From assembly GCF_947492555.1 (NCBI RefSeq), contig NZ_CANLNE010000002.1, positions 797,501 through 861,500 of the forward strand: a stretch of 64,000 bases of DNA. The letters are read 5' to 3'. The notes under the pieces were generated by a model. The model did no database searches and was not told the origin of the DNA. It worked only from the letters and a program-made list of their open reading frames with translations. Each line of letters starts with the position of its first letter. Position 1 is the first letter of the stretch. Made by a program: the position numbers and the translations under genes. This document shows, in pieces, positions 1 to 64,000 of this stretch. Source of the stretch: an uncultured Roseobacter sp. (GTDB lineage: Bacteria; Pseudomonadota; Alphaproteobacteria; Rhodobacterales; Rhodobacteraceae).

Positions 1-1
1 G

Positions 2-625
2 GTCTCTTACGGTCCGATCCCGGCGGATGGTGTGGCGAACATGGCGTTCGAGGCGCGGATGCTGGAGCTCTGCGAGGCAATCTACCGGCTGGACGAACAA
101 CAGGCGCGCTATTCGAACGATGCGCCCTCTGCCAATACGGCGCGTATCCGATCCGCGGCACGCGGCATGTTGGGCAACCTGTCCCGTGCGGGTGGTGGCA
201 TTACGCCCTTTATGGCTACAGAACTCATGGCGGCGCTCAAGGAAGCGCTTGCGATCCTCAAACACCCCCATTTGCGCGGCCTCTTTGCGGCGCGCGACGT
301 CTGGGATGTGATCGCTGGTATTCGCAGGCGCGCGCGGATGACAGGGGGCGATCCGCGCATGTTCGTGGATCGGGGTCGTGCTGGCATGACGATTATTGTC
401 TGGCTGGCCGATGCTGCAGAAAGGTTGCGGCAATATGGTCAACCGATTGTCGGGCGCGGCGATCCGGTCATCCCGGCCGCGGTGGAGTGGTTGCAGGCCT
501 CGCTGACGATCAGCGAGTTGCATGCGCGGACCCAGGCACCTGCACCGCCACCGCCCGGACAAGGGGGGCTCTGGGGTCAGGGGAACACCTCGCCGGCGTC
601 GGATTGGGCCGACCTGGGGGTGTGA
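2..625 (+). CDS. Hypothetical protein, left end open (partial)
   Basis: I do not recognise this protein. The frame is open to the left edge of the window, and neither the GTG at 32 nor the ATG at 41 has a good Shine-Dalgarno, so the gene probably begins upstream. The visible part is about 207 residues: a predicted mostly helical, alanine-rich body and a proline/glycine-rich C-terminal tail (APAPPPPGQGG near the end). No membrane segment or signal peptide is visible. It ends four bases before the next gene, so the two are very likely co-transcribed and functionally linked. They lead towards a sigma-54 gene. Confidence 0.55.
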   Translation, partial: VSYGPIPADGVANMAFEARMLELCEAIYRLDEQQARYSNDAPSANTARIRSAARGMLGNLSRAGGGITPFMATELMAALKEALAILKHPHLRGLFAARDVWDVIAGIRRRARMTGGDPRMFVDRGRAGMTIIVWLADAAERLRQYGQPIVGRGDPVIPAAVEWLQASLTISELHARTQAPAPPPPGQGGLWGQGNTSPASDWADLGV

Positions 626-629
626 CGCC

Positions 630-2090
630 ATGACCGCGGTCGCCGCCATCCACGCAGCGCCGAACCGGCCCCGCAATGATGTGCGCCACGGTGTCCGCGC
701 CCTGCTGACCGCTGCCGAAGGGTTTGACACGCTCGATCCCCAGACCCGTCAGGATGTGGCCAAATCGCTTGTGCGTATTTCCTCAACGGCGCTGACACTG
801 GCCGAGGAGGCGGGATCCGATCCGCCCTCGCCGATTCCCCGCAAACGCCGCGCGCCCTTGGCAGAGGGACAGTCCGCCGGGCGCGCCTATTCCGGCACCG
901 CCATCGACCAGATCGCCCCCCAGACGGAGCGCATTCTGAATGCGGTGTCCTTCCCGCGTTTCGTCGGTGAGCTGATCACCGGCGTGTTCAAGGCGATGAA
1001 TGAATCGAACGAACAGCAGTTGGAAAGCTATGTGGAGCTGATCCGCAACGTAGCTGCGAGTACAGATGGTTTTGCCGACGCGAATATCGGAGATATGGGC
1101 GCGCGCCAGTGGTTGATGGAACGGTTCCCCGGCACGTTTCGCATTGAGGGCGACAGCGATGAAGGGTTTGACAACCCCGAGGAGATGAGCGCTGACGAAC
1201 GGGCCGAATGGATGGCCGAGCGGGCGGCGAACCAGCGGCTTGAACTCAGTCCCGGCGCCGAGATGCCGTCCGAGGATGCGTTGCGCACGGCGTTGGGCGC
1301 GCCGCGCGGGTCATCGCTGCCGTCGGGCAACCCGGAGGCACTGGTCGGTCCGGTGCGGGCGCTTTTGGCGCGCAACAAACAGCAGATGCTGGCGACCATG
1401 GTAATGATGGGTATGCAGCGCATCGTGATCGATTCCGGGCGACTCAACGCCTCGATGCGGTTCCATATCGACGCCTCCAGTGCCGCCTCTGATGACCGCG
1501 GCTCCCGTTTTGATGTCCGCAACGAATTGCAGGCGGGTGTAAAGGCGCAGTTCGGGCCGTGGGGCGCGTCCGCGAAGATGAAAAACACCATCGGCTATGT
1601 CTCGACCGAGCGCACGCAGACCGAAGAGGAGGTCAATGCGGACCTCGAGCTCGACAGTGCGGTCGAGCTGATTTTCCGCACCGACTACGTGCCACTAGAG
1701 CGGTTGGCAGGCACCGGCGATGTGAACCGCATTCGGGTGAACGCGCTGAATCCCACCGAAGAGCGCCGTTTTGCCGAGGAACGCAGAACGGCCCGAGAAA
1801 CGCGGCGCACCAGCCAACGCAACCAACGCAGCCAAGACCTGAACCAAGGCCTGCAACCGACGCAGTTTACGCAGGGTGGTGAAGAGTTGGAGGTGCCGGA
1901 TCCAACTGGAACTGAGGAAGAAGGGGCAAGCGAAGAAGCCGCCAACGTTGAAGAAACCGGCGGCGAGCAAGCCGACGAAGGTGGCGGCGGCGAAGAATCT
2001 TCCAACGAGGGCGAGGGTGGCGGCGACGCTGAGCCCACGGAGGAGGGCACCACTGAGGAAGGTGGTGAGACCGCCGAGGAAGCCGCGTGA
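630..2090 (+). CDS. Hypothetical protein with acidic low-complexity tail
   Basis: This protein has 486 residues and no family I can name with confidence. ATG at 630 is chosen because it lies four bases after the preceding stop; the frame is open further upstream but only over the neighbouring gene. Three parts are visible. The N-terminal third is helical. A central segment (about 250-390) contains a hydrophobic stretch AMTV-like (MLATMVMMGMQRIVI) followed by an alternating, beta-rich part with NTIGYVSTERTQTEEE. The last ~75 residues are almost only Glu, Gly, Thr and Ala. The domain order resembles small apparatus or tail-associated proteins, but that is only an impression. A sigma-54 gene follows 61 bases downstream on the same strand. 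Confidence 0.6.
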   Translation: MTAVAAIHAAPNRPRNDVRHGVRALLTAAEGFDTLDPQTRQDVAKSLVRISSTALTLAEEAGSDPPSPIPRKRRAPLAEGQSAGRAYSGTAIDQIAPQTERILNAVSFPRFVGELITGVFKAMNESNEQQLESYVELIRNVAASTDGFADANIGDMGARQWLMERFPGTFRIEGDSDEGFDNPEEMSADERAEWMAERAANQRLELSPGAEMPSEDALRTALGAPRGSSLPSGNPEALVGPVRALLARNKQQMLATMVMMGMQRIVIDSGRLNASMRFHIDASSAASDDRGSRFDVRNELQAGVKAQFGPWGASAKMKNTIGYVSTERTQTEEEVNADLELDSAVELIFRTDYVPLERLAGTGDVNRIRVNALNPTEERRFAEERRTARETRRTSQRNQRSQDLNQGLQPTQFTQGGEELEVPDPTGTEEEGASEEAANVEETGGEQADEGGGGEESSNEGEGGGDAEPTEEGTTEEGGETAEEAA

Positions 2091-2151
2091 CTTGCCCCTC
2101 GACCCAAACGAATTGCCGTCCTAGACTGGAGCGGTCCGCAAGAGGACGATC

Positions 2152-3408
2152 ATGATGCAACCAGACCTTCGCCTTGTGCCCAAACCAGCGCTCCATGTCA
2201 GTGCGCGGTTGTGCGGCATGGTCGGATTGTTGCGCATGAACAACGACGAGTTGACCCGCCATGTCGCTGACATGGCTACGCGCAATCCGCTGCTCGACCT
2301 TGCGCCGGGCAGGCAGGGCGGGGGTGATGCATATGAAGCGCCGGTTGTTGCCGCCGAGGCCAGTCTCTATGCACATGTCCTGAGCCAGATCAGCGTGGCA
2401 TTCGATGACCCGTTGCAGATGCGCATTGCGCAGGCCTTTGTTGAGGCGCTTGAACCCAGCGGCTGGTTGGGCCAGCCGGTGGCATCCATTGCTGAACACG
2501 CGGACGTGACCGTGCCGCAGGCGGAGGCCGTTCTGGCGCGTCTGCAGGACTTTGAACCAACCGGGTTGTTCGCCCGTGATCTTGCGGATTGTCTGCGCCT
2601 GCAACTGATCGACCGGGGGGATTGGGATGACGCGGCTGCGATTGTTGTCGCGCATTTGGGCATCATGCTCGAGGGTGGGGCCGACGCCTTGGCCGATGCC
2701 ACGGATCTTGCGCCGGGCGTCGTCGCCGACACGCTGGCCGCGATCCGAGCGTGTGATCCCAAACCTGGCGCTGCGTTTCAACACGAAGATCCCAGCCTGG
2801 GCCGACGCCCGGATATCATCGTGCGCAAGGAGGCGGGCGGCTGGCAGATCGAGCTGGATCGGTCGACAATGCCGAGTGTCAATCTGGCAAATACTGGCAA
2901 TGCAGTTGACCCGAAGCTCGCCAAGCTGCGCCGTGATGCACGTTGGCTGGTCAACGCGGTGCGCCTGCGCAATCAGATGACGCTCGATGTAGCGCGGGTC
3001 GTGATCGGTCACCAGGTGGGATTTCTTGAACGCGGCGTGCGTGGGCTGAAACCGCTGCGACGCTGCGACGTGGCTGATCGACTGGGCGTGCATGAAAGCA
3101 CAGTGGGCCGGGTTGCCACGGGATTGCTGGTGCAGACACCTGTCCAGATGCTTGAACTGACACGGTTCTTTTCCCGTGCGCTTGGGCGTAAACGTGGGCC
3201 GACGGCATCGCGCCGCAAGCTGAAGACGCTATTGCGCGATTTGATTGCCGCTGAAGATCCAGACAACCCTCTGACCGATCAAATGCTGGCTAAAACGCTT
3301 TCCGAAGGCGCGGCCATGGTGTCACGCAGGACTGTGGCAAAGTATCGGCAGGCTCTTGGCATTCCAGGATCACCAATGCGCATACATATCGGCGCAAGTT
3401 CAATCTGA
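2152..3408 (+). CDS. rpoN: RNA polymerase sigma-54 factor (RpoN), short divergent copy
   Basis: Sigma-54 directs RNA polymerase to -24/-12 promoters and needs an AAA+ activator. The C-terminus carries the RpoN box (SRRTVAKYR, residues 391-399) that reads the -24 element. An HTH of the DNA-binding domain lies around 300-325 (DVADRLGVHESTVGRV). Region I is recognisable from RNPLLDL (44-50), but it is poor in the glutamines that normally fill it, and the acidic region II is almost missing. At 418 residues it is clearly shorter than the usual 470-500. ATG at 2152 follows AAGAGGA. This is probably a specialised paralogue rather than the housekeeping copy. It lies directly downstream of two unknown genes, which are plausible partners. 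Confidence 0.85.
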   Translation: MMQPDLRLVPKPALHVSARLCGMVGLLRMNNDELTRHVADMATRNPLLDLAPGRQGGGDAYEAPVVAAEASLYAHVLSQISVAFDDPLQMRIAQAFVEALEPSGWLGQPVASIAEHADVTVPQAEAVLARLQDFEPTGLFARDLADCLRLQLIDRGDWDDAAAIVVAHLGIMLEGGADALADATDLAPGVVADTLAAIRACDPKPGAAFQHEDPSLGRRPDIIVRKEAGGWQIELDRSTMPSVNLANTGNAVDPKLAKLRRDARWLVNAVRLRNQMTLDVARVVIGHQVGFLERGVRGLKPLRRCDVADRLGVHESTVGRVATGLLVQTPVQMLELTRFFSRALGRKRGPTASRRKLKTLLRDLIAAEDPDNPLTDQMLAKTLSEGAAMVSRRTVAKYRQALGIPGSPMRIHIGASSI

Positions 3409-3430
3409 CACCGATACGCTCAGGCAATGA

Positions 3431-5965
3431 CTAGTCCAGCAGCCTGAAAAGCTGATCCTGAAGCTCGCGGTTTGACACCGGTTTGGTCAACAGAGGTACG
3501 TCTTTGAGCGTGTCGGGGAGGGCGGCACTCTTCCCATAACCCGTTACAAAAAAGAACGGCAATCTCATTTCATGCAGTTTCATTGCAACGTCGATGCTGT
3601 CCTTGTCTTTGCCCAGGTTGACGTCCAGAATGGCCAGCGCGACGGCTTCCATGTCCAGAAAGTTGAGTGCATCCGCTGAATTTGCAAAAATTTCTACCTC
3701 GGCAAAACCGAACTCTCGCATTTGATCGCTCATTTCTTTGGCGATGAGGTAGTTGTCTTCCAGCAACAGAACGGTGCCGGACAATGCCTCGCCGGAAAAA
3801 CTGTCTGCATCCGCGACATCGGAATCAGCAGCGTTTTCAGTGTCGGGTGAGGCTGCGGTATCGTCGAAATGCTGATCAGGCAGGGTGAATACCGCTTTTA
3901 CACCGGCCGGTTCAAACACTAGCTGAGTTGTCCCGCCAAGCTCATGAGGCACGGCATGCTCAATCATTGCTGTACCAAAACCCGTGTCGGCGGGTTTGCT
4001 TGCCGGTGGCCCACCGCGTTCCTGCCAGGTGACCTGCATCGCGCCGGGCAGACGCTCCAGGGTAATGCTCACCTCTCCCTTCTGGGTGCTCAGCGCGCCG
4101 TGTTTGACAGCATTGGTCGCCAGCTCATGCACGACCAGCGAGAATATTGGAGCGATCTGGACCAGCAGGTTTCGGTCTGGTCCTTCGAGGTGAAGTCGGG
4201 CGCCTGCAATTTCCTTGTACGGATCGAATTCCCGTTTGATCAGGCTTTTGATCGATACTGGGCCTGTCAGCGAGCGCGCGTTCAACTCGTGCGATGCGGC
4301 AAGGGCGCGGATGCGGCTTTCGACTGCGTCGGCGTAGCCATCGATCGAGTTGTATCGCCTGCGCGACTGACGCGAGACGGAGCGTACCAGCGCGAGGATA
4401 TTGCGCACCCGGTGGTTCAGCTCGTCGATCATCAAGGATTGTTGTTGGTTCATCTTGTTCATCAGGGTCTGGCGTTCAGACGCATGCAACAGTGTTCGAA
4501 CATGCCCGATGAAGTACTTGTCGTCTTCTGACCAGGCTTTGCTGCGGCCTCCGACGTTTTCGATATAGACGGAAAACGATCCACGGGGGGACAGACGAAG
4601 CTTTCCGTCAATTTCGGTGATGGGTTTGTCCGGCTTGCCCGCCCAAGCTACCTCCTGTGCGACTTCCCGGCGAAAGATGCAGATCGCGCTATCTGGCAGA
4701 ATGCTGGCGAGCAGGGCGCCGGCACAGCCATTCGTCGCTTCCCCCAGGTCGGGAAAAGCATCCCCCAGGTTATCAATTGCAATCACGGTCCCGGTTTGCT
4801 CGCCTGCGTGGCGCTGAAGCCGCCGTAGCAACTCCGGTTGGGGTGATACGCCGAAAGAGTAATCTGTGCCGCCGCTGATGGCTGCGATCCCGTCAGCACC
4901 GATCACCTCCATCACCAGTGGGGCAATCTCGGGCAGCAGTTTTTCCATGCGGAAATCCTGTGTGTGGTTGCTTACGATGCTCTCTTCGAGCCTTCTGATG
5001 CGACCAAGCGTTTCATCGTTCCGAATGGCCAGAAGTTTTGCCGAAAACACGGGCACAAAGCTCTTCAACACCTCGCGGAGCATTGCCGGGGGCACTTTTC
5101 GGGTGCGGTTATGTAGTGAAATGATGCCCCACAGGCGATCCTCAACAACAACGTTCAGGGTCATTGTCGCCTGACTGCCGAGGTTGGCCAAATACTCCAT
5201 GTGAACGGGCGACACGCCGCGACAGGCCGCGAGAGTGATGTCCAGTGGAGGCAAATCCTCGTGGGCGGCAACCAGAGGAATCGGCACCTGTTCAACGTCT
5301 TCAATGACCCTGACGGGTACTTTTTTCATTATCGCGCGCGCCTGCTCGGGAATATCCCAATGCGGAAAGCGCAACCCCTGAAAGGTCGGCATAGAGGGCC
5401 TGCACGTCTCGGTGATAACCTCACCGTTAAACTCATGGTCGAATTGGTAGATCATGACACGATCGTACCCTGTGAAATGCCGCATGAGATCAACGGTCAG
5501 CTGCAACAATTCCTGTCTTTCCTCGCATCCGTGAATCTGCGTCATGAGGAAGTTCATGGACCGGAATGCTTCGGCTCCACTCAGAATGTCGGTGTGCGCC
5601 TGTTCGAATTCCACAACGTGAAATCCCCCGCTTTCAAAGGCGCTGATGGCGCAGAGTGTGCCGTTCAGTTCGTGGTTGAAAACCGAAAGATTTTCTCTCG
5701 AAAACTCAGTGCGTGAGGCGGCGTTTTGCAAATCGTGCCAGATTTCAGAGCCCAAAACCTCTTTGGCCGACGTACCAAGCAGGTCGCGCAGAGGCCTCCC
5801 CAGTGCATCAGAGCAGTTTTCGCTCGCATAGCAAATCAGACTGCTTTTGGGATCATAGGCGAGAAGATGTCCGAAGGGTTGTACAATACCGGGAATGTGC
5901 ACGGGCTCTGTGGCGCAGTTGTCGAGTGCTTGCTGCAATTCCGCCTCAGTCAAACGCCGATTCAT
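3431..5965 (-). CDS. bphP: Bacteriophytochrome HWE-type histidine kinase with C-terminal receiver
   Basis: Red/far-red photoreceptor kinase of 844 residues. The domain order is PAS (1-120), GAF (135-310), PHY (320-495), HWE/HisKA_2 kinase (500-700) and receiver (730-844). Cys17 lies in the motif CATEPVHIPG and is the expected biliverdin attachment residue. GAF residues expected around the chromophore are present: PHWDIP (201-206), His255 and His285. The PHY tongue shows WAG (441-443) and PRGSF (460-464). The phosphoacceptor is His518 in ELNHRVRN, the N-box is HELATNAVKHG, and WQE (647-649) marks the HWE group. Receiver phospho-acceptor is Asp781, with Lys828. The usual PASDIP motif is altered to PHWDIP. 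No heme oxygenase gene is nearby. It is divergent from a single-domain regulator. Confidence 0.93.
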   Translation of the reverse strand: MNRRLTEAELQQALDNCATEPVHIPGIVQPFGHLLAYDPKSSLICYASENCSDALGRPLRDLLGTSAKEVLGSEIWHDLQNAASRTEFSRENLSVFNHELNGTLCAISAFESGGFHVVEFEQAHTDILSGAEAFRSMNFLMTQIHGCEERQELLQLTVDLMRHFTGYDRVMIYQFDHEFNGEVITETCRPSMPTFQGLRFPHWDIPEQARAIMKKVPVRVIEDVEQVPIPLVAAHEDLPPLDITLAACRGVSPVHMEYLANLGSQATMTLNVVVEDRLWGIISLHNRTRKVPPAMLREVLKSFVPVFSAKLLAIRNDETLGRIRRLEESIVSNHTQDFRMEKLLPEIAPLVMEVIGADGIAAISGGTDYSFGVSPQPELLRRLQRHAGEQTGTVIAIDNLGDAFPDLGEATNGCAGALLASILPDSAICIFRREVAQEVAWAGKPDKPITEIDGKLRLSPRGSFSVYIENVGGRSKAWSEDDKYFIGHVRTLLHASERQTLMNKMNQQQSLMIDELNHRVRNILALVRSVSRQSRRRYNSIDGYADAVESRIRALAASHELNARSLTGPVSIKSLIKREFDPYKEIAGARLHLEGPDRNLLVQIAPIFSLVVHELATNAVKHGALSTQKGEVSITLERLPGAMQVTWQERGGPPASKPADTGFGTAMIEHAVPHELGGTTQLVFEPAGVKAVFTLPDQHFDDTAASPDTENAADSDVADADSFSGEALSGTVLLLEDNYLIAKEMSDQMREFGFAEVEIFANSADALNFLDMEAVALAILDVNLGKDKDSIDVAMKLHEMRLPFFFVTGYGKSAALPDTLKDVPLLTKPVSNRELQDQLFRLLD

Positions 5966-6070
5966 TTGTTTTCCCTGCTTGGCTAACGCGTTGCGTGTAC
6001 ATACACAAATCTCCCATAAGTTACGGGCGGTTATGTCTCGAACGGTCCAATATTGCTCTTCCCACTTGTT

Positions 6071-6097
6071 CTAGCGTAGTGCATAAATACACGCTAG
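6071..6097. promoter_or_regulatory. Inverted repeat in the phytochrome/response-regulator intergenic region
   Basis: CTAGCGT at 6071-6077 and its exact reverse complement ACGCTAG at 6091-6097 are separated by 13 bases, giving a centre-to-centre distance of 20 bp, or two helical turns. It lies in the 165-bp divergent region about 30 bases before the response-regulator start. A second, smaller repeat, GTGTA-CA-TACAC, is at 5995-6006 near the phytochrome start. Both are candidate operators; the binding protein is unknown. Confidence 0.4.
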
Positions 6098-6130
6098 GGG
6101 CGAAAAATCAGCCAGCCAATGGAGGGAAAA

Positions 6131-6526
6131 TTGGCACGAATTCTTCTGATGGAAGATGACCTGGCGCTAAGCTTTCAGTTGTCGCAGAACCTGAAAGAGG
6201 CAGGTCACCATGTTCAGACCTGCAGTACGGCCTCCGCCGCACAGGAGGAGCTTTGGCGCGCAGAGTTCGATCTGCTGATTACCGACGTCATTGTGAAGGT
6301 GGATGGTCGATCTGTGCCTGACGGCGGTATTGGGTTGATTTCGTGGGTTCGGCGGACAGAGAAATGTCGCACCATTCCAATCATTGCGATTACTGGTACC
6401 GCCAAGTTTCCCGGTATGGAACACATCCTGTCGACCACCCGTCAGGTCGGCGCAGATGTCGGTATCGAGAAGCCGGTTGACGTTGACCATATCCTTGAAG
6501 AAATTGACTTTCTAACATCCGGATGA
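6131..6526 (+). CDS. Single-domain response regulator
   Basis: A stand-alone CheY-like receiver of about 131 residues with no output domain. The acidic pocket EDD is near residues 8-10, the phospho-acceptor is Asp52 (LITDVIVK), the switch threonine is in AITGT and the conserved lysine is in IEKPVD. About ten residues are inserted after the phospho-acceptor. The TTG at 6131 is preferred because GGAGGG lies five bases before it and gives the typical MARILLMEDD beginning. An in-frame ATG at 6119 overlaps that ribosome site and has none of its own. Its position divergent from the phytochrome suggests that it receives phosphate from that kinase, as seen for other HWE kinase pairs; this is inferred. 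Confidence 0.85.
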   Translation: MARILLMEDDLALSFQLSQNLKEAGHHVQTCSTASAAQEELWRAEFDLLITDVIVKVDGRSVPDGGIGLISWVRRTEKCRTIPIIAITGTAKFPGMEHILSTTRQVGADVGIEKPVDVDHILEEIDFLTSG

Positions 6527-6699
6527 TGGGAAGTGCGAGGCACTTAGCTGTGTCTGCTTACGACCAACTTGCGGCTGATTGCTGATTTGTACGCCTCATT
6601 TTTTATGTCTCGCAGATACGATCCATTTAGACCTTTTTGATTTTCACGGATAATCTTGGGTAGAAAGACACAAACAACGCGTTCCGGAAAGGAATGGGC

Positions 6700-8187
6700 A
6701 TGAAGACATTTGGAAGGCGCGCCCTTTTGCTGGGAACCGGCGCTGCGGTAGGCGCTTTGGCCACCCGTTACCTGCATCCGAACCTGACGCCGATCACCGA
6801 TAGCCTCTTGACCGACATGCCGTCCTCGGACCTGATGCTGAACGACGCCAGTGAGTTGAGCGCGACACCAGTTTACCGTCACATCACGATGACAGAAGAC
6901 CCGACCAACGCCCTGGTTGACCGTCTGCGCGCTGAAATGGCCGAGGCCAAAAGCGGGGGGCGAGCGATCAATATTGGTGCCGCGCGGCATTCCATGGGCG
7001 GGCAGGCCATTCCAACGGGTGGTCACGCAGTTACATTCGACAACGGAATGGTCGACCTCGACAGCGCGGCAAAAACCTACCGTGTCCATGCCGGGGCGCG
7101 CTGGTCGCAGGTGATCGCAGCACTCGATCCCATGGGGTTTTCGCCGCAGGTGATGCAGTCCAACCATGACTTTGGCGTTGCGGCGACCTTTTGCGTGAAT
7201 GCTCATGGCTGGGCGGTGCCCTTTGGCCCGATGGGGGCTACCGTGCGGAGCATTGATCTGCTTTTGCCGGATGGTGACCTGGTGCGCTGTTCCCGGCAGG
7301 AAAACCCGGAGCTTTTTGCCATGAGCATGGGGGGCTATGGGCTCACCGGTGCCATCGTTGCAATGGAGGTGGCGGCGGAGCCGAACCTCAGGCTTGAACC
7401 GTCATTTGAACGCATGCCCGCAGAGACATTTGGCGAGGTCTTCGCTCAGGTGGTCAACGATCCGCAGGTGAACATGGCCTATGGCAGGTTGAACGTGGAT
7501 CACGGCACCTTTTTCGAAGAGGCATTTCTGGTCACCTATAGCCCCTCCGCCGATCAATCCGATCTACCGGCCGCTGCCGGTTCCGGCGCGGTGTCTCATC
7601 TGGCCAGCCGCGTTTATCGCGCGCAATTGGGCAGTGAACCGGGCAAAGCCCTGCGATGGGCCTTTGAAACAAAACTCGGGCCGATGGTCGGCGGCGGGCC
7701 AACCACGCGCAACTCCCTGATCAATGAGCCGGTGGTCACGCTGGATGATCGCAATCCCCACCGTGTCGACATTCTGCACGAATACTTCGTGGCCCCTGAA
7801 CGGTTCCCGGAGTTCCTGCAGGCCTGCCGCGACATCATCCCGGCCTCCTACCAGGAGTTTCTCAATGTCACGTTGCGCTTCGTGGATCGCGATCCCGAAA
7901 GCTGGCTCAGTTACGCGACCGTGCCCCGCATTGCGGCGGTGATGTCCTTCAGTCAGGAGAAAACAGCCCGCGGAGAAGCCGACATGCAGCGGATGACCCG
8001 GGCCCTTGTCGGGGCGATCACCGAAATCGGCGGCAGTTACTATTTGCCCTACCGTCCGCATCCGACCCTGGCGCAATTTCAAAACGCCTACCCGCGTGCC
8101 GTGGAGTTCGCGACGGCAAAACGCGTGCTGGATCCGGGCGGGCTCTATCGCAGCGCGTTCTGGGACACTTATCTGGAGCCGCTATGA
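6700..8187 (+). CDS. FAD-linked oxidase, Tat-signal-like N-terminus
   Basis: A 495-residue flavoprotein of the FAD-binding type 4 (PCMH) superfamily, similar in plan to aldonolactone oxidases and DprE1. The start resembles a Tat signal (FGRRALLLGTGAAVGALA), so export to the periplasm is likely. The flavin-binding part includes IGAARHSMGGQ (His a candidate for covalent FAD), HAGARWSQV, the stretch QSNHDFGVAATFCVNAHGW and MGGYGLTGAI. The C-terminal part contains LDPGGLYRSAFW, typical of this family. ATG at 6700 is chosen because AAAGGA ends six bases before it; the ATG at 6694 touches that site. It overlaps the next gene by four bases and heads a four-gene block. The substrate cannot be told. 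Confidence 0.85.
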   Translation: MKTFGRRALLLGTGAAVGALATRYLHPNLTPITDSLLTDMPSSDLMLNDASELSATPVYRHITMTEDPTNALVDRLRAEMAEAKSGGRAINIGAARHSMGGQAIPTGGHAVTFDNGMVDLDSAAKTYRVHAGARWSQVIAALDPMGFSPQVMQSNHDFGVAATFCVNAHGWAVPFGPMGATVRSIDLLLPDGDLVRCSRQENPELFAMSMGGYGLTGAIVAMEVAAEPNLRLEPSFERMPAETFGEVFAQVVNDPQVNMAYGRLNVDHGTFFEEAFLVTYSPSADQSDLPAAAGSGAVSHLASRVYRAQLGSEPGKALRWAFETKLGPMVGGGPTTRNSLINEPVVTLDDRNPHRVDILHEYFVAPERFPEFLQACRDIIPASYQEFLNVTLRFVDRDPESWLSYATVPRIAAVMSFSQEKTARGEADMQRMTRALVGAITEIGGSYYLPYRPHPTLAQFQNAYPRAVEFATAKRVLDPGGLYRSAFWDTYLEPL

Positions 8188-8588
8188 GCCTTCTGCAAAA
8201 GATCTGCCTTGTCTATGTCGCCGTGCTGCTGGCCGCGGCCTCGCTCAACTACATCCCCGGGCTGACGGACGCGGAAGGGCTGGCCTTTGGTATCTTTGCG
8301 CTCGATATCTTCGACGACGCCCTGCATGTCGCCTCCGCGCTCTGGGCGCTTTTTGCAGCGCTCTGGTCCAAACAATCCGCTAAGTTTTTTCTCATCGTGT
8401 TCGGCGCGCTCTACCTGGGTGATGGCGTCTTCGGGTTCTTCACCGGCTATGGCTATCTTGATCTGGGCATCTTCACCAACGCTTCTGCTGGACTGTCATT
8501 CACCTTCCTGCGGCTTGCAGCGAACGTTCCGCACTTGCTGTTGGGTGGGGTCGCGCTTTGGGCCGGTCTGAAACTGGATCGCGCGTGA
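8184..8588 (+). CDS. Small integral membrane protein, unknown
   Basis: 134 residues with about four predicted membrane helices (near 5-22, 48-62, 67-85 and 108-128). No catalytic motif is visible and I do not recognise a family, though the plan is like DUF4383-type membrane proteins. Its start overlaps the stop of the FAD oxidase (ATGA), and its own stop overlaps the GTG start of the next gene. Tight translational coupling suggests that it works with the oxidase, perhaps as a membrane anchor or electron-transfer partner. That role is inference only. Confidence 0.7.
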   Translation: MSLLQKICLVYVAVLLAAASLNYIPGLTDAEGLAFGIFALDIFDDALHVASALWALFAALWSKQSAKFFLIVFGALYLGDGVFGFFTGYGYLDLGIFTNASAGLSFTFLRLAANVPHLLLGGVALWAGLKLDRA

Positions 8589-9631
8589 TATCCCTGTTGT
8601 GGCGCATCATCCGAGGCGCGATCCTTCTTTTGCTGCTGCTTGTCGTTGTGTTGCTGATTCCGGTTGCCCATAACGAGATTGCCTGCCGGGGCGAAAGCAT
8701 TCCCAATGACTACACCGCGATCTTGCCAGCAGAGCATCACCGCCCCGAGAGCCGCACGTATCTGACCTATCCCGAATGGCATATCGTGCATGCCTACGAC
8801 GACTACGCGCAGGTCATCGCAACCGGTGATCCACATGATTTTGGATTTCTGCAGGGTATTCACGGGTTCTGGGCCTCGCTGTGCGATCTGTCCAAGATTT
8901 CAGGTCAGCATGGCGGATTTCCCTGGGAGACCAAACAAATGGTCTATGTGATCGGCATCAGTTTCACAGTGGAATTGATGTTCAAGGCCGCCTATGAGGA
9001 GACCGTTGGGCGCGCCGTGGTTTGGTTTCGTGGGCCGACACGCGCTCCGCTGGACGATCTTTCCGCACAACAGGCGCGCGGATATGCGACCTTTCTGCAG
9101 CAGGTGCCGTGGTACCGGTGGGACTTTCTCTCCGATGCCGCGGCCTTGGAGGCCGCCGCCGCGACAGGTTTGCGGGACCGTGAACGGCAAATAGCCCTTG
9201 GTCTGGAGTATCGGACGAAGGCAGCCTATGCCGGGGCTATCAGCGCTGCAGTCGAGAATGTCGGCGCCGATGCGTTAACCTTGCGTATGATCGTGACAGG
9301 CTATGCTGGGGCCGCGCCGGAAGGTGTCACCGTGGTTGCGCAACGCGATGAAGGCACGGAACTTGAAACGCCGCGGTATCGCGTGCTGACTGAACTGATG
9401 CTGAGCATGGCGCAGGACGGTACGGATTTTGTGGAGATTGCAGGAAATGATGACATCATGCTGACGGTTCTTGCCGATACTGCCCAATTTGAAGGTGCCC
9501 GCAGTTCTATGCGCCGGCAGGGGTACGGCGACTATCGGCATCTGGTCGGGCTCAAGGTGCGTGATCTTGGAGATCGGCTTCGTGCCTTTCTGGCGACGGG
9601 CGTGACCGTGGAGCACATCCATGACTATTAA
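8585..9631 (+). CDS. Membrane-anchored protein of unknown function
   Basis: 348 residues. An N-terminal hydrophobic helix (about 10-30, rich in Leu/Val) anchors a large soluble domain, probably periplasmic. The part TYPEWHIVHAYDDYAQ, near residue 60, is the most family-like stretch, followed by a possible second hydrophobic segment around MVYVIGISFTVELMF. I do not recognise a named family. GTG at 8585 overlaps the previous stop (GTGA); an ATG at 8558 is possible but lies inside the previous gene. Part of the FAD oxidase block by overlap on both sides. Confidence 0.7.
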   Translation: MISLLWRIIRGAILLLLLLVVVLLIPVAHNEIACRGESIPNDYTAILPAEHHRPESRTYLTYPEWHIVHAYDDYAQVIATGDPHDFGFLQGIHGFWASLCDLSKISGQHGGFPWETKQMVYVIGISFTVELMFKAAYEETVGRAVVWFRGPTRAPLDDLSAQQARGYATFLQQVPWYRWDFLSDAAALEAAAATGLRDRERQIALGLEYRTKAAYAGAISAAVENVGADALTLRMIVTGYAGAAPEGVTVVAQRDEGTELETPRYRVLTELMLSMAQDGTDFVEIAGNDDIMLTVLADTAQFEGARSSMRRQGYGDYRHLVGLKVRDLGDRLRAFLATGVTVEHIHDY

Positions 9632-9902
9632 ATGGCTGATGGGATTGGGTGTTCTTGGTACCGGTTGGCTTGCGCTTCTGGCCTCGGTGATGCTGCTGTC
9701 GAGCGACGCGCCTGCGGCGTTGGTCCCGCTTGCGACAGCAGATTTTATCGATGCGTTGCCGGACCATATTTCGATTACAGACACCACGGCGCTTGGCACG
9801 GTGCTTGTGAGCGACGATGCGGATTTTGTCGCCCAACTCTACCGGGCGGGGGCTGTTGTCGTGCTGCCGGCGGGGTTGATGGGCTGTGCCCCGCTAACCT
9901 GA
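9621..9902 (+). CDS. Short membrane or secreted protein, unknown
   Basis: 93 residues with an N-terminal hydrophobic segment (about 5-27) that could be a signal or anchor, then a short domain with alternating hydrophobic residues (SDDADFVAQLYRAGAVVVLPAG). It ends in MGCAPLT. The gene overlaps the preceding one by 11 bases and closes the four-gene block. No recognised family. The 76 bases after it, before the convergent LytTR gene, contain nothing I can name. Confidence 0.6.
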   Translation: MTIKWLMGLGVLGTGWLALLASVMLLSSDAPAALVPLATADFIDALPDHISITDTTALGTVLVSDDADFVAQLYRAGAVVVLPAGLMGCAPLT

Positions 9903-9978
9903 TCCAGAAGAGTTGCGCGAGACGCGCAAAACACCCGCATTTGGGGCGGCCTCCGAAACACCAACCCAGAAGGTCACT

Positions 9979-10758
9979 CTACGTATCAGCTTTTTGCGCT
10001 GACAGCACCGCGCGTACCTCTTTGCGGAAGGCTCGTCCGACGGGCACAGTTTCCCCGCTTTTCAGGAACAGTTTTCCGGCCCCACCGGAATGGGTCAATC
10101 GGTCCATCTGGTCCTGCGCAACCCACCAGGATCGGTGCACACGCAGGCCATATCCTCTCAAGGCGGCATCAGCTTCTGACAGGGAACCCCGGATCAGGGC
10201 TTCGCCCAAGCGCGTGCGGGCCAGAACATAGTGATCCTGTGCCCGCAGCCACAAAATCTCTCGGCCAACTTCCGGCGGCAGTTTGTTCAGCCAGTTCTGT
10301 CCCGCATCGGTCACTTCGGTCTTGTGACGCGCCGCAGTCCCAAAGCCCTCGTAAATCAAACCGACGATCACAGCGACGAATGATGCGTAAGGCGTGAGCA
10401 TCCGGACTGACGACAAAAAAGGTTCGGCAAAAAATGCTACATCCAGCGCCGCGACAAACAGGGCGATTGGAACGCCCGCAATCATGCCTCCCAAGACGAC
10501 TGACACCCGCGGGGACAGGTCCCAATCCTCTGCGTGGCTGGCACACGTCATCGATGTCAAAAAGCCCAGCCAGAAACTCCCCAGGCTGACCAGGCTCCAA
10601 TAAACGATGCGTACGCCCAGAACCAAACTGTTGAATGTGCCGAAGGGCCCGGTGGCAAAGACCAGTGCCGTTATCGCCAGAAAGATGAGCCAAAACCGTG
10701 AACTGGCCGCAAGCACGCGCGCTTCGGCCAGCGCAAAGGCAAATGGGGTGTCGTTCAC
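9979..10758 (-). CDS. Membrane-bound LytTR-family transcriptional regulator
   Basis: An N-terminal half with about four membrane helices is fused to a C-terminal LytTR DNA-binding domain (PPEVGREILWLRAQDHYVLART ... LRVHRSWWVAQD). This is the architecture of membrane-tethered LytTR regulators that respond to an envelope signal without a separate kinase. The frame is open to 10836, but that start has no ribosome site and would leave only 15 bases to the divergent hydrolase. The GTG at 10758, preceded by AGGT, gives a natural N-terminus (VNDTPFAF) and about 260 residues. Target genes are unknown; the divergent serine hydrolase is the obvious candidate. Confidence 0.8.
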   Translation of the reverse strand: MNDTPFAFALAEARVLAASSRFWLIFLAITALVFATGPFGTFNSLVLGVRIVYWSLVSLGSFWLGFLTSMTCASHAEDWDLSPRVSVVLGGMIAGVPIALFVAALDVAFFAEPFLSSVRMLTPYASFVAVIVGLIYEGFGTAARHKTEVTDAGQNWLNKLPPEVGREILWLRAQDHYVLARTRLGEALIRGSLSEADAALRGYGLRVHRSWWVAQDQMDRLTHSGGAGKLFLKSGETVPVGRAFRKEVRAVLSAQKADT

Positions 10759-10851
10759 GAATAAATACCTGACGTTGGCGACACGGTGCTTCAGCCCTGC
10801 ACAATGTCGGGCTAGCACACCGGCAATTGTGACCATACGAGGACATCTTTG

Positions 10852-12063
10852 ATGAGGATTGCAAGCCGTCTTATGCGCATCGCCTTGGGAATTCTGATCT
10901 TGCTGGTCTTGGCAGGGGGCGGTGGCTTTCTATGGCTCTGGACCTCGCCATATTGGGCGGGCATCACGCTTTTCTCTGACGGTAAGCGGGTCGAGAATTT
11001 CCGAACCATGGAACGGGTTTTCCCCTATCGCGATGTTGCGGCTAGCGGGTCGGTTTGGGCGTTTACGTCCGACCCCCGCCCGTTACCGCAAACTTATAGG
11101 TACAATGGTGAGCTCCGCGACACCGCGACGTTCCTCGACGAGACTCAAACGACCGGACTGATTGTGGTTCATGACGGCGTAATCAGCCATGAGGAATACC
11201 GGCTGGGCGCGACTGGGACTTCACGTTTCACCTCTTGGTCTATGGCGAAATCGGTTTTGTCCGCACTGGTCGGCATAGCCCTCAAGGAGGGGCATATCGG
11301 CAGTCTGGCCGACCGCATCGACCAATACGTGCCTGAACTGGTGGGGTCGGGATATGATGGTGTCACGATTGAAGACGCGCTCACCATGTCTTCCGGCGTG
11401 TCCTTCGATGAAGATTATGGCAATCCGTTTTCGGACGTGAACATGCTGTTTTTCAAGCTCGCTGCGGGTGCCGACATGCGGGACACGCTGGTGACTTTGG
11501 TCAATGACAGACCGACCGGCACCTATAACAACTACGTCAGCTCAGACAGCATCGCGATTGGTCTGATGCTGGAGGCAGCAACAGGTATGCCGTTGGATAG
11601 ATATCTGGAGGCGCGCCTCTGGACGCCTATGGGCGCCGAAAGCGATGCGTTCTGGAGCACCGGGCGCGCGGGTGCCGTTCTGCCGTTTTGCTGTCTGAAT
11701 GCGCGATTGCGCGACTACGCGCGTTTTGGCCGCCTCTACCTGATGTCCGGCAGGCGCGGCTCTCATCAGATCGTACCCAGCGACTGGGTCACCTACTCAA
11801 CGCGACCAATCGGGCCGCATCTTGAGCCGGGCGAAAACCCGGCATCTTCCTGGACCTTTGGGTATGGGTATCACTGGTGGATCCCCGAGGCGCCTGAAGA
11901 TGAATTTCTCGCGATTGGGATTTGGGGGCAGTACATCTATGTTGATCGTTTTCGGCGGATCGTGATCATAAAATCCAGCGCCGATCCTGATTTTGACACC
12001 CGTGATCATGAGACTGTCGCTGTTTTCCGAGCGATCTCAAAGAGCATCGCTGATGGTCGATAG
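10852..12063 (+). CDS. Serine hydrolase of the beta-lactamase/NylB-like family
   Basis: 403 residues. An N-terminal hydrophobic helix (about 8-30) is followed by a penicillin-binding-fold hydrolase domain. The catalytic SxxK motif is SMAK (Ser130, Lys133), and a YxN-type motif follows in TYNNYVSS. The family includes class C beta-lactamases, esterases and 6-aminohexanoate-oligomer hydrolases; the SMAK form points to the last group rather than to true beta-lactamases. ATG at 10852 has AGGA eight bases before it. It is divergent from the LytTR regulator, with roughly 93 bases between the two starts for promoters. Substrate unknown. Confidence 0.85.
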   Translation: MRIASRLMRIALGILILLVLAGGGGFLWLWTSPYWAGITLFSDGKRVENFRTMERVFPYRDVAASGSVWAFTSDPRPLPQTYRYNGELRDTATFLDETQTTGLIVVHDGVISHEEYRLGATGTSRFTSWSMAKSVLSALVGIALKEGHIGSLADRIDQYVPELVGSGYDGVTIEDALTMSSGVSFDEDYGNPFSDVNMLFFKLAAGADMRDTLVTLVNDRPTGTYNNYVSSDSIAIGLMLEAATGMPLDRYLEARLWTPMGAESDAFWSTGRAGAVLPFCCLNARLRDYARFGRLYLMSGRRGSHQIVPSDWVTYSTRPIGPHLEPGENPASSWTFGYGYHWWIPEAPEDEFLAIGIWGQYIYVDRFRRIVIIKSSADPDFDTRDHETVAVFRAISKSIADGR

Positions 12064-12152
12064 CCTTGGCCGGATGGAGTTATATTCCATCTTACATGGC
12101 TTCCCATGGTCTGCTGACCTTGTGTCTTGCAAGAAGCCGCAACGTAACAGAG

Positions 12153-12455
12153 TCACGCGCCGAGGTGTTCCGCTTCACGGTCAATAGACCACTCGATCAA
12201 GCCGCGCCAAATGCTCTCTACAAGGACCGGATCCAAGCCCTGTGCGCGGGCGCGGGTTGCGACATTGCTTACGACTTCTTCAACCCGGTCCGTGATGCGT
12301 GCGGGCAAGCCCTCTGCTTCTTTGAGGACGACAGCGCGATCAATGTACCGGCTGCGCTCCGCAAGAAGATCAATCAGATCGGCATCAATAGCATCTATTT
12401 CAACGCGAAGATCCTGCATCTTTTCGCAGAGATGTGGCGGTTTTCGGATGGTCAT
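12153..12455 (-). CDS. Chorismate mutase, AroQ type
   Basis: A 100-residue, all-helical AroQ-class domain that converts chorismate to prephenate. Visible family marks are LRVEIDAIDADLIDLLAERSRYI at the first long helix (in two short runs), an alkaline switch to AVVLKEAEG, then RITDRVEEVV and VESIWRGLIEWSI. The related PchB isochorismate-pyruvate lyases share this fold, and the sequence alone does not separate the two. ATG at 12455 has GAAGGA before it; the reading frame is open further upstream but that part does not look coding. It stands alone, with no aromatic amino acid genes beside it. Confidence 0.85.
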   Translation of the reverse strand: MTIRKPPHLCEKMQDLRVEIDAIDADLIDLLAERSRYIDRAVVLKEAEGLPARITDRVEEVVSNVATRARAQGLDPVLVESIWRGLIEWSIDREAEHLGA

Positions 12456-12843
12456 CGCGCTTCCTTCTTTGTGATTTTGAGGTCTGACGTGCTCGCCCAT
12501 CGGCGGTTTTCGCTTTCGTCCGTCAGATATATTTGTACCTCCCGAAATCACAAGACGGCACTGTGCGGCCTCTTGTCCCTTGGCCCCTGATATGAAGTGG
12601 AGTTGAGATGGCTCTGGCCGCGGGTCATCTGAATGCTTTTCGAAAAGGTTGTCGTACTCACTGGGAATGCAGCCCCAAAGAAGGAGGCGTGGATACGATC
12701 TCGCGCAGAAGTCGACGCACAACAATCGCAAAATCCTTGTTTGAGGTGATGCAACCGTGCGACCTGAGAGACAAACAGTTTCGCGTCTTTCAATGATGGT
12801 ACCGCGCAACGGGTGCACGGTACATGATTTGGTTTGGTTGTGT
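12456..12843. other. 388-bp non-coding gap
   Basis: No convincing gene is found here. Short open frames have no ribosome sites and no recognisable protein. One hairpin is visible at 12799-12823 (GTACCGCGC pairing with GCACGGTAC, one G-U), placed about 20 bases after the chemoreceptor stop. It has no following T-run on the minus strand, so it is only a weak candidate for transcript end processing. Confidence 0.5.
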
Positions 12844-15264
12844 TCAGTTCACTGCCGCTTGCGCATGCGTTTCGGCGCCAGCACCTGTTTTGAAGCACCC
12901 GCTGGTTTCGATAAGCGCGTCGGTTCTCACCTTGAGCGCGGCGGTCGATGCGGCAGTTTCCTCGAACATCGCAGCATTTTGCTGGGTGACGCCATCCAAT
13001 TCATTCATTGCGCCACTCACCTGTGTGAGGGCCGCCGTTTGCTCAACCGTCGCATTGGCAACGGAATGCATGGCTTCGTTCAGACCTTCAATAAAGTCGG
13101 AAATCCTGGAAATCGCATCGCCGGTTTCATCCACCTGCTTGGCGCCTTTGGTTACCTGTATTTCACTTGTTTCGATCAGGGTGTTGATCTCGCTTGCAGC
13201 GGTTGCCGCGCGCTGCGCCAGTGCGCGGACCTCCGAAGCGACGACACTGAAGCCACGTCCACTTTCGCCGGCTCTGGCCGCTTCAACACCGGCGTTGAGT
13301 GCAAGCAGGTTGGTTTGAAACGAGATATCGTCGATCAGTGAGGTGACCTTCGAGATTTCTTTGGAGGCGTGCACAATGGCAGCCATTGATGCCACGGCCC
13401 GCTTCACGACATCCCCGGTCTTGTTGGCGATATCCAACGCTTCATTGGTCAGATCTCGTGCTTCGCCGGCCTGCGCCGAAACAGAGTCGACCGATGCCGA
13501 CAGTTCCGCCACCGCGCTGGACGATTCCTGCAAAGACGCCGCCTGCGACTCGGTGCGTTTGGCCAAGGATTGGGTGGCATTGGCTATCGCATCCGTATCA
13601 GCATCGATCGCTTGCGCGTTTTCAAGCACAGCATCTACCAGTTTCGCGATCTGCATCAGCGAAGCATTGAACGATTTTTGCAAATCGAGGAACGCGCCTT
13701 TGAAATCACCGTCCATACGCGCGCTCAGGTCGCCGTCATGCATCTTGCCCGTGACCCTGAAGATCGCTTCAAGGCCTGTCTCCACGGTCTCTAGTAAGTC
13801 ATCTACATGGCGTCCGACCAGAGCAAGATCCTTATGTTTGGATGACATGGACACACGTGTCGAGAAATCTCCATTACCTGCAGCCTGCGATACCTGACCG
13901 ATCCGCTCCTGCAAGGCATCCTGCTCTTTCTGCCGTTGCGCTGCTTCTGCTGCGGCACGCTCGCGCTCCTCATGGAGTGCCTTTTGCTCGGCGAGCATTC
14001 TCATTTGCTCTTCTGCCATGGCGCGATGCTCTTCTGCAGCCTTTTCGGCCGCTTCCGTCAGTTCAAGATTTCGGATCAGCGAGGATCGAAAGGCGCTGGC
14101 CGCTTCGGCGATAGAGCCAATTTCTGTTTCTCCTGCCAGGTCGCTGAAGGTCACGGCGGTGTTGCCCTGCGACAATGCCGAGATACGTTCAGAAAGATCT
14201 TTTGCCGGTGCAACGGCAGAGGTTTTGAGTATGCGCCCGATTCCGAGCGCTAAGCCAGCGCAGATCAATGCGGTTGCCGATGCAATGACCATCCCGATGT
14301 ATTTCGAGGAACGTATGTCGTTATCCAGGTCCCTGGTTTGTTCGTAGAGGCTCACGTCGATTGTCGAATCAAGCTGTGCAAGCGCCTCCAGGGCCGGGCC
14401 GTCCGACACCTTGACGAGCGCGTCGATCTCCAATGCTGAAAGACCTTCCGCCACCGCTCTTCGGGCTTGCTCCAAGCCTTGTTCGTATTCTGAAACAACT
14501 TCTCTCAAGGCGTCGAGTGCTGCGATCTCGGTGGCATTGTTGGATAGGGATGCGTAGAGTTCGATATCAAGCTTTGCACGCTCCAGTGATGCCGTGATTT
14601 TTTCGACGCGCGGGGCGTCCTTGCGCAACACGTAGTTCTTGAAATGGTGGATCATGCCGCCATAGCCAAGTGCGCTTCGCAGGTCGCTCAACAGTCCGGA
14701 TTTGCTCTTGCTTCCTTCTTCCGCAGAGAGGCCTGTGGCCTCCACATACGCAAGCTGTTGAACGGCGGCGATGGCGGCAAGAGCGTCGAGTGCTGGGGAA
14801 TCGTCAATCTTGACGACGGCATCAATGTCCTCCGGCGTAGCCCCTGCCTCCACCATGGCTTTGACGTCTTTGGATTTTGCCAGATAGGCGGCAACGACGG
14901 CGGTGATGTTCTCTGCGTGTACCTTGTTTTCGGGGCTGGTTCTGGCCAGCCGCTCCAGCGCAATTGTCGCAGCATGGGCGTCATCAGAGATATCGTCGAA
15001 ATGCCGTTCCGTGCCTCTGAGGACATAGTTCTTGAAGGAGTGGATCAAACCGCCGTAACCGACCGACGTAATGACCTCGCCCAACTCAATGCCAACCGGG
15101 TCGGCAGAATGCGACAGGATGCCTGCATCGCGTTCGGATTCCATCAAAAGATAGACGATGACGGCAGCACAGGCCGTCAACAGCAAGCCCGCAGATGTCA
15201 GTGCCGCGACGATCATGCGAAAAAGAGTATCAAGCGAGGTATTTTTGAGTGATTCCGGTAACAT
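12844..15264 (-). CDS. Methyl-accepting chemotaxis protein with duplicated sensor module
   Basis: 806-residue chemoreceptor. Membrane helices are at about 15-40 and 322-345, enclosing a periplasmic sensor. That sensor is an internal duplication: [15 protein letters not shown] (69-83) and [15 protein letters not shown] (200-214), each followed about 75-80 residues later by a similar IDAxVK..D.PALxAL segment. Next come a HAMP-like region, a second HAMP/coiled-coil stretch and the signalling domain, with the conserved hairpin [20 protein letters not shown] and [12 protein letters not shown]. It lacks an obvious C-terminal CheR-binding pentapeptide. No other chemotaxis genes are nearby, so it is an orphan receptor. 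The ligand is unknown. Confidence 0.93.
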
Positions 15265-15596
15265 GTCGGCCTCCTAACGAGTGGTCGGTCCCGATCTGTA
15301 TGCCTTGGGATACCCTAACAACCGGTTAGCTTTGAGGCAAAATCTGCACTTTTTTGCATACTCGGAAAAACCTCAAAGATCAGAATGTGTTGCGTGGCAG
15401 AACCGGTGAAACTGGTGGCCCGAATGCCTTCCCTCTTGGCATGAAGCGGGGTGTTGGGGTAGTCTGTTCTAGCCGACTGAGGGCGGCACCCAGGTCCGCG
15501 GAAAGCCGTCATCGGCGCCCTTTCATATCGCTTAGAACACTTTGGTGTTTCTCATGCCCGATCCAGCGGACCGAAGGGCAGGATATGAGGAAACCC
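15265..15596. other. 332-bp divergent intergenic region
   Basis: This holds the promoters of the chemoreceptor (minus) and the ankyrin protein (plus). The chemoreceptor ATG is preceded by GGAGG. The open frame running through the region in phase with the ankyrin gene reads as non-protein-like. I see no RNA gene, and only a weak CTAAC/GTTAG repeat near 15317-15331. Confidence 0.4.
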
Positions 15597-17138
15597 ATGA
15601 CAAAATCCCTTGATCAACTGCGACGTGACGCAAAGGCTTTGCGCAGGGCTTATGAAGCGGGCGAAACCTATGCCCGGCACCGTGTTGCCAACCACCCGCC
15701 GCGCCCCGATGGCACCCTGCTGAAACATGCTGATTTCCTGCATGTCATCGCCCGTGAAAATCAGTTTGAAAGCTGGCCCGCCCTGAAGCTCGCCGCCGAG
15801 CTTCAGGGGCTTGATCGCGCGGCCCGGCAACAACGCCTCAAGATCGCGATCTTTCAGGGTCAGAATCATGTAATTGAACGCTTGCTCGCCGATACACCTG
15901 ATTTGGCGGAGGGGCTGTTCGGATTGCAGGTGGCATTATATGATCTGGCAGCTGTGAAAACGGCATTGGCGGACGATCCGCAGGTCGCCGTCCGCCCCCA
16001 TGGTGCGCGGACACCCATGTGTCATCTGGCCTTTTCCCGGTACATCCATCACCGCCCTGACCGTGCGGACGACATGATCGCCGTTGCCGAACTGCTTGTG
16101 GCCCATGGGGCGTCTGTGAATGACTCCATGCCGGTGGCACCGGACAATGATCACCCGCTATCCGCTCTCTATGGCGCCATAGGTCACGCGAACAACATGA
16201 TGCTCGGGAAGTGGCTGCTGGAACGCGGTGCGGACCCGAATGATGACGAGTCGCTCTACCACGCGACGGAACTTGGACACCACGAGGGGCTCCGGCTGTT
16301 GTTGAAACACGGAGCCGATCCGCGCGGCACGAATGCGCTGCTGCGGGCCATGGATTTTCACGATGTCGAGGCGGTCAGGCTGCTGTTGGCTGCAGGCGCG
16401 AAACCCAATGAATTCGATGGCACCCATGTGGGCGGAGAGCGCCCGTGGGTCATTCCAGCCTTGCATCAGGCCGCGCGCCGGATGTCCGACCGTGAGATGA
16501 TCGAGCTTCTGCTTGAGGCGGGGGCGGACCCCGCGGACACCTACGAAGGGCATTCGGCCTATGCTTACGCGCGTGTGTTCGGCAATCAGGTTCTGGCGGA
16601 TGCAATCGAGGCAAAGGGTACTGCGCCACGTTTGAGCCCGGTAGAGGAGCTGCTTGCCAACGCGGCGTCAGGCGGGGATGTGGGTGACGCACGGATCGAT
16701 CCCGCACAGTTGCCCGGAGCCTACCGGGATATCATCCGCATGATCCTGCATCTGCCGGGCAAGGGCGATCACATCAAACGTCTGGTCGGACTGGGGGTCC
16801 CTTTCGATGCGCCTGATGCGGAGGGCCTGACCCCGCTGCATGTTGCAGGCTGGGAAGGCCTGCCCGAATTGATGACGTACTTCATCGAAATCGGTGCCGA
16901 TCTGGATCATCAGAACGGCTATGGCGGTACACTATTGTCGACGATCCTGCACGGTTCCGAGAATTGCCCGCAACGGGCAGAGCGTGATCACGCGGCTTGC
17001 CTGATGGCGGCGCTGGAAGCAGGTGTGCCCGTGCCACGACGCGCGCCGGATGCGGCTGGTGATCCGGCGCTGGCCGATCTGCTTGCAGATTGGGTGGACC
17101 GCCACCCGGAGCAGGTGGTGGACGGCGGGCCGCTCTGA
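15597..17138 (+). CDS. Ankyrin-repeat protein
   Basis: About 513 residues. After a short N-terminal helical domain (LDQLRRDAKALRRAY, then FLHVIARENQFESWPALKLA) come several ankyrin repeats, seen as AELLVAHGASVN, GKWLLERGADPNDDE, LRLLLKHGADPRG, VRLLLAAGAKPNE, IELLLEAGADPAD and, near the C-terminus, GLTPLHVAGWEGLPELMTYFIEIGADLD. Such repeats form a protein-binding scaffold; no enzymatic domain is present. ATG at 15597 is favoured, as GAGGAAA lies six bases before it. ATG at 15585 is in frame. No signal peptide, so cytoplasmic. The partner is unknown. Confidence 0.85.
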   Translation: MTKSLDQLRRDAKALRRAYEAGETYARHRVANHPPRPDGTLLKHADFLHVIARENQFESWPALKLAAELQGLDRAARQQRLKIAIFQGQNHVIERLLADTPDLAEGLFGLQVALYDLAAVKTALADDPQVAVRPHGARTPMCHLAFSRYIHHRPDRADDMIAVAELLVAHGASVNDSMPVAPDNDHPLSALYGAIGHANNMMLGKWLLERGADPNDDESLYHATELGHHEGLRLLLKHGADPRGTNALLRAMDFHDVEAVRLLLAAGAKPNEFDGTHVGGERPWVIPALHQAARRMSDREMIELLLEAGADPADTYEGHSAYAYARVFGNQVLADAIEAKGTAPRLSPVEELLANAASGGDVGDARIDPAQLPGAYRDIIRMILHLPGKGDHIKRLVGLGVPFDAPDAEGLTPLHVAGWEGLPELMTYFIEIGADLDHQNGYGGTLLSTILHGSENCPQRAERDHAACLMAALEAGVPVPRRAPDAAGDPALADLLADWVDRHPEQVVDGGPL

Positions 17139-17156
17139 TCCTCAGAAAGGCCCTGA

Positions 17157-17924
17157 TCAGCGGCGACCGTCAAACTGCGTGACGGTTACCCCCGCTGTCT
17201 CCAAAGCCCCCCGCACGGAGCCGGCGATCTGCACGGCCGTTGGCGTGTCTCCGTGCAGGCAGATCGTGTCGATATCGGTTTTGATCTGCTTGCCAGAGGC
17301 TGTGATGATCGCGCCTGCCTGTACCATCTCGACCATGCGCTGGCCCGCGACCTCCGGATCGTGGATCACCGCACCCGGCAGGCTGCGGTCCACCAGCGTT
17401 GCATCATCGTTGTAGGCGCGGTCCGCAAAGATTTCGCCCGCACAAGAACACCCGAGCGCCCGCACGGCGGCTTCCTGCGCCGTGGCACAGAGCACCATGA
17501 CAATCAGGTCGGGATCAACGGAGAGCGCGGCCTCGTAGCAGTCCCGCGCCAGCTGTTCGTCTTCCGAGGCCATATTCGCCAGCGCCCCGTGCAGTTTCAG
17601 ATGCCGCACCTTGGTGCCCATCGCGCGCGCGACTCCGACCGAGGCCGCCACCTGGTAGCGAATGGAATTCTGAAGCTCGCCACGCGGTATGTTCATGCGC
17701 CGCCGCCCAAACCCCTGCAGGTCGGCAAAGCCGGGGTGCGCGCCGATGCCCACGCCGTTTTCCATCGCAATGCCCATGGTGGTCGCCATCACCTGCGCGT
17801 CCCCCGCGTGCGCGCCACAGGCGATATTGGCCGAGGTCACGATTTTCAGCAGGGCGGCGTCATCGCCCATTTTCCACGGGCCAAAACTCTCTCCCATATC
17901 GGCATTCAGGTCTACGCGGGTCAT
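17157..17924 (-). CDS. pxpA: 5-oxoprolinase subunit A (LamB/YcsF family)
   Basis: PxpA works with PxpB and PxpC to open 5-oxoproline (pyroglutamate) to glutamate at the cost of ATP. The 255-residue protein shows the family marks LNADMGESFGPW (5-16), NIACGAHAGD, GAHPGFADLQGFGRR and LKLHGAL. ATG at 17924 has GGAG at good spacing. It is the last gene of a unit that begins with the TRAP transporter and follows pxpC after 10 bases. The complete A-B-C set supports the oxoprolinase assignment over the other LamB/YcsF annotations. Confidence 0.93.
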   Translation of the reverse strand: MTRVDLNADMGESFGPWKMGDDAALLKIVTSANIACGAHAGDAQVMATTMGIAMENGVGIGAHPGFADLQGFGRRRMNIPRGELQNSIRYQVAASVGVARAMGTKVRHLKLHGALANMASEDEQLARDCYEAALSVDPDLIVMVLCATAQEAAVRALGCSCAGEIFADRAYNDDATLVDRSLPGAVIHDPEVAGQRMVEMVQAGAIITASGKQIKTDIDTICLHGDTPTAVQIAGSVRGALETAGVTVTQFDGRR

Positions 17925-17934
17925 GGGGTCTCCT

Positions 17935-18957
17935 TCAGGGGGCAAATGGGTCGGCGGTGGCCGACACGGCGCCGCTGACCAGTTGGTAGCTAAGCAAGTC
18001 TGCGATGTCATGCGGATCGCGGACAAGCGGTTCAACGCGTGATGGCAGGGCCTTGACCTCGGCCTGTACACGTTTTTCGATCTCGATGGCTTCTTCCAGC
18101 GTGACGGTCTCGAAACGAAGCGGGGCACCCGCCGGCGCCTGCGCCACAAGAGGCAGGTCCGCCGGGATCACCGTGCCGATCCGGGGGTACCCGCCGGTGG
18201 TCTGGCTTTCGCACATCAGCACATAGGGCGCGCCGTCGCCTGCGATCTGGATGTCGCCGGTGGTGATAACTTCGGAAACGATGCTGAGCCCGCCCTCGGC
18301 GTGAAACCCCTCCGCATCCGTTTCCAGCCGGACCCCCTGACGGTTGGCGCGGGGGTCGCGCCGAAACTCCGTGCGGGTGAAACGCGCCCGGGTGTCCGAC
18401 GAGAAAAACGTGGACTGGAAGGAGTCCACAATGCGCACGGTACCACCGCTGAGTCGGTTTTGCGGGGTCAGGAAAACGCCCGGCGACGTTTGCGGGTCGG
18501 GCGCAATGGGCAGCGCGTCGCCTTCCTTCAGCAGAGCGCCAATCCCAGCCGCCAGATGGGCGGCGCGTGCGCCCATCTCAATCGGTGTCTCGAAACCACC
18601 CGCGATATGGAGATACCCATAGGTGCCGGATTGCGCGCCGCCAATGACCAGCTTCGCACCGGCGGGGAGGGTGTGGCTTGCGTTCCAGATCAGGGGCGCG
18701 CCGTCCAGCGTGGCCGTCATCCGCGCACCGGTGAGGGCGATCACCGTATCGGTGGTGGCCTCGAAACTGCCGCCCATGCCCATCATCTCAATGGCCGCAC
18801 AGTTTGGGCTTTGACGCAGCAGCGCCGCACCTTCGTACAGGGCGAGCACGTCGGCAGCGCCGCTGCGGGTCAGCCCGTGGGCGAGATACCCCGTCCGCCC
18901 CATATCTTGCAGGCTCAGCGCCGGACCCGCCGACAGGGTGCGCAGCGCGGCCCTCAT
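17935..18957 (-). CDS. pxpC: 5-oxoprolinase subunit C (KipA/biotin-dependent carboxyltransferase fold)
   Basis: 340 residues of the allophanate hydrolase subunit 2/KipA family. Marks seen include LSLQDMGRTGYLAHGLTRSGAAD near the start (broken here at G-R), NLP-like PNCAAIEMMGMGG, and the C-terminal SQTTGGYPRIGTV. PxpB and PxpC form the cyclophilin-like heterocomplex that, with PxpA, hydrolyses 5-oxoproline. Its start overlaps the pxpB stop (ATGA). It is not a full urea carboxylase component: the window has no biotin carboxylase domain. Confidence 0.92.
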   Translation of the reverse strand: MRAALRTLSAGPALSLQDMGRTGYLAHGLTRSGAADVLALYEGAALLRQSPNCAAIEMMGMGGSFEATTDTVIALTGARMTATLDGAPLIWNASHTLPAGAKLVIGGAQSGTYGYLHIAGGFETPIEMGARAAHLAAGIGALLKEGDALPIAPDPQTSPGVFLTPQNRLSGGTVRIVDSFQSTFFSSDTRARFTRTEFRRDPRANRQGVRLETDAEGFHAEGGLSIVSEVITTGDIQIAGDGAPYVLMCESQTTGGYPRIGTVIPADLPLVAQAPAGAPLRFETVTLEEAIEIEKRVQAEVKALPSRVEPLVRDPHDIADLLSYQLVSGAVSATADPFAP

Positions 18958-19685
18958 GAAATCGCCTCACGCTCAGCAGCGCCATAGCTGTGTTTGGCAA
19001 CCAGTTTGTCAAACGCACTGCGGTCAATGGCCGGGAAAATCAACTCATCCCCGGGGACGAGGGCAAAGGGGTCTTCTGCCAGCTGGTTGAAGTTGCGAAA
19101 CGCGGTTTGCCCCACATGCCGCCAGCCGGTGGGCGTGGGAGCTGTGAAGATGATCAGCTGCCGGATGGCAGTCACAAGCGCACCGGATGGGACGCTCTTG
19201 GTCAGCCCCTGCTGGCGCGGGATGTTCCAGACTTCGGGCAATTCGCCCAGGTAAGGCTGACCGGGCGCGAACCCGATGGTAAGGACACGGACACGCGTGG
19301 TTGAGAGCTGCGCAATGGCCTCGTCCGGATCAAGACCTGCAACACCTGCGGCCTCCTCCAACTGCGGGGCCAGATCCGTTCCATAGACCGTTGGGACGTG
19401 CCAGAGAGTGCGGCCCTTGGGCAGAGGTGCCGCGTACCAGTCCTGCCGGGCCAGCAAGGCCCGTAGCCGCTCTTCGATCTCATCGGCTGAGACGTCGACC
19501 AGATCGACAGCGACAAAGACTGACACCAGCGACATCATGGTCTCGGTCACTTCCGGCCAGACCTCGGCTTCCAGCACCGCGCGAAAGGCGAGGGCGGCGC
19601 GGTTGGCCGGTTCGCTCATGGCATCGCCAAAGCTGACCAGCAGACCGGAGAGGCCGACACGTCGGATGCAGGGTGGCTGCGTCAT
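18954..19685 (-). CDS. pxpB: 5-oxoprolinase subunit B (KipI/allophanate hydrolase subunit 1 family)
   Basis: 243 residues with the KipI-type domain. Conserved stretches include VPTVYGTDLAPQLEEAA, TIGFAPGQPYLGELPE, and the family ending GWRHVGQTAFRNFNQLAEDPFALVPGDEL (as separate pieces). It begins one base after the end of the BASS-like gene and overlaps pxpC by four bases. The order B-C-A is common in proteobacteria. Role: the partner of PxpC in 5-oxoproline hydrolysis. Confidence 0.92.
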   Translation of the reverse strand: MTQPPCIRRVGLSGLLVSFGDAMSEPANRAALAFRAVLEAEVWPEVTETMMSLVSVFVAVDLVDVSADEIEERLRALLARQDWYAAPLPKGRTLWHVPTVYGTDLAPQLEEAAGVAGLDPDEAIAQLSTTRVRVLTIGFAPGQPYLGELPEVWNIPRQQGLTKSVPSGALVTAIRQLIIFTAPTPTGWRHVGQTAFRNFNQLAEDPFALVPGDELIFPAIDRSAFDKLVAKHSYGAAEREAIS

Positions 19686-19686
19686 C

Positions 19687-20613
19687 TCAGCCCGCCAGTC
19701 TGTAAAGCCGCGGCAACAGGATCGGCGTCAGGTACATGGGCAGCTGCCAGCAGGCGACAAAGATCATCACCGGCGCCATGACCTCTGTTGGCAGGGAGAC
19801 AAGGAAAAGGGCGATGTTGCGGTTGCCTGCCGCCAGTGCGAGAGGGCCGCTCACAGGGGCCAAGGCGGAGCGGCGCAACAGCAAGAGCGTCATGGCCTGC
19901 AAACCGAAAGACAGTGCAAACGCCGCCACCGCCCAGAGCAGCGCGGTTACCGGGTCGCTGCGCAGCATCGGCCCGAGGGCAGCCATCAACCCCACGACGA
20001 TGATCGCGAAAAAGAGGATCGACGCGCCATCCATCGCCTTGATCTGTCGCGCGTTCGGCGTTCGCAGTGTCCAGTGGCGCAGCGCAAAGCCCAAGGCGGC
20101 GGCCCCAAGGATGATCACCAGAGCGCGTAGCGCGATGCCTGCGAGGAACCCGATATCCACGGCTACCGGTATCGCCATCAGAACCGGAACGATGGTAAGG
20201 GGGAAGATCGCAGTACCGAGGATCAGGAACTGCATCATCCGGGCCGGGTCCTGCCGCAGGATAATCGCCAAAGAGGCCCCGCCCGAAATCGTTGGCGCGG
20301 CGCAGGCCAGCACAAGCGCAAGGGTCAGTGGCGTGCCCGCAAGTCCGGCGCCCTTGAGCACCGCGACCAGCGCAAGCGGCAGTGCCAGCTGCAGGATCAG
20401 CACCGCAGGCAGGCTCCACCGCAGGTCGCTGAGCGCGCCAAAGGCAGCACGGTGACCAATCCGAAAGGCGGTGACCACCAGCAGGATTGCCACCATTTCC
20501 GGCAGCCATGGCGCCATCGCGGCGGCCAGGCCGGGCAGTCCGACACCGGCCAGAAGACCAAGAATCAGCAGGCTGCGGGAGTAGGAGGCACATAAGCCAA
20601 AGGCACCTGTCAT
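19687..20613 (-). CDS. BASS/SBF-like membrane transporter
   Basis: 308 residues with about nine to ten membrane helices covering nearly the whole protein. The spacing and the central CAAPTISGGASL segment resemble the bile acid:sodium symporter (BASS) superfamily, although the match is distant. It sits between dctM and pxpB without real gaps, so it belongs to the oxoproline unit. It may import or export 5-oxoproline or a related organic acid. A clear Shine-Dalgarno is lacking; translation is probably coupled to dctM, whose stop is immediately before. Confidence 0.7.
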   Translation of the reverse strand: MTGAFGLCASYSRSLLILGLLAGVGLPGLAAAMAPWLPEMVAILLVVTAFRIGHRAAFGALSDLRWSLPAVLILQLALPLALVAVLKGAGLAGTPLTLALVLACAAPTISGGASLAIILRQDPARMMQFLILGTAIFPLTIVPVLMAIPVAVDIGFLAGIALRALVIILGAAALGFALRHWTLRTPNARQIKAMDGASILFFAIIVVGLMAALGPMLRSDPVTALLWAVAAFALSFGLQAMTLLLLRRSALAPVSGPLALAAGNRNIALFLVSLPTEVMAPVMIFVACWQLPMYLTPILLPRLYRLAG

Positions 20614-21921
20614 CTAGGGGGTGTTTCTGATGTTTTCCGGCAGCCATGTGGCGATTCCCGGGAACCAGATCAGGACGAAGACCATCAGCACCATGATCGC
20701 GAACATCGGCAGCGCGGCCTTGGTGATGTAGCCCATCTCGTGCTGCGTCATGCCCTGCAGAACGAAGAGGTTGAACCCGATGGGTGGGGTGATCTGCGCC
20801 ATTTCGACCACCACGACGACGAAGATGCCGAACCAGATCAGATCAATGCCTGCCTCGCGCACCATCGGCTCGACAATCGCCATGGTCAGGACCACCGCCG
20901 AGATGCCATCGAGGAACATGCCGAGGATGATGTAGAAGACCAAGAGCGCCATCAACAGCTCGAACCGTCCCAGCTCCATTGCGGCGATGTTATCGGCCAG
21001 CGCGCGGGGCAGGCCGGTGAACCCCATCGACAGCTTCAGAAAGGCTGCCCCCGCAAGGATCAGCGCGATCATCGCCGAGGTGCGCATCGCCCCCATCAGG
21101 CTCTCGCGAAAGGAGGTTGGTGTCAGCGAGCCTTGCGCCGCCGCGAGTGTCAGCGCGCCGATCACGCCAATGGCCGCCGCTTCTGTGGCCGTAGCATAGC
21201 CGCCGTACATCGAGCCGATGACAACGAAGATCAGGGCCAGCACAGGCACCAGAAACCGCGAGTTACGCAGCTTTTCCGCAAAGCTCATGCCGGTTTCCAT
21301 CGTCGGGTTCCACGAGGGCGAGGTCTTGGACACCACGGCAACATAGGCCATGAACATCGCCGCCAGCATCAGGCCAGGGAAGACGCCCGCAAAGAAGAGC
21401 TTGGTGATGCTCTCGTTCACCGTCACGCCATAGACGATCAGCGCAATCGACGGCGGGATCATCAGCCCCAACGTGGCTGCACCGGCCAGCGTGCCGATCA
21501 CCATCTTTTCGGGATAGTTGCGGGCCCGCAGCTCGGGGATGGCCATCTTGCCCACGGTCGTGAGCGTCGCTGCCGAAGAACCTGAAACAGCAGCGAAGAT
21601 CGTGCAAGAGACGATGTTGGTGTGCACCAGCCCGCCCGGCATCCGCGCCAGCCAGGGGGAGAGCCCCTTGAACATGTCCTCTGATAGTCGCGTGCGATAG
21701 AGGATCTCACCCATCCAGATGAAGAGCGGCAGGGCGGTGAGTGTCCAGCTTGAGGAGGAGGCCCAGATCGTCGTGATCATGGTGTCGCCGACAGGGCGCG
21801 TGGTGAAAAGCTCCATGCCCACCCAGGCTACGCCCATCAGCGCCAGGCCCACCCAGACGCCGGTGCCCAAAAGCAGGAAAAGGACGACGAGAAAGAGGAC
21901 GATCGCATAAAGTTCGGTCAT
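20614..21921 (-). CDS. dctM: TRAP transporter large permease (DctM family)
   Basis: 435 residues with 12 or so membrane helices, the length typical of the TRAP DctM subunit. Marks are ALPLFIWMGEIL near residue 65, AAVSGSSAATLTTVG, PPSIALIVYGV, GMFLDGISAV and QITPPIGFNLFVLQG. It is the translocation subunit that uses a sodium gradient with the periplasmic binding protein. Start ATG at 21921, a few bases after dctQ. Co-location with pxpBCA suggests that 5-oxoproline is the transported substrate. Confidence 0.93.
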   Translation of the reverse strand: MTELYAIVLFLVVLFLLLGTGVWVGLALMGVAWVGMELFTTRPVGDTMITTIWASSSSWTLTALPLFIWMGEILYRTRLSEDMFKGLSPWLARMPGGLVHTNIVSCTIFAAVSGSSAATLTTVGKMAIPELRARNYPEKMVIGTLAGAATLGLMIPPSIALIVYGVTVNESITKLFFAGVFPGLMLAAMFMAYVAVVSKTSPSWNPTMETGMSFAEKLRNSRFLVPVLALIFVVIGSMYGGYATATEAAAIGVIGALTLAAAQGSLTPTSFRESLMGAMRTSAMIALILAGAAFLKLSMGFTGLPRALADNIAAMELGRFELLMALLVFYIILGMFLDGISAVVLTMAIVEPMVREAGIDLIWFGIFVVVVVEMAQITPPIGFNLFVLQGMTQHEMGYITKAALPMFAIMVLMVFVLIWFPGIATWLPENIRNTP

Positions 21922-21925
21922 GATG

Positions 21926-22450
21926 TCATTCCCCGTGGCTCTGGTCGACGCTATCGCGCACGATGCGGTGGTCGCCTTTGACGATCACATGGATGAGATT
22001 GTCGGTGAGGGCGATGGCCATCAGCCCACCGCCGATCACCATGACGGACTGGGGAATCCAAAGGGCCGTCGCGTCCTGCCCCTGGCTGACCTCGTTGAAC
22101 TTCCAGGACCAATAGACAAACCAATAGGCGTAGTAGGTGAAATACCAGGCCACCGCGGCGGCGATGGCGAAGCACCAGATTTCCAACACCCGTTTGGGGC
22201 CCGGCGCTACTGCATTGAGTAGGATCGATACGCGGATATGCGCCCCGCGATTGAGCGCATTGGCAAAGGCGAGAAAGCTTGCCGCGGCCATCGCGTAACC
22301 TGCGTAATCCGGCGCGCCGGGGAAAATCTCGCCGGTCCAGCGGGCCACCATCTGCGCCACGATCAGCACCAGGATCGCGATCAGACACAGGGCCGCCGCC
22401 ACGCCGGAGGCAAGGTATAGAAAATCAAGCGTCTTGCGGATCGCAGTCAC
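21926..22450 (-). CDS. dctQ: TRAP transporter small permease (DctQ family)
   Basis: 174 residues with four membrane helices (about 12-34, 50-68, 90-108 and 135-158), the standard plan of DctQ. The start is GTG at 22450; the ATG at 22470 is in another frame. It is expected to bind DctM in the membrane. It sits between dctP and dctM in the usual P-Q-M order. Confidence 0.9.
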   Translation of the reverse strand: MTAIRKTLDFLYLASGVAAALCLIAILVLIVAQMVARWTGEIFPGAPDYAGYAMAAASFLAFANALNRGAHIRVSILLNAVAPGPKRVLEIWCFAIAAAVAWYFTYYAYWFVYWSWKFNEVSQGQDATALWIPQSVMVIGGGLMAIALTDNLIHVIVKGDHRIVRDSVDQSHGE

Positions 22451-22519
22451 GAGCGCACCCCTGTTCTCATGGAAGGTAGAAGGGGGGCGGCCTCGGAATC
22501 GTGAGGCCGCCCGGTGCGA

Positions 22520-23500
22520 TTACTGCATCGCCTTGAAGTCGTCGACGAGCGCCTTGCCATCATCGCCCGCGGCCTCGAGCCATTCGGCGGTCATTGTCGC
22601 ACCGATCTCACGCAGCTCGCCCATCAACGCATCGCCCGCCGGCTGCACCGTCATGCCACCCGCGGCCAGACCGTCCATGGTGAACTGGGTGTAGTCCTTG
22701 GAGGCCTGCAGCCCGCGCGCTTCGGCCTCGTTGGCACAGGCCATGATCGCGGCCTTGTTGGCGTCGGACACATCGGCCCAGACGTCCTGGTTGACCATCA
22801 CGTAGTTGCGCGGCAGCCAGGCGTCGACCTCGTAGAAGTGTGTCAGGCTCTCCCAGACTTTGCGGTCATAGCCCGTGGCGCCTGAGGAGACCATGGATTC
22901 GGCCACGCCGGTGGCAAAGGCCTGACTGATCTCGGCGGCTTCAACCGTGACCGGCAGCATGCCCGTCAGTTCAGCCAGCCGGCTGGTCGTGTTGTTGTAG
23001 GACCGGAACTTGACGCCGGACATATCAGCCACGCTGTTGACTTCCTTCTTGAAGTACAGGCCCTGCGGCGGCCATGGCACGGCATAGAGCAGCTCCAGGT
23101 TTTGCTCATCCAGCAACGCTTCGATTTTCGGCTTGGCGGCATCGTAGAGCTTTACACTGTCGTCAAAGGACGGCGCGAGGAAGGGAATGCTGTCGAAGCC
23201 GAAAACAGCGCTTTCGTTCTGGTGCCCGGAGAGCAGGCGCTCGCCGATCTGCACCTGACCGGTCTGGATTGCGCGCTTGATGTCGGCCCCGGCAAAGAGC
23301 GAGCCGCCGGCATGCACCTCGATGGTGATCTCGCCATTGGTGCCGGCGCCTACGCATTCCGCGAAGGTCACGCCGTTCTCGGAGTGGAAGTTCGAGGCGG
23401 AATAGGCCATCGGCATGTCCCATTTCTCTGCCGCGAAGGCCGTTCCCGTCGTCAGCGCGACAGTGGCCGCCCCGGCCATCAGGTTTTGTGTCAGTCTCAT
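22520..23500 (-). CDS. dctP: TRAP transporter substrate-binding protein (DctP family)
   Basis: 326-residue periplasmic binding protein. The signal peptide is residues 1 to about 24, with cleavage after TAFA. Family marks are the segment GGSLFAGADIKRAIQTGQVQIGE and the stretch VKFRSYNNTTSRLAELTGM, where the arginine should hold the ligand carboxylate. ATG at 23500 has GGAGAG at proper spacing; an in-frame GTG-like start at 23524 has none. First gene of the seven-gene oxoproline unit, transcribed away from the MarR regulator. Confidence 0.93.
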   Translation of the reverse strand: MRLTQNLMAGAATVALTTGTAFAAEKWDMPMAYSASNFHSENGVTFAECVGAGTNGEITIEVHAGGSLFAGADIKRAIQTGQVQIGERLLSGHQNESAVFGFDSIPFLAPSFDDSVKLYDAAKPKIEALLDEQNLELLYAVPWPPQGLYFKKEVNSVADMSGVKFRSYNNTTSRLAELTGMLPVTVEAAEISQAFATGVAESMVSSGATGYDRKVWESLTHFYEVDAWLPRNYVMVNQDVWADVSDANKAAIMACANEAEARGLQASKDYTQFTMDGLAAGGMTVQPAGDALMGELREIGATMTAEWLEAAGDDGKALVDDFKAMQ

Positions 23501-23657
23501 GTGTCTCTCCGTATTGGACTTCAAATTATTGTTCAGCGCAGAGGTTTGTCCCCCGTCGTCTGCAGATCATCCTTTGAGCAACTGGCGCGGTTCAATACAC
23601 CACGGACCCTGCAAAGGCTGATTCCCTAGCATCAATACTGCCTAACTTTTACAACAC

Positions 23658-23682
23658 GTCAACAAAATGTTGACAAAATGTC
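23658..23682. promoter_or_regulatory. Palindromic operator upstream of the MarR-type regulator and TRAP operon
   Basis: A perfect inverted repeat with 7-bp arms, GTCAACA-AAA-TGTTGAC, occupies 23658-23674. It continues into a second, shorter repeat, GACA-AAA-TGTC (23672-23682), which shares its edge. This is the layout of a MarR dimer site. Its position between the divergent dctP and regulator genes suggests control of both. Binding is inferred from symmetry and position. Confidence 0.6.
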
Positions 23683-23704
23683 GATATCGGGCAATCTGGT
23701 ACCC

Positions 23705-24220
23705 ATGTCTGATGGATTTCTTGGCCCCGTTGTGTCCTCCGCCCATCTTGCAAGCGGCTCGTTTGCAGAGATATCGGAGCTGGAGTTTGGTCTGACCCTT
23801 GCCAACAACGCGTTCCAGCGCTGGATGGTCCGTGCGATTGCCATGGCGGGGTACCCGGAGCTTGGCGCGCTCGACGTGCTGGTGCTGCACTCCGTGTACC
23901 ACCGCGAACGGCCGAAGAAACTTGCCGATATCTGTCTTGTGCTGAACATCGAAGATACCCACACGGTCAACTATGCGATCAAGAAACTGATCAAGGCGGG
24001 CCTCGTGAAAGACGGACGCCAGGGCAAGGAAAAGACTGTCGCCGCGACGGAAAAAGGCGCCGAAACCTGTGTGCGGTATCGCGAAATCCGCGAAGGTCTG
24101 CTGCTGCGGGCAGTGGGCGAGCTCGGGCTTGAGCCCGAGCAGGTCAGCCGTGCGGCCTCGCTTCTGCGTCTGATGTCGGGGCAGTATGATCAGGCGGCCC
24201 GGGCTGCCACAACTTACTGA
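23705..24220 (+). CDS. MarR-type winged-helix transcriptional regulator
   Basis: About 171 residues with a winged helix: PELGALDVLVLHSVYHRE, RPKKLADICLVLNIEDTHTVNYAIKKL, then the wing LVKDGRQGKEKTVAATEKG. The end is helical. Start ATG at 23705 is chosen because the alternative at 23678 lies within the palindrome; neither has a good ribosome site. It is divergent from the TRAP/oxoproline operon and is its probable regulator. The 3' end overlaps the convergent YcaQ gene by seven bases. Confidence 0.8.
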   Translation: MSDGFLGPVVSSAHLASGSFAEISELEFGLTLANNAFQRWMVRAIAMAGYPELGALDVLVLHSVYHRERPKKLADICLVLNIEDTHTVNYAIKKLIKAGLVKDGRQGKEKTVAATEKGAETCVRYREIREGLLLRAVGELGLEPEQVSRAASLLRLMSGQYDQAARAATTY

Positions 24221-25428
24221 GCTGCCCTTAGCCAACCATCCTCGAACTGGACCTTGCTGACATTGGCAAGCCGGATCAATCGGTTCAACTCCCCTTCGAA
24301 TGCAGCGACCCGCCCCTTGCCCCACCGCACTTTTGGTTCCGGCCAGAGTGCGCGGACCCGCAGGACATCGTGGTCCCGAAAGGCTTTCATGTCCACCCGA
24401 CCGACCAGCCTGTCCCCTTCCAGAATGGGGAAGACATAGTAGCCATATTTGCGCTTGGCCTCCGGCACGAAAATCTCGATCCGGTAGTCAAAACCTAAGA
24501 GGCGCTCGGCCCGTTTGCGATCGCGCAGGGCCGGATCAAACGGGCTGAGAACGCGCAAGCGCTGCGTGGGCTCGGTATCCAACGCGGGGTCGCCCATGAC
24601 GTCGGGCCTTGCGTACGAGCTGCGCCTTGTGCCATCGGCACTGGTGATCTCAATCGGCTGAAGCGCCCCTTGAGCAAGTGCCTCGGCGCACCAGTCCTTG
24701 GCTTCCGCAAGGGTGATGTGGTCCCAGAAAGCGGCGATTTCCGCGGGCGTTGCAAAACCCAGCCGGTCCAGCGCCCCCGCGCAGCACCAATCGATAGTCG
24801 CGGCATGTTCCTCCTCTTCAAGAGGATGGCAGAGGCCCTCGTCGATCACCCGCTCGGTCAGGTCATAGCGCTTGCGAAACCCATCGCGCCCGACCACGCA
24901 AAGCGCACCGCTGCGCCACAGATATTCCAACGCCGTTTTCGACGGATGCCAGTCCCACCAGCCGCCTGAGCCGCGTTTCTCCCCGGCCCCGACATCCGAG
25001 GAGCACAGAGGACCCTGATCCCGGATCTGATCCAGCACCGTTTGAAACTGCGCTTCGAACCCGTCACGTCGCCAGTCCCGCCATTGCTTCCGCAGTTTTT
25101 CCGCATCCCTTTCCCGGCGCAGCTGCCACCAGCGGTAATAGCCCATGGGGATCACCGCAGCATCATGCGTCCAGTGCTCAAACAGGGCGCGATCCTGTTC
25201 ATAGAGCCGCTTGAGCGCCTTGGGGCGATAACGCGGTCGCCGCGCAAAGAGGATAAGGTCATGCGCGCGGGCGACGGTGTTGATGCTGTCGAGCTGCACG
25301 AAACCAAGGCGTTCTATGAGCGACAAAAGCGCTGCGCCGTGCGCCTCGCCCTGTGGCGCTTCACTCAGCCCGTGGCGCTCCAGAAACAGCCGCCGCGCAG
25401 CTTTGTTGCTGAGGACGGCGGTGTTCAT
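24214..25428 (-). CDS. DNA glycosylase of the YcaQ/AlkZ winged-helix family (crosslink repair)
   Basis: 404 residues. This family unhooks DNA interstrand crosslinks and removes bulky alkylated bases. The catalytic QxD motif is seen as VQLDSINTVARAH (about 44-56), with HWTHDAAVIP at around 85-94. Then come winged-helix repeats and the C-terminal FDYRIEIFVPEAKRKYGYYVFPIL. Length is as in E. coli YcaQ. Translation is coupled to the LacI regulator by a four-base overlap. Confidence 0.87.
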   Translation of the reverse strand: MNTAVLSNKAARRLFLERHGLSEAPQGEAHGAALLSLIERLGFVQLDSINTVARAHDLILFARRPRYRPKALKRLYEQDRALFEHWTHDAAVIPMGYYRWWQLRRERDAEKLRKQWRDWRRDGFEAQFQTVLDQIRDQGPLCSSDVGAGEKRGSGGWWDWHPSKTALEYLWRSGALCVVGRDGFRKRYDLTERVIDEGLCHPLEEEEHAATIDWCCAGALDRLGFATPAEIAAFWDHITLAEAKDWCAEALAQGALQPIEITSADGTRRSSYARPDVMGDPALDTEPTQRLRVLSPFDPALRDRKRAERLLGFDYRIEIFVPEAKRKYGYYVFPILEGDRLVGRVDMKAFRDHDVLRVRALWPEPKVRWGKGRVAAFEGELNRLIRLANVSKVQFEDGWLRAAQ

Positions 25429-26468
25429 CCGCGCTGGTTGCGGCGAAGCGTATCCCCGTAGGTGATCGTGGGGGTCAGGGTGATACGCTCAGGCTCACCG
25501 GGGTCCGCGTCTTCGGGTTGCGCACTGCGATCAAGAATGATCTTGGCCGCGGCGGCGCCGATTTCCGACCGGCAGGCATCCATCGTGGCCAGCTTGCGCG
25601 GCAGCCCCTGCAACAGTTCCACACCGTTGAACCCGGCGAGACCGATCTGTCCCGGCACATCGATCCCCTGATCCAGCAGGTACAGCAGACCGCCCGCGCC
25701 GATCATGTCGTTGGAATAATATAGGAAATCCAGATCAGGCGCACGTTCCAGCATGGATTGCGTCATCTCGCGCCCCTTTGCGAGCGCCGAGCCGCCGGAA
25801 TAGAAATCCCGCGCCTCAATCTCGATACCGGCTTTGGTCAGCCCTTCGGTCAGCCCCTCGAACCGTTTGCGCGCACGGTGGTCGAGCGGCATTTTCGTGC
25901 CCATGAACCCGATCCGCGTGTAGCCTGCCTTGAGGATCGCCGCCGCCATCATCCGGCCCGCGCGGCGGTGCGAAATACCCACCATGGCGTCCACAGGATT
26001 GCCATCGGTGTCCATGATCTCGACAACTGGTATCCCGGCATTCTGCAGCATCGCACGCGTTGCGTCTGAATGCTCAAGCCCGGCAATGATGACACCGGAG
26101 GGTCGCCAGGACAGCATTTCGTAGAGGACCTGTTCTTCCTTTTCAGGCATGTAATCCGTCACGCCGACCACCGGTTGCAGCGGCGTGTCTTCGAAGGTCT
26201 GGTTGATCCCGGTCAGTACCTCGGGAAAGACCATGTTCGACAGGGACGGGATAATCACGGCGACGAGGTTGACCCGCTGTGAGGCCAACGACCCGGCAAT
26301 CTGATTGGGCACATATCCAAGGGACTTTGCTGCCTGCAGCACACGTTCGCGGGTCGCGGCGGATACATCACCCCTGTTGCGCAAAACCCGGCTGACGGTC
26401 ATCTCCGATACGCCGCAGGCCTCTGATACATCGCGGAGGGTCAACGGGCGCTGCTTGGGTCTTGTCAC
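25425..26468 (-). CDS. LacI-family transcriptional regulator
   Basis: About 347 residues. The HTH (LRDVSEACGVSEMTVSRVLRN) and hinge (LGYVPNQIAGSL) are followed by a periplasmic-binding-like sensor domain ending with GLAGFNGVEL and a C-terminal strand. It resembles gluconate-type (GntR) regulators. GTG at 26468 has AGGGAA at spacing six or seven; an in-frame GTG at 26492 has its ribosome site too close. Neither sugar transporters nor catabolic genes are adjacent, so the target is not evident. It is co-transcribed with ycaQ. Confidence 0.88.
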   Translation of the reverse strand: MTRPKQRPLTLRDVSEACGVSEMTVSRVLRNRGDVSAATRERVLQAAKSLGYVPNQIAGSLASQRVNLVAVIIPSLSNMVFPEVLTGINQTFEDTPLQPVVGVTDYMPEKEEQVLYEMLSWRPSGVIIAGLEHSDATRAMLQNAGIPVVEIMDTDGNPVDAMVGISHRRAGRMMAAAILKAGYTRIGFMGTKMPLDHRARKRFEGLTEGLTKAGIEIEARDFYSGGSALAKGREMTQSMLERAPDLDFLYYSNDMIGAGGLLYLLDQGIDVPGQIGLAGFNGVELLQGLPRKLATMDACRSEIGAAAAKIILDRSAQPEDADPGEPERITLTPTITYGDTLRRNQRG

Positions 26469-26589
26469 TCTGAATTCCCTATGTTGTTGCACCTTCGTAG
26501 CGCAGGTGAACCCTCCCTATCAAGCACGGTTCGTCAAGGTCTGAATATCGATGACAAGCGCCGGAAGTTGTTCTAGACCCGAACCTGTC

Positions 26590-26666
26590 GGCCCCGTGGC
26601 TCAACTGGATAGAGCAGCCCCCTCCTAAGGGGCAGGTTGCAGGTTCGAATCCTGCCGGGGTCGCCA
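26590..26666 (+). tRNA. tRNA-Arg, anticodon CCT
   Basis: 77 bases with all arms. The acceptor stem is GGCCCCG pairing with CGGGGTC (one G-U), the anticodon loop CTCCTAA sits on a CCCC/GGGG stem, and the T-arm is GCAGG-TTCGAAT-CCTGC. The genomic CCA is at 26664-26666. Anticodon CCT reads AGG, a rare arginine codon in high-GC genomes. tRNA genes of this type are common integration sites, but I see no integrase or repeated 3' end here. Confidence 0.95.
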
Positions 26667-26725
26667 TTAACCACTACATCCGTTCTGGTCTCTAGCGCAC
26701 CAGTCGGGACCCTTCAAAAGCAAAA

Positions 26726-26746
26726 GGCCCGCACAAAGTGCGAGCC
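26726..26746 (-). terminator. Rho-independent terminator for the flotillin operon
   Basis: GGCCCGCAC-AAA-GTGCGAGCC forms a 9-bp stem with one mismatch. Read on the minus strand, it is followed by TTTTGCTTTT. It lies 29 bases after the flotillin stop. Confidence 0.7.
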
Positions 26747-26775
26747 CAGGGGATGCGTAAATCTGACGATATGGG

Positions 26776-28485
26776 TTACTGGACCGCCGGTGTTTCCTCA
26801 GTCTGCGCTGGCTCTGAGATCATCTCTTGGATTTCCGGCGTCTCTGCTGGCTCATCCGTTGGCAGGCTTGCCGTCGGTGCTGTAATCGTGCCATTGGCGA
26901 CATTGGCAATACCATTTTCAAGGCTGATGCCGAGCTCTTTGCCGAGAGCCTGCATCGCCGGCATTTGCAGGGCCATGCCAAGCACGGAGTCCAGCGCCTG
27001 GTTGACCGGTGTACCGCCTGCTTCACTCTGTGTGCCTGCGCCGCCACCCATTCCAGTGACCTGATGGATTTTGATCGAGTCGATCTTCTCGGCGGGTTTA
27101 ACCATCTCGGCAATGATCGCAGGCATCGCCTCCAGCTGTGCAAGGCGCACTTTCATTGCAATGATCTCAGCGCTCAGCTCATTTTCAGAGTTCGCGATGG
27201 CAGTCTGGCCTTCCGCCGTCGCCAGCAGATCGGCGCGCTTGGCCTCGGCGCGAACCTTCACGGAATCCGCGTCGGCCTGCGCCTCCTCCAACAGTGCAGC
27301 AGCCCTGTCACTGGCGGCTTCTTTCTCCGCCGCGGCGGCAAGACGAATAGCGGTTGCCTGACGCTCCGCTTCCTTCTGCGCCTCGATAATCGCGATGCTT
27401 TTCAGACGTTCCGCCTCGGCGACGGCGCGGGCGGTCTCGATGGCCTCGGACGATTTCTTGGCCTCGGCACGCGCTTTGTCAGCTGACGCACGGGCCTGGC
27501 TTTCTTCTTCGGATTTGCGTGCCACGATGATCTGACGTTCCTGATCGGCAACTTCCAATTCACGCTCCTTGGCGATTTCTGCTTCGCGGATGGTCCGCTC
27601 CCGCTCAATCTCCGCGGCACGCACGGCGCGCTCCCGCTCGATCCGGGCCTGCTCCTTGGCCTGGTCGGAGGCTTCCTGATTGCGCGCAATCTCCGCCTCC
27701 TGCTTGGCCTGCAAGGTCTGGATTTCACGGATCTGATCGATTGAGGCTTCTTTCTGCTCCCGATCGATGTTGTATTTGATCTTCTCGGCTTCCATCTCGG
27801 ACCGCGCCACGGAGACATCTGCTTCGGCGGTGATTTCAGCGCGCTTCTTGCGCGAGGTCGCAATCACCTCCGCCAGTTTTTGCATGCCAACCGCGTTGAA
27901 GGCGTTGTTCTCATCCAGCGAGTCGAACGGTGTTTGGTCGAGCGCGGTCAGCGAAACCGCTTCCAGCTCCAGACCATTCTTCAGCAAGTCTTCGGAAATC
28001 GCATTCTGCACTTCCTGTACAAAGCTGGCACGGTTTTCATGCAACTCATCCATGGTCATCTGCGCAGCAACTGCCCGCAGACCATCCACCAGCTTGCCTT
28101 CGATCATCTCACGCAGCTGATCCACATGGAACGTCCTGTCGCCCAGCGTCTGGGCCGCACGCGAAATCCCATCTTCGGTCGCGTTGACGGAAACGTAGAA
28201 TTCCACGCCCACATCCACCCGCATCCGGTCCTTGGTGATCAGCGACTGCTCGTTCACACGCGCCACTTCGAGGCGCAGGGTCTTCATATTGACCTTGGAG
28301 ATTTCGTGCAGGAAGGGCACCACGATTGTGCCACCATCCATGATGACCTTGCGCCCGCCAGAGCCGGTTTTCACGAGGCTGGTTTCGCGGGTCGCCCGTT
28401 TGTAGAGCCGCGCCATGATCAGGGCGACGAACAGGAGAAGCCCGATAATCGTTGCGGCAATCGTGAGAATAGGTGTGAACGTCAT
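26776..28485 (-). CDS. yqiK: Flotillin-like SPFH protein (YqiK type)
   Basis: 569 residues. An N-terminal membrane helix (about 7-28) precedes an SPFH/band-7 domain (about 45-220: GGTIVVPFLHEI, then DLLKNGLELEAVSL). A long Glu/Ala/Lys-rich coiled coil follows (about 230-440), and a disordered tail ends it. Flotillins scaffold ordered membrane domains. ATG at 28485 has GGAG upstream. It follows the yqiJ-like gene by 45 bases; the yqiJ-yqiK pair is typical, which supports the family choice over other SPFH proteins. Confidence 0.92.
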   Translation of the reverse strand: MTFTPILTIAATIIGLLLFVALIMARLYKRATRETSLVKTGSGGRKVIMDGGTIVVPFLHEISKVNMKTLRLEVARVNEQSLITKDRMRVDVGVEFYVSVNATEDGISRAAQTLGDRTFHVDQLREMIEGKLVDGLRAVAAQMTMDELHENRASFVQEVQNAISEDLLKNGLELEAVSLTALDQTPFDSLDENNAFNAVGMQKLAEVIATSRKKRAEITAEADVSVARSEMEAEKIKYNIDREQKEASIDQIREIQTLQAKQEAEIARNQEASDQAKEQARIERERAVRAAEIERERTIREAEIAKERELEVADQERQIIVARKSEEESQARASADKARAEAKKSSEAIETARAVAEAERLKSIAIIEAQKEAERQATAIRLAAAAEKEAASDRAAALLEEAQADADSVKVRAEAKRADLLATAEGQTAIANSENELSAEIIAMKVRLAQLEAMPAIIAEMVKPAEKIDSIKIHQVTGMGGGAGTQSEAGGTPVNQALDSVLGMALQMPAMQALGKELGISLENGIANVANGTITAPTASLPTDEPAETPEIQEMISEPAQTEETPAVQ

Positions 28486-28530
28486 AGTAAACTCCTCAAG
28501 TTGTGAGAACGGGGTAATTCCAAGATGGCG

Positions 28531-29202
28531 TCAGATGACAAAGAACTGATCGCCGCGTTTGCGAATGAGCGTGATGTCGCTGCCCTGGGGAAAGACATCA
28601 CCGTCATAAAGCGGTTCGACCCTCAGGTAGTGGGTATTGCCGAACCGATCCTTGATCTTTGCCTCCGCGGGTTTTCCACGTGTGGCGGTGCCTTGTGAGA
28701 TGACGCCGCGATGCCCGCCCAGAAACCGTTTGCGCATGGCGCTTGTCTCGGTCTTTGGCATCAGGGCGGCGACCCAACCGGTCAGAAACCGTGTGAGCGC
28801 CGCGGCAGGTATCAGGGCAATCCCTGACGCGATCAGCGCGGGCAGCGGAGCGCCAAAAATACTGCCAATTGCCGACTGCAGGATCAGGCCGGAGAGGCCG
28901 AACATGGTCAGAAAGCACACCAGCCAGATCAGAAAGGGCACATCGCGGATGCCCAGCCAGCCCAGCAGGCCGGAAGGACTGCTGACATCTGTGTCACTCA
29001 GACCCGGCGTTTCCGCCTCCAGATCAGAGGACAAATCGAAATCCGCGTCCATGTCTGCATCCAGATCGGGCGCCTCACCGCCGAAACCCAGAACCGTGCT
29101 GCCCAACAGAAGGCTCAGAATTTCCAGCAGGAACAACCCGAACACGACGGCAAGGGCGCTTGCGAATGGCAAAGACTGCGCGGCAAGAAACAGATCAATC
29201 AT
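28531..29202 (-). CDS. yqiJ: YqiJ-like inner membrane protein with OB-fold
   Basis: 223 residues. One membrane helix is near the N-terminus (about 12-37), an acidic linker (40-80, many Asp) follows, then two more helices (85-135) and a C-terminal OB-fold like NfeD (GHRGVISQGTATRGKPAEAKIKD is the first part). NfeD-type proteins accompany flotillins. ATG at 29202 has AAGGA upstream. First gene of the pair. Confidence 0.85.
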   Translation of the reverse strand: MIDLFLAAQSLPFASALAVVFGLFLLEILSLLLGSTVLGFGGEAPDLDADMDADFDLSSDLEAETPGLSDTDVSSPSGLLGWLGIRDVPFLIWLVCFLTMFGLSGLILQSAIGSIFGAPLPALIASGIALIPAAALTRFLTGWVAALMPKTETSAMRKRFLGGHRGVISQGTATRGKPAEAKIKDRFGNTHYLRVEPLYDGDVFPQGSDITLIRKRGDQFFVI

Positions 29203-29355
29203 AAAAGTCCTTTCAATAAATACATAGGAGTTGGATCACATGATTGTTAGTTATATATATGCATTTTTCTAAAAAAAGTGATCATATCTTGTATCTAGCG
29301 ATCTTCACCCTATATTTTATCAAACATTCAGCGAAACCTTGGCCAAGGACGTGAC
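29203..29355. promoter_or_regulatory. AT-rich divergent promoter region
   Basis: Between yqiJ (minus) and the mobile-mystery gene (plus) lies a stretch that is much richer in A and T than the rest of the window (TTATATATATGCA, CTAAAAAAAGTGATC). Such a region holds promoters for both sides. The composition contrast may also mark foreign DNA at this point. Confidence 0.45.
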
Positions 29356-29817
29356 ATGCCGGACTTCATGCGACGACGCAGGTGGGCGCGGTTTCTTGAC
29401 CGTAGTGCCGATCTTGTCGCTGATTTGTCTCCGCCGGAAAAGGGATGGATTTCGACAATGCGTCAGGCATTGTTCATGTCTGCCGAGGATGTGGCCGCGC
29501 GCAAGGGTGTCAGCCGAAATGCGATTTACCAGGCGGAACGGAGCGAAAAAGAAGGTTCCATCTCGCTCAAGCAGATGGACCGGCTTGCCCGGTCGATGGG
29601 GGGTAAATTCGTTTACGCGATTGTGCCCGACAAGCCGATTGAGGCGTTGAAGTACGAGCAGGCATTGCGGAACGCCCGAAGATTGTCAGCGCGGGAAAAG
29701 GGCTTTGACGGTTGGTCTGCTGAGGAACAGCAGGATTGGATCGAGGATTGTGCCGCACAACTGTTGCAGGACATGCCCGTCGATTTCTGGCATGCTCCGG
29801 CGCAGGAAACACAATAG
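29356..29817 (+). CDS. Mobile mystery protein A-like HTH regulator
   Basis: 153 residues. The pattern is that of the mobile mystery protein A family: an N-terminal segment with PPEKGWISTMRQALFMSAEDVA, an HTH (ARKGVSRNAIYQAERSE), then GSISLKQMDRLARSMGGKFVYAIVPD and a helical tail. Family members are antitoxin-like regulators usually paired with mobile mystery protein B (a Fic-domain protein). No such partner follows: a riboswitch begins 80 bases downstream. ATG at 29356 has AAGGA at six bases. The AT-rich DNA before it suggests acquisition. Confidence 0.8.
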   Translation: MPDFMRRRRWARFLDRSADLVADLSPPEKGWISTMRQALFMSAEDVAARKGVSRNAIYQAERSEKEGSISLKQMDRLARSMGGKFVYAIVPDKPIEALKYEQALRNARRLSAREKGFDGWSAEEQQDWIEDCAAQLLQDMPVDFWHAPAQETQ

Positions 29818-29896
29818 GCCGGGCAATGTGACCTTCTGATCCTGCCAGCGCACCACCAGTTGCGCTTGACATCACCCCACATTCCGAAGCAACTGC

Positions 29897-30090
29897 TTTC
29901 CTGTTGGTGCTTGCTCAGGCAAGTGAAAAGGGAATGTGCAGCCGGACCTCTTTTTGGCAAAGCACAGCCGCCCCCGCGACCGTGAACGGAAAGGTCCGCC
30001 AAAGCCACTGGAGCCATGCTCCGGGAAGGCAGGCAGACCGCAGGCAGACGCCAAAATCCGTGAGCCGGGAGACCTGCCAGCAACGCGTGA
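29897..30090 (+). ncRNA. Cobalamin riboswitch 1
   Basis: All main B12-riboswitch blocks are seen: AAGTGAAAAGGGAAT near 29931, GCCCCCGCGAC at about 29969, CCACTGGAGC followed by CCGGGAAGGC, and the B12 box GAGCCGGGAGACCTGCC at 30062-30078. The closing helix pairs GTTG with CAAC. It stands in front of DUF1636-cobW-cobN and the rest of the B12 operon. A TTGACA is at 29866-29871 just before it, suitable as -35. Confidence 0.92.
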
Positions 30091-30126
30091 AGAAACCGGA
30101 CGGGGTGTTCCGGTGTCGGGAAAAGT

Positions 30127-30182
30127 CCTGAGGCAATCAGGCCCATCTCGTCATCTGACCCACGTCCCATGACATATGGGAC
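30127..30182 (+). promoter_or_regulatory. Candidate riboswitch expression-platform hairpins
   Basis: Two hairpins follow the aptamer: CCTGA-GGCAA-TCAGG (30127-30141) and a perfect 7-bp inverted repeat GTCCCAT-GACAT-ATGGGAC (30164-30182). The second ends eight bases before the ATG at 30191. No T-run follows, so control may be of translation. The whole 29818-30190 stretch holds only the promoter, aptamer and these hairpins. Confidence 0.4.
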
Positions 30183-30190
30183 ATAACCTC

Positions 30191-30589
30191 ATGACGACCA
30201 ACGCCACGGCGCCTGACGGTCAGACCACAGAATTGCTGGTCTGTGTCAAATGCAGGCGCGGCCTCGACATTCCGGAGGATGAACGCCGCCCGGGACAACG
30301 GCTTTACGACACTCTGGCGCAACGCGACATGCCACCGGGGATTCGCATCAAACCGGTCGAATGCCTGCAAAACTGCGACTATGGCTGCACCATTGCCCTG
30401 CGGGGCGGGGACCGGTGGACATATATCTACGGAAACATCGACGAAGTGTCGCATCCGGACATCCTTATCGATGGGGCCGCCCGCTACAACGCCACGCAGG
30501 ATGGGTTGATCCCGTGGCGCGAACGCCCCGAACATTTTAAACGCAACTGTATCGCGCGCATCCCGCCGCTGGAGAACGAACATGACTGA
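30191..30589 (+). CDS. DUF1636 metal-binding protein
   Basis: 132 residues from ATG 30191; an in-frame ATG at 30176 sits within a hairpin arm. The thioredoxin-like ferredoxin pattern is visible: CVKCRRG near residue 20 and CLQNCDYGC near residue 60, giving four or five cysteines for a metal or [2Fe-2S] cluster. Proteins of this family often lie before cobW in B12 loci. The exact function is not established. The end overlaps cobW by eight bases, in support of joint expression. Confidence 0.85.
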   Translation: MTTNATAPDGQTTELLVCVKCRRGLDIPEDERRPGQRLYDTLAQRDMPPGIRIKPVECLQNCDYGCTIALRGGDRWTYIYGNIDEVSHPDILIDGAARYNATQDGLIPWRERPEHFKRNCIARIPPLENEHD

Positions 30590-31640
30590 TCTTGCAAAAC
30601 TCCCCGTGACCGTCATCACCGGCTTTTTAGGCTCGGGCAAAACCACGCTGGTGCGCGAACTGATGCAGAACCCGGGCGGCAAACGCCTCGCCGTGGTTGT
30701 GAATGAATTCGGCGATGTGGGTGTGGATGGCGACATCCTAAAAAGCTGCGCCATTCCCGACTGTCCGGCCGAGAACATTATGGAGCTCGCCAACGGGTGC
30801 ATCTGCTGCACCGTGGCCGATGATTTCATTCCGACCATCGAGGCGCTGATGGCGCTGGAGCCGCGCCCCGATCACATCCTGATCGAAACGTCGGGTCTGG
30901 CGTTGCCGAAACCTCTGCTCAAGGCGTTCGACTGGCCGGATATTCGCTCAAAAATCACCGTGGACGGCGTGATTGTGCTGGCCGATGCCGAGGCCGTGGC
31001 CGCAGGCCGATTTGCCCCGGATGTGGCCGCAGTGGATGCGCAGCGCGAAGCCGATGAGAGCATCGACCACGAAACCCCGCTGTCGGAAGTTTTCGAGGAT
31101 CAGATTTCCTGCGCCGACATCATCCTGCTGACCAAGCCTGACCTTGCGGGCCCTGAAGGCGTGGCCAAGGCAAAGGCGATCATCGCTGCCGAAGCCCCCC
31201 GCCCGTTGCCTGTGGTCGAAGTGGCCGAAGGTGTGGTTGATCCCCGTGTAATCCTCGGGCTTGAGGCCGCCGCCGAAGACGACATGGCGGCACGCCCCTC
31301 CCATCACGATGGTCATGATGATCACGAGCATGATGACTTCGAAAGCATTGTTGTCGATATCCCCGAACAGGCGGATCCTGCCGATCTCGTCCGCGCGGTA
31401 GAAGCCTTGGCCAATGATCACAATATCCTGCGGGTCAAAGGCTACGCCGCCGTCACCGGCAAGCCCATGCGCCTGCTGGTGCAGGCTGTCGGCGCCCGCG
31501 TGCGGCATCAGTATGACCGCCCCTGGCAACCGGATGAAGCGCGCCAGGGCCGTCTGGTCGTGATCGCAGAGCATGACGACATCAATACGGACACCATCAC
31601 ATCGGTTCTGGGCGTCAAGGCTGTCGAGGCGGCTGAGTAA
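30582..31640 (+). CDS. cobW: CobW, G3E-family GTPase for cobalamin synthesis
   Basis: 352 residues. Walker A is GFLGSGKTT (14-22), then the conserved GCICC metal-binding motif (CxCC, near 71-74) and SGLALPKP. A His/Asp-rich stretch (HHDGHDDHEHDD, about 241-252) can bind metal. CobW is thought to deliver cobalt to the aerobic cobaltochelatase, whose large subunit CobN is encoded next. Regulated by riboswitch 1. Confidence 0.95.
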   Translation: MTDLAKLPVTVITGFLGSGKTTLVRELMQNPGGKRLAVVVNEFGDVGVDGDILKSCAIPDCPAENIMELANGCICCTVADDFIPTIEALMALEPRPDHILIETSGLALPKPLLKAFDWPDIRSKITVDGVIVLADAEAVAAGRFAPDVAAVDAQREADESIDHETPLSEVFEDQISCADIILLTKPDLAGPEGVAKAKAIIAAEAPRPLPVVEVAEGVVDPRVILGLEAAAEDDMAARPSHHDGHDDHEHDDFESIVVDIPEQADPADLVRAVEALANDHNILRVKGYAAVTGKPMRLLVQAVGARVRHQYDRPWQPDEARQGRLVVIAEHDDINTDTITSVLGVKAVEAAE

Positions 31641-31646
31641 CCTGCC

Positions 31647-34600
31647 ATGCACGTCGTCTTCCGCGAAAGCCACGGGTTAGAAGAGACCGAGACACCAATG
31701 GATCTGGGGCAAAGCCCCGCCGATCTGGTGGTGCTCTCCTTTTCTGACAGCGATCTCGGCGCTTTCGCGGCGGCCTGGCGACGCGGGGGCGGGCCCGAGG
31801 GCAAGCTGCCCACGCTGCGGCTGGCCAATCTGGTGGCGCTCAAACACCCGCTCTCGGTCGACACCTATGTGCAGCAAACCCTGCATGGCGCAAAGGGCAT
31901 CCTGATCCGTCTCATCGGCGGCGTGCCCTATTGGTCTTACGGGCTGCAACAGGTCCGCGCGCTGGCCGAGCGCAACGGCATCGCGCTGGCGGTCCTGCCC
32001 GCGGATGGCCGCGTGGACACACGGCTCGACGATTACGGCACGCTGCCGGTGTCCACCCTGCGCAGGCTGGGGCATCTCTGCGACACGGGCGGCGTGGTGG
32101 CGGCACAGGCGGCACTTGCCCAATTGTCTCTGGCGGCAGGTCTTTACGCGGGGCCGGTCAAGGGGGCGAAGGTTTTGCCATCCCTCGGGGCGTGGACCCC
32201 GGAGCATGGCGTCACCTGCCCGGTCGTCGCGCAGACGCCCGGATGCAAACCACGTATTCTGGTGGCGTTTTACCGGTCGTATCTGGTCTCTGCCGACCTT
32301 GCACCGATCACACAGCTTTTTGCGGCCTTCCGGGCGCGTGGGTATGAGGTGACGGGGCTGTTCGTGCCCTCACTGAAGGCTCCTGAAGCCGCTGGATGGT
32401 TGCGCAGGCAAGTGACGTTTCTGAAACCGGCGGCGATCGTCAACGCGACCGCCTTCAGTGGCAAAGGCGAAGATGGCACATCGCCGCTGGATGCGGGCGA
32501 AGTGCCGGTGTTTCAGGTCGCTCTGGCCACATCGACCCGCGATGCCTGGGCCGAAGCAGAGCGGGGCTTGTCACCTGCCGATCTGGCCATGCATGTGGTG
32601 TTGCCAGAGGTAGATGGGCGGATCATGGGCGGTGTGGCGTCGTTCAAGGAACCCGGTGTCCGCGACGCTGATCTGGAATATTCCCGGTTCGCCCATGCGC
32701 CGGATGACGGTCGGATCGACGCAATTGCGGACCGGGTGCACGGTTGGCTCACGCTGGCAAGCACCCCTGTTGCCGAACGCCGCGTGGCCTTGGTGCTCTC
32801 GACCTATCCGGGCAAGGATTGGAACATGGGCCATGCGGTGGGCCTTGACGCACCGGAATCGGCGCGCGCCATCCTGCGCGACCTTGCCACGGAAGGCTAT
32901 GATGTCTCCCCGGTTGTGGATGATCTGTCGCAAAAGCTGCTCGGGCAAAGCGAAACCTGGCCCGTCACGAACTACGAGGCTGCACTTGGGCGACTGCCGC
33001 AAAAACTGCGGCGTGACCTGACCGAGGCCTGGGGGTCACCTGCAGATGATCCGGATGTGCACGATGGGGCATTCCATTTCTCTGTTCTGCGTGAAGGGTC
33101 GGCCGTTCTGGCGCTGCAGCCCGAGCGGGGCAATCACACACAGCGCGATGACGACTACCACGACCTCTCGCGCACGCCGCGCCATGCCTATGTGGCGTTT
33201 TACCTGTGGCTCCAATCTCATGTGGATGCGCTTGTGCACATCGGCGCGCATGGCACGCTGGAATGGCTGCCCGGCAAATCGGTGGCCCTGTCCGAGACCT
33301 GTTGGCCAGAGGCGCTGACCGGGGCGCTGCCGGTGATCTACCCCTTCATCGTGAACGATCCGGGCGAAGCGGCACAGGCCAAACGGCGGATCGGGGCGGT
33401 GACGCTCGGCCACGTACCGCCGCCCCTGCGCGCAAGCGGTACGCCGGACCGGCTGGTGCGCCTGGAAGCGCTGCTGGATGAGTTCTCGAACGCAGACGGG
33501 CTGGACCCTCGGCGCCGGGATCGATTGCAGGAAGATATCCGCGCCGAAGCGCAGGCACTGGGCGTAGAGGAAGACCTCGGGCTCGACCGTGCCGGGTGTG
33601 ACGCCGAGGCGATCACGCGGATTGACCGCTTTGTTTGTGACATCAAGGAAAGCCAGTTTGGCGAGGGGCTGCACATCTGGGGACGTCCGGTCAAATCGGA
33701 GACTACCTTCGAGACGGCATCGTCAACCGCGGCAGAGCGGCAATCCCTGCTTGATGCGCTGGATGGCCGACGCATTGCCGCCGGGCCGTCCGGCTCCCCC
33801 TATCGTGGGCGGACCGATGTGCTGCCCACCGGGCGCAACCTCTACACGACAGACCCGCGCGCCGTCCCGACCAGAGCCGCCTATGCGCAGGGCGTAAAGC
33901 TGGCCGAGGAACTGGTGCGCCGCCACTTGCAGGACGCGGGGGATTGGCCGCGCGGGTTGATCGTGGACCTTTGGGGGTCGGCGACAATGCGCACGGCGGG
34001 CGAAGACTTTGCCATGGCGCTGCATCTGCTGGGCACGCGGCCCATATGGGATGCGGGTTCCGAACGCGTGTCGGGCATCGAGGTCCTGCCCATCACCGAC
34101 CTTGACCGCCCGCGGATTGATGTGACGTTGCGAGTCTCCGGGCTGTTCCGCGATGTCTTCCCGACCTTGTCGGCGCTCTTTGGTCAGGCCGTTCGAGCGC
34201 TGGCCGCACGGGACGAAGCGGCGGATTGGAACCCTTATGTCGGGCGCAGTGATCTGGCGCGGGTCTATGGCCCGGCCCCGGGGCGTTTTGGCGTTGGTAT
34301 GGCGGATGCGGCGGAAACCTACACGGTCGAGGGTCGCCGGAAAGCCGGTGAAGCGTGGCTCAACGCCAGCGCTTGGAGCCTGGACGGTGACAAGGTCGCG
34401 CGGCACGAAGACGGTATTCGGGCGCGCGTGGCCGAGGCGGATACCTTTGTGCATGCGCAGGACCTGCCCGAAACGGATCTGCTGCTGGCGGCTGACTACG
34501 CCGCGCATGAGGCCGGATTTGCGGCGGCACAGGCGATCACGGGCGGGCAGGCGGCGCTCTATCATCTCGACAATACCGACCCCGGCCGCCCCCGCGCGCG

Positions 34601-34940
34601 GGCCTTGCCCGAGGAAATCGCCCGTGTGGTTCAGGCGCGGGCCGCCAATCCGGATTGGGTCGCGGGTATGCGCGCACATGGCTTTCGCGGCGCGGCAGAG
34701 ATTGCGGCGACGTTGGATCACATGGCCGCCTTTGCCCATCTGGCGGGGGCCGTCCCGCCGCATCTCTTTGATCTCTACCACGATGCGACGCTGGGCCATG
34801 CGGAGACGGATCAGTTTTTGCAGGACGCCAACCCGGCCGCGCATGCGGCCATGCTGGCGCGGTTTGCCGAGTTGCACGCCGCCGGTCTGTGGCAGACCCG
34901 GCGCAATTCCATCCTCGCCCAGCTGGACGCGGCGCAATGA
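31647..34940 (+). CDS. cobN: Cobaltochelatase subunit CobN
   Basis: 1097 residues, shorter than the ~1275 of the Pseudomonas denitrificans enzyme but usual for this group. CobN inserts cobalt into hydrogenobyrinic acid a,c-diamide, with the CobS-CobT AAA+ pair. Magnesium-chelatase H-like marks are HIGAHGTLEWLPGKSVALS, and PVIYPFIVNDPGEAAQAKRR soon after, then RNLYTTDPRAVPT. CobS and CobT are not in the window. It starts seven bases after cobW and overlaps cobG by four. Confidence 0.96.
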   Translation: MHVVFRESHGLEETETPMDLGQSPADLVVLSFSDSDLGAFAAAWRRGGGPEGKLPTLRLANLVALKHPLSVDTYVQQTLHGAKGILIRLIGGVPYWSYGLQQVRALAERNGIALAVLPADGRVDTRLDDYGTLPVSTLRRLGHLCDTGGVVAAQAALAQLSLAAGLYAGPVKGAKVLPSLGAWTPEHGVTCPVVAQTPGCKPRILVAFYRSYLVSADLAPITQLFAAFRARGYEVTGLFVPSLKAPEAAGWLRRQVTFLKPAAIVNATAFSGKGEDGTSPLDAGEVPVFQVALATSTRDAWAEAERGLSPADLAMHVVLPEVDGRIMGGVASFKEPGVRDADLEYSRFAHAPDDGRIDAIADRVHGWLTLASTPVAERRVALVLSTYPGKDWNMGHAVGLDAPESARAILRDLATEGYDVSPVVDDLSQKLLGQSETWPVTNYEAALGRLPQKLRRDLTEAWGSPADDPDVHDGAFHFSVLREGSAVLALQPERGNHTQRDDDYHDLSRTPRHAYVAFYLWLQSHVDALVHIGAHGTLEWLPGKSVALSETCWPEALTGALPVIYPFIVNDPGEAAQAKRRIGAVTLGHVPPPLRASGTPDRLVRLEALLDEFSNADGLDPRRRDRLQEDIRAEAQALGVEEDLGLDRAGCDAEAITRIDRFVCDIKESQFGEGLHIWGRPVKSETTFETASSTAAERQSLLDALDGRRIAAGPSGSPYRGRTDVLPTGRNLYTTDPRAVPTRAAYAQGVKLAEELVRRHLQDAGDWPRGLIVDLWGSATMRTAGEDFAMALHLLGTRPIWDAGSERVSGIEVLPITDLDRPRIDVTLRVSGLFRDVFPTLSALFGQAVRALAARDEAADWNPYVGRSDLARVYGPAPGRFGVGMADAAETYTVEGRRKAGEAWLNASAWSLDGDKVARHEDGIRARVAEADTFVHAQDLPETDLLLAADYAAHEAGFAAAQAITGGQAALYHLDNTDPGRPRARALPEEIARVVQARAANPDWVAGMRAHGFRGAAEIAATLDHMAAFAHLAGAVPPHLFDLYHDATLGHAETDQFLQDANPAAHAAMLARFAELHAAGLWQTRRNSILAQLDAAQ

Positions 34941-36070
34941 GCGTACAGCCCAGCGTGAAAGGGTGGTGCCCCGGGGCGTTCAAACCCATGATGTCCGGCG
35001 ACGGGCTGATCGTGCGGGTGCGCCCGTTTCATGCCCGTCTTGATCGCAGGCAAGTGCTGGGCCTGTGCGACCTGGCACAGACCTACGGCAACGGGTTTCT
35101 GGACCTGACCAACCGCGCCAATCTGCAGATCAGAGGTGTATCAGAAAACGGGTTCGAGCCGTTGCTGTCGGCTTTGAACGATCTGGAGCTGCTGGACGCG
35201 GAACCACAATTGGAGGCACGGCGCAACATTCTGGTCTCTCCCTTTTGGAAGGCCGGTGATGACACACACCGGATCGTCACTGATCTGCTTGACGCGCTGA
35301 CTGCCTTGCCGGACCTGCCTGCGAAATTCGGATTTGCCATCGATACTGGGCCATCGCCGCTTTTGCAGAATGCCTCGGCAGACATCCGGGTGGAGCGGAG
35401 TGCCGAGGGGTTGGTCGTGCGGGCTGATGGCGCTGCGCGTGGTCATGCAGTGCCCCTGGACGCGATGGTCGACAAAATCGTAGAGCTTGCCGCGTGGTTC
35501 GCCGCAAAGCGTCAGCCGCAAGAACGGCGTATGCGGAACCTGTTGACGCGCGTTTCATTGCCACAGAGATGGAGAACCGCGGCGCCCATGGTACCTCAAA
35601 CGCAGCCCACGCCGGGGCCGCACCCGCTTGGAATGATCCTGGGCGCCGCCTTTGGCCAATTGGATGCCGGGGCCTTGGCGCGTGTTGTCGATACGTCTGG
35701 TACGCGCGCCCTGCGGATCACACCGTGGAGGATGTTTGTGCTGGAGGGGGTCTCAGCGATCACCGACGCGCATTTTGTTTCGGCTCCGGATGACCCGTTG
35801 CTGCACGCGGATGCCTGCCCCGGTGCGCCTTTCTGTGACAGCGCCAGCGTCGAGACGCGAGACCTTGCACGGACACTGGCGCAGGAGATATCGGGCACGC
35901 TGCATGTGTCGGGATGTGCCAAAGGGTGCGCCCGCAGCCAGCCTGCGGATGGGACCTTTGTCGGGCGTGGGGGACGATTTGACCTTGTCCGGCAGGGATG
36001 CGCATGGGATGCCCCCGAGAAATCCGGGCTGGCGCCCAATGACCTATTGGCGGAAGTGAAGAGCCATTGA
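34937..36070 (+). CDS. cobG: Precorrin-3B synthase CobG
   Basis: 377 residues. CobG is the oxygen-dependent iron-sulfur enzyme that makes precorrin-3B, so this is the aerobic pathway. Sulfite-reductase-like half domains are followed by the cluster cysteines Cys294/Cys300 (ACPGAPFC) and Cys327/Cys331 (SGCAKGC). ATG at 34937 overlaps the cobN stop (ATGA); the frame continues upstream inside cobN but is not used. Confidence 0.94.
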   Translation: MSVQPSVKGWCPGAFKPMMSGDGLIVRVRPFHARLDRRQVLGLCDLAQTYGNGFLDLTNRANLQIRGVSENGFEPLLSALNDLELLDAEPQLEARRNILVSPFWKAGDDTHRIVTDLLDALTALPDLPAKFGFAIDTGPSPLLQNASADIRVERSAEGLVVRADGAARGHAVPLDAMVDKIVELAAWFAAKRQPQERRMRNLLTRVSLPQRWRTAAPMVPQTQPTPGPHPLGMILGAAFGQLDAGALARVVDTSGTRALRITPWRMFVLEGVSAITDAHFVSAPDDPLLHADACPGAPFCDSASVETRDLARTLAQEISGTLHVSGCAKGCARSQPADGTFVGRGGRFDLVRQGCAWDAPEKSGLAPNDLLAEVKSH

Positions 36071-36699
36071 TGACCTATACCTATGAGACCGACGGGGCCG
36101 CGATCTACAAGCAGTCCTTTGCGACGATCCGCTCAGAGGCGCAGCTGGAGCGGTTTACTGCGGACGAAGAGCCGATTGCCGTGCGTATGATCCATGCCGC
36201 CGGACTGGTTGGTCTGGAGGAGCATGTCCGGTTTTCCACCGAATTCGCCCAAGCCGCGCGCAGTGCTTTGGAGGCGGGCGCCCCGATCCTCTGTGACGCG
36301 CGCATGGTCAGCGAAGGAGTCACGCGCCCCCGGCTGCCTGCAGGAAACAAGGTGATCTGCACTTTGCACGATGACGGCGTTCGGGAATTGGCTGCAGAAA
36401 TGCAAAACACGCGCTCAGCTGCGGCGCTTGAGCTGTGGCGACCCCATCTGGCCGGCGCGCTGGTCGCTATTGGCAATGCGCCTACCGCCCTTTTCCATCT
36501 GCTCAATATGTTGCAGGAGCCAGACTGTCCGCGCCCCGCCGCGATCATCGGCTGCCCGGTTGGTTTTGTCGGCGCTGTCGAGAGCAAGGATGCGCTCTGG
36601 GCGGATCAGCCGGTGCCTTGTTGCATCGTGCAAGGGCGACTGGGTGGTAGTGCGATCACCGTTGCCGCTGTGAATGCCATCGCGAGCCGCGCGGAATGA
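36070..36699 (+). CDS. cobH: Precorrin-8X methylmutase CobH
   Basis: 209 residues. It moves the methyl group from C-11 to C-12 to make hydrogenobyrinate. Marks: GAAIYKQSFATIRSEA near residue 10, AVRMIHAAG (the catalytic His is here), and APTALFHLL..., then IGCPVGFVGAVESK. ATG at 36070 overlaps the cobG stop (TGATG). Confidence 0.95.
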   Translation: MTYTYETDGAAIYKQSFATIRSEAQLERFTADEEPIAVRMIHAAGLVGLEEHVRFSTEFAQAARSALEAGAPILCDARMVSEGVTRPRLPAGNKVICTLHDDGVRELAAEMQNTRSAAALELWRPHLAGALVAIGNAPTALFHLLNMLQEPDCPRPAAIIGCPVGFVGAVESKDALWADQPVPCCIVQGRLGGSAITVAAVNAIASRAE

Positions 36700-37424
36700 G
36701 CGTTGGTACGATCTACGGCGTTGGTCTGGGTCCCGGTGACCCGGATCTGATGAGCGTGCGGGCGGACAGGCTGCTGCGGACCGGGCGGCATGTGGCGTTT
36801 TTCCGCAAGGCGGGCCGGGCCGGGCAGGCCCGGCGCATCGTCAACGGCATGTTGCATGCGGAGGCCGTGGAATTCCCGATGGAATACCCGGTGACCACGG
36901 AAATCCCCGTGACCGATCCGGGCTACAATGCGGCCCTGTCTGCGTTCTACACCGAATGCACCGATCACCTGCGCGAGCTGGCCGAAGCGGGCGAGGATGT
37001 CGTGGTACTGTGCGAAGGTGATCCCTTCTTTTTCGGGTCCTTCATGCATCTTTATACCCGGTTGAAAGATGTGGTGCCGGTCGAGGTCGTGCCCGCGATC
37101 ACAGGCATGTCGGCAGCCTGGACGGCCACCGGCCAACCCGTCACTTGGGGAGATGATATCCTGACCGTGCTGATGGGGACCTTGCCAGAGGACATGCTGG
37201 CTGACGCGATGCAGCGCAGCGATGCCGTTGTTGTCATGAAGATCGGCAGACACTTTGAAAAGGTGAAATCGGCGCTGAAACAGGCAGGCAAGTTCGATAC
37301 GGCCTGGCTGGTGGAATACGCCAGCATGCCCAACCAGACGGTGCAGCGATTGGCTGACGCAGGTGCCAAGATAACGCCCTATTTCTCGATCATCGTGGTG
37401 CACGGGCAGGGGCGCAGGCCATGA
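36696..37424 (+). CDS. cobI: Precorrin-2 C20-methyltransferase CobI
   Basis: 242 residues of the tetrapyrrole SAM methyltransferase family. GVGLGPGDPDLMSVRA is at the start and VVVLCEGDPFFFGSFMHL in the centre, the latter a signature of C20 enzymes. Overlaps cobH and cobJ by four bases each. Confidence 0.95.
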   Translation: MSVGTIYGVGLGPGDPDLMSVRADRLLRTGRHVAFFRKAGRAGQARRIVNGMLHAEAVEFPMEYPVTTEIPVTDPGYNAALSAFYTECTDHLRELAEAGEDVVVLCEGDPFFFGSFMHLYTRLKDVVPVEVVPAITGMSAAWTATGQPVTWGDDILTVLMGTLPEDMLADAMQRSDAVVVMKIGRHFEKVKSALKQAGKFDTAWLVEYASMPNQTVQRLADAGAKITPYFSIIVVHGQGRRP

Positions 37425-38173
37425 GCGGCTGGCTGATCATCGCCGGGTTGGGGCCGGGTGACCCGGACCTTGTCACCCCGGAGGTGAGCCTTGCGCTGGC
37501 CGAGGCGACGGATGTGGTGGGCTATATTCCCTATGTGGCGCGGGTGCCCGAACGCGAAGGCCTGCGCCTGCATCCGAGCGACAATCGTGTGGAAATCGAC
37601 CGATCCAATCACGCGCTGGAAATGGCTGCGGCAGGGCGGCGCGTTGTGGTGGTGTCGTCCGGTGATCCGGGCGTTTTTGCCATGGCGGCGGCGGTTTTCG
37701 AGGCCGTCGAGGCCGGGCCGAAAGATTGGCGCACTCTGGACATACGGGTTGCCCCCGGGATCACGGCGATGCTGGCCGCTGCGGCGCGGGTGGGCGCGCC
37801 TCTGGGTCATGATTTTTGTGCGATTAACCTCAGCGACAATCTCAAACCCTGGGCGCTGATCGAAAAACGTCTGCGACTGGCGGCAGAAGCCGATTTTGCC
37901 ATGGCGTTCTATAACCCACGGTCGAAATCGCGCCCCGAAGGCTTTGAAAAAACGCTGTCGATCCTCAAGGATGTCTGCCGCGATGACCGCCCCATCGTCT
38001 TTGCGCGGGCCGTCTCCACACAGGAGGAAAGCATCCGTATCGTACCCTTGTCGCAGGCCACGCCCGATATGGCGGATATGCGCACGATGGTGATTGTCGG
38101 CTCCTCGACCACCCGCGTGATCGAACGGGATGGCGCGCCAATTGTCTATACGCCGAGGTCGGTGGAGGCATGA
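37421..38173 (+). CDS. cobJ: Precorrin-3B C17-methyltransferase CobJ
   Basis: 250 residues. The ring-contracting methyltransferase. IAGLGPGDPDLVTPEV at the start, VVVVSSGDPGVFAMAAAVFE in the middle and FAMAFYNPRSKSRP near 180 are specific for this step. Its 3' end overlaps the 3' end of the antiparallel cobK by 28 bases. Confidence 0.95.
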   Translation: MSGWLIIAGLGPGDPDLVTPEVSLALAEATDVVGYIPYVARVPEREGLRLHPSDNRVEIDRSNHALEMAAAGRRVVVVSSGDPGVFAMAAAVFEAVEAGPKDWRTLDIRVAPGITAMLAAAARVGAPLGHDFCAINLSDNLKPWALIEKRLRLAAEADFAMAFYNPRSKSRPEGFEKTLSILKDVCRDDRPIVFARAVSTQEESIRIVPLSQATPDMADMRTMVIVGSSTTRVIERDGAPIVYTPRSVEA

Positions 38174-38901
38174 CCCACCCAGTCCAATACGGCATGGGTA
38201 TCATGCACTTCATGCCGGGGGGGCAAATCCGGGCGGGCAATCATGATGACCGGCAGCCCCAGTGCGCGCGCGGCGCGGATTTTGGCATAAGCCCCTGTCC
38301 CGCCGGAGTTTTTCGACACAACCAGCGAAATTGCGTGCTGGCCCATCAGTGCGAGGTCACCGTTAAAGCTGAACGGGCCACGGTCGACCTCGACATGATG
38401 GTCGGGCAGGGCAGGCGGTGTTTCGGGCGGATCGACGAGACGCAGCAGGTAGAAATGCTGTGGTCGCGGGGCGAAAGCGGGCAGGTTCATACGCCCGATG
38501 GCCAGCATGACGCGCGCGGCGGGCCGGTCCAGCGCGGCGACGGCACCGTCGATATCCGCAACATGGGTCCAATTGTCCCCCGGTTCCGGCGTCCAAGGGG
38601 CGCGGGTCAGCGCGGTGAGCGGCACGCCGGTTTCTGCACAGGCGGCAATCGCATTCCGGCTCATCTGCGCGGCAAAGGGGTGCGTGGCGTCAACCACATG
38701 GGTGATACCGGCGGCGCGCAGATAGTCCACCAGCCCCGCAACACCGCCGAACCCGCCAACCCGCTGCGGCAGCGGTTGTCGAACCGGCCGCGCCACGCGA
38801 CCGGCAAAGGAGATCGTGCCCCGCACACCTGCATCGCTCAGGGCGCGACAGAGCGCGGTGGCTTCGGTCGTGCCGCCAAGAACAAGCAGGTTTGGCTCCA
38901 T
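38146..38901 (-). CDS. cobK: Precorrin-6A reductase CobK, antiparallel to the operon
   Basis: 251 residues. NADPH-dependent reduction of precorrin-6A. The start LLVLGGTTEATALCRAL is the nucleotide-binding loop; VVDATHPFAAQMS and SKNSGGTGAYAKI are family motifs. It is the only cob gene on the minus strand. It overlaps cobJ tail-to-tail and shares its start region with cobL: the two ATG codons overlap on the palindrome CATG (38899-38902). Its promoter must therefore lie within cobL, and it is not under riboswitch 1. Confidence 0.95.
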   Translation of the reverse strand: MEPNLLVLGGTTEATALCRALSDAGVRGTISFAGRVARPVRQPLPQRVGGFGGVAGLVDYLRAAGITHVVDATHPFAAQMSRNAIAACAETGVPLTALTRAPWTPEPGDNWTHVADIDGAVAALDRPAARVMLAIGRMNLPAFAPRPQHFYLLRLVDPPETPPALPDHHVEVDRGPFSFNGDLALMGQHAISLVVSKNSGGTGAYAKIRAARALGLPVIMIARPDLPPRHEVHDTHAVLDWVGHASTDLGV

Positions 38902-40099
38902 GTCTGAGACCCCGTGGTTGACCATCATCGGATTGGGCGAAGATGGCCTCAAAGGCCTCGGTCCCGCAAGTCGAACCGCCCTTGAGGGTGCGGAAATCGT
39001 CATGGCCCCCCCACGGCATCTGGCGCTGGTGGGTGATTTGCCCTGCGAGACGCGACGCTGGCCGGTTCCCTTTGCCGACGGCATCGACATCCTGTTGGGC
39101 CTGCGGGGCAAACGCGTGGTTGTGCTGGCATCGGGTGATCCTTTCTGGTTCGGCGCAGGGGCCACGCTGGCGCGCCATCTGGATCCGGAAGAGTGGTGCT
39201 CCGTCCCCGGTCCCTCCAGCTTTTCCCTTGCGGCCAATCGCATGGGCTGGTCGCTGGAGCGGACGGTTTGCCTCGGCTTGCATGCGGCTCCCTTGACGCG
39301 CTTGCGGCCTCATTTGGCACCCGATGTGAAAATCATCGCGCTGCTCCGCGACGGTGATGCCGTTGGGGCGTTGGGGGCCTATTTGAGCGATGCTGGGTTT
39401 GGGGCCTCTGCTTTGAGCGTGCTTGAAGCCTTGGGCGGGCCGCGCGAGCGGGTGACGCATCTACGCGCTGATGCGATGACGGCGGAGAGCTTTCAGCATC
39501 CCCTTTGCGTCGCCGTTGAGGTTGCCGGGGGTGGGCGTGCCTTGCCGCTGACCAGCGGTCGTCCGGACGAGTGGTTTGAAACGGACGGGCAGATCACCAA
39601 GCAACCGGTGCGCGCGATGACGCTCTCCGCGCTGGCCCCAAGGCCCTTTGACCATCTGTGGGACATCGGCGGAGGTTCCGGGTCCATCGGGATCGAATGG
39701 TTGCTGACGCATCCGACACTTGAGGCCACGAGCTTCGAGCCTAACCCGGACCGTGCCGCCCGGATCAGTGCAAATGCCGCGCGGCTTGGGGTCGACCGTC
39801 TGAAGGTCGTCACCGGTGCAGCACCAGATGCGTTGGTTGGGCAGAAAGAGCCGCAGGTGGTTTTCATCGGCGGGGGGCTGACCGCTGAGCTGCTGAAGTG
39901 GCTGGAGAGCAGTCTTGCCAAGGGGACGCGGTTGGTGGCGAATGCCGTAACACTCGAAACCGAGGCACTTGTTGTTGACGCCCACCGCCGCCTGGGCGGC
40001 ACGCTGATCCGGCTTGAGGTGGCGCGCGCCGAGCCGCTGGGGCCGAAACGCGGGTGGAAAACCAGCTACCCGATTGTTCAATGGAGCGTGTCCCTATGA
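38900..40099 (+). CDS. cobL: Precorrin-6Y C5,15-methyltransferase (decarboxylating) CobL
   Basis: 399 residues with two catalytic parts. The N-terminal half is a CbiE-like tetrapyrrole methyltransferase (LTIIGLGEDGLKGL; VVVLASGDPFWFG). The C-terminal half is CbiT-like (LWDIGGGSGSIGIEWL, SAM-binding), which methylates C-15 and decarboxylates. ATG at 38900 is chosen because the protein then begins as expected; upstream codons in frame lie in the antisense of cobK. Confidence 0.95.
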   Translation: MSETPWLTIIGLGEDGLKGLGPASRTALEGAEIVMAPPRHLALVGDLPCETRRWPVPFADGIDILLGLRGKRVVVLASGDPFWFGAGATLARHLDPEEWCSVPGPSSFSLAANRMGWSLERTVCLGLHAAPLTRLRPHLAPDVKIIALLRDGDAVGALGAYLSDAGFGASALSVLEALGGPRERVTHLRADAMTAESFQHPLCVAVEVAGGGRALPLTSGRPDEWFETDGQITKQPVRAMTLSALAPRPFDHLWDIGGGSGSIGIEWLLTHPTLEATSFEPNPDRAARISANAARLGVDRLKVVTGAAPDALVGQKEPQVVFIGGGLTAELLKWLESSLAKGTRLVANAVTLETEALVVDAHRRLGGTLIRLEVARAEPLGPKRGWKTSYPIVQWSVSL

Positions 40100-40464
40100 T
40101 TGCCGCTGGCTTCGGCTTTCGCAAAACGGCCTCCGTCGGCAGTTTGCAGGACGCGCTTGATCGTGCCTGCGAGGCCGTGCAGCCGGATGTGCTGGCAACA
40201 CCGGAAGATAAGGCAACCGCAGAGACATTTCGTCTCTTCGCGGAAAAGATCGGAATACCAGTGAAGGCCGTGCCCGCCGACATCCTGCAGCAGCAATCCA
40301 CCACAACCCAGTCTGAGGCCTCGCAAAAGGTCCATGGCACCGGATCGGTCGCCGAGGCCGCAGCCCTTGCCGCAGCTGGCCCGGACGCCCGCCTCTTGAC
40401 CCTCAGACATATTTCAGCAGACAAGCTTGCGACCTGTGCGCTTGCCATCAGAGAGACATCATGA
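40096..40464 (+). CDS. cobE: CobE/CbiG C-terminal-like protein
   Basis: 122 residues. Begins [20 protein letters not shown], the start typical of CobE and of the CbiG C-terminal domain; then [15 protein letters not shown]. CobE accompanies CobM in aerobic operons; its catalytic role is not settled. ATG at 40096 overlaps the cobL stop (ATGA); the ATG at 40084 is an alternative. Confidence 0.9.
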
Positions 40465-41255
40465 CCGTCCATTTCATCGGCGCCGGACCGGGCGCCCCCG
40501 ATCTTCTGACCCTGCGCGGACGTGATCTTATTGCGTCCTGTCCTGTGTGCCTCTACGCAGGCTCCCTCGTGCCGGAGGCGATCCTTGCGCATTGTCCACC
40601 GGAGGCAGAGATCGTGAACACCGCCTCGATGTCGCTGGATGACATCATGGCCGCGATCCAATCCGCACATGCGGCGGGCAAGGACATTGCGCGGCTGCAT
40701 TCAGGTGACCTGTCCGTCTGGTCCGCGATGGGCGAACAAATACGCCGCCTGCGCGCGGCCGGTATCCCGGTGTCGGTCACGCCCGGCGTGCCTTCCTTCT
40801 CGGCCGCCGCCGCCGCCTTGGGGGCGGAGCTGACCCTGCCCGGGCTGGCGCAATCGGTGGTGCTGACCCGCACGCCGGGCCGGGCCTCTTCGATGCCGGA
40901 AGGCGAAACCCTGACGAATTTCGCCGCGACCGGTGCAACCCTGGCCATCCATCTGTCCATTCAGAACCTTGATACGGTTATCGATGATCTGACGCCCGCC
41001 TATGGTGCCGACTGCCCGGTGGCGGTGGTTTATCGTGCCAGTTGGCCGGATGAGCAGATTATTCGGGGTACGCTCTCGGACATTGCCACGCGACTGGATG
41101 CCGGGATTGCGCGCACGGCGCTGATCCTCGTTGGACCGGCTTTGGCAGCGGAGGGGTTTGACGAAAGCTGCCTCTATTCAACGGATTACGACAGGCGCTA
41201 CCGCCCGCAAAGCGCGGAAAGCCCCTGGGCAAGCTGGAGCCATGGCGATGACTGA
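40461..41255 (+). CDS. cobM: Precorrin-4 C11-methyltransferase CobM
   Basis: 264 residues. [16 protein letters not shown] at the start, then [14 protein letters not shown] and [16 protein letters not shown] are characteristic of C11 methyltransferases. It overlaps cobE by four bases and cobB by eight. Confidence 0.95.
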
Positions 41256-42567
41256 TATGCCGGGCATCATGATCTCTGCGCCGTCATCGGGGACAGGGAA
41301 AACAACGGTGATGCTGGGGCTGCTGCGCGCGCTGGCAGAAGACGGGCTGCGGGTGCAACCCTTCAAATCCGGGCCGGACTACATCGACCCGGCCTTTCAC
41401 CATGCGGCCAGTGGACGCGCGTCCTTCAACCTAGACAGCTGGGCGATGGGGCCGGATTTGCTGGCTGCAATATCCGCCGAGGCGACGGGTGCCGATATCT
41501 GTGTCGCCGAAGGGTCTATGGGCCTCTATGATGGTGTGGCCACCCGGGGGCAGAGCGGATTTGGCAGCAGCGCTGAGACGGCGCAGCGCATGGGCTGGCC
41601 CGTGGTTCTGGTCGTGGATGTCAGCGGGCAGGCGCAATCGGCGGCGGCAACGGCGCTCGGATTTCAGGCCTACAACCCGGATGTCCCCTTTGCCGGGGTG
41701 ATCCTGAACCGCTGCGCCTCGCCGCGCCATGAACGCCTTGCGCGTCTGGGCATGGAAAACGCCGGGTTGAACGTGTTGGGCGTCCTGCCACGCCGGGGGG
41801 ACCTGACCTTGCCGGAACGCCATTTGGGGCTGATCCAGGCAGTTGAACATCCCGATCTGGAGGCCGCCATTGCAGGCTATGCGCAGTTTCTGCGCGACCA
41901 TGTCGACATCGCGGCCATTCGTGCAGCGGCCAAGGGCCAGATCACACCCCTCGACAGCGCCAAGCTGCCAACACCACCGGCTCAGCGTATCGCCCTGGCG
42001 CGGGATGCGGCGTTTTCCTTTACCTATCCGCATGTGCTCAAGGGCTGGCGCGAGGCGGGGGCGGAAATCCTGCCCTTTTCCCCGCTGGCGGATCAGGCCC
42101 CGGATGCAAGCGCCGATTTGGTCTGGCTGCCGGGGGGCTATCCGGAACTGCATGGTGGCGTGCTGGCCTCAGCCACCACATTTCAAACCGGCTTGCGGAA
42201 ACACGCAGAGACGCGGCCCGTGCATGGGGAGTGCGGGGGCTACATGGCCCTTGGAGAAGCGTTGATCGACAAGGAAGGCACCCGGCACCAGATGGCAGGG
42301 CTGCTGGGTCTTGTCACCAGCTACGAGAAACGCAAGTTCCATCTGGGTTATCGGCGGGCGGTGCTGACGGCCCCGCTGCCGGGGTATGGGCCGGGTGTTG
42401 CTTTGCGGGGGCATGAATTCCACTATTCTACCATTCTCGAACAACCCGATGCGGCGCTGGCCGACGTCGCAGATGCTGACGGCAACTCCGTGCCCGAGAC
42501 CGGATCGCACCGTGATCACGTTTCCGGCACGTTTTTCCACTTCATCACCGCAGAGGAAAACGCGTGA
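41248..42567 (+). CDS. cobB: Hydrogenobyrinic acid a,c-diamide synthase CobB
   Basis: 439 residues. ATP- and glutamine-dependent amidation of side chains a and c. The P-loop is [11 protein letters not shown] near the start, [12 protein letters not shown] follows, and the glutaminase domain carries the cysteine in [13 protein letters not shown] (around 330). ATG at 41248 has GGAG at eight bases; ATG at 41242 is too close to it. Confidence 0.95.
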
Positions 42568-43283
42568 CCGGTTTCGTCAGCTTTGTGGGGTCCGGTCCCG
42601 GCGATCCCGAGCTTTTGACGCTGAAGGCTGTAGACCGGTTGAAACGCGCCGATGCCGTACTGTTTGACGATCTCTCCTCGGGGCCGATCCTCAGCCATGC
42701 GCGATCGGGCGCAGATCTGGTCGGCGTCGGTAAAAGGGCAGGCCGCCCATCCCCCAAACAGCATCATGTCAGCCGTTTGCTCGTGGAATATGCCCAGATG
42801 GATCAGCGCGTGGTGCGCCTGAAATCGGGCGACAGCGGGCTTTTTGGCCGTTTGGAAGAAGAACTGGTGGCGTTGCGCGAGGCCGGCATCCCTTACGAGA
42901 TTATTCCGGGTATCCCCTCCGCCTGCGCTGCGGCGGCCGCGGCGGGTATACCGCTGACGCGCCGTCTGACCGCACGGCGCGTGCAATTCGTGACTGGGCA
43001 TGATGTCAGCGGGCAGCTGCCGCAGGATCTGGACCTGCAGGCGCTCGCGGACCCGACTGCGTCTACAGTTGTCTTCATGGGCAAGCGGACCTTTCCCAAG
43101 CTGCTCGACGCGCTGACCGAAAGAGGCCTGCCACCCGAGACACCGGCGATTCTCGCCGAAAGCGTCAGCAGTCCGGAGCAGAGCATCCAGCGTACAACGG
43201 TGGCGGCACTGGCCGAGCAATTGGCGCAGGAAATCGGTGATAAACCCGCTTTGATCCTCTTCGGGCCGTTTGCCGAGGGCTGA
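42564..43283 (+). CDS. cobA: Uroporphyrinogen-III C-methyltransferase CobA
   Basis: 239 residues. SUMT makes precorrin-2, the entry into the corrin branch. FVGSGPGDPELLTLKAVDRL at the start, VVRLKSGDSGLFGRLEEE in the centre and PGIPSACAAAAAAGIPLT next are typical. It is a stand-alone methyltransferase without a CysG-type dehydrogenase domain. Last gene of the riboswitch-1 operon, overlapping cobB by four bases. Confidence 0.95.
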   Translation: MTGFVSFVGSGPGDPELLTLKAVDRLKRADAVLFDDLSSGPILSHARSGADLVGVGKRAGRPSPKQHHVSRLLVEYAQMDQRVVRLKSGDSGLFGRLEEELVALREAGIPYEIIPGIPSACAAAAAAGIPLTRRLTARRVQFVTGHDVSGQLPQDLDLQALADPTASTVVFMGKRTFPKLLDALTERGLPPETPAILAESVSSPEQSIQRTTVAALAEQLAQEIGDKPALILFGPFAEG

Positions 43284-43332
43284 AAGTCGCTTTTATGCTT
43301 GTTCGGGCGCGAACATCGGGGATAGGACTAAG

Positions 43333-43490
43333 GCACGGTGCCACGTTTTGTGGCTGAAAAGGGAACTGAGTGAAAGTCTCAGGCTGCCCCCGCAACTGTA
43401 AGCGGTGAGCGCGATGGATGACCCACTGGCCCGAAGGCTGGGAAGGACCTGAGTGCCGCGACCCGCAAGTCAGGAGACCTGCCGCACAAC
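43333..43490 (+). ncRNA. Cobalamin riboswitch 2
   Basis: GGTGCCAC then GCTGAAAAGGGAAC (from 43352), CTGCCCCCGCAACTGTAAGCGG (43383 on, in two runs), CCACTGG...CTGGGAAGG and the B12 box AGTCAGGAGACCTGCC at 43468-43483. A closer consensus match than riboswitch 1. It stands in front of the CbiM-like permease. After the aptamer, CCTGCC-GGAGG-GGCAGG (43518-43534) forms a hairpin whose loop is GGAGG, a possible control of translation. Confidence 0.94.
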
Positions 43491-43550
43491 GCAACGCCGT
43501 GCCTGCACGGACCATTACCTGCCGGAGGGGCAGGACAGAAAGGACAGCAC

Positions 43551-44228
43551 ATGCATATCGAACCAGGTGTCGTGGATGGGGCCAAGATGGCCTTTGCCTA
43601 CGCAACCGCAGCAGGCGCCGCCGGCTACACCGCGAAACTCGCTTTCGAAGACCTCAAGAGCCACAACGCCGCTTCCTTTGCGCTGCGCACGGTGATGGCC
43701 ACCGTGGGCACCTTCATCTTTTTCGAAGTGCTGCCGCATTTCGCCGTTGGTGTCTCCGAAGTACACTTCATTCTGGGCACCACGCTGTTCCTGTTGATGG
43801 GCGCGGCACCTGCCGCCCTTGGTCTGGCCCTTGGCCTGCTGGTGCAGGGCATGTTCTTTGCGCCCAGCGATCTGCCGATGTTTTTCGTCAACGTCACGAC
43901 GCTTCTGGTGCCGCTCTTTGCGATCTCGGCGCTCGCCAACCGCTTCATCCCGCAGGATAAGGCGTATGTCGATCTCGCCTACGCAGATGTCTTCAAGCTC
44001 TCTGCGATGTACCAGGGCGGTGTTGTCGCCTGGGTTGCTTTCTGGGCTTTCTACGGTCAGGGCATCGGGGTGGAAACCGCGCAATCCGTGCTGACTTTCG
44101 GTGCCGCCTACATGCTGGTGGTCATTATCGAACCGATTGCCGATCTGGCGGTGCTGGCCGGGGCCAAAGCGCTACGGTCGGACAAGCTGTCGGGGCTTTT
44201 CGCGGGACGCCTCTATAACGCGGCCTGA
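43551..44228 (+). CDS. cbiM: CbiM-like energy-coupling-factor permease, probable cobalt uptake
   Basis: 225 residues with about six membrane helices. It begins MHIEPGVVDGAK, as CbiM-type S-components do: the N-terminal MH binds the metal. No CbiN, CbiQ or CbiO is encoded next to it, so it either uses unlinked energising subunits or acts alone. Riboswitch 2 immediately upstream supports a role in cobalt supply. AAGGA lies seven bases before ATG 43551. Confidence 0.85.
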   Translation: MHIEPGVVDGAKMAFAYATAAGAAGYTAKLAFEDLKSHNAASFALRTVMATVGTFIFFEVLPHFAVGVSEVHFILGTTLFLLMGAAPAALGLALGLLVQGMFFAPSDLPMFFVNVTTLLVPLFAISALANRFIPQDKAYVDLAYADVFKLSAMYQGGVVAWVAFWAFYGQGIGVETAQSVLTFGAAYMLVVIIEPIADLAVLAGAKALRSDKLSGLFAGRLYNAA

Positions 44229-44245
44229 TCCGATTGACATCAATA

Positions 44246-44277
44246 GCCCGGGTCCCTGCGCGGGATCCGGGCTTTTT
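44246..44277 (+). terminator. Rho-independent terminator after the CbiM-like gene
   Basis: An 11-bp stem GCCCGGGTCCC/GGGATCCGGGC (one G-U), loop TGCGC, followed by TTTTT. It separates the permease from cobF, whose ATG is only 15 bases further. Confidence 0.88.
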
Positions 44278-44291
44278 CGTGGATTTTTCCT

Positions 44292-45041
44292 ATGATCGAC
44301 ACGCTCTGGCTCATCGGGATTGGTACCGGGTCACCCGCCCATGTCACGATGGAGGGGATGCAGGCCATTCGCGAGGCATCGGTTGTTCTGGTCCCGCACA
44401 AGGGCGCGGGGAAGGATGATCTTGCCTCTTTGCGGCATGGTATCATTGCTGCTGCCGGATCAACGGCGCGGGTCGTGTCCTTTGACTATCCGGTCCGCGA
44501 TCCCGCCTTGCCCTATCTGGAGCGTGTCGAGCGTTGGCATGACGAGATTGCCGCGCGCTGGCAGGCCGCGCTGGCGGATGCGGGCGCATCCGGACCAGTC
44601 GCTCTGCTGGTCTGGGGGGACCCCTCCCTTTATGACAGTACGATCCGCATTGCCCGGCGCATCACCCCGCGCCCGGCGCTGCGGGTTGTGCCGGGCATCA
44701 CCGCAATTCAGGCCCTGACGGCGGCCCATGGCATCCCGCTGAATGAGGTAAATGGCCCCGTTCAGATCACCACGGGGCGCCGTCTGCGTGATCATGGATG
44801 GCCGGGCGGTGCGGAGCGCCTTGTGGTCATGCTGGACGGGGAAGCAAGCTTTCAGCATCTGGATCAGTCCGACTTGATGATCTGGTGGGGGGCTTACCTG
44901 GGCATGACAGAACAAATTCTGGATCATGGACCTTTGCCCGATGCGAGCGCCAGAATCATTGCGACGCGAGAGACCGCGCGTGCCCGCCATGGCTGGATCA
45001 TGGATACCTATCTTTTAGGCAGGTCGCAGGGCGCACACTGA
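44292..45041 (+). CDS. cobF: Precorrin-6A synthase (deacetylating) CobF
   Basis: 249 residues. C-1 methylation with loss of acetate, a step only in the aerobic pathway. WLIGIGTGSPAHVTMEG at the start, LLVWGDPSLYDSTIRI in the middle, and VVPGITAIQALTAAHGIPLN next fit CobF. Separated from the main operon and placed after a terminator, so it depends on read-through or on a promoter within the terminator region. Confidence 0.94.
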   Translation: MIDTLWLIGIGTGSPAHVTMEGMQAIREASVVLVPHKGAGKDDLASLRHGIIAAAGSTARVVSFDYPVRDPALPYLERVERWHDEIAARWQAALADAGASGPVALLVWGDPSLYDSTIRIARRITPRPALRVVPGITAIQALTAAHGIPLNEVNGPVQITTGRRLRDHGWPGGAERLVVMLDGEASFQHLDQSDLMIWWGAYLGMTEQILDHGPLPDASARIIATRETARARHGWIMDTYLLGRSQGAH

Positions 45042-45056
45042 AAGTTGATTGCCGTT

Positions 45057-45109
45057 AGTTGCGAGCCGTTCTCAAATATCTTGACAGTTGCGAGTGATTT
45101 GCATTTACA
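45057..45109 (+). promoter_or_regulatory. Manganese/iron-type operator and promoter of sitABCD
   Basis: An imperfect palindrome TGCGAGT-G-ATTTGCA (45089-45103) fills most of the space between TTGACA (45081-45086) and TTTACA (45104-45109), which are 17 bases apart. AGTTGCGAG occurs twice, at 45057-45065 and 45086-45094. This is a good place for a Fur-family repressor (Mur in this group). Binding is inferred. Confidence 0.55.
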
Positions 45110-45144
45110 GATTGCCAGGTCTTATAGTCATCCCGGAGAATCCT

Positions 45145-46047
45145 ATGCTGCATTCGCTGATCAAATCCACGTCCTGCGCCGCTTTGGCAGCTGTACTCGC
45201 GACCAATGCTTACGCAGAAGACAAGATGAAGGTGGTCACAACCTTCACCGTGCTTGCCGATATGGCGGCAAATGTCGCCGGGGATGCGGCTGATGTCGTC
45301 TCCATCACCAAACCGGGCGCCGAAATTCATGGCTATGAACCAACGCCACAGGACATCGTGCGCGCGTCAGATGCCGACCTGATACTGTGGAACGGCATGA
45401 ACCTTGAGCTGTGGTTCGAACAGTTCCTCTCCAATCTCAGGGATGTCCCGTCGGCAACACTCACCGATGGTATCGACCCGATCCCGATTGCCGCTGGCAG
45501 CTATACCGGCAAACCCAATCCGCATGCGTGGATGGGGCTCGACAATGCATTGATCTATATCGATAATATCGCCAGTGCCTTTGCGGAACAGGATCCCAAA
45601 AACGCAGATACCTACGCGGCAAATGCGGCTGCCTACAAAAACGAATTGCGGGCCACGATCGAACCGCTGCGTGCGGCCATCGCACAAATACCGCAGAATG
45701 CCCGCTGGCTGGTCACCTGCGAGGGGGCCTTCAGCTATCTGGCGCGTGATTTCGGCATGAAGGAGTTGTACCTCTGGCCGATGAATGCCGACCAGGTGGG
45801 CACCCCTCAGCAGGTGCGCGGTGTTATCGACGCGGTGCGCGCCAACGACATCCCGGTGGTGTTCTGCGAAAGCACCGTGAATACGGCACCGGCCAAGCAG
45901 GTCGCGCGGGAGACCGGTGTGCAATACGGCGGTGTCCTTTATGTGGATTCGCTGAGCACTGCGGACGGTCCCGTGCCCACCTATCTCGACCTGCTGAAGG
46001 TGACAGCGGGAACCGTGGCCACGGGGCTGACGGAGGCGACCAATTGA
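45145..46047 (+). CDS. sitA: Manganese/iron ABC transporter, substrate-binding protein
   Basis: 300 residues. Signal peptide 1-24, with cleavage after NAYA. Cluster A-I metal-binding protein with the expected ligands His62 (EIHGYEPTP), His127 (NPHAWM), Glu193 (CEGAFS) and Asp268 (YVDSLS). His-His-Glu-Asp indicates manganese or ferrous iron rather than zinc. ATG at 45145 has CGGAGAA before it. First of sitABCD. Confidence 0.94.
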   Translation: MLHSLIKSTSCAALAAVLATNAYAEDKMKVVTTFTVLADMAANVAGDAADVVSITKPGAEIHGYEPTPQDIVRASDADLILWNGMNLELWFEQFLSNLRDVPSATLTDGIDPIPIAAGSYTGKPNPHAWMGLDNALIYIDNIASAFAEQDPKNADTYAANAAAYKNELRATIEPLRAAIAQIPQNARWLVTCEGAFSYLARDFGMKELYLWPMNADQVGTPQQVRGVIDAVRANDIPVVFCESTVNTAPAKQVARETGVQYGGVLYVDSLSTADGPVPTYLDLLKVTAGTVATGLTEATN

Positions 46048-46138
46048 TTAATGGTCAGATGCGCCCTATTTGCGGGCGATGAAACGGCATGTGTGGTTGA
46101 TCGAGATCACGCATGCTTTCCAAGGCAAGGACGACCGA

Positions 46139-47038
46139 ATGCGCGATGATCTGCCAGTACCACAAGGGCTTTCGGGCGGCGATGCCCGCACCAGCGGCCT
46201 GATGGCGCAGGATGTGACGGTCACCTATCGCAATGGTCACACCGCCTTGTGGAACGCCAGCTTTGAAATCCCGCGCGGTACGGTGACGGCACTGGTCGGC
46301 GTGAACGGTGCAGGTAAATCGACGCTCTTCAAGGCAATCATGGGGTTTGTCCCGGCCTCAAAGGGGGAAATCCGCATTCTGGGTCAAAGCGTGCGCGACG
46401 CGCTGCGCCAGAACCTCGTCGCCTATGTGCCGCAATCCGAGGAGGTCGATTGGGCCTTCCCCGTGCTGGTCGAAGACGTGGTGATGATGGGGCGTTACGG
46501 GCACATGGGGTTCTTGCGCCGCCCCGCACCCGCCGATCACGCTGCCGTCGATCAGGCGCTTGCACGCGTCAACATGCAGGACTACCGCCACCGCCAGATC
46601 GGGGAGCTGTCCGGCGGCCAGCGCAAACGTGTCTTTCTGGCCCGCGCCCTGGCGCAGGACGGGCAGGTCATCCTGCTGGACGAGCCTTTCACCGGTGTCG
46701 ATGTGAAAACCGAAGAGCAGATCGTGGGGCTGTTGCGGTCGCTGCGGGACGAAGGCCGGGTGATGCTGGTCTCGACCCACAACCTCGGCTCCGTGCCGGA
46801 ATTCTGTGACCGAACGGTTCTGGTCAAGGGCACCGTGCTCTGTCACGGCCCCACGGAAACGACCTTCACCCGCGAAAATCTCGAAAAAGCCTTTGGTGGC
46901 GTGTTGCGGCACTTCACCCTTGGCGGCGACACGCTGCACGACGATGAAGACGCCCGCGCGGTCACGATCTTTACCGACGATGAACGCCCGTTTGTTCAAT
47001 ACGGCGACAAGACCCAACGGACGGAGCCGCGGGAGTGA
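46139..47038 (+). CDS. sitB: Manganese/iron ABC transporter, ATPase
   Basis: 299 residues. Walker [10 protein letters not shown], signature LSGGQRKRV, Walker [13 protein letters not shown] and H-loop STHN are all intact. ATG at 46139 is chosen for the AAGGA eight bases before it. The 91-base gap after sitA has a small hairpin (CGCCC/GGGCG near 46062-46077), of a kind that often trims expression after the binding-protein gene. Confidence 0.93.
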
Positions 47039-47919
47039 TCGAGACGCTCGCAGAACCCTTCGCCTACACCTACATGACAAACGCCATGTGGGTCTCCGCG
47101 CTGGTGGGGGGCGTCTGTGCGTTCCTGTCGGCCTACCTGATGCTCAAGGGCTGGTCGCTCATCGGCGACGCGCTGTCCCATTCCGTCGTGCCCGGCGTCG
47201 CGGGGGCCTATATCCTCGGTCTGCCCTTCGCGCTTGGCGCCTTCATCGCGGGTGGGCTGGCGGCGGGGGCCATGCTGTTCCTGTCCGAACGCTCCGGTCT
47301 CAAAGTCGACGTGATCATCGGGCTGATCTTCACCTCTTTCTTTGGCCTGGGCCTCTTTATCGTCTCGCTCAACCCGATGTCGGTGTCGATCCAGACCATC
47401 ACCATGGGCAATATCCTCGCCATCACGCCAGAGGACACGCTGCAACTGGCGCTGATCGGGTTTGTGTCGCTTGCTGTGCTGCTGGCGAAATGGAAAGACC
47501 TGATGGTCACGTTCTTCGACGAAAACCACGCGCGGGCCATCGGGCTGAACCCCGGTGTGCTCAAGCCGGTCTTCTTCGTGCTCCTGTCCGCCTCTGTCGT
47601 GGCTGCGATGCAGACTGTCGGCGCGTTTCTGGTGATCGCCATGGTCGTCACACCGGGGGCCACGGCCTACCTGCTCTGTGACCGCTTCCCACGCCTCATC
47701 GCGACCTCCGTGGCCATTGGCGCAGGCAGCAGCTTTGCCGGGGCCTACATCAGCTATTTCCTCGATGGCGCCACGGGCGGTATCATCGTCACTCTACAGA
47801 CGCTGATCTTTTTGCTGGCCTTCGTCTTTGCCCCCACACACGGGCTGCTGGCGGCGCGGCGCAAGGCCAGGATTGCCCTGCGAGACGGCCCGCCCATCCC
47901 GGTCGAGGAGGTTGCCTGA
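47035..47919 (+). CDS. sitC: Manganese/iron ABC transporter, permease 1
   Basis: 294 residues with about eight or nine membrane helices of the ABC-3 family. [24 protein letters not shown] contains the motif typical of this family, later [12 protein letters not shown]. It overlaps sitB by four bases and the next permease by one base. Confidence 0.93.
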
Positions 47920-48767
47920 TGGATATACAGACCCTCCTGATGCCCTTCACCTTCGGCTTCATGCAGAACGCATTTCTCATCTCGATCATCGTGTCGGTGC
48001 CCACCGCCTTGCTGTCCTGCTTTCTCGTGATGAAAGGATGGGCCCTGATGGGCGACGCCGTCAGTCATGCGGTCTTGCCGGGCATCGTGCTGGCTTACAT
48101 TCTTGGTTTGCCGCTCATCATCGGGGCCTTTGCGGCGGGCATGACCTGTGCGCTGGCAACGGGGTATCTCTCCAACAACAGCCGGGTGAAACAGGACACG
48201 GTGATGGGGGTGGTCTTTTCCGGCATGTTTGGTGTGGGCATCGTTCTCTATGTCTCGGTGGAAACAAATGCCCATCTCGATCACATCCTGTTCGGCAATA
48301 TGCTCGGGGTGGACGCGTCTGAGCTCTGGACCGCTGGCATCATCTCGGTCGGTGTGGGGCTGATGCTGGTACTTAAATGGAAAGACTGGCTGCTGCACAG
48401 CTTTGATCCGGCGCAGGCACAGGCCTCCGGGCTCTGGGTCAACTGGCTGCACTACGGCTTGCTGGCCGCCCTGTCCCTGACCATCGTGGCTACGCTTTCC
48501 GCTGCCGGTTTGATCCTCGCGATTGGCCTGCTGATCGCGCCGGGCGCGATTGCCTTTTTGCTGGTGCGCAAGTTCTCTACCATGCTCTGGGTGTCCGTGC
48601 TGGTCTGTATGGTTTCGATGCTGCTGGGCACCTACGCGAGCTTTTTCCTCGACAGCGCACCGGCCCCGACCATCATCCTGATCCTGACGGCCGTCTTTCT
48701 CGTTGCTTTTGCACGACGCCAGATTCTGGCGCGGCATGCGTCCATGCGTCGGGTGGTGGAGAGCTGA
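47919..48767 (+). CDS. sitD: Manganese/iron ABC transporter, permease 2
   Basis: 282 residues, a paralogue of the preceding permease (GWALMGDAVSHAVLPGIVLAYIL, LLIAPGAIAFLL). The two permeases form the heterodimeric channel. Ends 23 bases before a strong terminator. Confidence 0.93.
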   Translation: MDIQTLLMPFTFGFMQNAFLISIIVSVPTALLSCFLVMKGWALMGDAVSHAVLPGIVLAYILGLPLIIGAFAAGMTCALATGYLSNNSRVKQDTVMGVVFSGMFGVGIVLYVSVETNAHLDHILFGNMLGVDASELWTAGIISVGVGLMLVLKWKDWLLHSFDPAQAQASGLWVNWLHYGLLAALSLTIVATLSAAGLILAIGLLIAPGAIAFLLVRKFSTMLWVSVLVCMVSMLLGTYASFFLDSAPAPTIILILTAVFLVAFARRQILARHASMRRVVES

Positions 48768-48790
48768 ACACCACGTTCAGGAGCACCTAA

Positions 48791-48817
48791 AAAAGCCCCG
48801 CGTTAAGCGGGGCTTTT
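48791..48817. terminator. Bidirectional terminator between sitD and the BCCT gene
   Basis: AAAAGCCCCGC-GTTAA-GCGGGGCTTTT is a perfect 11-bp inverted repeat with a T-run on each strand. It can end both converging transcripts. Confidence 0.92.
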
Positions 48818-48836
48818 CCGATTTTATAAGGTCCGC

Positions 48837-50525
48837 TTATTCAGCAGGGCTTGCCGACATGTCGTCGTCGATCTGATCAAAGGTGGTCGGAACCCCGGCC
48901 GCCTCACGACGACCATCGTTCCAGATCGCCTTGATCAGCGCGATGCACATCAGCGCCATGACGATGGAGAACGGCAGCGCGCCGATGACCATCGCGGTCT
49001 GAATGGCACCCGTGCCGCCAGAGATCAGCAAACCGCCAACCACCAACGCCAGAGCAGCACCCCAGAAGATGATGTGAGGACGTGCCTTTGGACCTTCGTC
49101 ACCAGCGGCGTTGATGGTGTTCACGATCAGAACCGCAGAGTCAGCAGAAGTGACCAGGAAAGTCATCAACAGGACCACGATCACAACCGCCATGCCCCAG
49201 GCCAGTACCTGCGCGATAGGCGCCAGCATGAACTCGGTCATCGCAAAGATCTTGTCCCCGTTGGCCGCGTCAAGGATCAGACCGCCCGCACCACCATTGA
49301 GTTCAAGATCAATCGCGGTACCCCCGGCCCAGGAGAACCAGACAAAGCACATCAGCGATGGTACGATCATCGCACCCAGAACGAATTCACGGATGGTTCG
49401 ACCACGTGAAATACGCGCGAGGAACAGGCCCACAAAGGGTGCGAACGCGATCCACCAGGCCCAGTAGAACACTGGCCACCAGCCCTGCCATTGCGTGAGC
49501 AGGAAGGCTTCGGATCCTTCAACACCATCAGAGCTGTAAACGTTAAAGCTTAGCCATGGCAACGCGATCAGGTAGTCCCAGATACCTACGAAGAAGGCCG
49601 CCGCACCAAAGAATGTCGCGCCAAAGATGATAAAGAAGCTCAGGAGGAAAATCGACAGCACCATGTTGATATTGGACAGCCACTTGATGCCTTTACCAAC
49701 ACCGGACAAAGCCGAGAGCGTCGAGGCCCCCATGATGACCAGCAGGGCAACAACGATACCCAATGATGTCGCAGAACCGTCTTCCAGCGCGAGACCACCA
49801 ATGCCGATCCGTGTCAGACCAGCGACGAATTGCTCCACACCGAAGCCAAGCGTCTGCGCCACACCAAGAATGGTGGCCACAACGGCAACGATGTCGATCA
49901 GATGCCCCAACGGACCGGAGAGCGATTTGCCGAAAAGAGGGGTCAGCGAGGATCGGATGGTCAGCGGCAGACCGCGACGATAGCTGAAGAAGGCCAGTGC
50001 CAGACCGGCAACCGCATAACATGCCCAAGCGCCCAGACCCCAGTGCAGGAAAGACCAGACATAGGCCTCGCGCACGTTGTTGGCATCCAATGCGGTTGTG
50101 ACACCCTGAATAACCGACGGGTTGTTTTTGAAATGTGCCACCGGTTCCGCCACGGCCCAGGTCAGCATGCCCACGCCGATCCCGGCGCCGAACATCATCG
50201 AGAACCATGAGAAATTCGAAAATTCAGGCTTCTCGCCATCGGTGCCCAGGTTCAGCCGCCCGGCCGTCGGCCAGATGGCCAGACCGATACAGACGATCAC
50301 GAAGGCGGTCACAACCCAGATGTACCAGGCCGCGAATTGCGCAAGAATTGCAGTGTTCCAGTTGCCCAGAACGGTGCCCGCCTGGGTAGGCCAGACGATA
50401 CACCAAACCACCAGCATACTGATGATGATCTTACTGATGACGGTCACGTTTACGCTGAACCCCCGATAAAAACCGCTATCGGCGGTCTTGATCGGCAGAT
50501 CAGATAGTGGGGGTTTTATGGACAT
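48837..50525 (-). CDS. BCCT-family transporter (betaine/choline/carnitine type)
   Basis: 562 residues with twelve predicted membrane helices. The signature segment MMFGAGIGVGMLTWAVAEP (about 111-129) and the tryptophan-rich segment WAWWIAFAPFVGLFLARIS with GRTIREF are clear. BCCT proteins import quaternary ammonium and sulfonium solutes; in Roseobacters several transport DMSP, but the sequence does not fix the substrate. ATG at 50525 has AGGGAG before it. Divergent from a LysR regulator. Confidence 0.93.
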   Translation of the reverse strand: MSIKPPLSDLPIKTADSGFYRGFSVNVTVISKIIISMLVVWCIVWPTQAGTVLGNWNTAILAQFAAWYIWVVTAFVIVCIGLAIWPTAGRLNLGTDGEKPEFSNFSWFSMMFGAGIGVGMLTWAVAEPVAHFKNNPSVIQGVTTALDANNVREAYVWSFLHWGLGAWACYAVAGLALAFFSYRRGLPLTIRSSLTPLFGKSLSGPLGHLIDIVAVVATILGVAQTLGFGVEQFVAGLTRIGIGGLALEDGSATSLGIVVALLVIMGASTLSALSGVGKGIKWLSNINMVLSIFLLSFFIIFGATFFGAAAFFVGIWDYLIALPWLSFNVYSSDGVEGSEAFLLTQWQGWWPVFYWAWWIAFAPFVGLFLARISRGRTIREFVLGAMIVPSLMCFVWFSWAGGTAIDLELNGGAGGLILDAANGDKIFAMTEFMLAPIAQVLAWGMAVVIVVLLMTFLVTSADSAVLIVNTINAAGDEGPKARPHIIFWGAALALVVGGLLISGGTGAIQTAMVIGALPFSIVMALMCIALIKAIWNDGRREAAGVPTTFDQIDDDMSASPAE

Positions 50526-50602
50526 TTATTGTCTCCCTGTTCCCTGTTGGCGCGCATCGGAGATGCCAGCGCGTGTCATGGTAGGGGTAACAGTAAAGGT
50601 TG

Positions 50603-50648
50603 TATAGTGTTTGATAAGTGGCAACATTGTCGACTATAGTTTGATAAT
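50603..50648. promoter_or_regulatory. Direct repeats between the BCCT transporter and its LysR neighbour
   Basis: TATAGTGTTTGATAA (50603-50617) and TATAGTTTGATAA (50635-50647 or so) are near copies whose starts are 32 bp apart, about three turns, on the same face. They lie in the 136-bp divergent region just before the LysR start, as expected for a LysR site. Confidence 0.5.
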
Positions 50649-50661
50649 TAGGAAACCTTAG

Positions 50662-51585
50662 ATGGCTAAACGCGCACTCTTGCGGTCTTTGAGCGATGTG
50701 GACATCCGGTTGATCCGGGTTTTCATCGCCGTGACGGAGTGCGGCGGCTTTGCCGCGTCAGAGCTGGAATTGAACATTGGCCGCTCGACGATCTCGAAAC
50801 ATATCTCCGATCTGGAACTGCGCATCGGGCTGAAGCTCTGCAATCGGGGCCCTGCCGGATTTTCCCTGACGCCGGAGGGCGAACAGGTGCTGGAGGCGGC
50901 CCATGACCTGTTGGCGTCGCTGGACGGGTTCCAGGCCCATATCGACAATATCCATATCCATCTGACGGGCACCTTGCGGCTCGGGCTCTTTGATCAGTCG
51001 ACGACGAACCCTGAGGCGCGGGTCCACAAGGCCATTCAGGCGTTCGATGCCTCCGCCCCGGATGTGGCCTTCGAGATTGCGTTGGATCCGCCGGGCGTGT
51101 TGGAGGCGCGGGTCACCGATGGCACGCTTGACATCGCCATCGTGCCGATCCACCGGCAATCCTCCATTCTGCAGTATACACCGCTCTATCAGGAGCATAT
51201 GACGCTCTATTGCGGTGAAGGGCATCCACTCTTTGACGTGCCGGAAACGGCGCGCGCCGATGCTCTGAACCTCGCGCAGTACAAATATGCGGGCTACGCG
51301 TTCAACTCCCCGAATATGAAGGCGGGGCAGTCCTTGGGTATTCGCCGCGCCGCGCGCGTGCAGGAGGAAGAGGCGTTATCCTTGCTTATTCAATCGGGTC
51401 GCTACCTGGGATATCTGGCGGATCACGTGGCGGAAACATTCCTGCGCAAAGGTGCCGTGCGCCCCGTTGCCGCGCAGGACACAGGCTACAGCAGCACGTT
51501 TGCCGCCATCGTCCGACGAAAACCGGAGCCGACCCGGAAGACCGAAGAGTTCCTCAATTGCCTTGTTGCGGCGCACCAGGCCTAG
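50662..51585 (+). CDS. LysR-family transcriptional regulator
   Basis: 307 residues. HTH: LIRVFIAVTECGGFAASELELNIGRSTISKHISDLE (in two parts); effector domain follows. Divergent from the BCCT transporter, which it probably controls. Note the spacing of ASELELNIGRST: the usual LysR motif AAxxLxxSQPAxS is altered. It could respond to the transported solute. Confidence 0.9.
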   Translation: MAKRALLRSLSDVDIRLIRVFIAVTECGGFAASELELNIGRSTISKHISDLELRIGLKLCNRGPAGFSLTPEGEQVLEAAHDLLASLDGFQAHIDNIHIHLTGTLRLGLFDQSTTNPEARVHKAIQAFDASAPDVAFEIALDPPGVLEARVTDGTLDIAIVPIHRQSSILQYTPLYQEHMTLYCGEGHPLFDVPETARADALNLAQYKYAGYAFNSPNMKAGQSLGIRRAARVQEEEALSLLIQSGRYLGYLADHVAETFLRKGAVRPVAAQDTGYSSTFAAIVRRKPEPTRKTEEFLNCLVAAHQA

Positions 51586-51594
51586 GACTGCGGG

Positions 51595-51996
51595 TCAGGC
51601 TTTCGGAGATTGCACTGACGGAGACGCCATTTCGCGATCCGCTTCGGGCACGTTCAGGGTTGACCATGTGTCATCCTGTGGCGGCTCTGGCGGGGTGTCA
51701 CAGGCGCGGCGATGAATGTTGACCTTCGCCATGAAATTCGCCGAAATCGGCGCGGTCACGAAGAGGAACGACATGATCAGAAGCTCGTGCAGCGAGCCAT
51801 CTCCAACGGTAAAGGAATGGATCATGGACGCGAGCAGCAAGGCACCGATCCCAACCGTGCCAACCTTTGTGGGCGCGTGCAGCCGGGTCATCGAGTCGTT
51901 GAACTTCAGCAGGCCAATTGCGCCCACCATGGCAAAGCCCGCCCCGACAAGCAGACAAATGGCAACGGCGTAGGTTCCGATAATCTCAGCGGTCAT
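51595..51996 (-). CDS. mrpG: Na+(K+)/H+ antiporter subunit G
   Basis: 133 residues. Three membrane helices and the family stretch LKFNDSMTRLHAPTKVGTVGIG, plus a soluble tail of about 40 residues that is longer than in most MrpG proteins. Overlaps mrpF by four bases. Last gene of the mrp operon, converging with the LysR gene 10 bases away with no visible terminator. Confidence 0.93.
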   Translation of the reverse strand: MTAEIIGTYAVAICLLVGAGFAMVGAIGLLKFNDSMTRLHAPTKVGTVGIGALLLASMIHSFTVGDGSLHELLIMSFLFVTAPISANFMAKVNIHRRACDTPPEPPQDDTWSTLNVPEADREMASPSVQSPKA

Positions 51997-52280
51997 TCGA
52001 TGATATCCCCCCGCAGAACAAATCGCGCATAGGCGACGGTTGAGACAAACCCCAGCATGGCAATGATCAGCGACACCTCGAAGTAGATACGCACCCCCTG
52101 TGCAATGCCGAGCAAAACAATCAGGCCGATGGCGTTCACAACCATCGTGTCGAGCGCCAGAATGCGGTCACCCGTCGACGGCCCCATCACCAGCCGGATC
52201 ATCGACATGGCCTGCGCCAGAGCGATGACGACGAAAGTCACGATGAGCGCGATGTCCATCAGCTGTGTCGCGAAACTCAT
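51993..52280 (-). CDS. mrpF: Na+(K+)/H+ antiporter subunit F
   Basis: 95 residues, three membrane helices; RLVMGPSTGDRILALDTMVVNAIG is the family signature. Overlaps both neighbours by four bases. Confidence 0.93.
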   Translation of the reverse strand: MSFATQLMDIALIVTFVVIALAQAMSMIRLVMGPSTGDRILALDTMVVNAIGLIVLLGIAQGVRIYFEVSLIIAMLGFVSTVAYARFVLRGDIIE

Positions 52281-52777
52281 GCGAAAATCTCCTTCAGGCG
52301 GCGCTCGTAGCGGGTTTTGATTTCGTCACGCACGGCGTCGGGATCCTCCGTGTGCAGCACATGCACAAGCAGGCTGTGCCCTTCGTCCGACAGATCGGCC
52401 GAGACGGTGCCGGGGGTGAGCGTAATGGTGCCGGCGAGGATGGTAATGGCCTCGGGCTGGCGCAATTCCAGCGGGACCACGATCCACGCGGGGCGCAGTT
52501 TTGAGTTGGGCTTGGTCAGTACGATCCAGGCAACCTGCACGTTGGCGACCATGATGTCCCAGATTACCATGATGCTGTAGGTCACCATGCGGCTGACGTG
52601 AAAGGCACGGGGCGTATCCGGCCACCAGACCGAGGTGCCCCAGGGGATGATTATCCCGAGGATCACGCCAAAGACCACCATGCCTGCCGAGATTTCATTT
52701 TGCAGCAGGGTCCAGACCACCGCGAGCAGCAGGGTGACAAGGGGGTGTGGCAGGAGCCAGCGGTATGCCTTGATCAT
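52277..52777 (-). CDS. mrpE: Na+(K+)/H+ antiporter subunit E
   Basis: 166 residues with one or two membrane helices near the N-terminus. Family marks: PAWIVVPLELRQPEAITILAGTITLTPGTVS is the core, then LLVHVLHTED. MrpE is needed for assembly of the complex. Begins one base after the end of mrpD. Confidence 0.92.
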   Translation of the reverse strand: MIKAYRWLLPHPLVTLLLAVVWTLLQNEISAGMVVFGVILGIIIPWGTSVWWPDTPRAFHVSRMVTYSIMVIWDIMVANVQVAWIVLTKPNSKLRPAWIVVPLELRQPEAITILAGTITLTPGTVSADLSDEGHSLLVHVLHTEDPDAVRDEIKTRYERRLKEIFA

Positions 52778-52778
52778 G

Positions 52779-54332
52779 TCAATATCCCTCCTTTGGTGTG
52801 CTGAGCTTACCGGGTGTGTCCAGCACGGTCTCTATGTAAGGTTCCGGATTGAAGAGCTGGTCAGAGATATCCGCCATGTAGGCGGTCGCCGGTCCGGCAA
52901 AGACCGTGTGGGCCACCAGCAGCGCCAGCAACCCGCCCACCGCCACATAGGACAGCGTCGCAGGCGCGGGTGTGGCGGCGGGGGACTCTGCCGCCTCTTC
53001 GGTCACCGGCATAGACTTTGCTTTCCAGAAGAGGGTGCTGCCCGCGCGGGAGAAACCGACGACGCAGATCAGGCTGGACGACAGGACCACGGTCCAGATC
53101 CATGCGGCTGCCGAGGTGGAAAAGGCCGCATCGAGGACCAGCAGCTTGCCGACAAAGCCCGACAGCGGCGGCAGACCGGCCATGGCAATGGCCGCCAGAA
53201 AGAACAGCGCGGAGGTCAGCGCGGCCCCCGGCACGACAGGCTGGGCGATCAGGTTGAGGTCCGCGCGTCCGGTTCTGACCAGATCGACGATCAGGAAAAG
53301 GGCGGCTGCGGCCAGAGTCGAATGCACGGTGTAATAGAGCGCTGCCGTGATACTTGTCGGTGTAAAGAGCGAGATCGCCACCATCACCATCCCCATCGAC
53401 CCGATGACGGCGAAGGCTACCAGCCGGTCCAGATGACGCGCAGCCAGAACGCCGATCATGCCGATGGCGAGCGAGGCGAGCGCGGCAGGCATTAGCCATG
53501 TGGTGTGCAGCCCGGCGGTGACGTCCAGATCGGGGCTGAAGATCATCGTGTAGACGCGGATGATCGCATAGGCCCCCACCTTGGTCATGATCGCAAAGAG
53601 CGCGGCCACCGGCGCGGGCGCTTCGGCATAGCTCGAGGGTAGCCAGAAGTGCAGCGGCAGCACTGCCGCCTTGATCGCAAAGACCAGCAGGAGTAGGACA
53701 GCGGCAAGGCGAATGCCAACGGTTTCCGCGCCGTCGATCAGGCGCACACGCTGGGCCAGATCCGCCATGTTCAGCGTCCCGGCTTCGGCGTAGATCGCGC
53801 CGAGAGCGAAGAGGAAAAGGGTCGATCCCAGCAGGTTGAAGAGGACATATTGCACGCCCGCGCGCAGACGCGCGTTGCCGCCGGAGTGGATCATCAGACC
53901 GTAGGAGGCAATCAGCAGCACTTCGAAAAAGACAAAGAGGTTGAAGAGGTCACCGGTCAGAAACGCGCCCATGATCCCCATCAGCTGGAACTGGAACAGC
54001 GCGTGGAAATGCCGCCCGCGGTTGTCCCATTCCGATCCGATGGCATAGAGCAGCACGAAGAGCGCCAGCACGGCCGTCAGCAGCACCATGAGGGTAGACA
54101 ACCTGTCGGCAACCAGCACGATCCCGAAGGGCGCGGCCCAGTCACCAAGCTGGTAGAGCGTGATGGTCCCATCCGAGGCCTGCCAAGCAAGGCCTGCGGC
54201 CACGGAAATCAGGGCCAGAACGCCTGCGACGGAGAAGACGCGCTGAATGCCGATGTGATACCGCGCGGCCAGCACGATGAACGGGGACAGCAGAGCGGGC
54301 AGCACGACGGGGGCAATGATCCAATGGGTCAT
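52779..54332 (-). CDS. mrpD: Na+(K+)/H+ antiporter subunit D
   Basis: 517 residues, about 14 helices, homologous to complex I NuoM/NuoN. The lysine-bearing helix includes AIKAAVLPLHFWLPSSYAEAPAPVAALFA; this is the proton-path signature. Overlaps mrpC by four bases. Confidence 0.94.
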   Translation of the reverse strand: MTHWIIAPVVLPALLSPFIVLAARYHIGIQRVFSVAGVLALISVAAGLAWQASDGTITLYQLGDWAAPFGIVLVADRLSTLMVLLTAVLALFVLLYAIGSEWDNRGRHFHALFQFQLMGIMGAFLTGDLFNLFVFFEVLLIASYGLMIHSGGNARLRAGVQYVLFNLLGSTLFLFALGAIYAEAGTLNMADLAQRVRLIDGAETVGIRLAAVLLLLVFAIKAAVLPLHFWLPSSYAEAPAPVAALFAIMTKVGAYAIIRVYTMIFSPDLDVTAGLHTTWLMPAALASLAIGMIGVLAARHLDRLVAFAVIGSMGMVMVAISLFTPTSITAALYYTVHSTLAAAALFLIVDLVRTGRADLNLIAQPVVPGAALTSALFFLAAIAMAGLPPLSGFVGKLLVLDAAFSTSAAAWIWTVVLSSSLICVVGFSRAGSTLFWKAKSMPVTEEAAESPAATPAPATLSYVAVGGLLALLVAHTVFAGPATAYMADISDQLFNPEPYIETVLDTPGKLSTPKEGY

Positions 54333-54685
54333 GTCGCGTCTCCCGTACCCGTAGAAGGTTCGTCAATGGCGTCATCCACGTGATCGTCATCTGACCCCAG
54401 ATAGGCACCAAGGGCGATCATCACCACCACGGCGGTCATCCCGAAGGAGATTACGATGGCGGTGAGCACCAGCGCCTGTGGCAGCGGATCGGTGTAGACC
54501 TCGACCCCATCGCGCAGGATGGGCGGCGCGCCTACGCTCAGACGACCGGAGGCAAAGAGAAACACGTTGACCGCATAGGTCAGCAGCGAAATGCCCAGGA
54601 TCACGGGGAAGGTACGCAGGCGCAGCATCAGGTAGATGCCCCCTGCCGTGAGAATGCCGATGGCGGATGCGACAAGCAGTTCCAT
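54329..54685 (-). CDS. mrpC: Na+(K+)/H+ antiporter subunit C
   Basis: 118 residues, three helices, NuoK-like. Contains LLTYAVNVFLFASG and DPLPQALVLTAIVISFG. ATG at 54685 is adjacent to the mrpA stop; the frame open further upstream is not used. Confidence 0.93.
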   Translation of the reverse strand: MELLVASAIGILTAGGIYLMLRLRTFPVILGISLLTYAVNVFLFASGRLSVGAPPILRDGVEVYTDPLPQALVLTAIVISFGMTAVVVMIALGAYLGSDDDHVDDAIDEPSTGTGDAT

Positions 54686-54686
54686 A

Positions 54687-57557
54687 TCACACGCCCTCCT
54701 GCGCTGGTGTCGTGGGCGGATCGTCACGTGAGGGATCAATATCCATCGGGTGTTCGGTATCGGGCACATGGGCCCGGCGCGCCAGCCGCGAGAAACTCTC
54801 CAGCGAAAGCATCACTGCGCCGACCACCGCGAGGAACACGCCGAGGTCAAAGAGCGCCGCTGTTGCCAGTTCGAACTTCTCAAACGGCGGGATGCGCACA
54901 TAGGTGAAATCCGACGTCAGGAACGGCTTGCTGACAAACCACGACCCGATGCCCGTGAGACCGGCGATCAGCACGCCCGCGCCGATCACCCCGTGATAGG
55001 GATAGCGCAGCCGCGCGGAGGCCCAGCTGAACCCGCTGGCCATATATTGCATTACCACCGCGATAGAGACGACCAACCCGGCGATGAAGCCGCCGCCGGG
55101 TTCATTGTGCCCGCGCAGGAAAATATAGAAGCCCACCATCAGCACCACGGGCATGATCACGCGGGTCAGCACCACCATCATCGTGGGGTGCATGTCGCCC
55201 GCACGCGGCTGATCCGGCTTGCGGTTCAGCAGGCGAGCGCGAACGGGACCGGACAACAGCGTTTCGGTCAGCGCGTAGATCAGCAGGGCGGCGATGCCCA
55301 GCACGATGATCTCACCATAGGTGTCAAAGCCCCGGAAATCGACGAGGATCACGTTGACGACATTGGTGCCGCCGCCGCCCTTGTAGGAGTTGGCGAGGTG
55401 GAATTCCGAGATCGGCGTTGCGATGGCGTCACGCACCAGGAAGTGCCAGGCCATGCCCATGGTCGCCAAACCGCCAGCAAGGGCGATGGCGGTATCGCGT
55501 GTCCGCCGCATCGCGGTGCTTTCGATCGGGGTGTGATTGGGCAGGAAATTCAGCGCCAGCAGCAGCAGGATGATGGTGACCACCTCGACGGTGATCTGCG
55601 TCATCGCGAGGTCGGGCGCGCTGAAATAGACGAAGCCGACCGATACCATCAGCCCGGCAATACCGATGAGGATCAGAGACATCAGGCGGTTGCGATGCAG
55701 GAACACCATACCGATGGTTGCCGCCACCAGCATAACCCAGCCTGCAAAGGCGACGGGGGTGACGGGCTGCATCTCTCGGCTGGCGGGGCCCACGGTGCCT
55801 GTGCTCCAGGCGTAAAACCCTGCGACGATGACCGTGACGGCCATGATCGCGCCGTAGCGGGTAAAAGCACCATTGTGCAGCCCGTGGATAAAGCGCTGGG
55901 ACAACGCAACAATTGCAGCGATCAGCGCTTCGAAAATCGTCTTGGCCTCGGGGCGTGGGGTCGTGTCCCACATGCGCAGGGCGGGATTGAAGATGGCCAG
56001 CATCAGCAAGCCACCCACGACGGCAATGACCGACATGAAGAGGGCGGGCACAAGGCCATGCCAGATTTTGAAGTAGGCCTTGGGCACCTCCGCAGTGTCC
56101 CCCAGGACGGAGGCCGTCACCATTTTCACAAAGGGCTCTGCCAGGAAGGGGGCAACACCGATCATCACCACCAGCACAACCAGAATGGCGGGCGGCAGCC
56201 ACATGCCCGCGCCGGGATCATGCGGCTTGGCCGGGTAGTCGTCGCGCACCGGGCCGAGGAAGGTGTGACCGATCAGGCGGAAGCAATAGGCGGCAGAGAA
56301 CAGGGACCCAAAGGTCGCGAGTGCGGGCACCAACCAGGGCGCACCAAAGAGCACGGTGTGATTGGCTTCCTCCAGCATCATCTCTTTCGATAGAAAGCCA
56401 TTCAGCAGCGGGATACCGGCCATAGACAGCGCGGCCAGCGTCGCGATGATAAAGGTGATCGGCATCAGGTGACGCAGCCCGCCAAGGCGGCGAATGTCGC
56501 GTGTATGGGTCTCGTGATCGACGATCCCTGCGGACATGAAGAGCGCCGCCTTGAAGGTGGCGTGGTTGAGAATGTGGAACATCGCCGCCATCGCCCCGAA
56601 TGCGGTGCCGGTGCCCAGCAGCATGGTGATCAGCCCGAGGTGACTGACCGTTGAAAAGGCCAGCAGTGCCTTGAGATCGTGTTTGAAAAGGGCGATGATC
56701 GCGCCCAACACCATGGTGATCAAACCGGCGGTCGTGACGATGACAAACCATTCCGGCGTGCCCGACAACACCGGCCACATGCGGGCCATCAGGAAGATGC
56801 CCGCTTTCACCATTGTTGCTGAGTGCAGGTAGGCAGAAACGGGTGTCGGCGCCGCCATGGCGTGCGGCAACCAGAAATGGAACGGGAATTGCGCCGACTT
56901 GGTGAAACACCCCAGCAGGATCAGCAGCAGCGCTGGAACATAAAGTGGATCGGCCTGGATCAACTCGCGGTTCTGCAGGATGACGCTCAGATCATAGCTG
57001 CCCGCGATTTGGCCGAGGATCAGCATGCCACCGATCATGGCCAGACCACCCATGCCGGTGACGGTCAAGGCCATGCGGGCGCCTTGCCTGCCTTCGGGCA
57101 GATGCTTCCAATAGCCGATCAGCAGGAAGGAGGAGAGCGAGGTAAGTTCCCAGAAGACAAGCAAAAGCAGGATGTTATCGCTGAGCACGATTCCCACCAT
57201 CGCGCCCTGAAACAGCAGCAGGTAGGTGAAGAATTCGCCCATGTTGTCATCGCGAGACAGGTACGAGCGGGCGTAGGCAATGATCAAGAGGCCGATACCT
57301 AGGATCAGCAGTGCAAAGAAAAACCCGAGCCCATCCAGCATCAGCGTGAAGTTCATGCCCAGCGAGGGAATCCAATCTACCCGGGCGGTCACCAGATCGC
57401 CGGCAAGCACAGCGGGCAGGTTGGTCAGCAGCCCGATGAACGCCGCCAGTGAGACGGTAAAGGTGATCCCGGCGCAGGCCTGCCTGCCTGCGGAATTCAT
57501 CAGTCCAGGAAGCAGCGCGCCGAAGAATGGTAATGCGACGATCAGGAAGAGGGACAC
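54687..57557 (-). CDS. mrpA: Na+(K+)/H+ antiporter subunit A with fused subunit B domain
   Basis: 956 residues. The main part (about 1-780) is NuoL-like MrpA, with KSAQFPFHFWLPHAMAAPTPVSAYLHSA in the proton path and LLNGFLSKEMMLEEA. The C-terminal part (about 810-930) is MrpB: RVIMPVVLMVGFYIFLRGHNEPGGGFIAGL. There is no separate mrpB gene; the fused form matches the PhaAB arrangement of rhizobia. GTG start at 57557 with GGAG upstream. First of the six genes. Confidence 0.94.
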   Translation of the reverse strand: MSLFLIVALPFFGALLPGLMNSAGRQACAGITFTVSLAAFIGLLTNLPAVLAGDLVTARVDWIPSLGMNFTLMLDGLGFFFALLILGIGLLIIAYARSYLSRDDNMGEFFTYLLLFQGAMVGIVLSDNILLLLVFWELTSLSSFLLIGYWKHLPEGRQGARMALTVTGMGGLAMIGGMLILGQIAGSYDLSVILQNRELIQADPLYVPALLLILLGCFTKSAQFPFHFWLPHAMAAPTPVSAYLHSATMVKAGIFLMARMWPVLSGTPEWFVIVTTAGLITMVLGAIIALFKHDLKALLAFSTVSHLGLITMLLGTGTAFGAMAAMFHILNHATFKAALFMSAGIVDHETHTRDIRRLGGLRHLMPITFIIATLAALSMAGIPLLNGFLSKEMMLEEANHTVLFGAPWLVPALATFGSLFSAAYCFRLIGHTFLGPVRDDYPAKPHDPGAGMWLPPAILVVLVVMIGVAPFLAEPFVKMVTASVLGDTAEVPKAYFKIWHGLVPALFMSVIAVVGGLLMLAIFNPALRMWDTTPRPEAKTIFEALIAAIVALSQRFIHGLHNGAFTRYGAIMAVTVIVAGFYAWSTGTVGPASREMQPVTPVAFAGWVMLVAATIGMVFLHRNRLMSLILIGIAGLMVSVGFVYFSAPDLAMTQITVEVVTIILLLLALNFLPNHTPIESTAMRRTRDTAIALAGGLATMGMAWHFLVRDAIATPISEFHLANSYKGGGGTNVVNVILVDFRGFDTYGEIIVLGIAALLIYALTETLLSGPVRARLLNRKPDQPRAGDMHPTMMVVLTRVIMPVVLMVGFYIFLRGHNEPGGGFIAGLVVSIAVVMQYMASGFSWASARLRYPYHGVIGAGVLIAGLTGIGSWFVSKPFLTSDFTYVRIPPFEKFELATAALFDLGVFLAVVGAVMLSLESFSRLARRAHVPDTEHPMDIDPSRDDPPTTPAQEGV

Positions 57558-57829
57558 GCGAACTCCTAGTCTTTTGGTCTGAAAAGTTCTCCATTATCTG
57601 TGCCAGAATGCGCCTGTTCTCAAGCGAAACCGTCAAAAATTGTTACAAAAGGCAGCTTTGACGTTAATTGGTCGCATCTGCAGTGCCGATTGTTCAGGCA
57701 AGCGATGGTGGCGGCTGGTGCTCCCCTCGCTCGGATAGGCGGTCGCAAGATGGACCTGCTTGTGAGGATCGACTAGGCTTTGCCTGATCCTCAGCGCGTG
57801 GCGCTTTCCCCTGAACCCCGGCCCTTTCC
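57558..57829. other. 272-bp divergent intergenic region
   Basis: Contains the promoters of the mrp operon (minus) and the LysR gene (plus). AT-richer than the surroundings around 57640-57670 (AAAAATTGTTACAAAAGG). No gene or clear repeat seen. Confidence 0.4.
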
Positions 57830-58678
57830 ATGAACATCCAGCAAATGCGTATCCTGATCGCGGTGATAGACGAAGGATCGTTTGCGGCTGCTGGTGACGC
57901 TATTGGCCGCTCTCACTCCGCGATCAGCTTGCAGGTCAAGGCGTTGGAAGAGGAGTTGGGCGTTCTCCTGTTTGACCGTGTCGTGCGCCCGCCCGCACCG
58001 ACGGGCAAAGCACGCGCGCTGGCAGATCATGCCCGCAAGGTGATCAAGCTTTTCGACGCGACCGAAGATGTGGTCATGGGGCAGATGATCCGGGGCCGGC
58101 TGCGTGTCGGCGCGGTCCCTACCGTGTTGAGCAGCTTCCTGCCCCCCGCGCTTGCGGAACTGCGCCTGCAGCACCCCGATCTTTCCATTGATGTGCACAG
58201 TGGCAGTTCCGACCAATTGGCCGGGCGCTTGCAGCAAGGTGCCCTCGACATCGCAATCTGCACGAAGCCACCAACGCCCATTGAGGGGTTGGAATGGCAT
58301 CACATCGCGCATGAGCCGCTGGTCGTCATCGCGCCCGCAGAAGCGGCGGGTGACGAAAAAACGCTGCTCTCGTCTCTGCCCTTTATCTGGTTCAACCGCA
58401 AAACATGGGCGGGCAGCGCGATAGAGGCGCATCTGAACAAACGGGATATCGCCGTCACCGCAATCATGGAAATCGATTCACTGGATGCCATCGAATCCAT
58501 GGTGCGCGAGGGGTTGGGGGTGTCGATTGTGCCGGTCTGCCGGGGTAGTAATGGGATCTGGCCCGGATTACGCTCGGTCTCCTTTGGTGATCCGCCGTTT
58601 GCGCGCGACGTCGGCGCGTTGCTCTTGGATGATCCTCCGCATGATCCACTGATCGCGACGTTTTTGGCTGCGCTTTAG
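57830..58678 (+). CDS. LysR-family transcriptional regulator
   Basis: 282 residues. HTH: MRILIAVIDEGSFAAAGDAIGRSHSAISLQVKALEEELG (two runs). The effector domain follows (SGSSDQLAGRLQQGALDIAI). It is on the same strand as and 95 bases before the acyl-CoA dehydrogenase gene, which it may regulate. Divergent from mrp, which is a second possible target. Confidence 0.9.
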   Translation: MNIQQMRILIAVIDEGSFAAAGDAIGRSHSAISLQVKALEEELGVLLFDRVVRPPAPTGKARALADHARKVIKLFDATEDVVMGQMIRGRLRVGAVPTVLSSFLPPALAELRLQHPDLSIDVHSGSSDQLAGRLQQGALDIAICTKPPTPIEGLEWHHIAHEPLVVIAPAEAAGDEKTLLSSLPFIWFNRKTWAGSAIEAHLNKRDIAVTAIMEIDSLDAIESMVREGLGVSIVPVCRGSNGIWPGLRSVSFGDPPFARDVGALLLDDPPHDPLIATFLAAL

Positions 58679-58686
58679 CATCAGTA

Positions 58687-58739
58687 AATCTCATGAAAAA
58701 TGCAAGAATATCTCGATATGCTTTGAGATCATCATGATT
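58687..58739. promoter_or_regulatory. AT-rich repeats before the acyl-CoA dehydrogenase gene
   Basis: A perfect repeat ATATC-TC-GATAT (58708-58719) is flanked by ATCTCA (58688-58693) and TGAGAT (58724-58729), all symmetric about almost the same centre. This nested symmetry, in the 95-bp gap after the LysR gene, is a candidate site for that regulator. Confidence 0.4.
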
Positions 58740-58773
58740 TAGACTGCGTCTACCCACAGTCAAAGGCGCTCTC

Positions 58774-60009
58774 ATGTTTGATCGGCAGGTGCAGGACCCT
58801 CCCTCCTTCTTTCTCAATGAGGCCCAGATTGCGTTGCAGGCGCGCGCAAGGGATCTGGCGCGCGACGTTGCCCTTCCGCTGGCAGCACAGACCGACGCGA
58901 CAGAGCAATATCCACAGGAGGTGGTCCGGCAGATGACCGACGCCGGGTTCATGGGCATGTGCGTGCCTGAAGACTTGGGGGGCCTTGGGTTGAGCTGTTT
59001 CGACATCGCGCTGGTGGTCGAGGAATTCGCGCGGTGCTGTGGCGTGTCCGGGCGGATTGCGGTCGAAGGCAACATGGGCGCCGTGGGCGCAATCCTTGCG
59101 TATGGCACGCAGGCGCAGCGCGAGACCGCGGCGAAACACGTATTGGCGGGAGACAAACCCGCCATCTGCATCACCGAGCCACAGGCAGGCAGTGCCGCAA
59201 CTGAGATGCGCACAACGGCGGAACGAACGGGCGATGGCTGGGTGCTGAACGGCACCAAGCACTGGATCACCGGCGGGGGCGTGTCCCGGCTGCACCTGAT
59301 TTTCGCGCGGGTGATTGAAGACGGCGCGTTCACGGGGATCGGCGGATTCATCGCGTATCTTGATGAGCCCGGTCTGGAGATTGGGGCGCGTGAACCCACG
59401 ATGGGCCTGCGTGGCATCCCGGAGACAACTATTCGGTTCAACAATCTGCACCTGCCAGCCGACCGTCTGATCACGCCGCCAGAGGGGATCGAACGGGGCT
59501 TTGCTGGCTTGATGAATGCCTACAATGCTCAGCGTGTCGGCGCGGCGACGGTGGCGCTTGGCCTCGCGCAGGCGGCTTTCGACGCGGCCTGCAGCCACGT
59601 CAAGACCCGCGAACAATTCGGCCGCCCGATTGCAGAATTCCAGGGTCTGCAATGGATGCTGGCTGACATGGCCACACAGATCGACGCAGCGCGCATGATG
59701 ATCTGGCGGGCGGCAAAAAGTGCTGAGGCTCAGCCCTCTGGTTTTCCCGATCTATTGCTTGCCGCACAGGCGAAAGTCTTTGCCTCGGAAATGGCCGTGA
59801 AGGTCACCAACAACGCTTTGCAGTTGCACGGTGCCAGCGGATACTCTCGCAACAGCCCTGTTGAACGGCTGGTTCGGGATGCGCGGATGTTCACGATTGG
59901 CGGGGGAACCGCCCAGATGCTGCGCAATCTGATCGCAGGCCGGGTGCTCGATATGAAAACGCCGCAGACGCGGGACGGATACACGGTCGAGGCGCGTCCA
60001 GGCGGTTAG
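58774..60009 (+). CDS. Acyl-CoA dehydrogenase
   Basis: 411 residues. FAD-dependent alpha,beta-oxidation of acyl-CoA thioesters. Family signatures: ICITEPQAGSAATEMRTTAERTGDG (FAD/substrate loop), TREQFGRPIAEFQGLQWMLADM and the end ARMFTIGGGTAQMLRNLIAGRVL. The usual catalytic glutamate lies in the region LQLHGASGYSRNSPVERLVRDAR, where the residue cannot be assigned by eye. The chain specificity is unknown. Confidence 0.92.
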   Translation: MFDRQVQDPPSFFLNEAQIALQARARDLARDVALPLAAQTDATEQYPQEVVRQMTDAGFMGMCVPEDLGGLGLSCFDIALVVEEFARCCGVSGRIAVEGNMGAVGAILAYGTQAQRETAAKHVLAGDKPAICITEPQAGSAATEMRTTAERTGDGWVLNGTKHWITGGGVSRLHLIFARVIEDGAFTGIGGFIAYLDEPGLEIGAREPTMGLRGIPETTIRFNNLHLPADRLITPPEGIERGFAGLMNAYNAQRVGAATVALGLAQAAFDAACSHVKTREQFGRPIAEFQGLQWMLADMATQIDAARMMIWRAAKSAEAQPSGFPDLLLAAQAKVFASEMAVKVTNNALQLHGASGYSRNSPVERLVRDARMFTIGGGTAQMLRNLIAGRVLDMKTPQTRDGYTVEARPGG

Positions 60010-60137
60010 GGTTTCGGCAGGGCGCGACAAACCGCTGCTAACGCCAGATAGAATTTTCGTGAGACACTCGATCCTCGCAAAATTTGCGATAGAAGGGAGT
60101 TGTAACCCCGTGCCGCTGTCGCAAAGGATGACCCAGG

Positions 60138-61553
60138 ATGTGCGCCGATACCGCTTCGAAATCTGCAACGTCATTTACGGATATCAGGGGCGTACCCGTG
60201 TCCTACCGCGACTGGGGCGCTATCGACGGGTTGGAGCGCGCGATCCTGATGTCGCTCTCTTTCCGCGGGGATGCCGATGCGGAGATTGACGCCGTTCTGG
60301 CAGAGCATCCTGATTTCATCATGGGCTGGCTTTTCAAGGCGGGATGGCTGACGCAGGCAATGGAAACTCGCGTCTACGAGACGATGTTGCAGTGCCTTGC
60401 GCAGTCGGAGCGGCTACTGCCGGGCTGCAATGAACGGGAGTTGGGCCACCACGAGGCAATCAAGGCCTGGGTTCACGGTGATTTCTTTGGTGCTGTGCAG
60501 AAATGGGAAGCCGTGCTGACGCGCTACCCCATGGACCTGCTTGCGTTGGAGTTGATCCACTACACGATGGTTCTGCTGGGTGACGTGCCGGGGCAGCGCG
60601 ATGTGGTCGCACGGGTGTTCAACCTGTGGGACGAGAGCATTCCCGGCTATGAATTCGTGCTGGGGTTCTATTCCTTCGGTTTGGAGGAGAACCGCGATTT
60701 CGCGCGCGCCGAAGAGCTAGCGCGCCAGGCGCTGGCGATCCGGCCCGACAACCCGTACGCCGTGCATACCGTCAGCCATGTAATGGAAATGCGCGGGCGG
60801 CAGGCGGGTGGTATCCGCTTCATGCGTGATCATGCGGGCATGTGGGGAACGTCCAACTTTGCCAATCACCTCTGGTGGCACACCGGGCTCTATCACCTCG
60901 ACCTCGAACAATACGATCAGGTCTACGATATTTTCGACACCCACCTCGATTCCCGCAACAAGGATGGTCACAAGTATGAGGAACTGGATGCCGCAGCCTT
61001 GCTGTGGCGCATGAACCTCGTGGGGCAGGATGGGGGGGACCGTTGGACCCATCTGGCGAATAAATGGGAGCCTGCGGCGCAGGATACACTTTATGCTTTC
61101 AACGACGTGCATGCGATGCTGACCTTCGTGTCAGATGGTCGCGAAGACGCGCAAAAGGCACTTTTGTCCGCGAACGAGCGGTATCTGGAAAACGCCTCTG
61201 ATGCCAATGTCGCTATGACCCGCGAGATCGGTTTGCCTTTTTGTCTGGCCATGCAGGATTTCAAGAAAGAGAACTACGCAGGCTGCGTTGAGCGCCTGCT
61301 GCCTATCCGATATATGACCCACCGGTTGGGGGGCAGCTACGCGCAGCGCGACATCATCGGCTGGACCCTTTTGGAGGCGGCGTTGCGGGCGCGTCGGTTC
61401 GATCTGGCGCTGGCACTGGCAAATGAGCGGACGGGGATCAAACCGACCTCGGCCCAGAACTGGCGCGCGGTGGCCCGTGCTTTCAAAGGTCTGGGGGATC
61501 AGGGGCAGGCGGATCGCGCCACGGCCAAGGCGCAGTCCCTGATCGCGGCTTGA
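60138..61553 (+). CDS. TTC38-type tetratricopeptide repeat protein
   Basis: 471 residues, almost fully helical, with TPR-like repeats (for example DFIMGWLFKAGWL, DNPYAVHTVSHVMEMRGR, RFDLALALANERTG). Conserved features such as HHEAIKAWVHGDF, NHLWWHTGLYHLDLEQYD and the DGHKYEELDAAALLWRM segment resemble the TTC38 family found in proteobacteria and animals. Its function is not known. It starts 128 bases after the dehydrogenase on the same strand. Confidence 0.82.
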   Translation: MCADTASKSATSFTDIRGVPVSYRDWGAIDGLERAILMSLSFRGDADAEIDAVLAEHPDFIMGWLFKAGWLTQAMETRVYETMLQCLAQSERLLPGCNERELGHHEAIKAWVHGDFFGAVQKWEAVLTRYPMDLLALELIHYTMVLLGDVPGQRDVVARVFNLWDESIPGYEFVLGFYSFGLEENRDFARAEELARQALAIRPDNPYAVHTVSHVMEMRGRQAGGIRFMRDHAGMWGTSNFANHLWWHTGLYHLDLEQYDQVYDIFDTHLDSRNKDGHKYEELDAAALLWRMNLVGQDGGDRWTHLANKWEPAAQDTLYAFNDVHAMLTFVSDGREDAQKALLSANERYLENASDANVAMTREIGLPFCLAMQDFKKENYAGCVERLLPIRYMTHRLGGSYAQRDIIGWTLLEAALRARRFDLALALANERTGIKPTSAQNWRAVARAFKGLGDQGQADRATAKAQSLIAA

Positions 61554-61619
61554 TCCGCCACGAATACGCAGCGTTTTTGCACCCATACCTTGCATTGCTG
61601 CGGACTTTGGGGCCTCTTG

Positions 61620-62345
61620 ATGGGTGACGGGCGGCTGCGGCTGCCCAGCCTTCGCATCGGAACGCCCTTGAACGAGACATCTTCCAAACCGCAATCCAAC
61701 GTCCAACGCGCGCTGCATGAACTGCGCGACATGATTTTCACCGGACAACTGGCGGCAGGTTCCAATCACCTCGAATCCGAACTCGCCGCGATGCTGGACA
61801 TGTCGCGCACACCGGTGCGCGAAGCCGTTCTGATGCTCGAAGGGCAGGGGCTGCTGGAGCTGAAACCGCGCAAGGGTGTCCGCATCCTGCCGGTGTCGCC
61901 GGAGGATATGCGCGAAATCTACGATGTGCTGACAGAGCTGGAAAGCCTCGCTGCTGAACAGGCTGCGCAGAAAGGCTATGCTCCGGATGATCTTGAAGAT
62001 CTGGCGCGCGCCATCGAGGATATGGAAGTGGCTGTCATGGCCGAAGATCTGGAGCGTTGGGCGGCGGCGGACGACCGGTTTCACGCCGAGCTGGTGCGCC
62101 TGGGACGCAATCGCCGTATCGAGATGATCGTCAGCATGATGCGGGATCAAGTCCGGCGGGCACGCACCACGACGCTGTTCATGCGGCCCATGCCGCTCAA
62201 GTCAAACGAAGCGCATCGCCGGGTCTATCAGGCCATCGAACAGGGGGATGCGGATATGGCGCGGGCAGCACATCGGGCGCATCGCCAGCAGGCCCGTGAA
62301 ATGCTGGTCGATCTTCTGGAACGTCATCGCCTGCGGGCCCTCTGA
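61620..62345 (+). CDS. GntR-family regulator with FCD domain
   Basis: About 241 residues. The winged helix is seen as QRALHELRDMIFTGQLAAGSNHLESELAAMLDMSRTPVREAVLML (in parts), and the all-helical FCD effector domain follows (ADDRFHAELVRLGRNRRI, then NEAHRRVYQAIEQGDADMARAAHRAH). Start uncertain: ATG at 61620 or 61590, or TTG at 61668, with weak ribosome sites. The FadR/FCD class often senses organic acids. Confidence 0.85.
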   Translation: MGDGRLRLPSLRIGTPLNETSSKPQSNVQRALHELRDMIFTGQLAAGSNHLESELAAMLDMSRTPVREAVLMLEGQGLLELKPRKGVRILPVSPEDMREIYDVLTELESLAAEQAAQKGYAPDDLEDLARAIEDMEVAVMAEDLERWAAADDRFHAELVRLGRNRRIEMIVSMMRDQVRRARTTTLFMRPMPLKSNEAHRRVYQAIEQGDADMARAAHRAHRQQAREMLVDLLERHRLRAL

Positions 62346-62422
62346 CGCCGCGGCGGGGCTGGCATTGGCTTTGGTTTCCCGGTAGTGTGAGCGCTCCCAA
62401 TTCCTCATTCTTTCAGGTACCC

Positions 62423-63292
62423 ATGCACAACCGTCTTCGAATTGTGACCGTCTCCTATAATAGTGCGGAGGTGATCGGCGACTTTCTTGCCAGTGTGCCG
62501 CCGGGCATCGAAGTTGTTGTGGTGGACAACAACAGCCGGGACGCCTCGCGCGAGATTGCGGCGGATCATGGGGCGCGCGTTATCGTGCTGGACCGGAACC
62601 TTGGGTTTGGCACGGCCTGCAATCGCGGTGCTGAAGGAAACAAAAAAGACTTCGTCTTTTTCTGCAACCCGGATTCCACGCTCACGCCGGACTGCTGTGA
62701 TTTGCTGATCGAGGCGGCGGATCGGCATCCAAAGGCGGGGGCGATGAACCCGGCGATCCTGAACGGAAAAGGAGCGATCCGGCTGAACCGCCGGTCGGCG
62801 CTGATTTCGCGGGCGGAGTTTACCGACCGTCGCTATGCCGAGCCCGGCAACAAGGACAGCGTCGAGGTGAATATCCTGACAGGGGCTGCGCTTTTCTGCC
62901 GTCAGGCGGCCTTTGACGAAGTAGGCGGCTTTGACGAGCGGATATTCCTTTATCACGAGGATGACGATCTGGTGTACCGGATGCGGCAGGCGGGCTGGAC
63001 ATTGCGGATCGAACACGGTGCCACGGTCACCCATTTGGGTGGCAAATCTTCCGGTAATGCCATTTCCGGCGCGGCGCTCAAGGCTTATTTCATCGCGCAG
63101 TCCCGCATCTATGTCGAACGCCGTCACGGTGTCTCGATGCCGCGCGCCCGTGCCGCGCTGCGGGCGATCGCAAAACTGCTGTCGCCACTGACCTTGCTTT
63201 CGGCGCGCAAACGGGCACAGGCGCTTGCCTATCTGAAGGGCACGCGGCGCTTTGATATGCAGCGCTACATCGATGGCGACTACATGCCGTGA
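62423..63292 (+). CDS. Glycosyltransferase, family 2
   Basis: 289 residues. GT-A fold. Nucleotide-sugar marks are VTVSYNSAEVIGDFL at the start, VVDNNSRDASREIA (16-30 downstream), NLGFGTACNRGAE and CNPDSTLTPDC (the DxD equivalent), then GGFDERIFLYHEDDDLVYRMRQAGW. This resembles rhamnosyltransferases. ATG at 62423 has AGG nearby; the GTG at 62387 is an in-frame alternative. No membrane helix; no other polysaccharide genes around it. Confidence 0.88.
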   Translation: MHNRLRIVTVSYNSAEVIGDFLASVPPGIEVVVVDNNSRDASREIAADHGARVIVLDRNLGFGTACNRGAEGNKKDFVFFCNPDSTLTPDCCDLLIEAADRHPKAGAMNPAILNGKGAIRLNRRSALISRAEFTDRRYAEPGNKDSVEVNILTGAALFCRQAAFDEVGGFDERIFLYHEDDDLVYRMRQAGWTLRIEHGATVTHLGGKSSGNAISGAALKAYFIAQSRIYVERRHGVSMPRARAALRAIAKLLSPLTLLSARKRAQALAYLKGTRRFDMQRYIDGDYMP

Positions 63293-63418
63293 CCGCCGCA
63301 GAGCCCACCGGTGTGGCCACCGCACTCTGCCCCCCGGAGGTTCTTGGCCTGACGCCTTGACTTCCCTGTGCGCAAACGGTGTATCTGGCGCGAAAATTGA
63401 CCCCGAAGGAATCCCCTT

Positions 63419-64000
63419 ATGCATGCCTATCGCAGCCATTCCTGCGCCGCTCTGACCGCTGACAACGTGGGCGAAAAAGTTCGTCTGTCGGGCTGGGTGC
63501 ATCGCGTGCGAGATCACGGCGGGGTGTTGTTCATCGACCTGCGCGACCACTACGGCATGACGCAGGTGCTCTGTGACCCCGACAGTGCCGTTTTTGCCGA
63601 GGTCGAGAAAGTGCGCGCGGAATGGTGCATCCGCGTCGATGGCGAGGTCAAGGCCCGCGATGCGTCGCTGGTGAACGCCAAAATCCCCACCGGGGCGATT
63701 GAGGTCTACGTTCGCAACATTGAAGTGCTGGGGGCTGCCGCTGAACTGCCGTTGCAGGTCTTCGGGGATCAGGAATACCCCGAGGAGACACGGTTGCGGT
63801 ACCGTTACCTCGATCTGCGGCGCGAAAAGATGCAGGCGAATATGGCGCTGCGCTCGGACGTCGTCTCCTCGATCCGCCGCCGCATGTGGGACAGCGGGTT
63901 CCGCGAGTATCAAACCCCGATCATCACCGCCTCCAGCCCGGAAGGCGCGCGCGACTTTCTCGTACCGTCGCGCCTGCACCCGGGCAAGTTCTACGCGCTG
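63419..64000 (+). CDS. aspS: Aspartyl-tRNA synthetase, right end cut by the window
   Basis: 194 residues seen. N-terminal OB-fold anticodon-binding domain ([30 protein letters not shown]) and the start of the class II catalytic domain: [13 protein letters not shown], and the AspRS signature [23 protein letters not shown]. It is of the bacterial type. Start ATG at 63419; a GAAGGA is located 9 bases before it. The remaining two thirds lie beyond the window. Confidence 0.97.

What the first reader, a model, noticed from the sequence alone, without database searches (positions are those of the whole stretch)
2..3408. Two unknown genes lead into a truncated, specialised sigma-54
Two unrecognised proteins, one ending in ~75 residues of Glu/Gly/Thr, are followed by a 418-residue RpoN whose region I lacks most glutamines and whose acidic region II is nearly absent, while the RpoN box is intact. 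A dedicated sigma-54 next to unknown genes suggests a self-regulated apparatus, possibly continuing to the left of the window. Seen: sequences and order. Inferred: shared function.
Basis: partly seen in the sequence, partly recalled or inferred. Interest (0 to 1): 0.6.

Follow-up and report, generated by a model that had tools for sequence, protein, structure and literature searches.

The report
Gene cluster carrying its own sigma-54
In a Roseobacter-group bacterium, a rare cluster of mostly undescribed protein genes appears to carry its own on-switch: an activator, a matching promoter, and the genome's only sigma-54, the RNA-polymerase subunit that reads it.

Summary
The two unknown genes and rpoN are the right end of a ~19-kb unit running 15.9 kb further left: a sensor-less sigma-54 activator (EBP); a consensus -24/-12 promoter below TGTGACA repeats; DUF3467; a 1,596-aa protein with a C70 protease domain; four paralogues of a new family (the finding's second protein is one); a Trypco2-like protein; a subtilase; two related proteins (the finding's first is one); a 343-aa protein; rpoN last. 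It is the genome's only full RpoN, and the EBP its only GAFTGA activator. Three Roseobacter-group genomes and a Ruegeria keep EBP-to-rpoN order, one RpoN each. A Burkholderia plasmid has the cargo and EBP without adjacent rpoN; another Rhodobacteraceae genus has a SARP-type regulator; cyanobacterial plasmids keep a reduced core.

So 'dedicated sigma-54, self-regulated, continues left' holds at sequence level; 'truncated, specialised' does not. Cargo function is inference; I favour a soluble, effector-armed apparatus. Dedicated RpoN/EBP pairs are known in Cereibacter sphaeroides; the cargo's own families matched nothing over cut-off in the libraries searched.

The parts
2..625 (+). 3' part of the 344-aa gene p344 (whole gene G000:C2:797091-798125); related to p583 upstream
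630..2090 (+). parD, 486 aa, one of four paralogues of a new family (parA, parB, parC lie left of the window)
   Evidence: nothing over cut-off in Pfam/NCBIfam/PHROGs/PADLOC
1863..2087 (+). Glu/Gly/Thr-rich C-terminal tail of parD (75 residues)
2152..3408 (+). rpoN (sigma-54), last gene of the unit and the only full RpoN of the genome
2191..2301 (+). RpoN region I (residues 14-50), weak PF00309 match
3325..3348 (+). RpoN box RRTVAKYR (residues 392-399)
3431..5965 (-). right flank, not part of the unit: phytochrome-like sensor kinase (name from sequence, recalled); next to rpoN in two other genomes of the genus, not matched around the Ruegeria copy

Best explanation
The finding is the right end of a self-contained sigma-54 regulon. 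SHOWN BY SEQUENCE: an EBP of the sensor-less, PspF-like layout (AAA+ with GAFTGA plus Fis-type HTH) is followed by TGTGACA/TGTCACA repeats, a consensus -24/-12 site (TGGCACG-N4-TTGCA) and a tightly packed run of genes: DUF3467 - 1,596-aa multidomain protein (C70 protease) - parA - p275 - S8 subtilase - p583 - p343 - parB - parC - p344 - parD - rpoN. INFERRED: the EBP binds the repeats and activates RpoN-polymerase at that one promoter. Since rpoN is the last gene of the run, firing would raise RpoN and give positive feedback (an on/off switch). With no sensor domain, the EBP would be controlled by its own amount or by an anti-activator not identified. INFERRED, weaker (about 0.4): the cargo is a soluble, cytoplasmically made multi-subunit apparatus (four par paralogues plus p583/p344 as structural parts, the S8 protease as maturase) that carries exchangeable hydrolase effectors (C70 protease here; PG amidase + C92 + C70 in Burkholderia; trypsin-like in G228) towards a target outside the cell. 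The confidence below is for the regulatory statement.
For: One RpoN over cut-off in the genome. Ten PF00158 stretches lie in eight proteins and only the cluster EBP has GAFTGA; four EBP-like response regulators lack it and three are ClpA/ClpB/MoxR-type. The promoter has the maximum score (17.2) of my matrix, next best 13.7 in 27.5 kb; the same place scores 16.1, 17.2, 17.2 in L009, L010 (Ruegeria), L011. 3 of the 7 TGTGACA/TGTCACA heptamers of 83.5 kb lie in the 191 bp above it, and the repeats align across species. Same order EBP to RpoN in L009, L010, L011. Island RpoNs form one clade, 100/99. Each of the four island genomes has one full RpoN, the island's. All 13 genes tested show purifying selection against L009 and L011, dN/dS 0-0.18.
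Against: Genome-wide, exact TGGCAYRN4TTGCW occurs 3 times against 4 for the reversed control, so the sequence alone is not significant; position and conservation carry the case. The matrix is recalled, not fitted, and other sites reach 15.0 in L010 and L011. In Burkholderia the site is weaker (14.6, not the best in its locus), that EBP reads GAFTSA, and no rpoN is adjacent, so the sigma is not an obligate part of the cargo. Co-transcription of rpoN is inferred from a 61-bp gap with no terminator-like site in it; a separate rpoN promoter is not excluded. Mobility is not shown: the Roseobacter and Ruegeria copies both lie near nasT/nasS. Neither AlphaFold model was usable (mean pLDDT 55 and 31), so the apparatus idea has no structural support.
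Confidence: 0.74

Rival explanations
1. Cargo is an intracellular conflict (defence) system: proteases and effectors are held inactive and unleashed on infection, like the Trypco2/trypsin systems of Kaur et al. 2020.
For: p275 has a weak Trypco2 match, below cut-off (E 0.02; Burkholderia member 0.0098). A trypsin-like protein sits in the G228 cluster, a cyclase and a patatin follow the Burkholderia cluster, an alpha/beta hydrolase precedes the Tolypothrix S8 gene. PMC7159879 (passages) pairs Trypco1/2 with trypsin, caspase with alpha/beta hydrolase, and lists cNMP cyclases. No signal peptides seen.
Against: No vWA, MoxR or STAND NTPase among the cargo proteins. PADLOC, given 9 cargo proteins, rings only on S8 (subtilase, IetS) and a Cas3d at E 0.09 on p343. 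A PG amidase and a PG-binding domain in relatives point outside the cytoplasm.
Confidence: 0.27
2. Cargo matures a peptide or small-molecule product: subtilase as leader peptidase (PatA/mycosin-like) and p343 as an ABBA-fold prenyltransferase.
For: S8 matches PatA and mycosin models below cut-off. The Burkholderia p343 has a PF11991 Trp_DMAT hit at E 0.059; the very poor p343 model shows repeated strand-strand-helix units and ranks a DMATS structure 19th at E 1.6.
Against: All p343 hints are below significance; 1 of 4 members hit PF11991. No precursor peptide, YcaO or export gene was noticed, though I did not search for them specifically. Four large par paralogues are unexplained.
Confidence: 0.12
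3. rpoN here is an ordinary general sigma-54 that merely neighbours this operon.
For: It is the only RpoN in the genome; a small regulon elsewhere could be missed by an exact pattern.
Against: No other GAFTGA activator among the PF00158 matches; 11 of 19 genomes of the genus have no full RpoN; order conserved to Ruegeria.
Confidence: 0.1

Closest known systems
Cereibacter (Rhodobacter) sphaeroides RpoN1/NifA, RpoN2/FleQ, RpoN3/AprX pairs
   Same: An RpoN devoted to one gene set with a cognate EBP (PMC11999139, passages)
   Different: There four RpoNs coexist; here one RpoN, one EBP and one cargo sit together in genomes with no other full RpoN, and rpoN ends the operon
PspF / HrpS-type sensor-less EBPs (recalled)
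   Same: AAA+ with GAFTGA plus Fis HTH, no regulatory domain found
   Different: Anti-activator, if any, unknown
VMAP/Trypco ternary conflict systems (Kaur et al. 2020, PMC7159879, passages)
   Same: Weak Trypco2 match; trypsin, cyclase, alpha/beta hydrolase in or beside related clusters
   Different: No vWA, MoxR or STAND NTPase among the cargo; new par and p583 families instead
Contractile injection systems (T6SS, eCIS, tailocin)
   Same: Many-subunit soluble cargo, hydrolases as possible payload; sigma-54 EBPs control some T6SS (recalled)
   Different: No sheath, tube, baseplate or VgrG match in the cargo (Pfam; PHROGs)

Membership tests
RpoN (sigma-54) | core-binding and DNA-binding domains, RpoN box, equivalog score | tested here: met
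   PF04963 131.6, PF04552 142 bits; TIGR02395 291.6 >= 277.35
RpoN (sigma-54) | activator-interacting region I | tested here: inconclusive
   PF00309 20.2 bits, cut-off 23.8; present but degenerate
Bacterial enhancer-binding protein | PF00158 AAA+ with Walker A and GAFTGA, Fis HTH | tested here: met
   222.4 bits; HTH_8 48.1 bits; GAFTGA
Peptidase C70 (AvrRpt2-like fold) | domain match over cut-off | tested here: met
   PF12385 85.7 bits, cut-off 19. Fold family only, no claim on target
S8 subtilase | domain match and Asp/His/Ser motifs | tested here: met
   PF00082 137.9 bits; motifs DSG, GHG, GTSFA in the sequence
T7SS mycosin | equivalog cut-off; ESX neighbours | tested here: not met
   165.9 < 278.75 bits; no ESX-type family in the Pfam scans of the cluster
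VMAP/Trypco conflict system | vWA + MoxR (or other NTPase) core | tested here: not met
   absent from cargo proteins
Trypsin-co-occurring domain 2 (p275) | PF19631 over cut-off | tested here: not met
   15.6 bits (Burkholderia 16.6), cut-off 24.2; hence 'Trypco2-like' only
Contractile injection system | sheath/tube/baseplate genes | tested here: not met
   none in Pfam or PHROGs (9 proteins) scans of the cargo
ABBA prenyltransferase (p343) | fold or family match | tested here: inconclusive
   E 0.059 in 1 of 4 members; model pLDDT 31
sigma-54-dependent promoter | in vivo dependence on RpoN and EBP | not testable with these tools
   sequence match and conservation only

The most novel reading that the evidence does not exclude
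A new class of protein machine: a core of subtilase, p583/p344, par and Trypco2-like p275, found so far in alpha- and betaproteobacteria and, reduced, on cyanobacterial plasmids. It has swappable hydrolase payloads and plug-in control modules (EBP + sigma-54, EBP alone, SARP). In roseobacters it comes with its own sigma-54, wired as a self-amplifying switch, in genomes that have no other.
Probability: 0.28. Interest if true: 0.82.

Novelty: new variant of a known kind. Interest (0 to 1): 0.62.

Why it matters
Sigma-54 is usually seen as a resident global factor; here it looks like part of the cargo, kept with the one operon, activator and promoter that need it. In the genus, each of the 8 full RpoNs sits near such a cluster: this one in 3 genomes, a di-iron monooxygenase cluster in 4, contractile-tail genes in 1. 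That makes testable how a sigma factor is kept and stays orthogonal. The cargo is itself an undescribed set of new protein families.

Tried and rejected
AlphaFold2: parD (13 sequences) mean pLDDT 55; p343 (3 sequences) mean pLDDT 31. Foldseek against PDB gave no match at E<=0.001 for either; such models cannot be read as folds, and I use rank 19 (a DMATS) only as a hint.

PDB profile searches with A4, A5, A7: nothing credible. Viral contigs: no relatives with A4 or A5. Phage records: none with p343. PF11991 in 398 phylum genomes: nothing rang anywhere, controls included, so uninformative.

The weak second PF04552 hit (C2:823873-823989) lies in an ORF at window 25425-26492, minus strand, that reads as a LacI-type regulator (recalled from sequence), not a second RpoN. 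In the genus rpoN count I dropped six hits of 21-25 bits, which match only a short helix-turn-helix stretch.

'Truncated sigma-54' rejected. PMC4843759 (outline and passages) is on rpoH and was not used. Paper searches whose listings showed no description of this cluster; the new families have no names to search by, and the library is open-access papers only.
Full report
WHAT IS THERE. The window is G000:C2:797501-861500 of a 4.44-Mb genome, 99.99% complete. L003 is C2:778001-797800, so window position = L003 position - 19500. Left of the finding, all on the + strand: EBP L003:3626-4579 (an ATG lies 15 bases inside); promoter 4771-4786; DUF3467 4818-5192 (PF11950, 51.5 bits, cut-off 25); 1,596-aa protein 5189-9979 (Peptidase_C70 at residues 945-1065; DUF3238 at 841-912); parA 9992-11083; p275 11325-12152; S8 subtilase 12149-13597; p583 13654-15405; p343 15427-16458; parB 16476-17855; parC 17865-19094; p344 L003:19091 to window 625; parD 630-2090; rpoN 2152-3408. 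Gaps between genes are -4 to 61 bp, except 241 bp between parA and p275 and 238 bp between EBP and DUF3467, where the promoter lies. No terminator-like site falls between parD and rpoN (2 sites in 4 kb, shuffles mean 3.9).

NEW FAMILIES. parA-C are 24-31% identical to parD; the four have no cysteine. p344 matches residues 281-496 of p583 (27%). par and p583/p344 of this genome hit nothing near a cut-off in Pfam, NCBIfam, PHROGs or PADLOC; the cyanobacterial par has a Fil_haemagg_2 hit of 17.6 bits, cut-off 22. Hydropathy maxima over 19 residues are at most 1.59 in 12 cluster proteins and 0.64 in DUF3467. I take that as no clear TM segment, though 1.59 (the 1,596-aa protein and S8) is borderline; signal peptides were judged by eye only.

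THE REGULATORY CIRCUIT. One full RpoN in the genome. PF00158 rings in 10 stretches of 8 proteins; only the cluster EBP has GAFTGA. NtrC-, NtrX- and two DctD-like regulators lack it, and the rest are ClpA, ClpB and MoxR types (names from sequence, recalled). The intergenic site TGGCACGTTTCTTGCA has the maximum score of my recalled matrix (17.2; next 13.7 in 27.5 kb) and is kept at the same place in L009 (16.1), L011 (17.2) and Ruegeria L010 (17.2); L010 and L011 each have another site at 15.0. A weaker one (14.6; best elsewhere in that locus 14.9) lies between EBP and DUF3467 of Burkholderia. By my own arithmetic with equal base frequencies, a match to TGGCAYRN4TTGCW on the + strand of the 238-bp gap has a chance near 1e-4. 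Genome-wide, the exact pattern has 3 hits against 4 for the reversed control, so sequence alone would prove nothing. Above it lie TGTGACA/TGTCACA repeats (reverse complements of each other): 3 of 7 such heptamers in 83.5 kb are in those 191 bp; L009 has three there, L011 two, Ruegeria four, Burkholderia one, and the block aligns across species.

DISTRIBUTION. p583 was found in 2 of 248 family genomes (own and, at 28% identity, G228), in 3 of 19 of the genus and, in the GTDB scan, at 3 loci: Uncultured Roseobacter 269 (L009), Roseobacter MH60115 (L011), Ruegeria Ofav3-42 (L010). The par profile rang in 1 of 398 phylum genomes and the p343 profile in 1 of 289 class genomes, own only. Among 72,556 plasmid records, p583, parB and p343 match only B. 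pyrrocinia pBPJTT; a divergent par query also reached Tolypothrix PCC 7712, PCC 7601 and Microchaete NIES-3275, whose par proteins are identical, so they count as one lineage.

VARIANTS. Burkholderia: EBP - DUF3467 - amidase/C92/C70 protein - parA - 87-aa - p275 - S8 - p583 - p343 - parB - parC - p344 - parD, then a cyclase and a patatin; no rpoN follows. Its plasmid has an RpoN about 145 kb away; the chromosomes were not examined. G228 (read in gene direction): BTAD/SARP regulator - 741-aa - par - p275-like - S8 - p583-like - p343-like - par - p344-like - par - par - 961-aa trypsin-like; neither the EBP nor the RpoN query matches in this 19-kb stretch. The 741-aa protein shares the N-terminus of the 1,596-aa one (23.1 bits) and the 961-aa protein shares profile positions 304-493 (57.8 bits). 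Tolypothrix: S8 (291.8 bits), a PG-binding protein, p583-like (68.5), par (136.8), p275-like (99.1) with a TIG match of 19.8 bits, cut-off 20.9; p343 not detected. The scores come from a set of 47 proteins; in the whole plasmid collection the Tolypothrix p583-like, par and p275-like proteins reach the Burkholderia cluster at E 2e-15, 2e-5 and 5e-6. So the cargo core is S8 + p583/p344 + par + p275, and payloads and regulators vary; S8 proteases are common (390 plasmid records match), so S8 alone says little.

LOCATION AND SELECTION. In this genome and two others of the genus the unit lies beside nasT/nasS on the left (inferred from like spacing for G255 and G258) and, on the right, the phytochrome-like kinase. 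In Ruegeria the immediate neighbours differ, but nasT/nasS lies 6.6 kb from rpoN, that is on the other side, the unit being inverted relative to it, with a transposase-like gene (recalled from sequence) between. In 5 genomes of the genus without the unit, nasT/nasS is present and none of the right-flank proteins matches within the 18-19-kb stretch. So the region upstream of nasT is variable, which fits an insertion hotspot or inheritance with inversion and loss; I found no clean empty site. Against MH60115, identity falls from p344 98% to parD 91%, RpoN 83% and flank kinase 79%. All 13 genes show purifying selection (dN/dS 0-0.18 against L009 and L011; Ruegeria comparisons are near saturation at silent sites); RpoN has the highest ratio of the 13 in both (0.18, 0.15).

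RPON IN THE FAMILY. 45 of 149 family genomes have a PF04552 match over cut-off, a few of them weak or partial. In the genus 8 of 19 have a full one (>=115 bits): 3 in this unit; 4 with the alpha-subunit gene of a di-iron monooxygenase 0.7-4.0 kb away (L026, L027, L029, L030); 1 beside phage-sheath and baseplate genes (L028/L048). In L029, L030 and G251 an EBP-like gene lies on the far side of the cargo (GAFTGA, GAFTGA, GAFTDA), so EBP - cargo - rpoN recurs with other cargo. The four island RpoNs form a clade (100/99, 38 rows). Short region II is usual: 23 of 34 non-island rows.

HOW IT MOST LIKELY WORKS. Signal (unknown) -> EBP rises or is freed -> binds TGTGACA repeats -> ATP-driven opening at the -24/-12 site by RpoN-polymerase -> operon including rpoN -> more RpoN. 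A basal source of RpoN is needed and not identified. For the cargo I favour an effector-armed soluble apparatus (0.4) over an intracellular conflict system (0.27), because PG amidase and PG-binding domains occur in relatives. Lack of signal peptides fits either.

LIMITS. No expression data; neither structure job gave a usable model; other phyla could be searched only through plasmid records and one exact-pattern scan of GTDB.

Noticed in passing
L026, L027, L029, L030 (G257, G261, G254, G265): Full RpoN gene 0.7-4.0 kb from the alpha-subunit gene of a di-iron (propane/phenol-type) monooxygenase in 4 genomes of the genus, with a GAFTGA EBP beyond the cargo in L029 and L030.
   Followed up: partly
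L028:8845-10239, L028:11542-13218, L048:4140-5747, L048:14683-16110: G251's RpoN sits beside phage-sheath and baseplate-J genes, and an EBP-like gene (GAFTDA) lies at the far end: a contractile-tail-like cluster bracketed by rpoN and EBP.
   Followed up: partly
L026:2626-4563: Activator-like protein (GAF + AAA) near the monooxygenase has no PF00158 match at E<=1e-5 and no GAFTGA.
   Followed up: no
window 1-5965 against L011: Identity to MH60115 drops stepwise 98-91-83-79% from p344 to the flank kinase, suggesting recombination.
   Followed up: no
L112, L113 (Ruegeria, G908) and L003:1487-3285: The unit lies near nasT/nasS in both genera but in opposite orientation.
   Followed up: partly
L109:17209-18375 (-), Paraburkholderia PGU19 plasmid: A p583/p344-family protein (tblastn E 4e-9 over the plasmid collection) among proteins with Glu-Gly-Glu-Trp-type repeats and one with an HEVSH motif: another setting for the family.
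   Followed up: partly
L025:18080-18991: The G228 variant is headed by a BTAD/SARP-type regulator, so the cargo's control module differs.
   Followed up: no
window 25425-26492 (-): LacI-type regulator (from sequence) whose helix-turn-helix gives a weak Sigma54_DBD hit; similar weak hits recur in the genus; not a second RpoN.
   Followed up: yes
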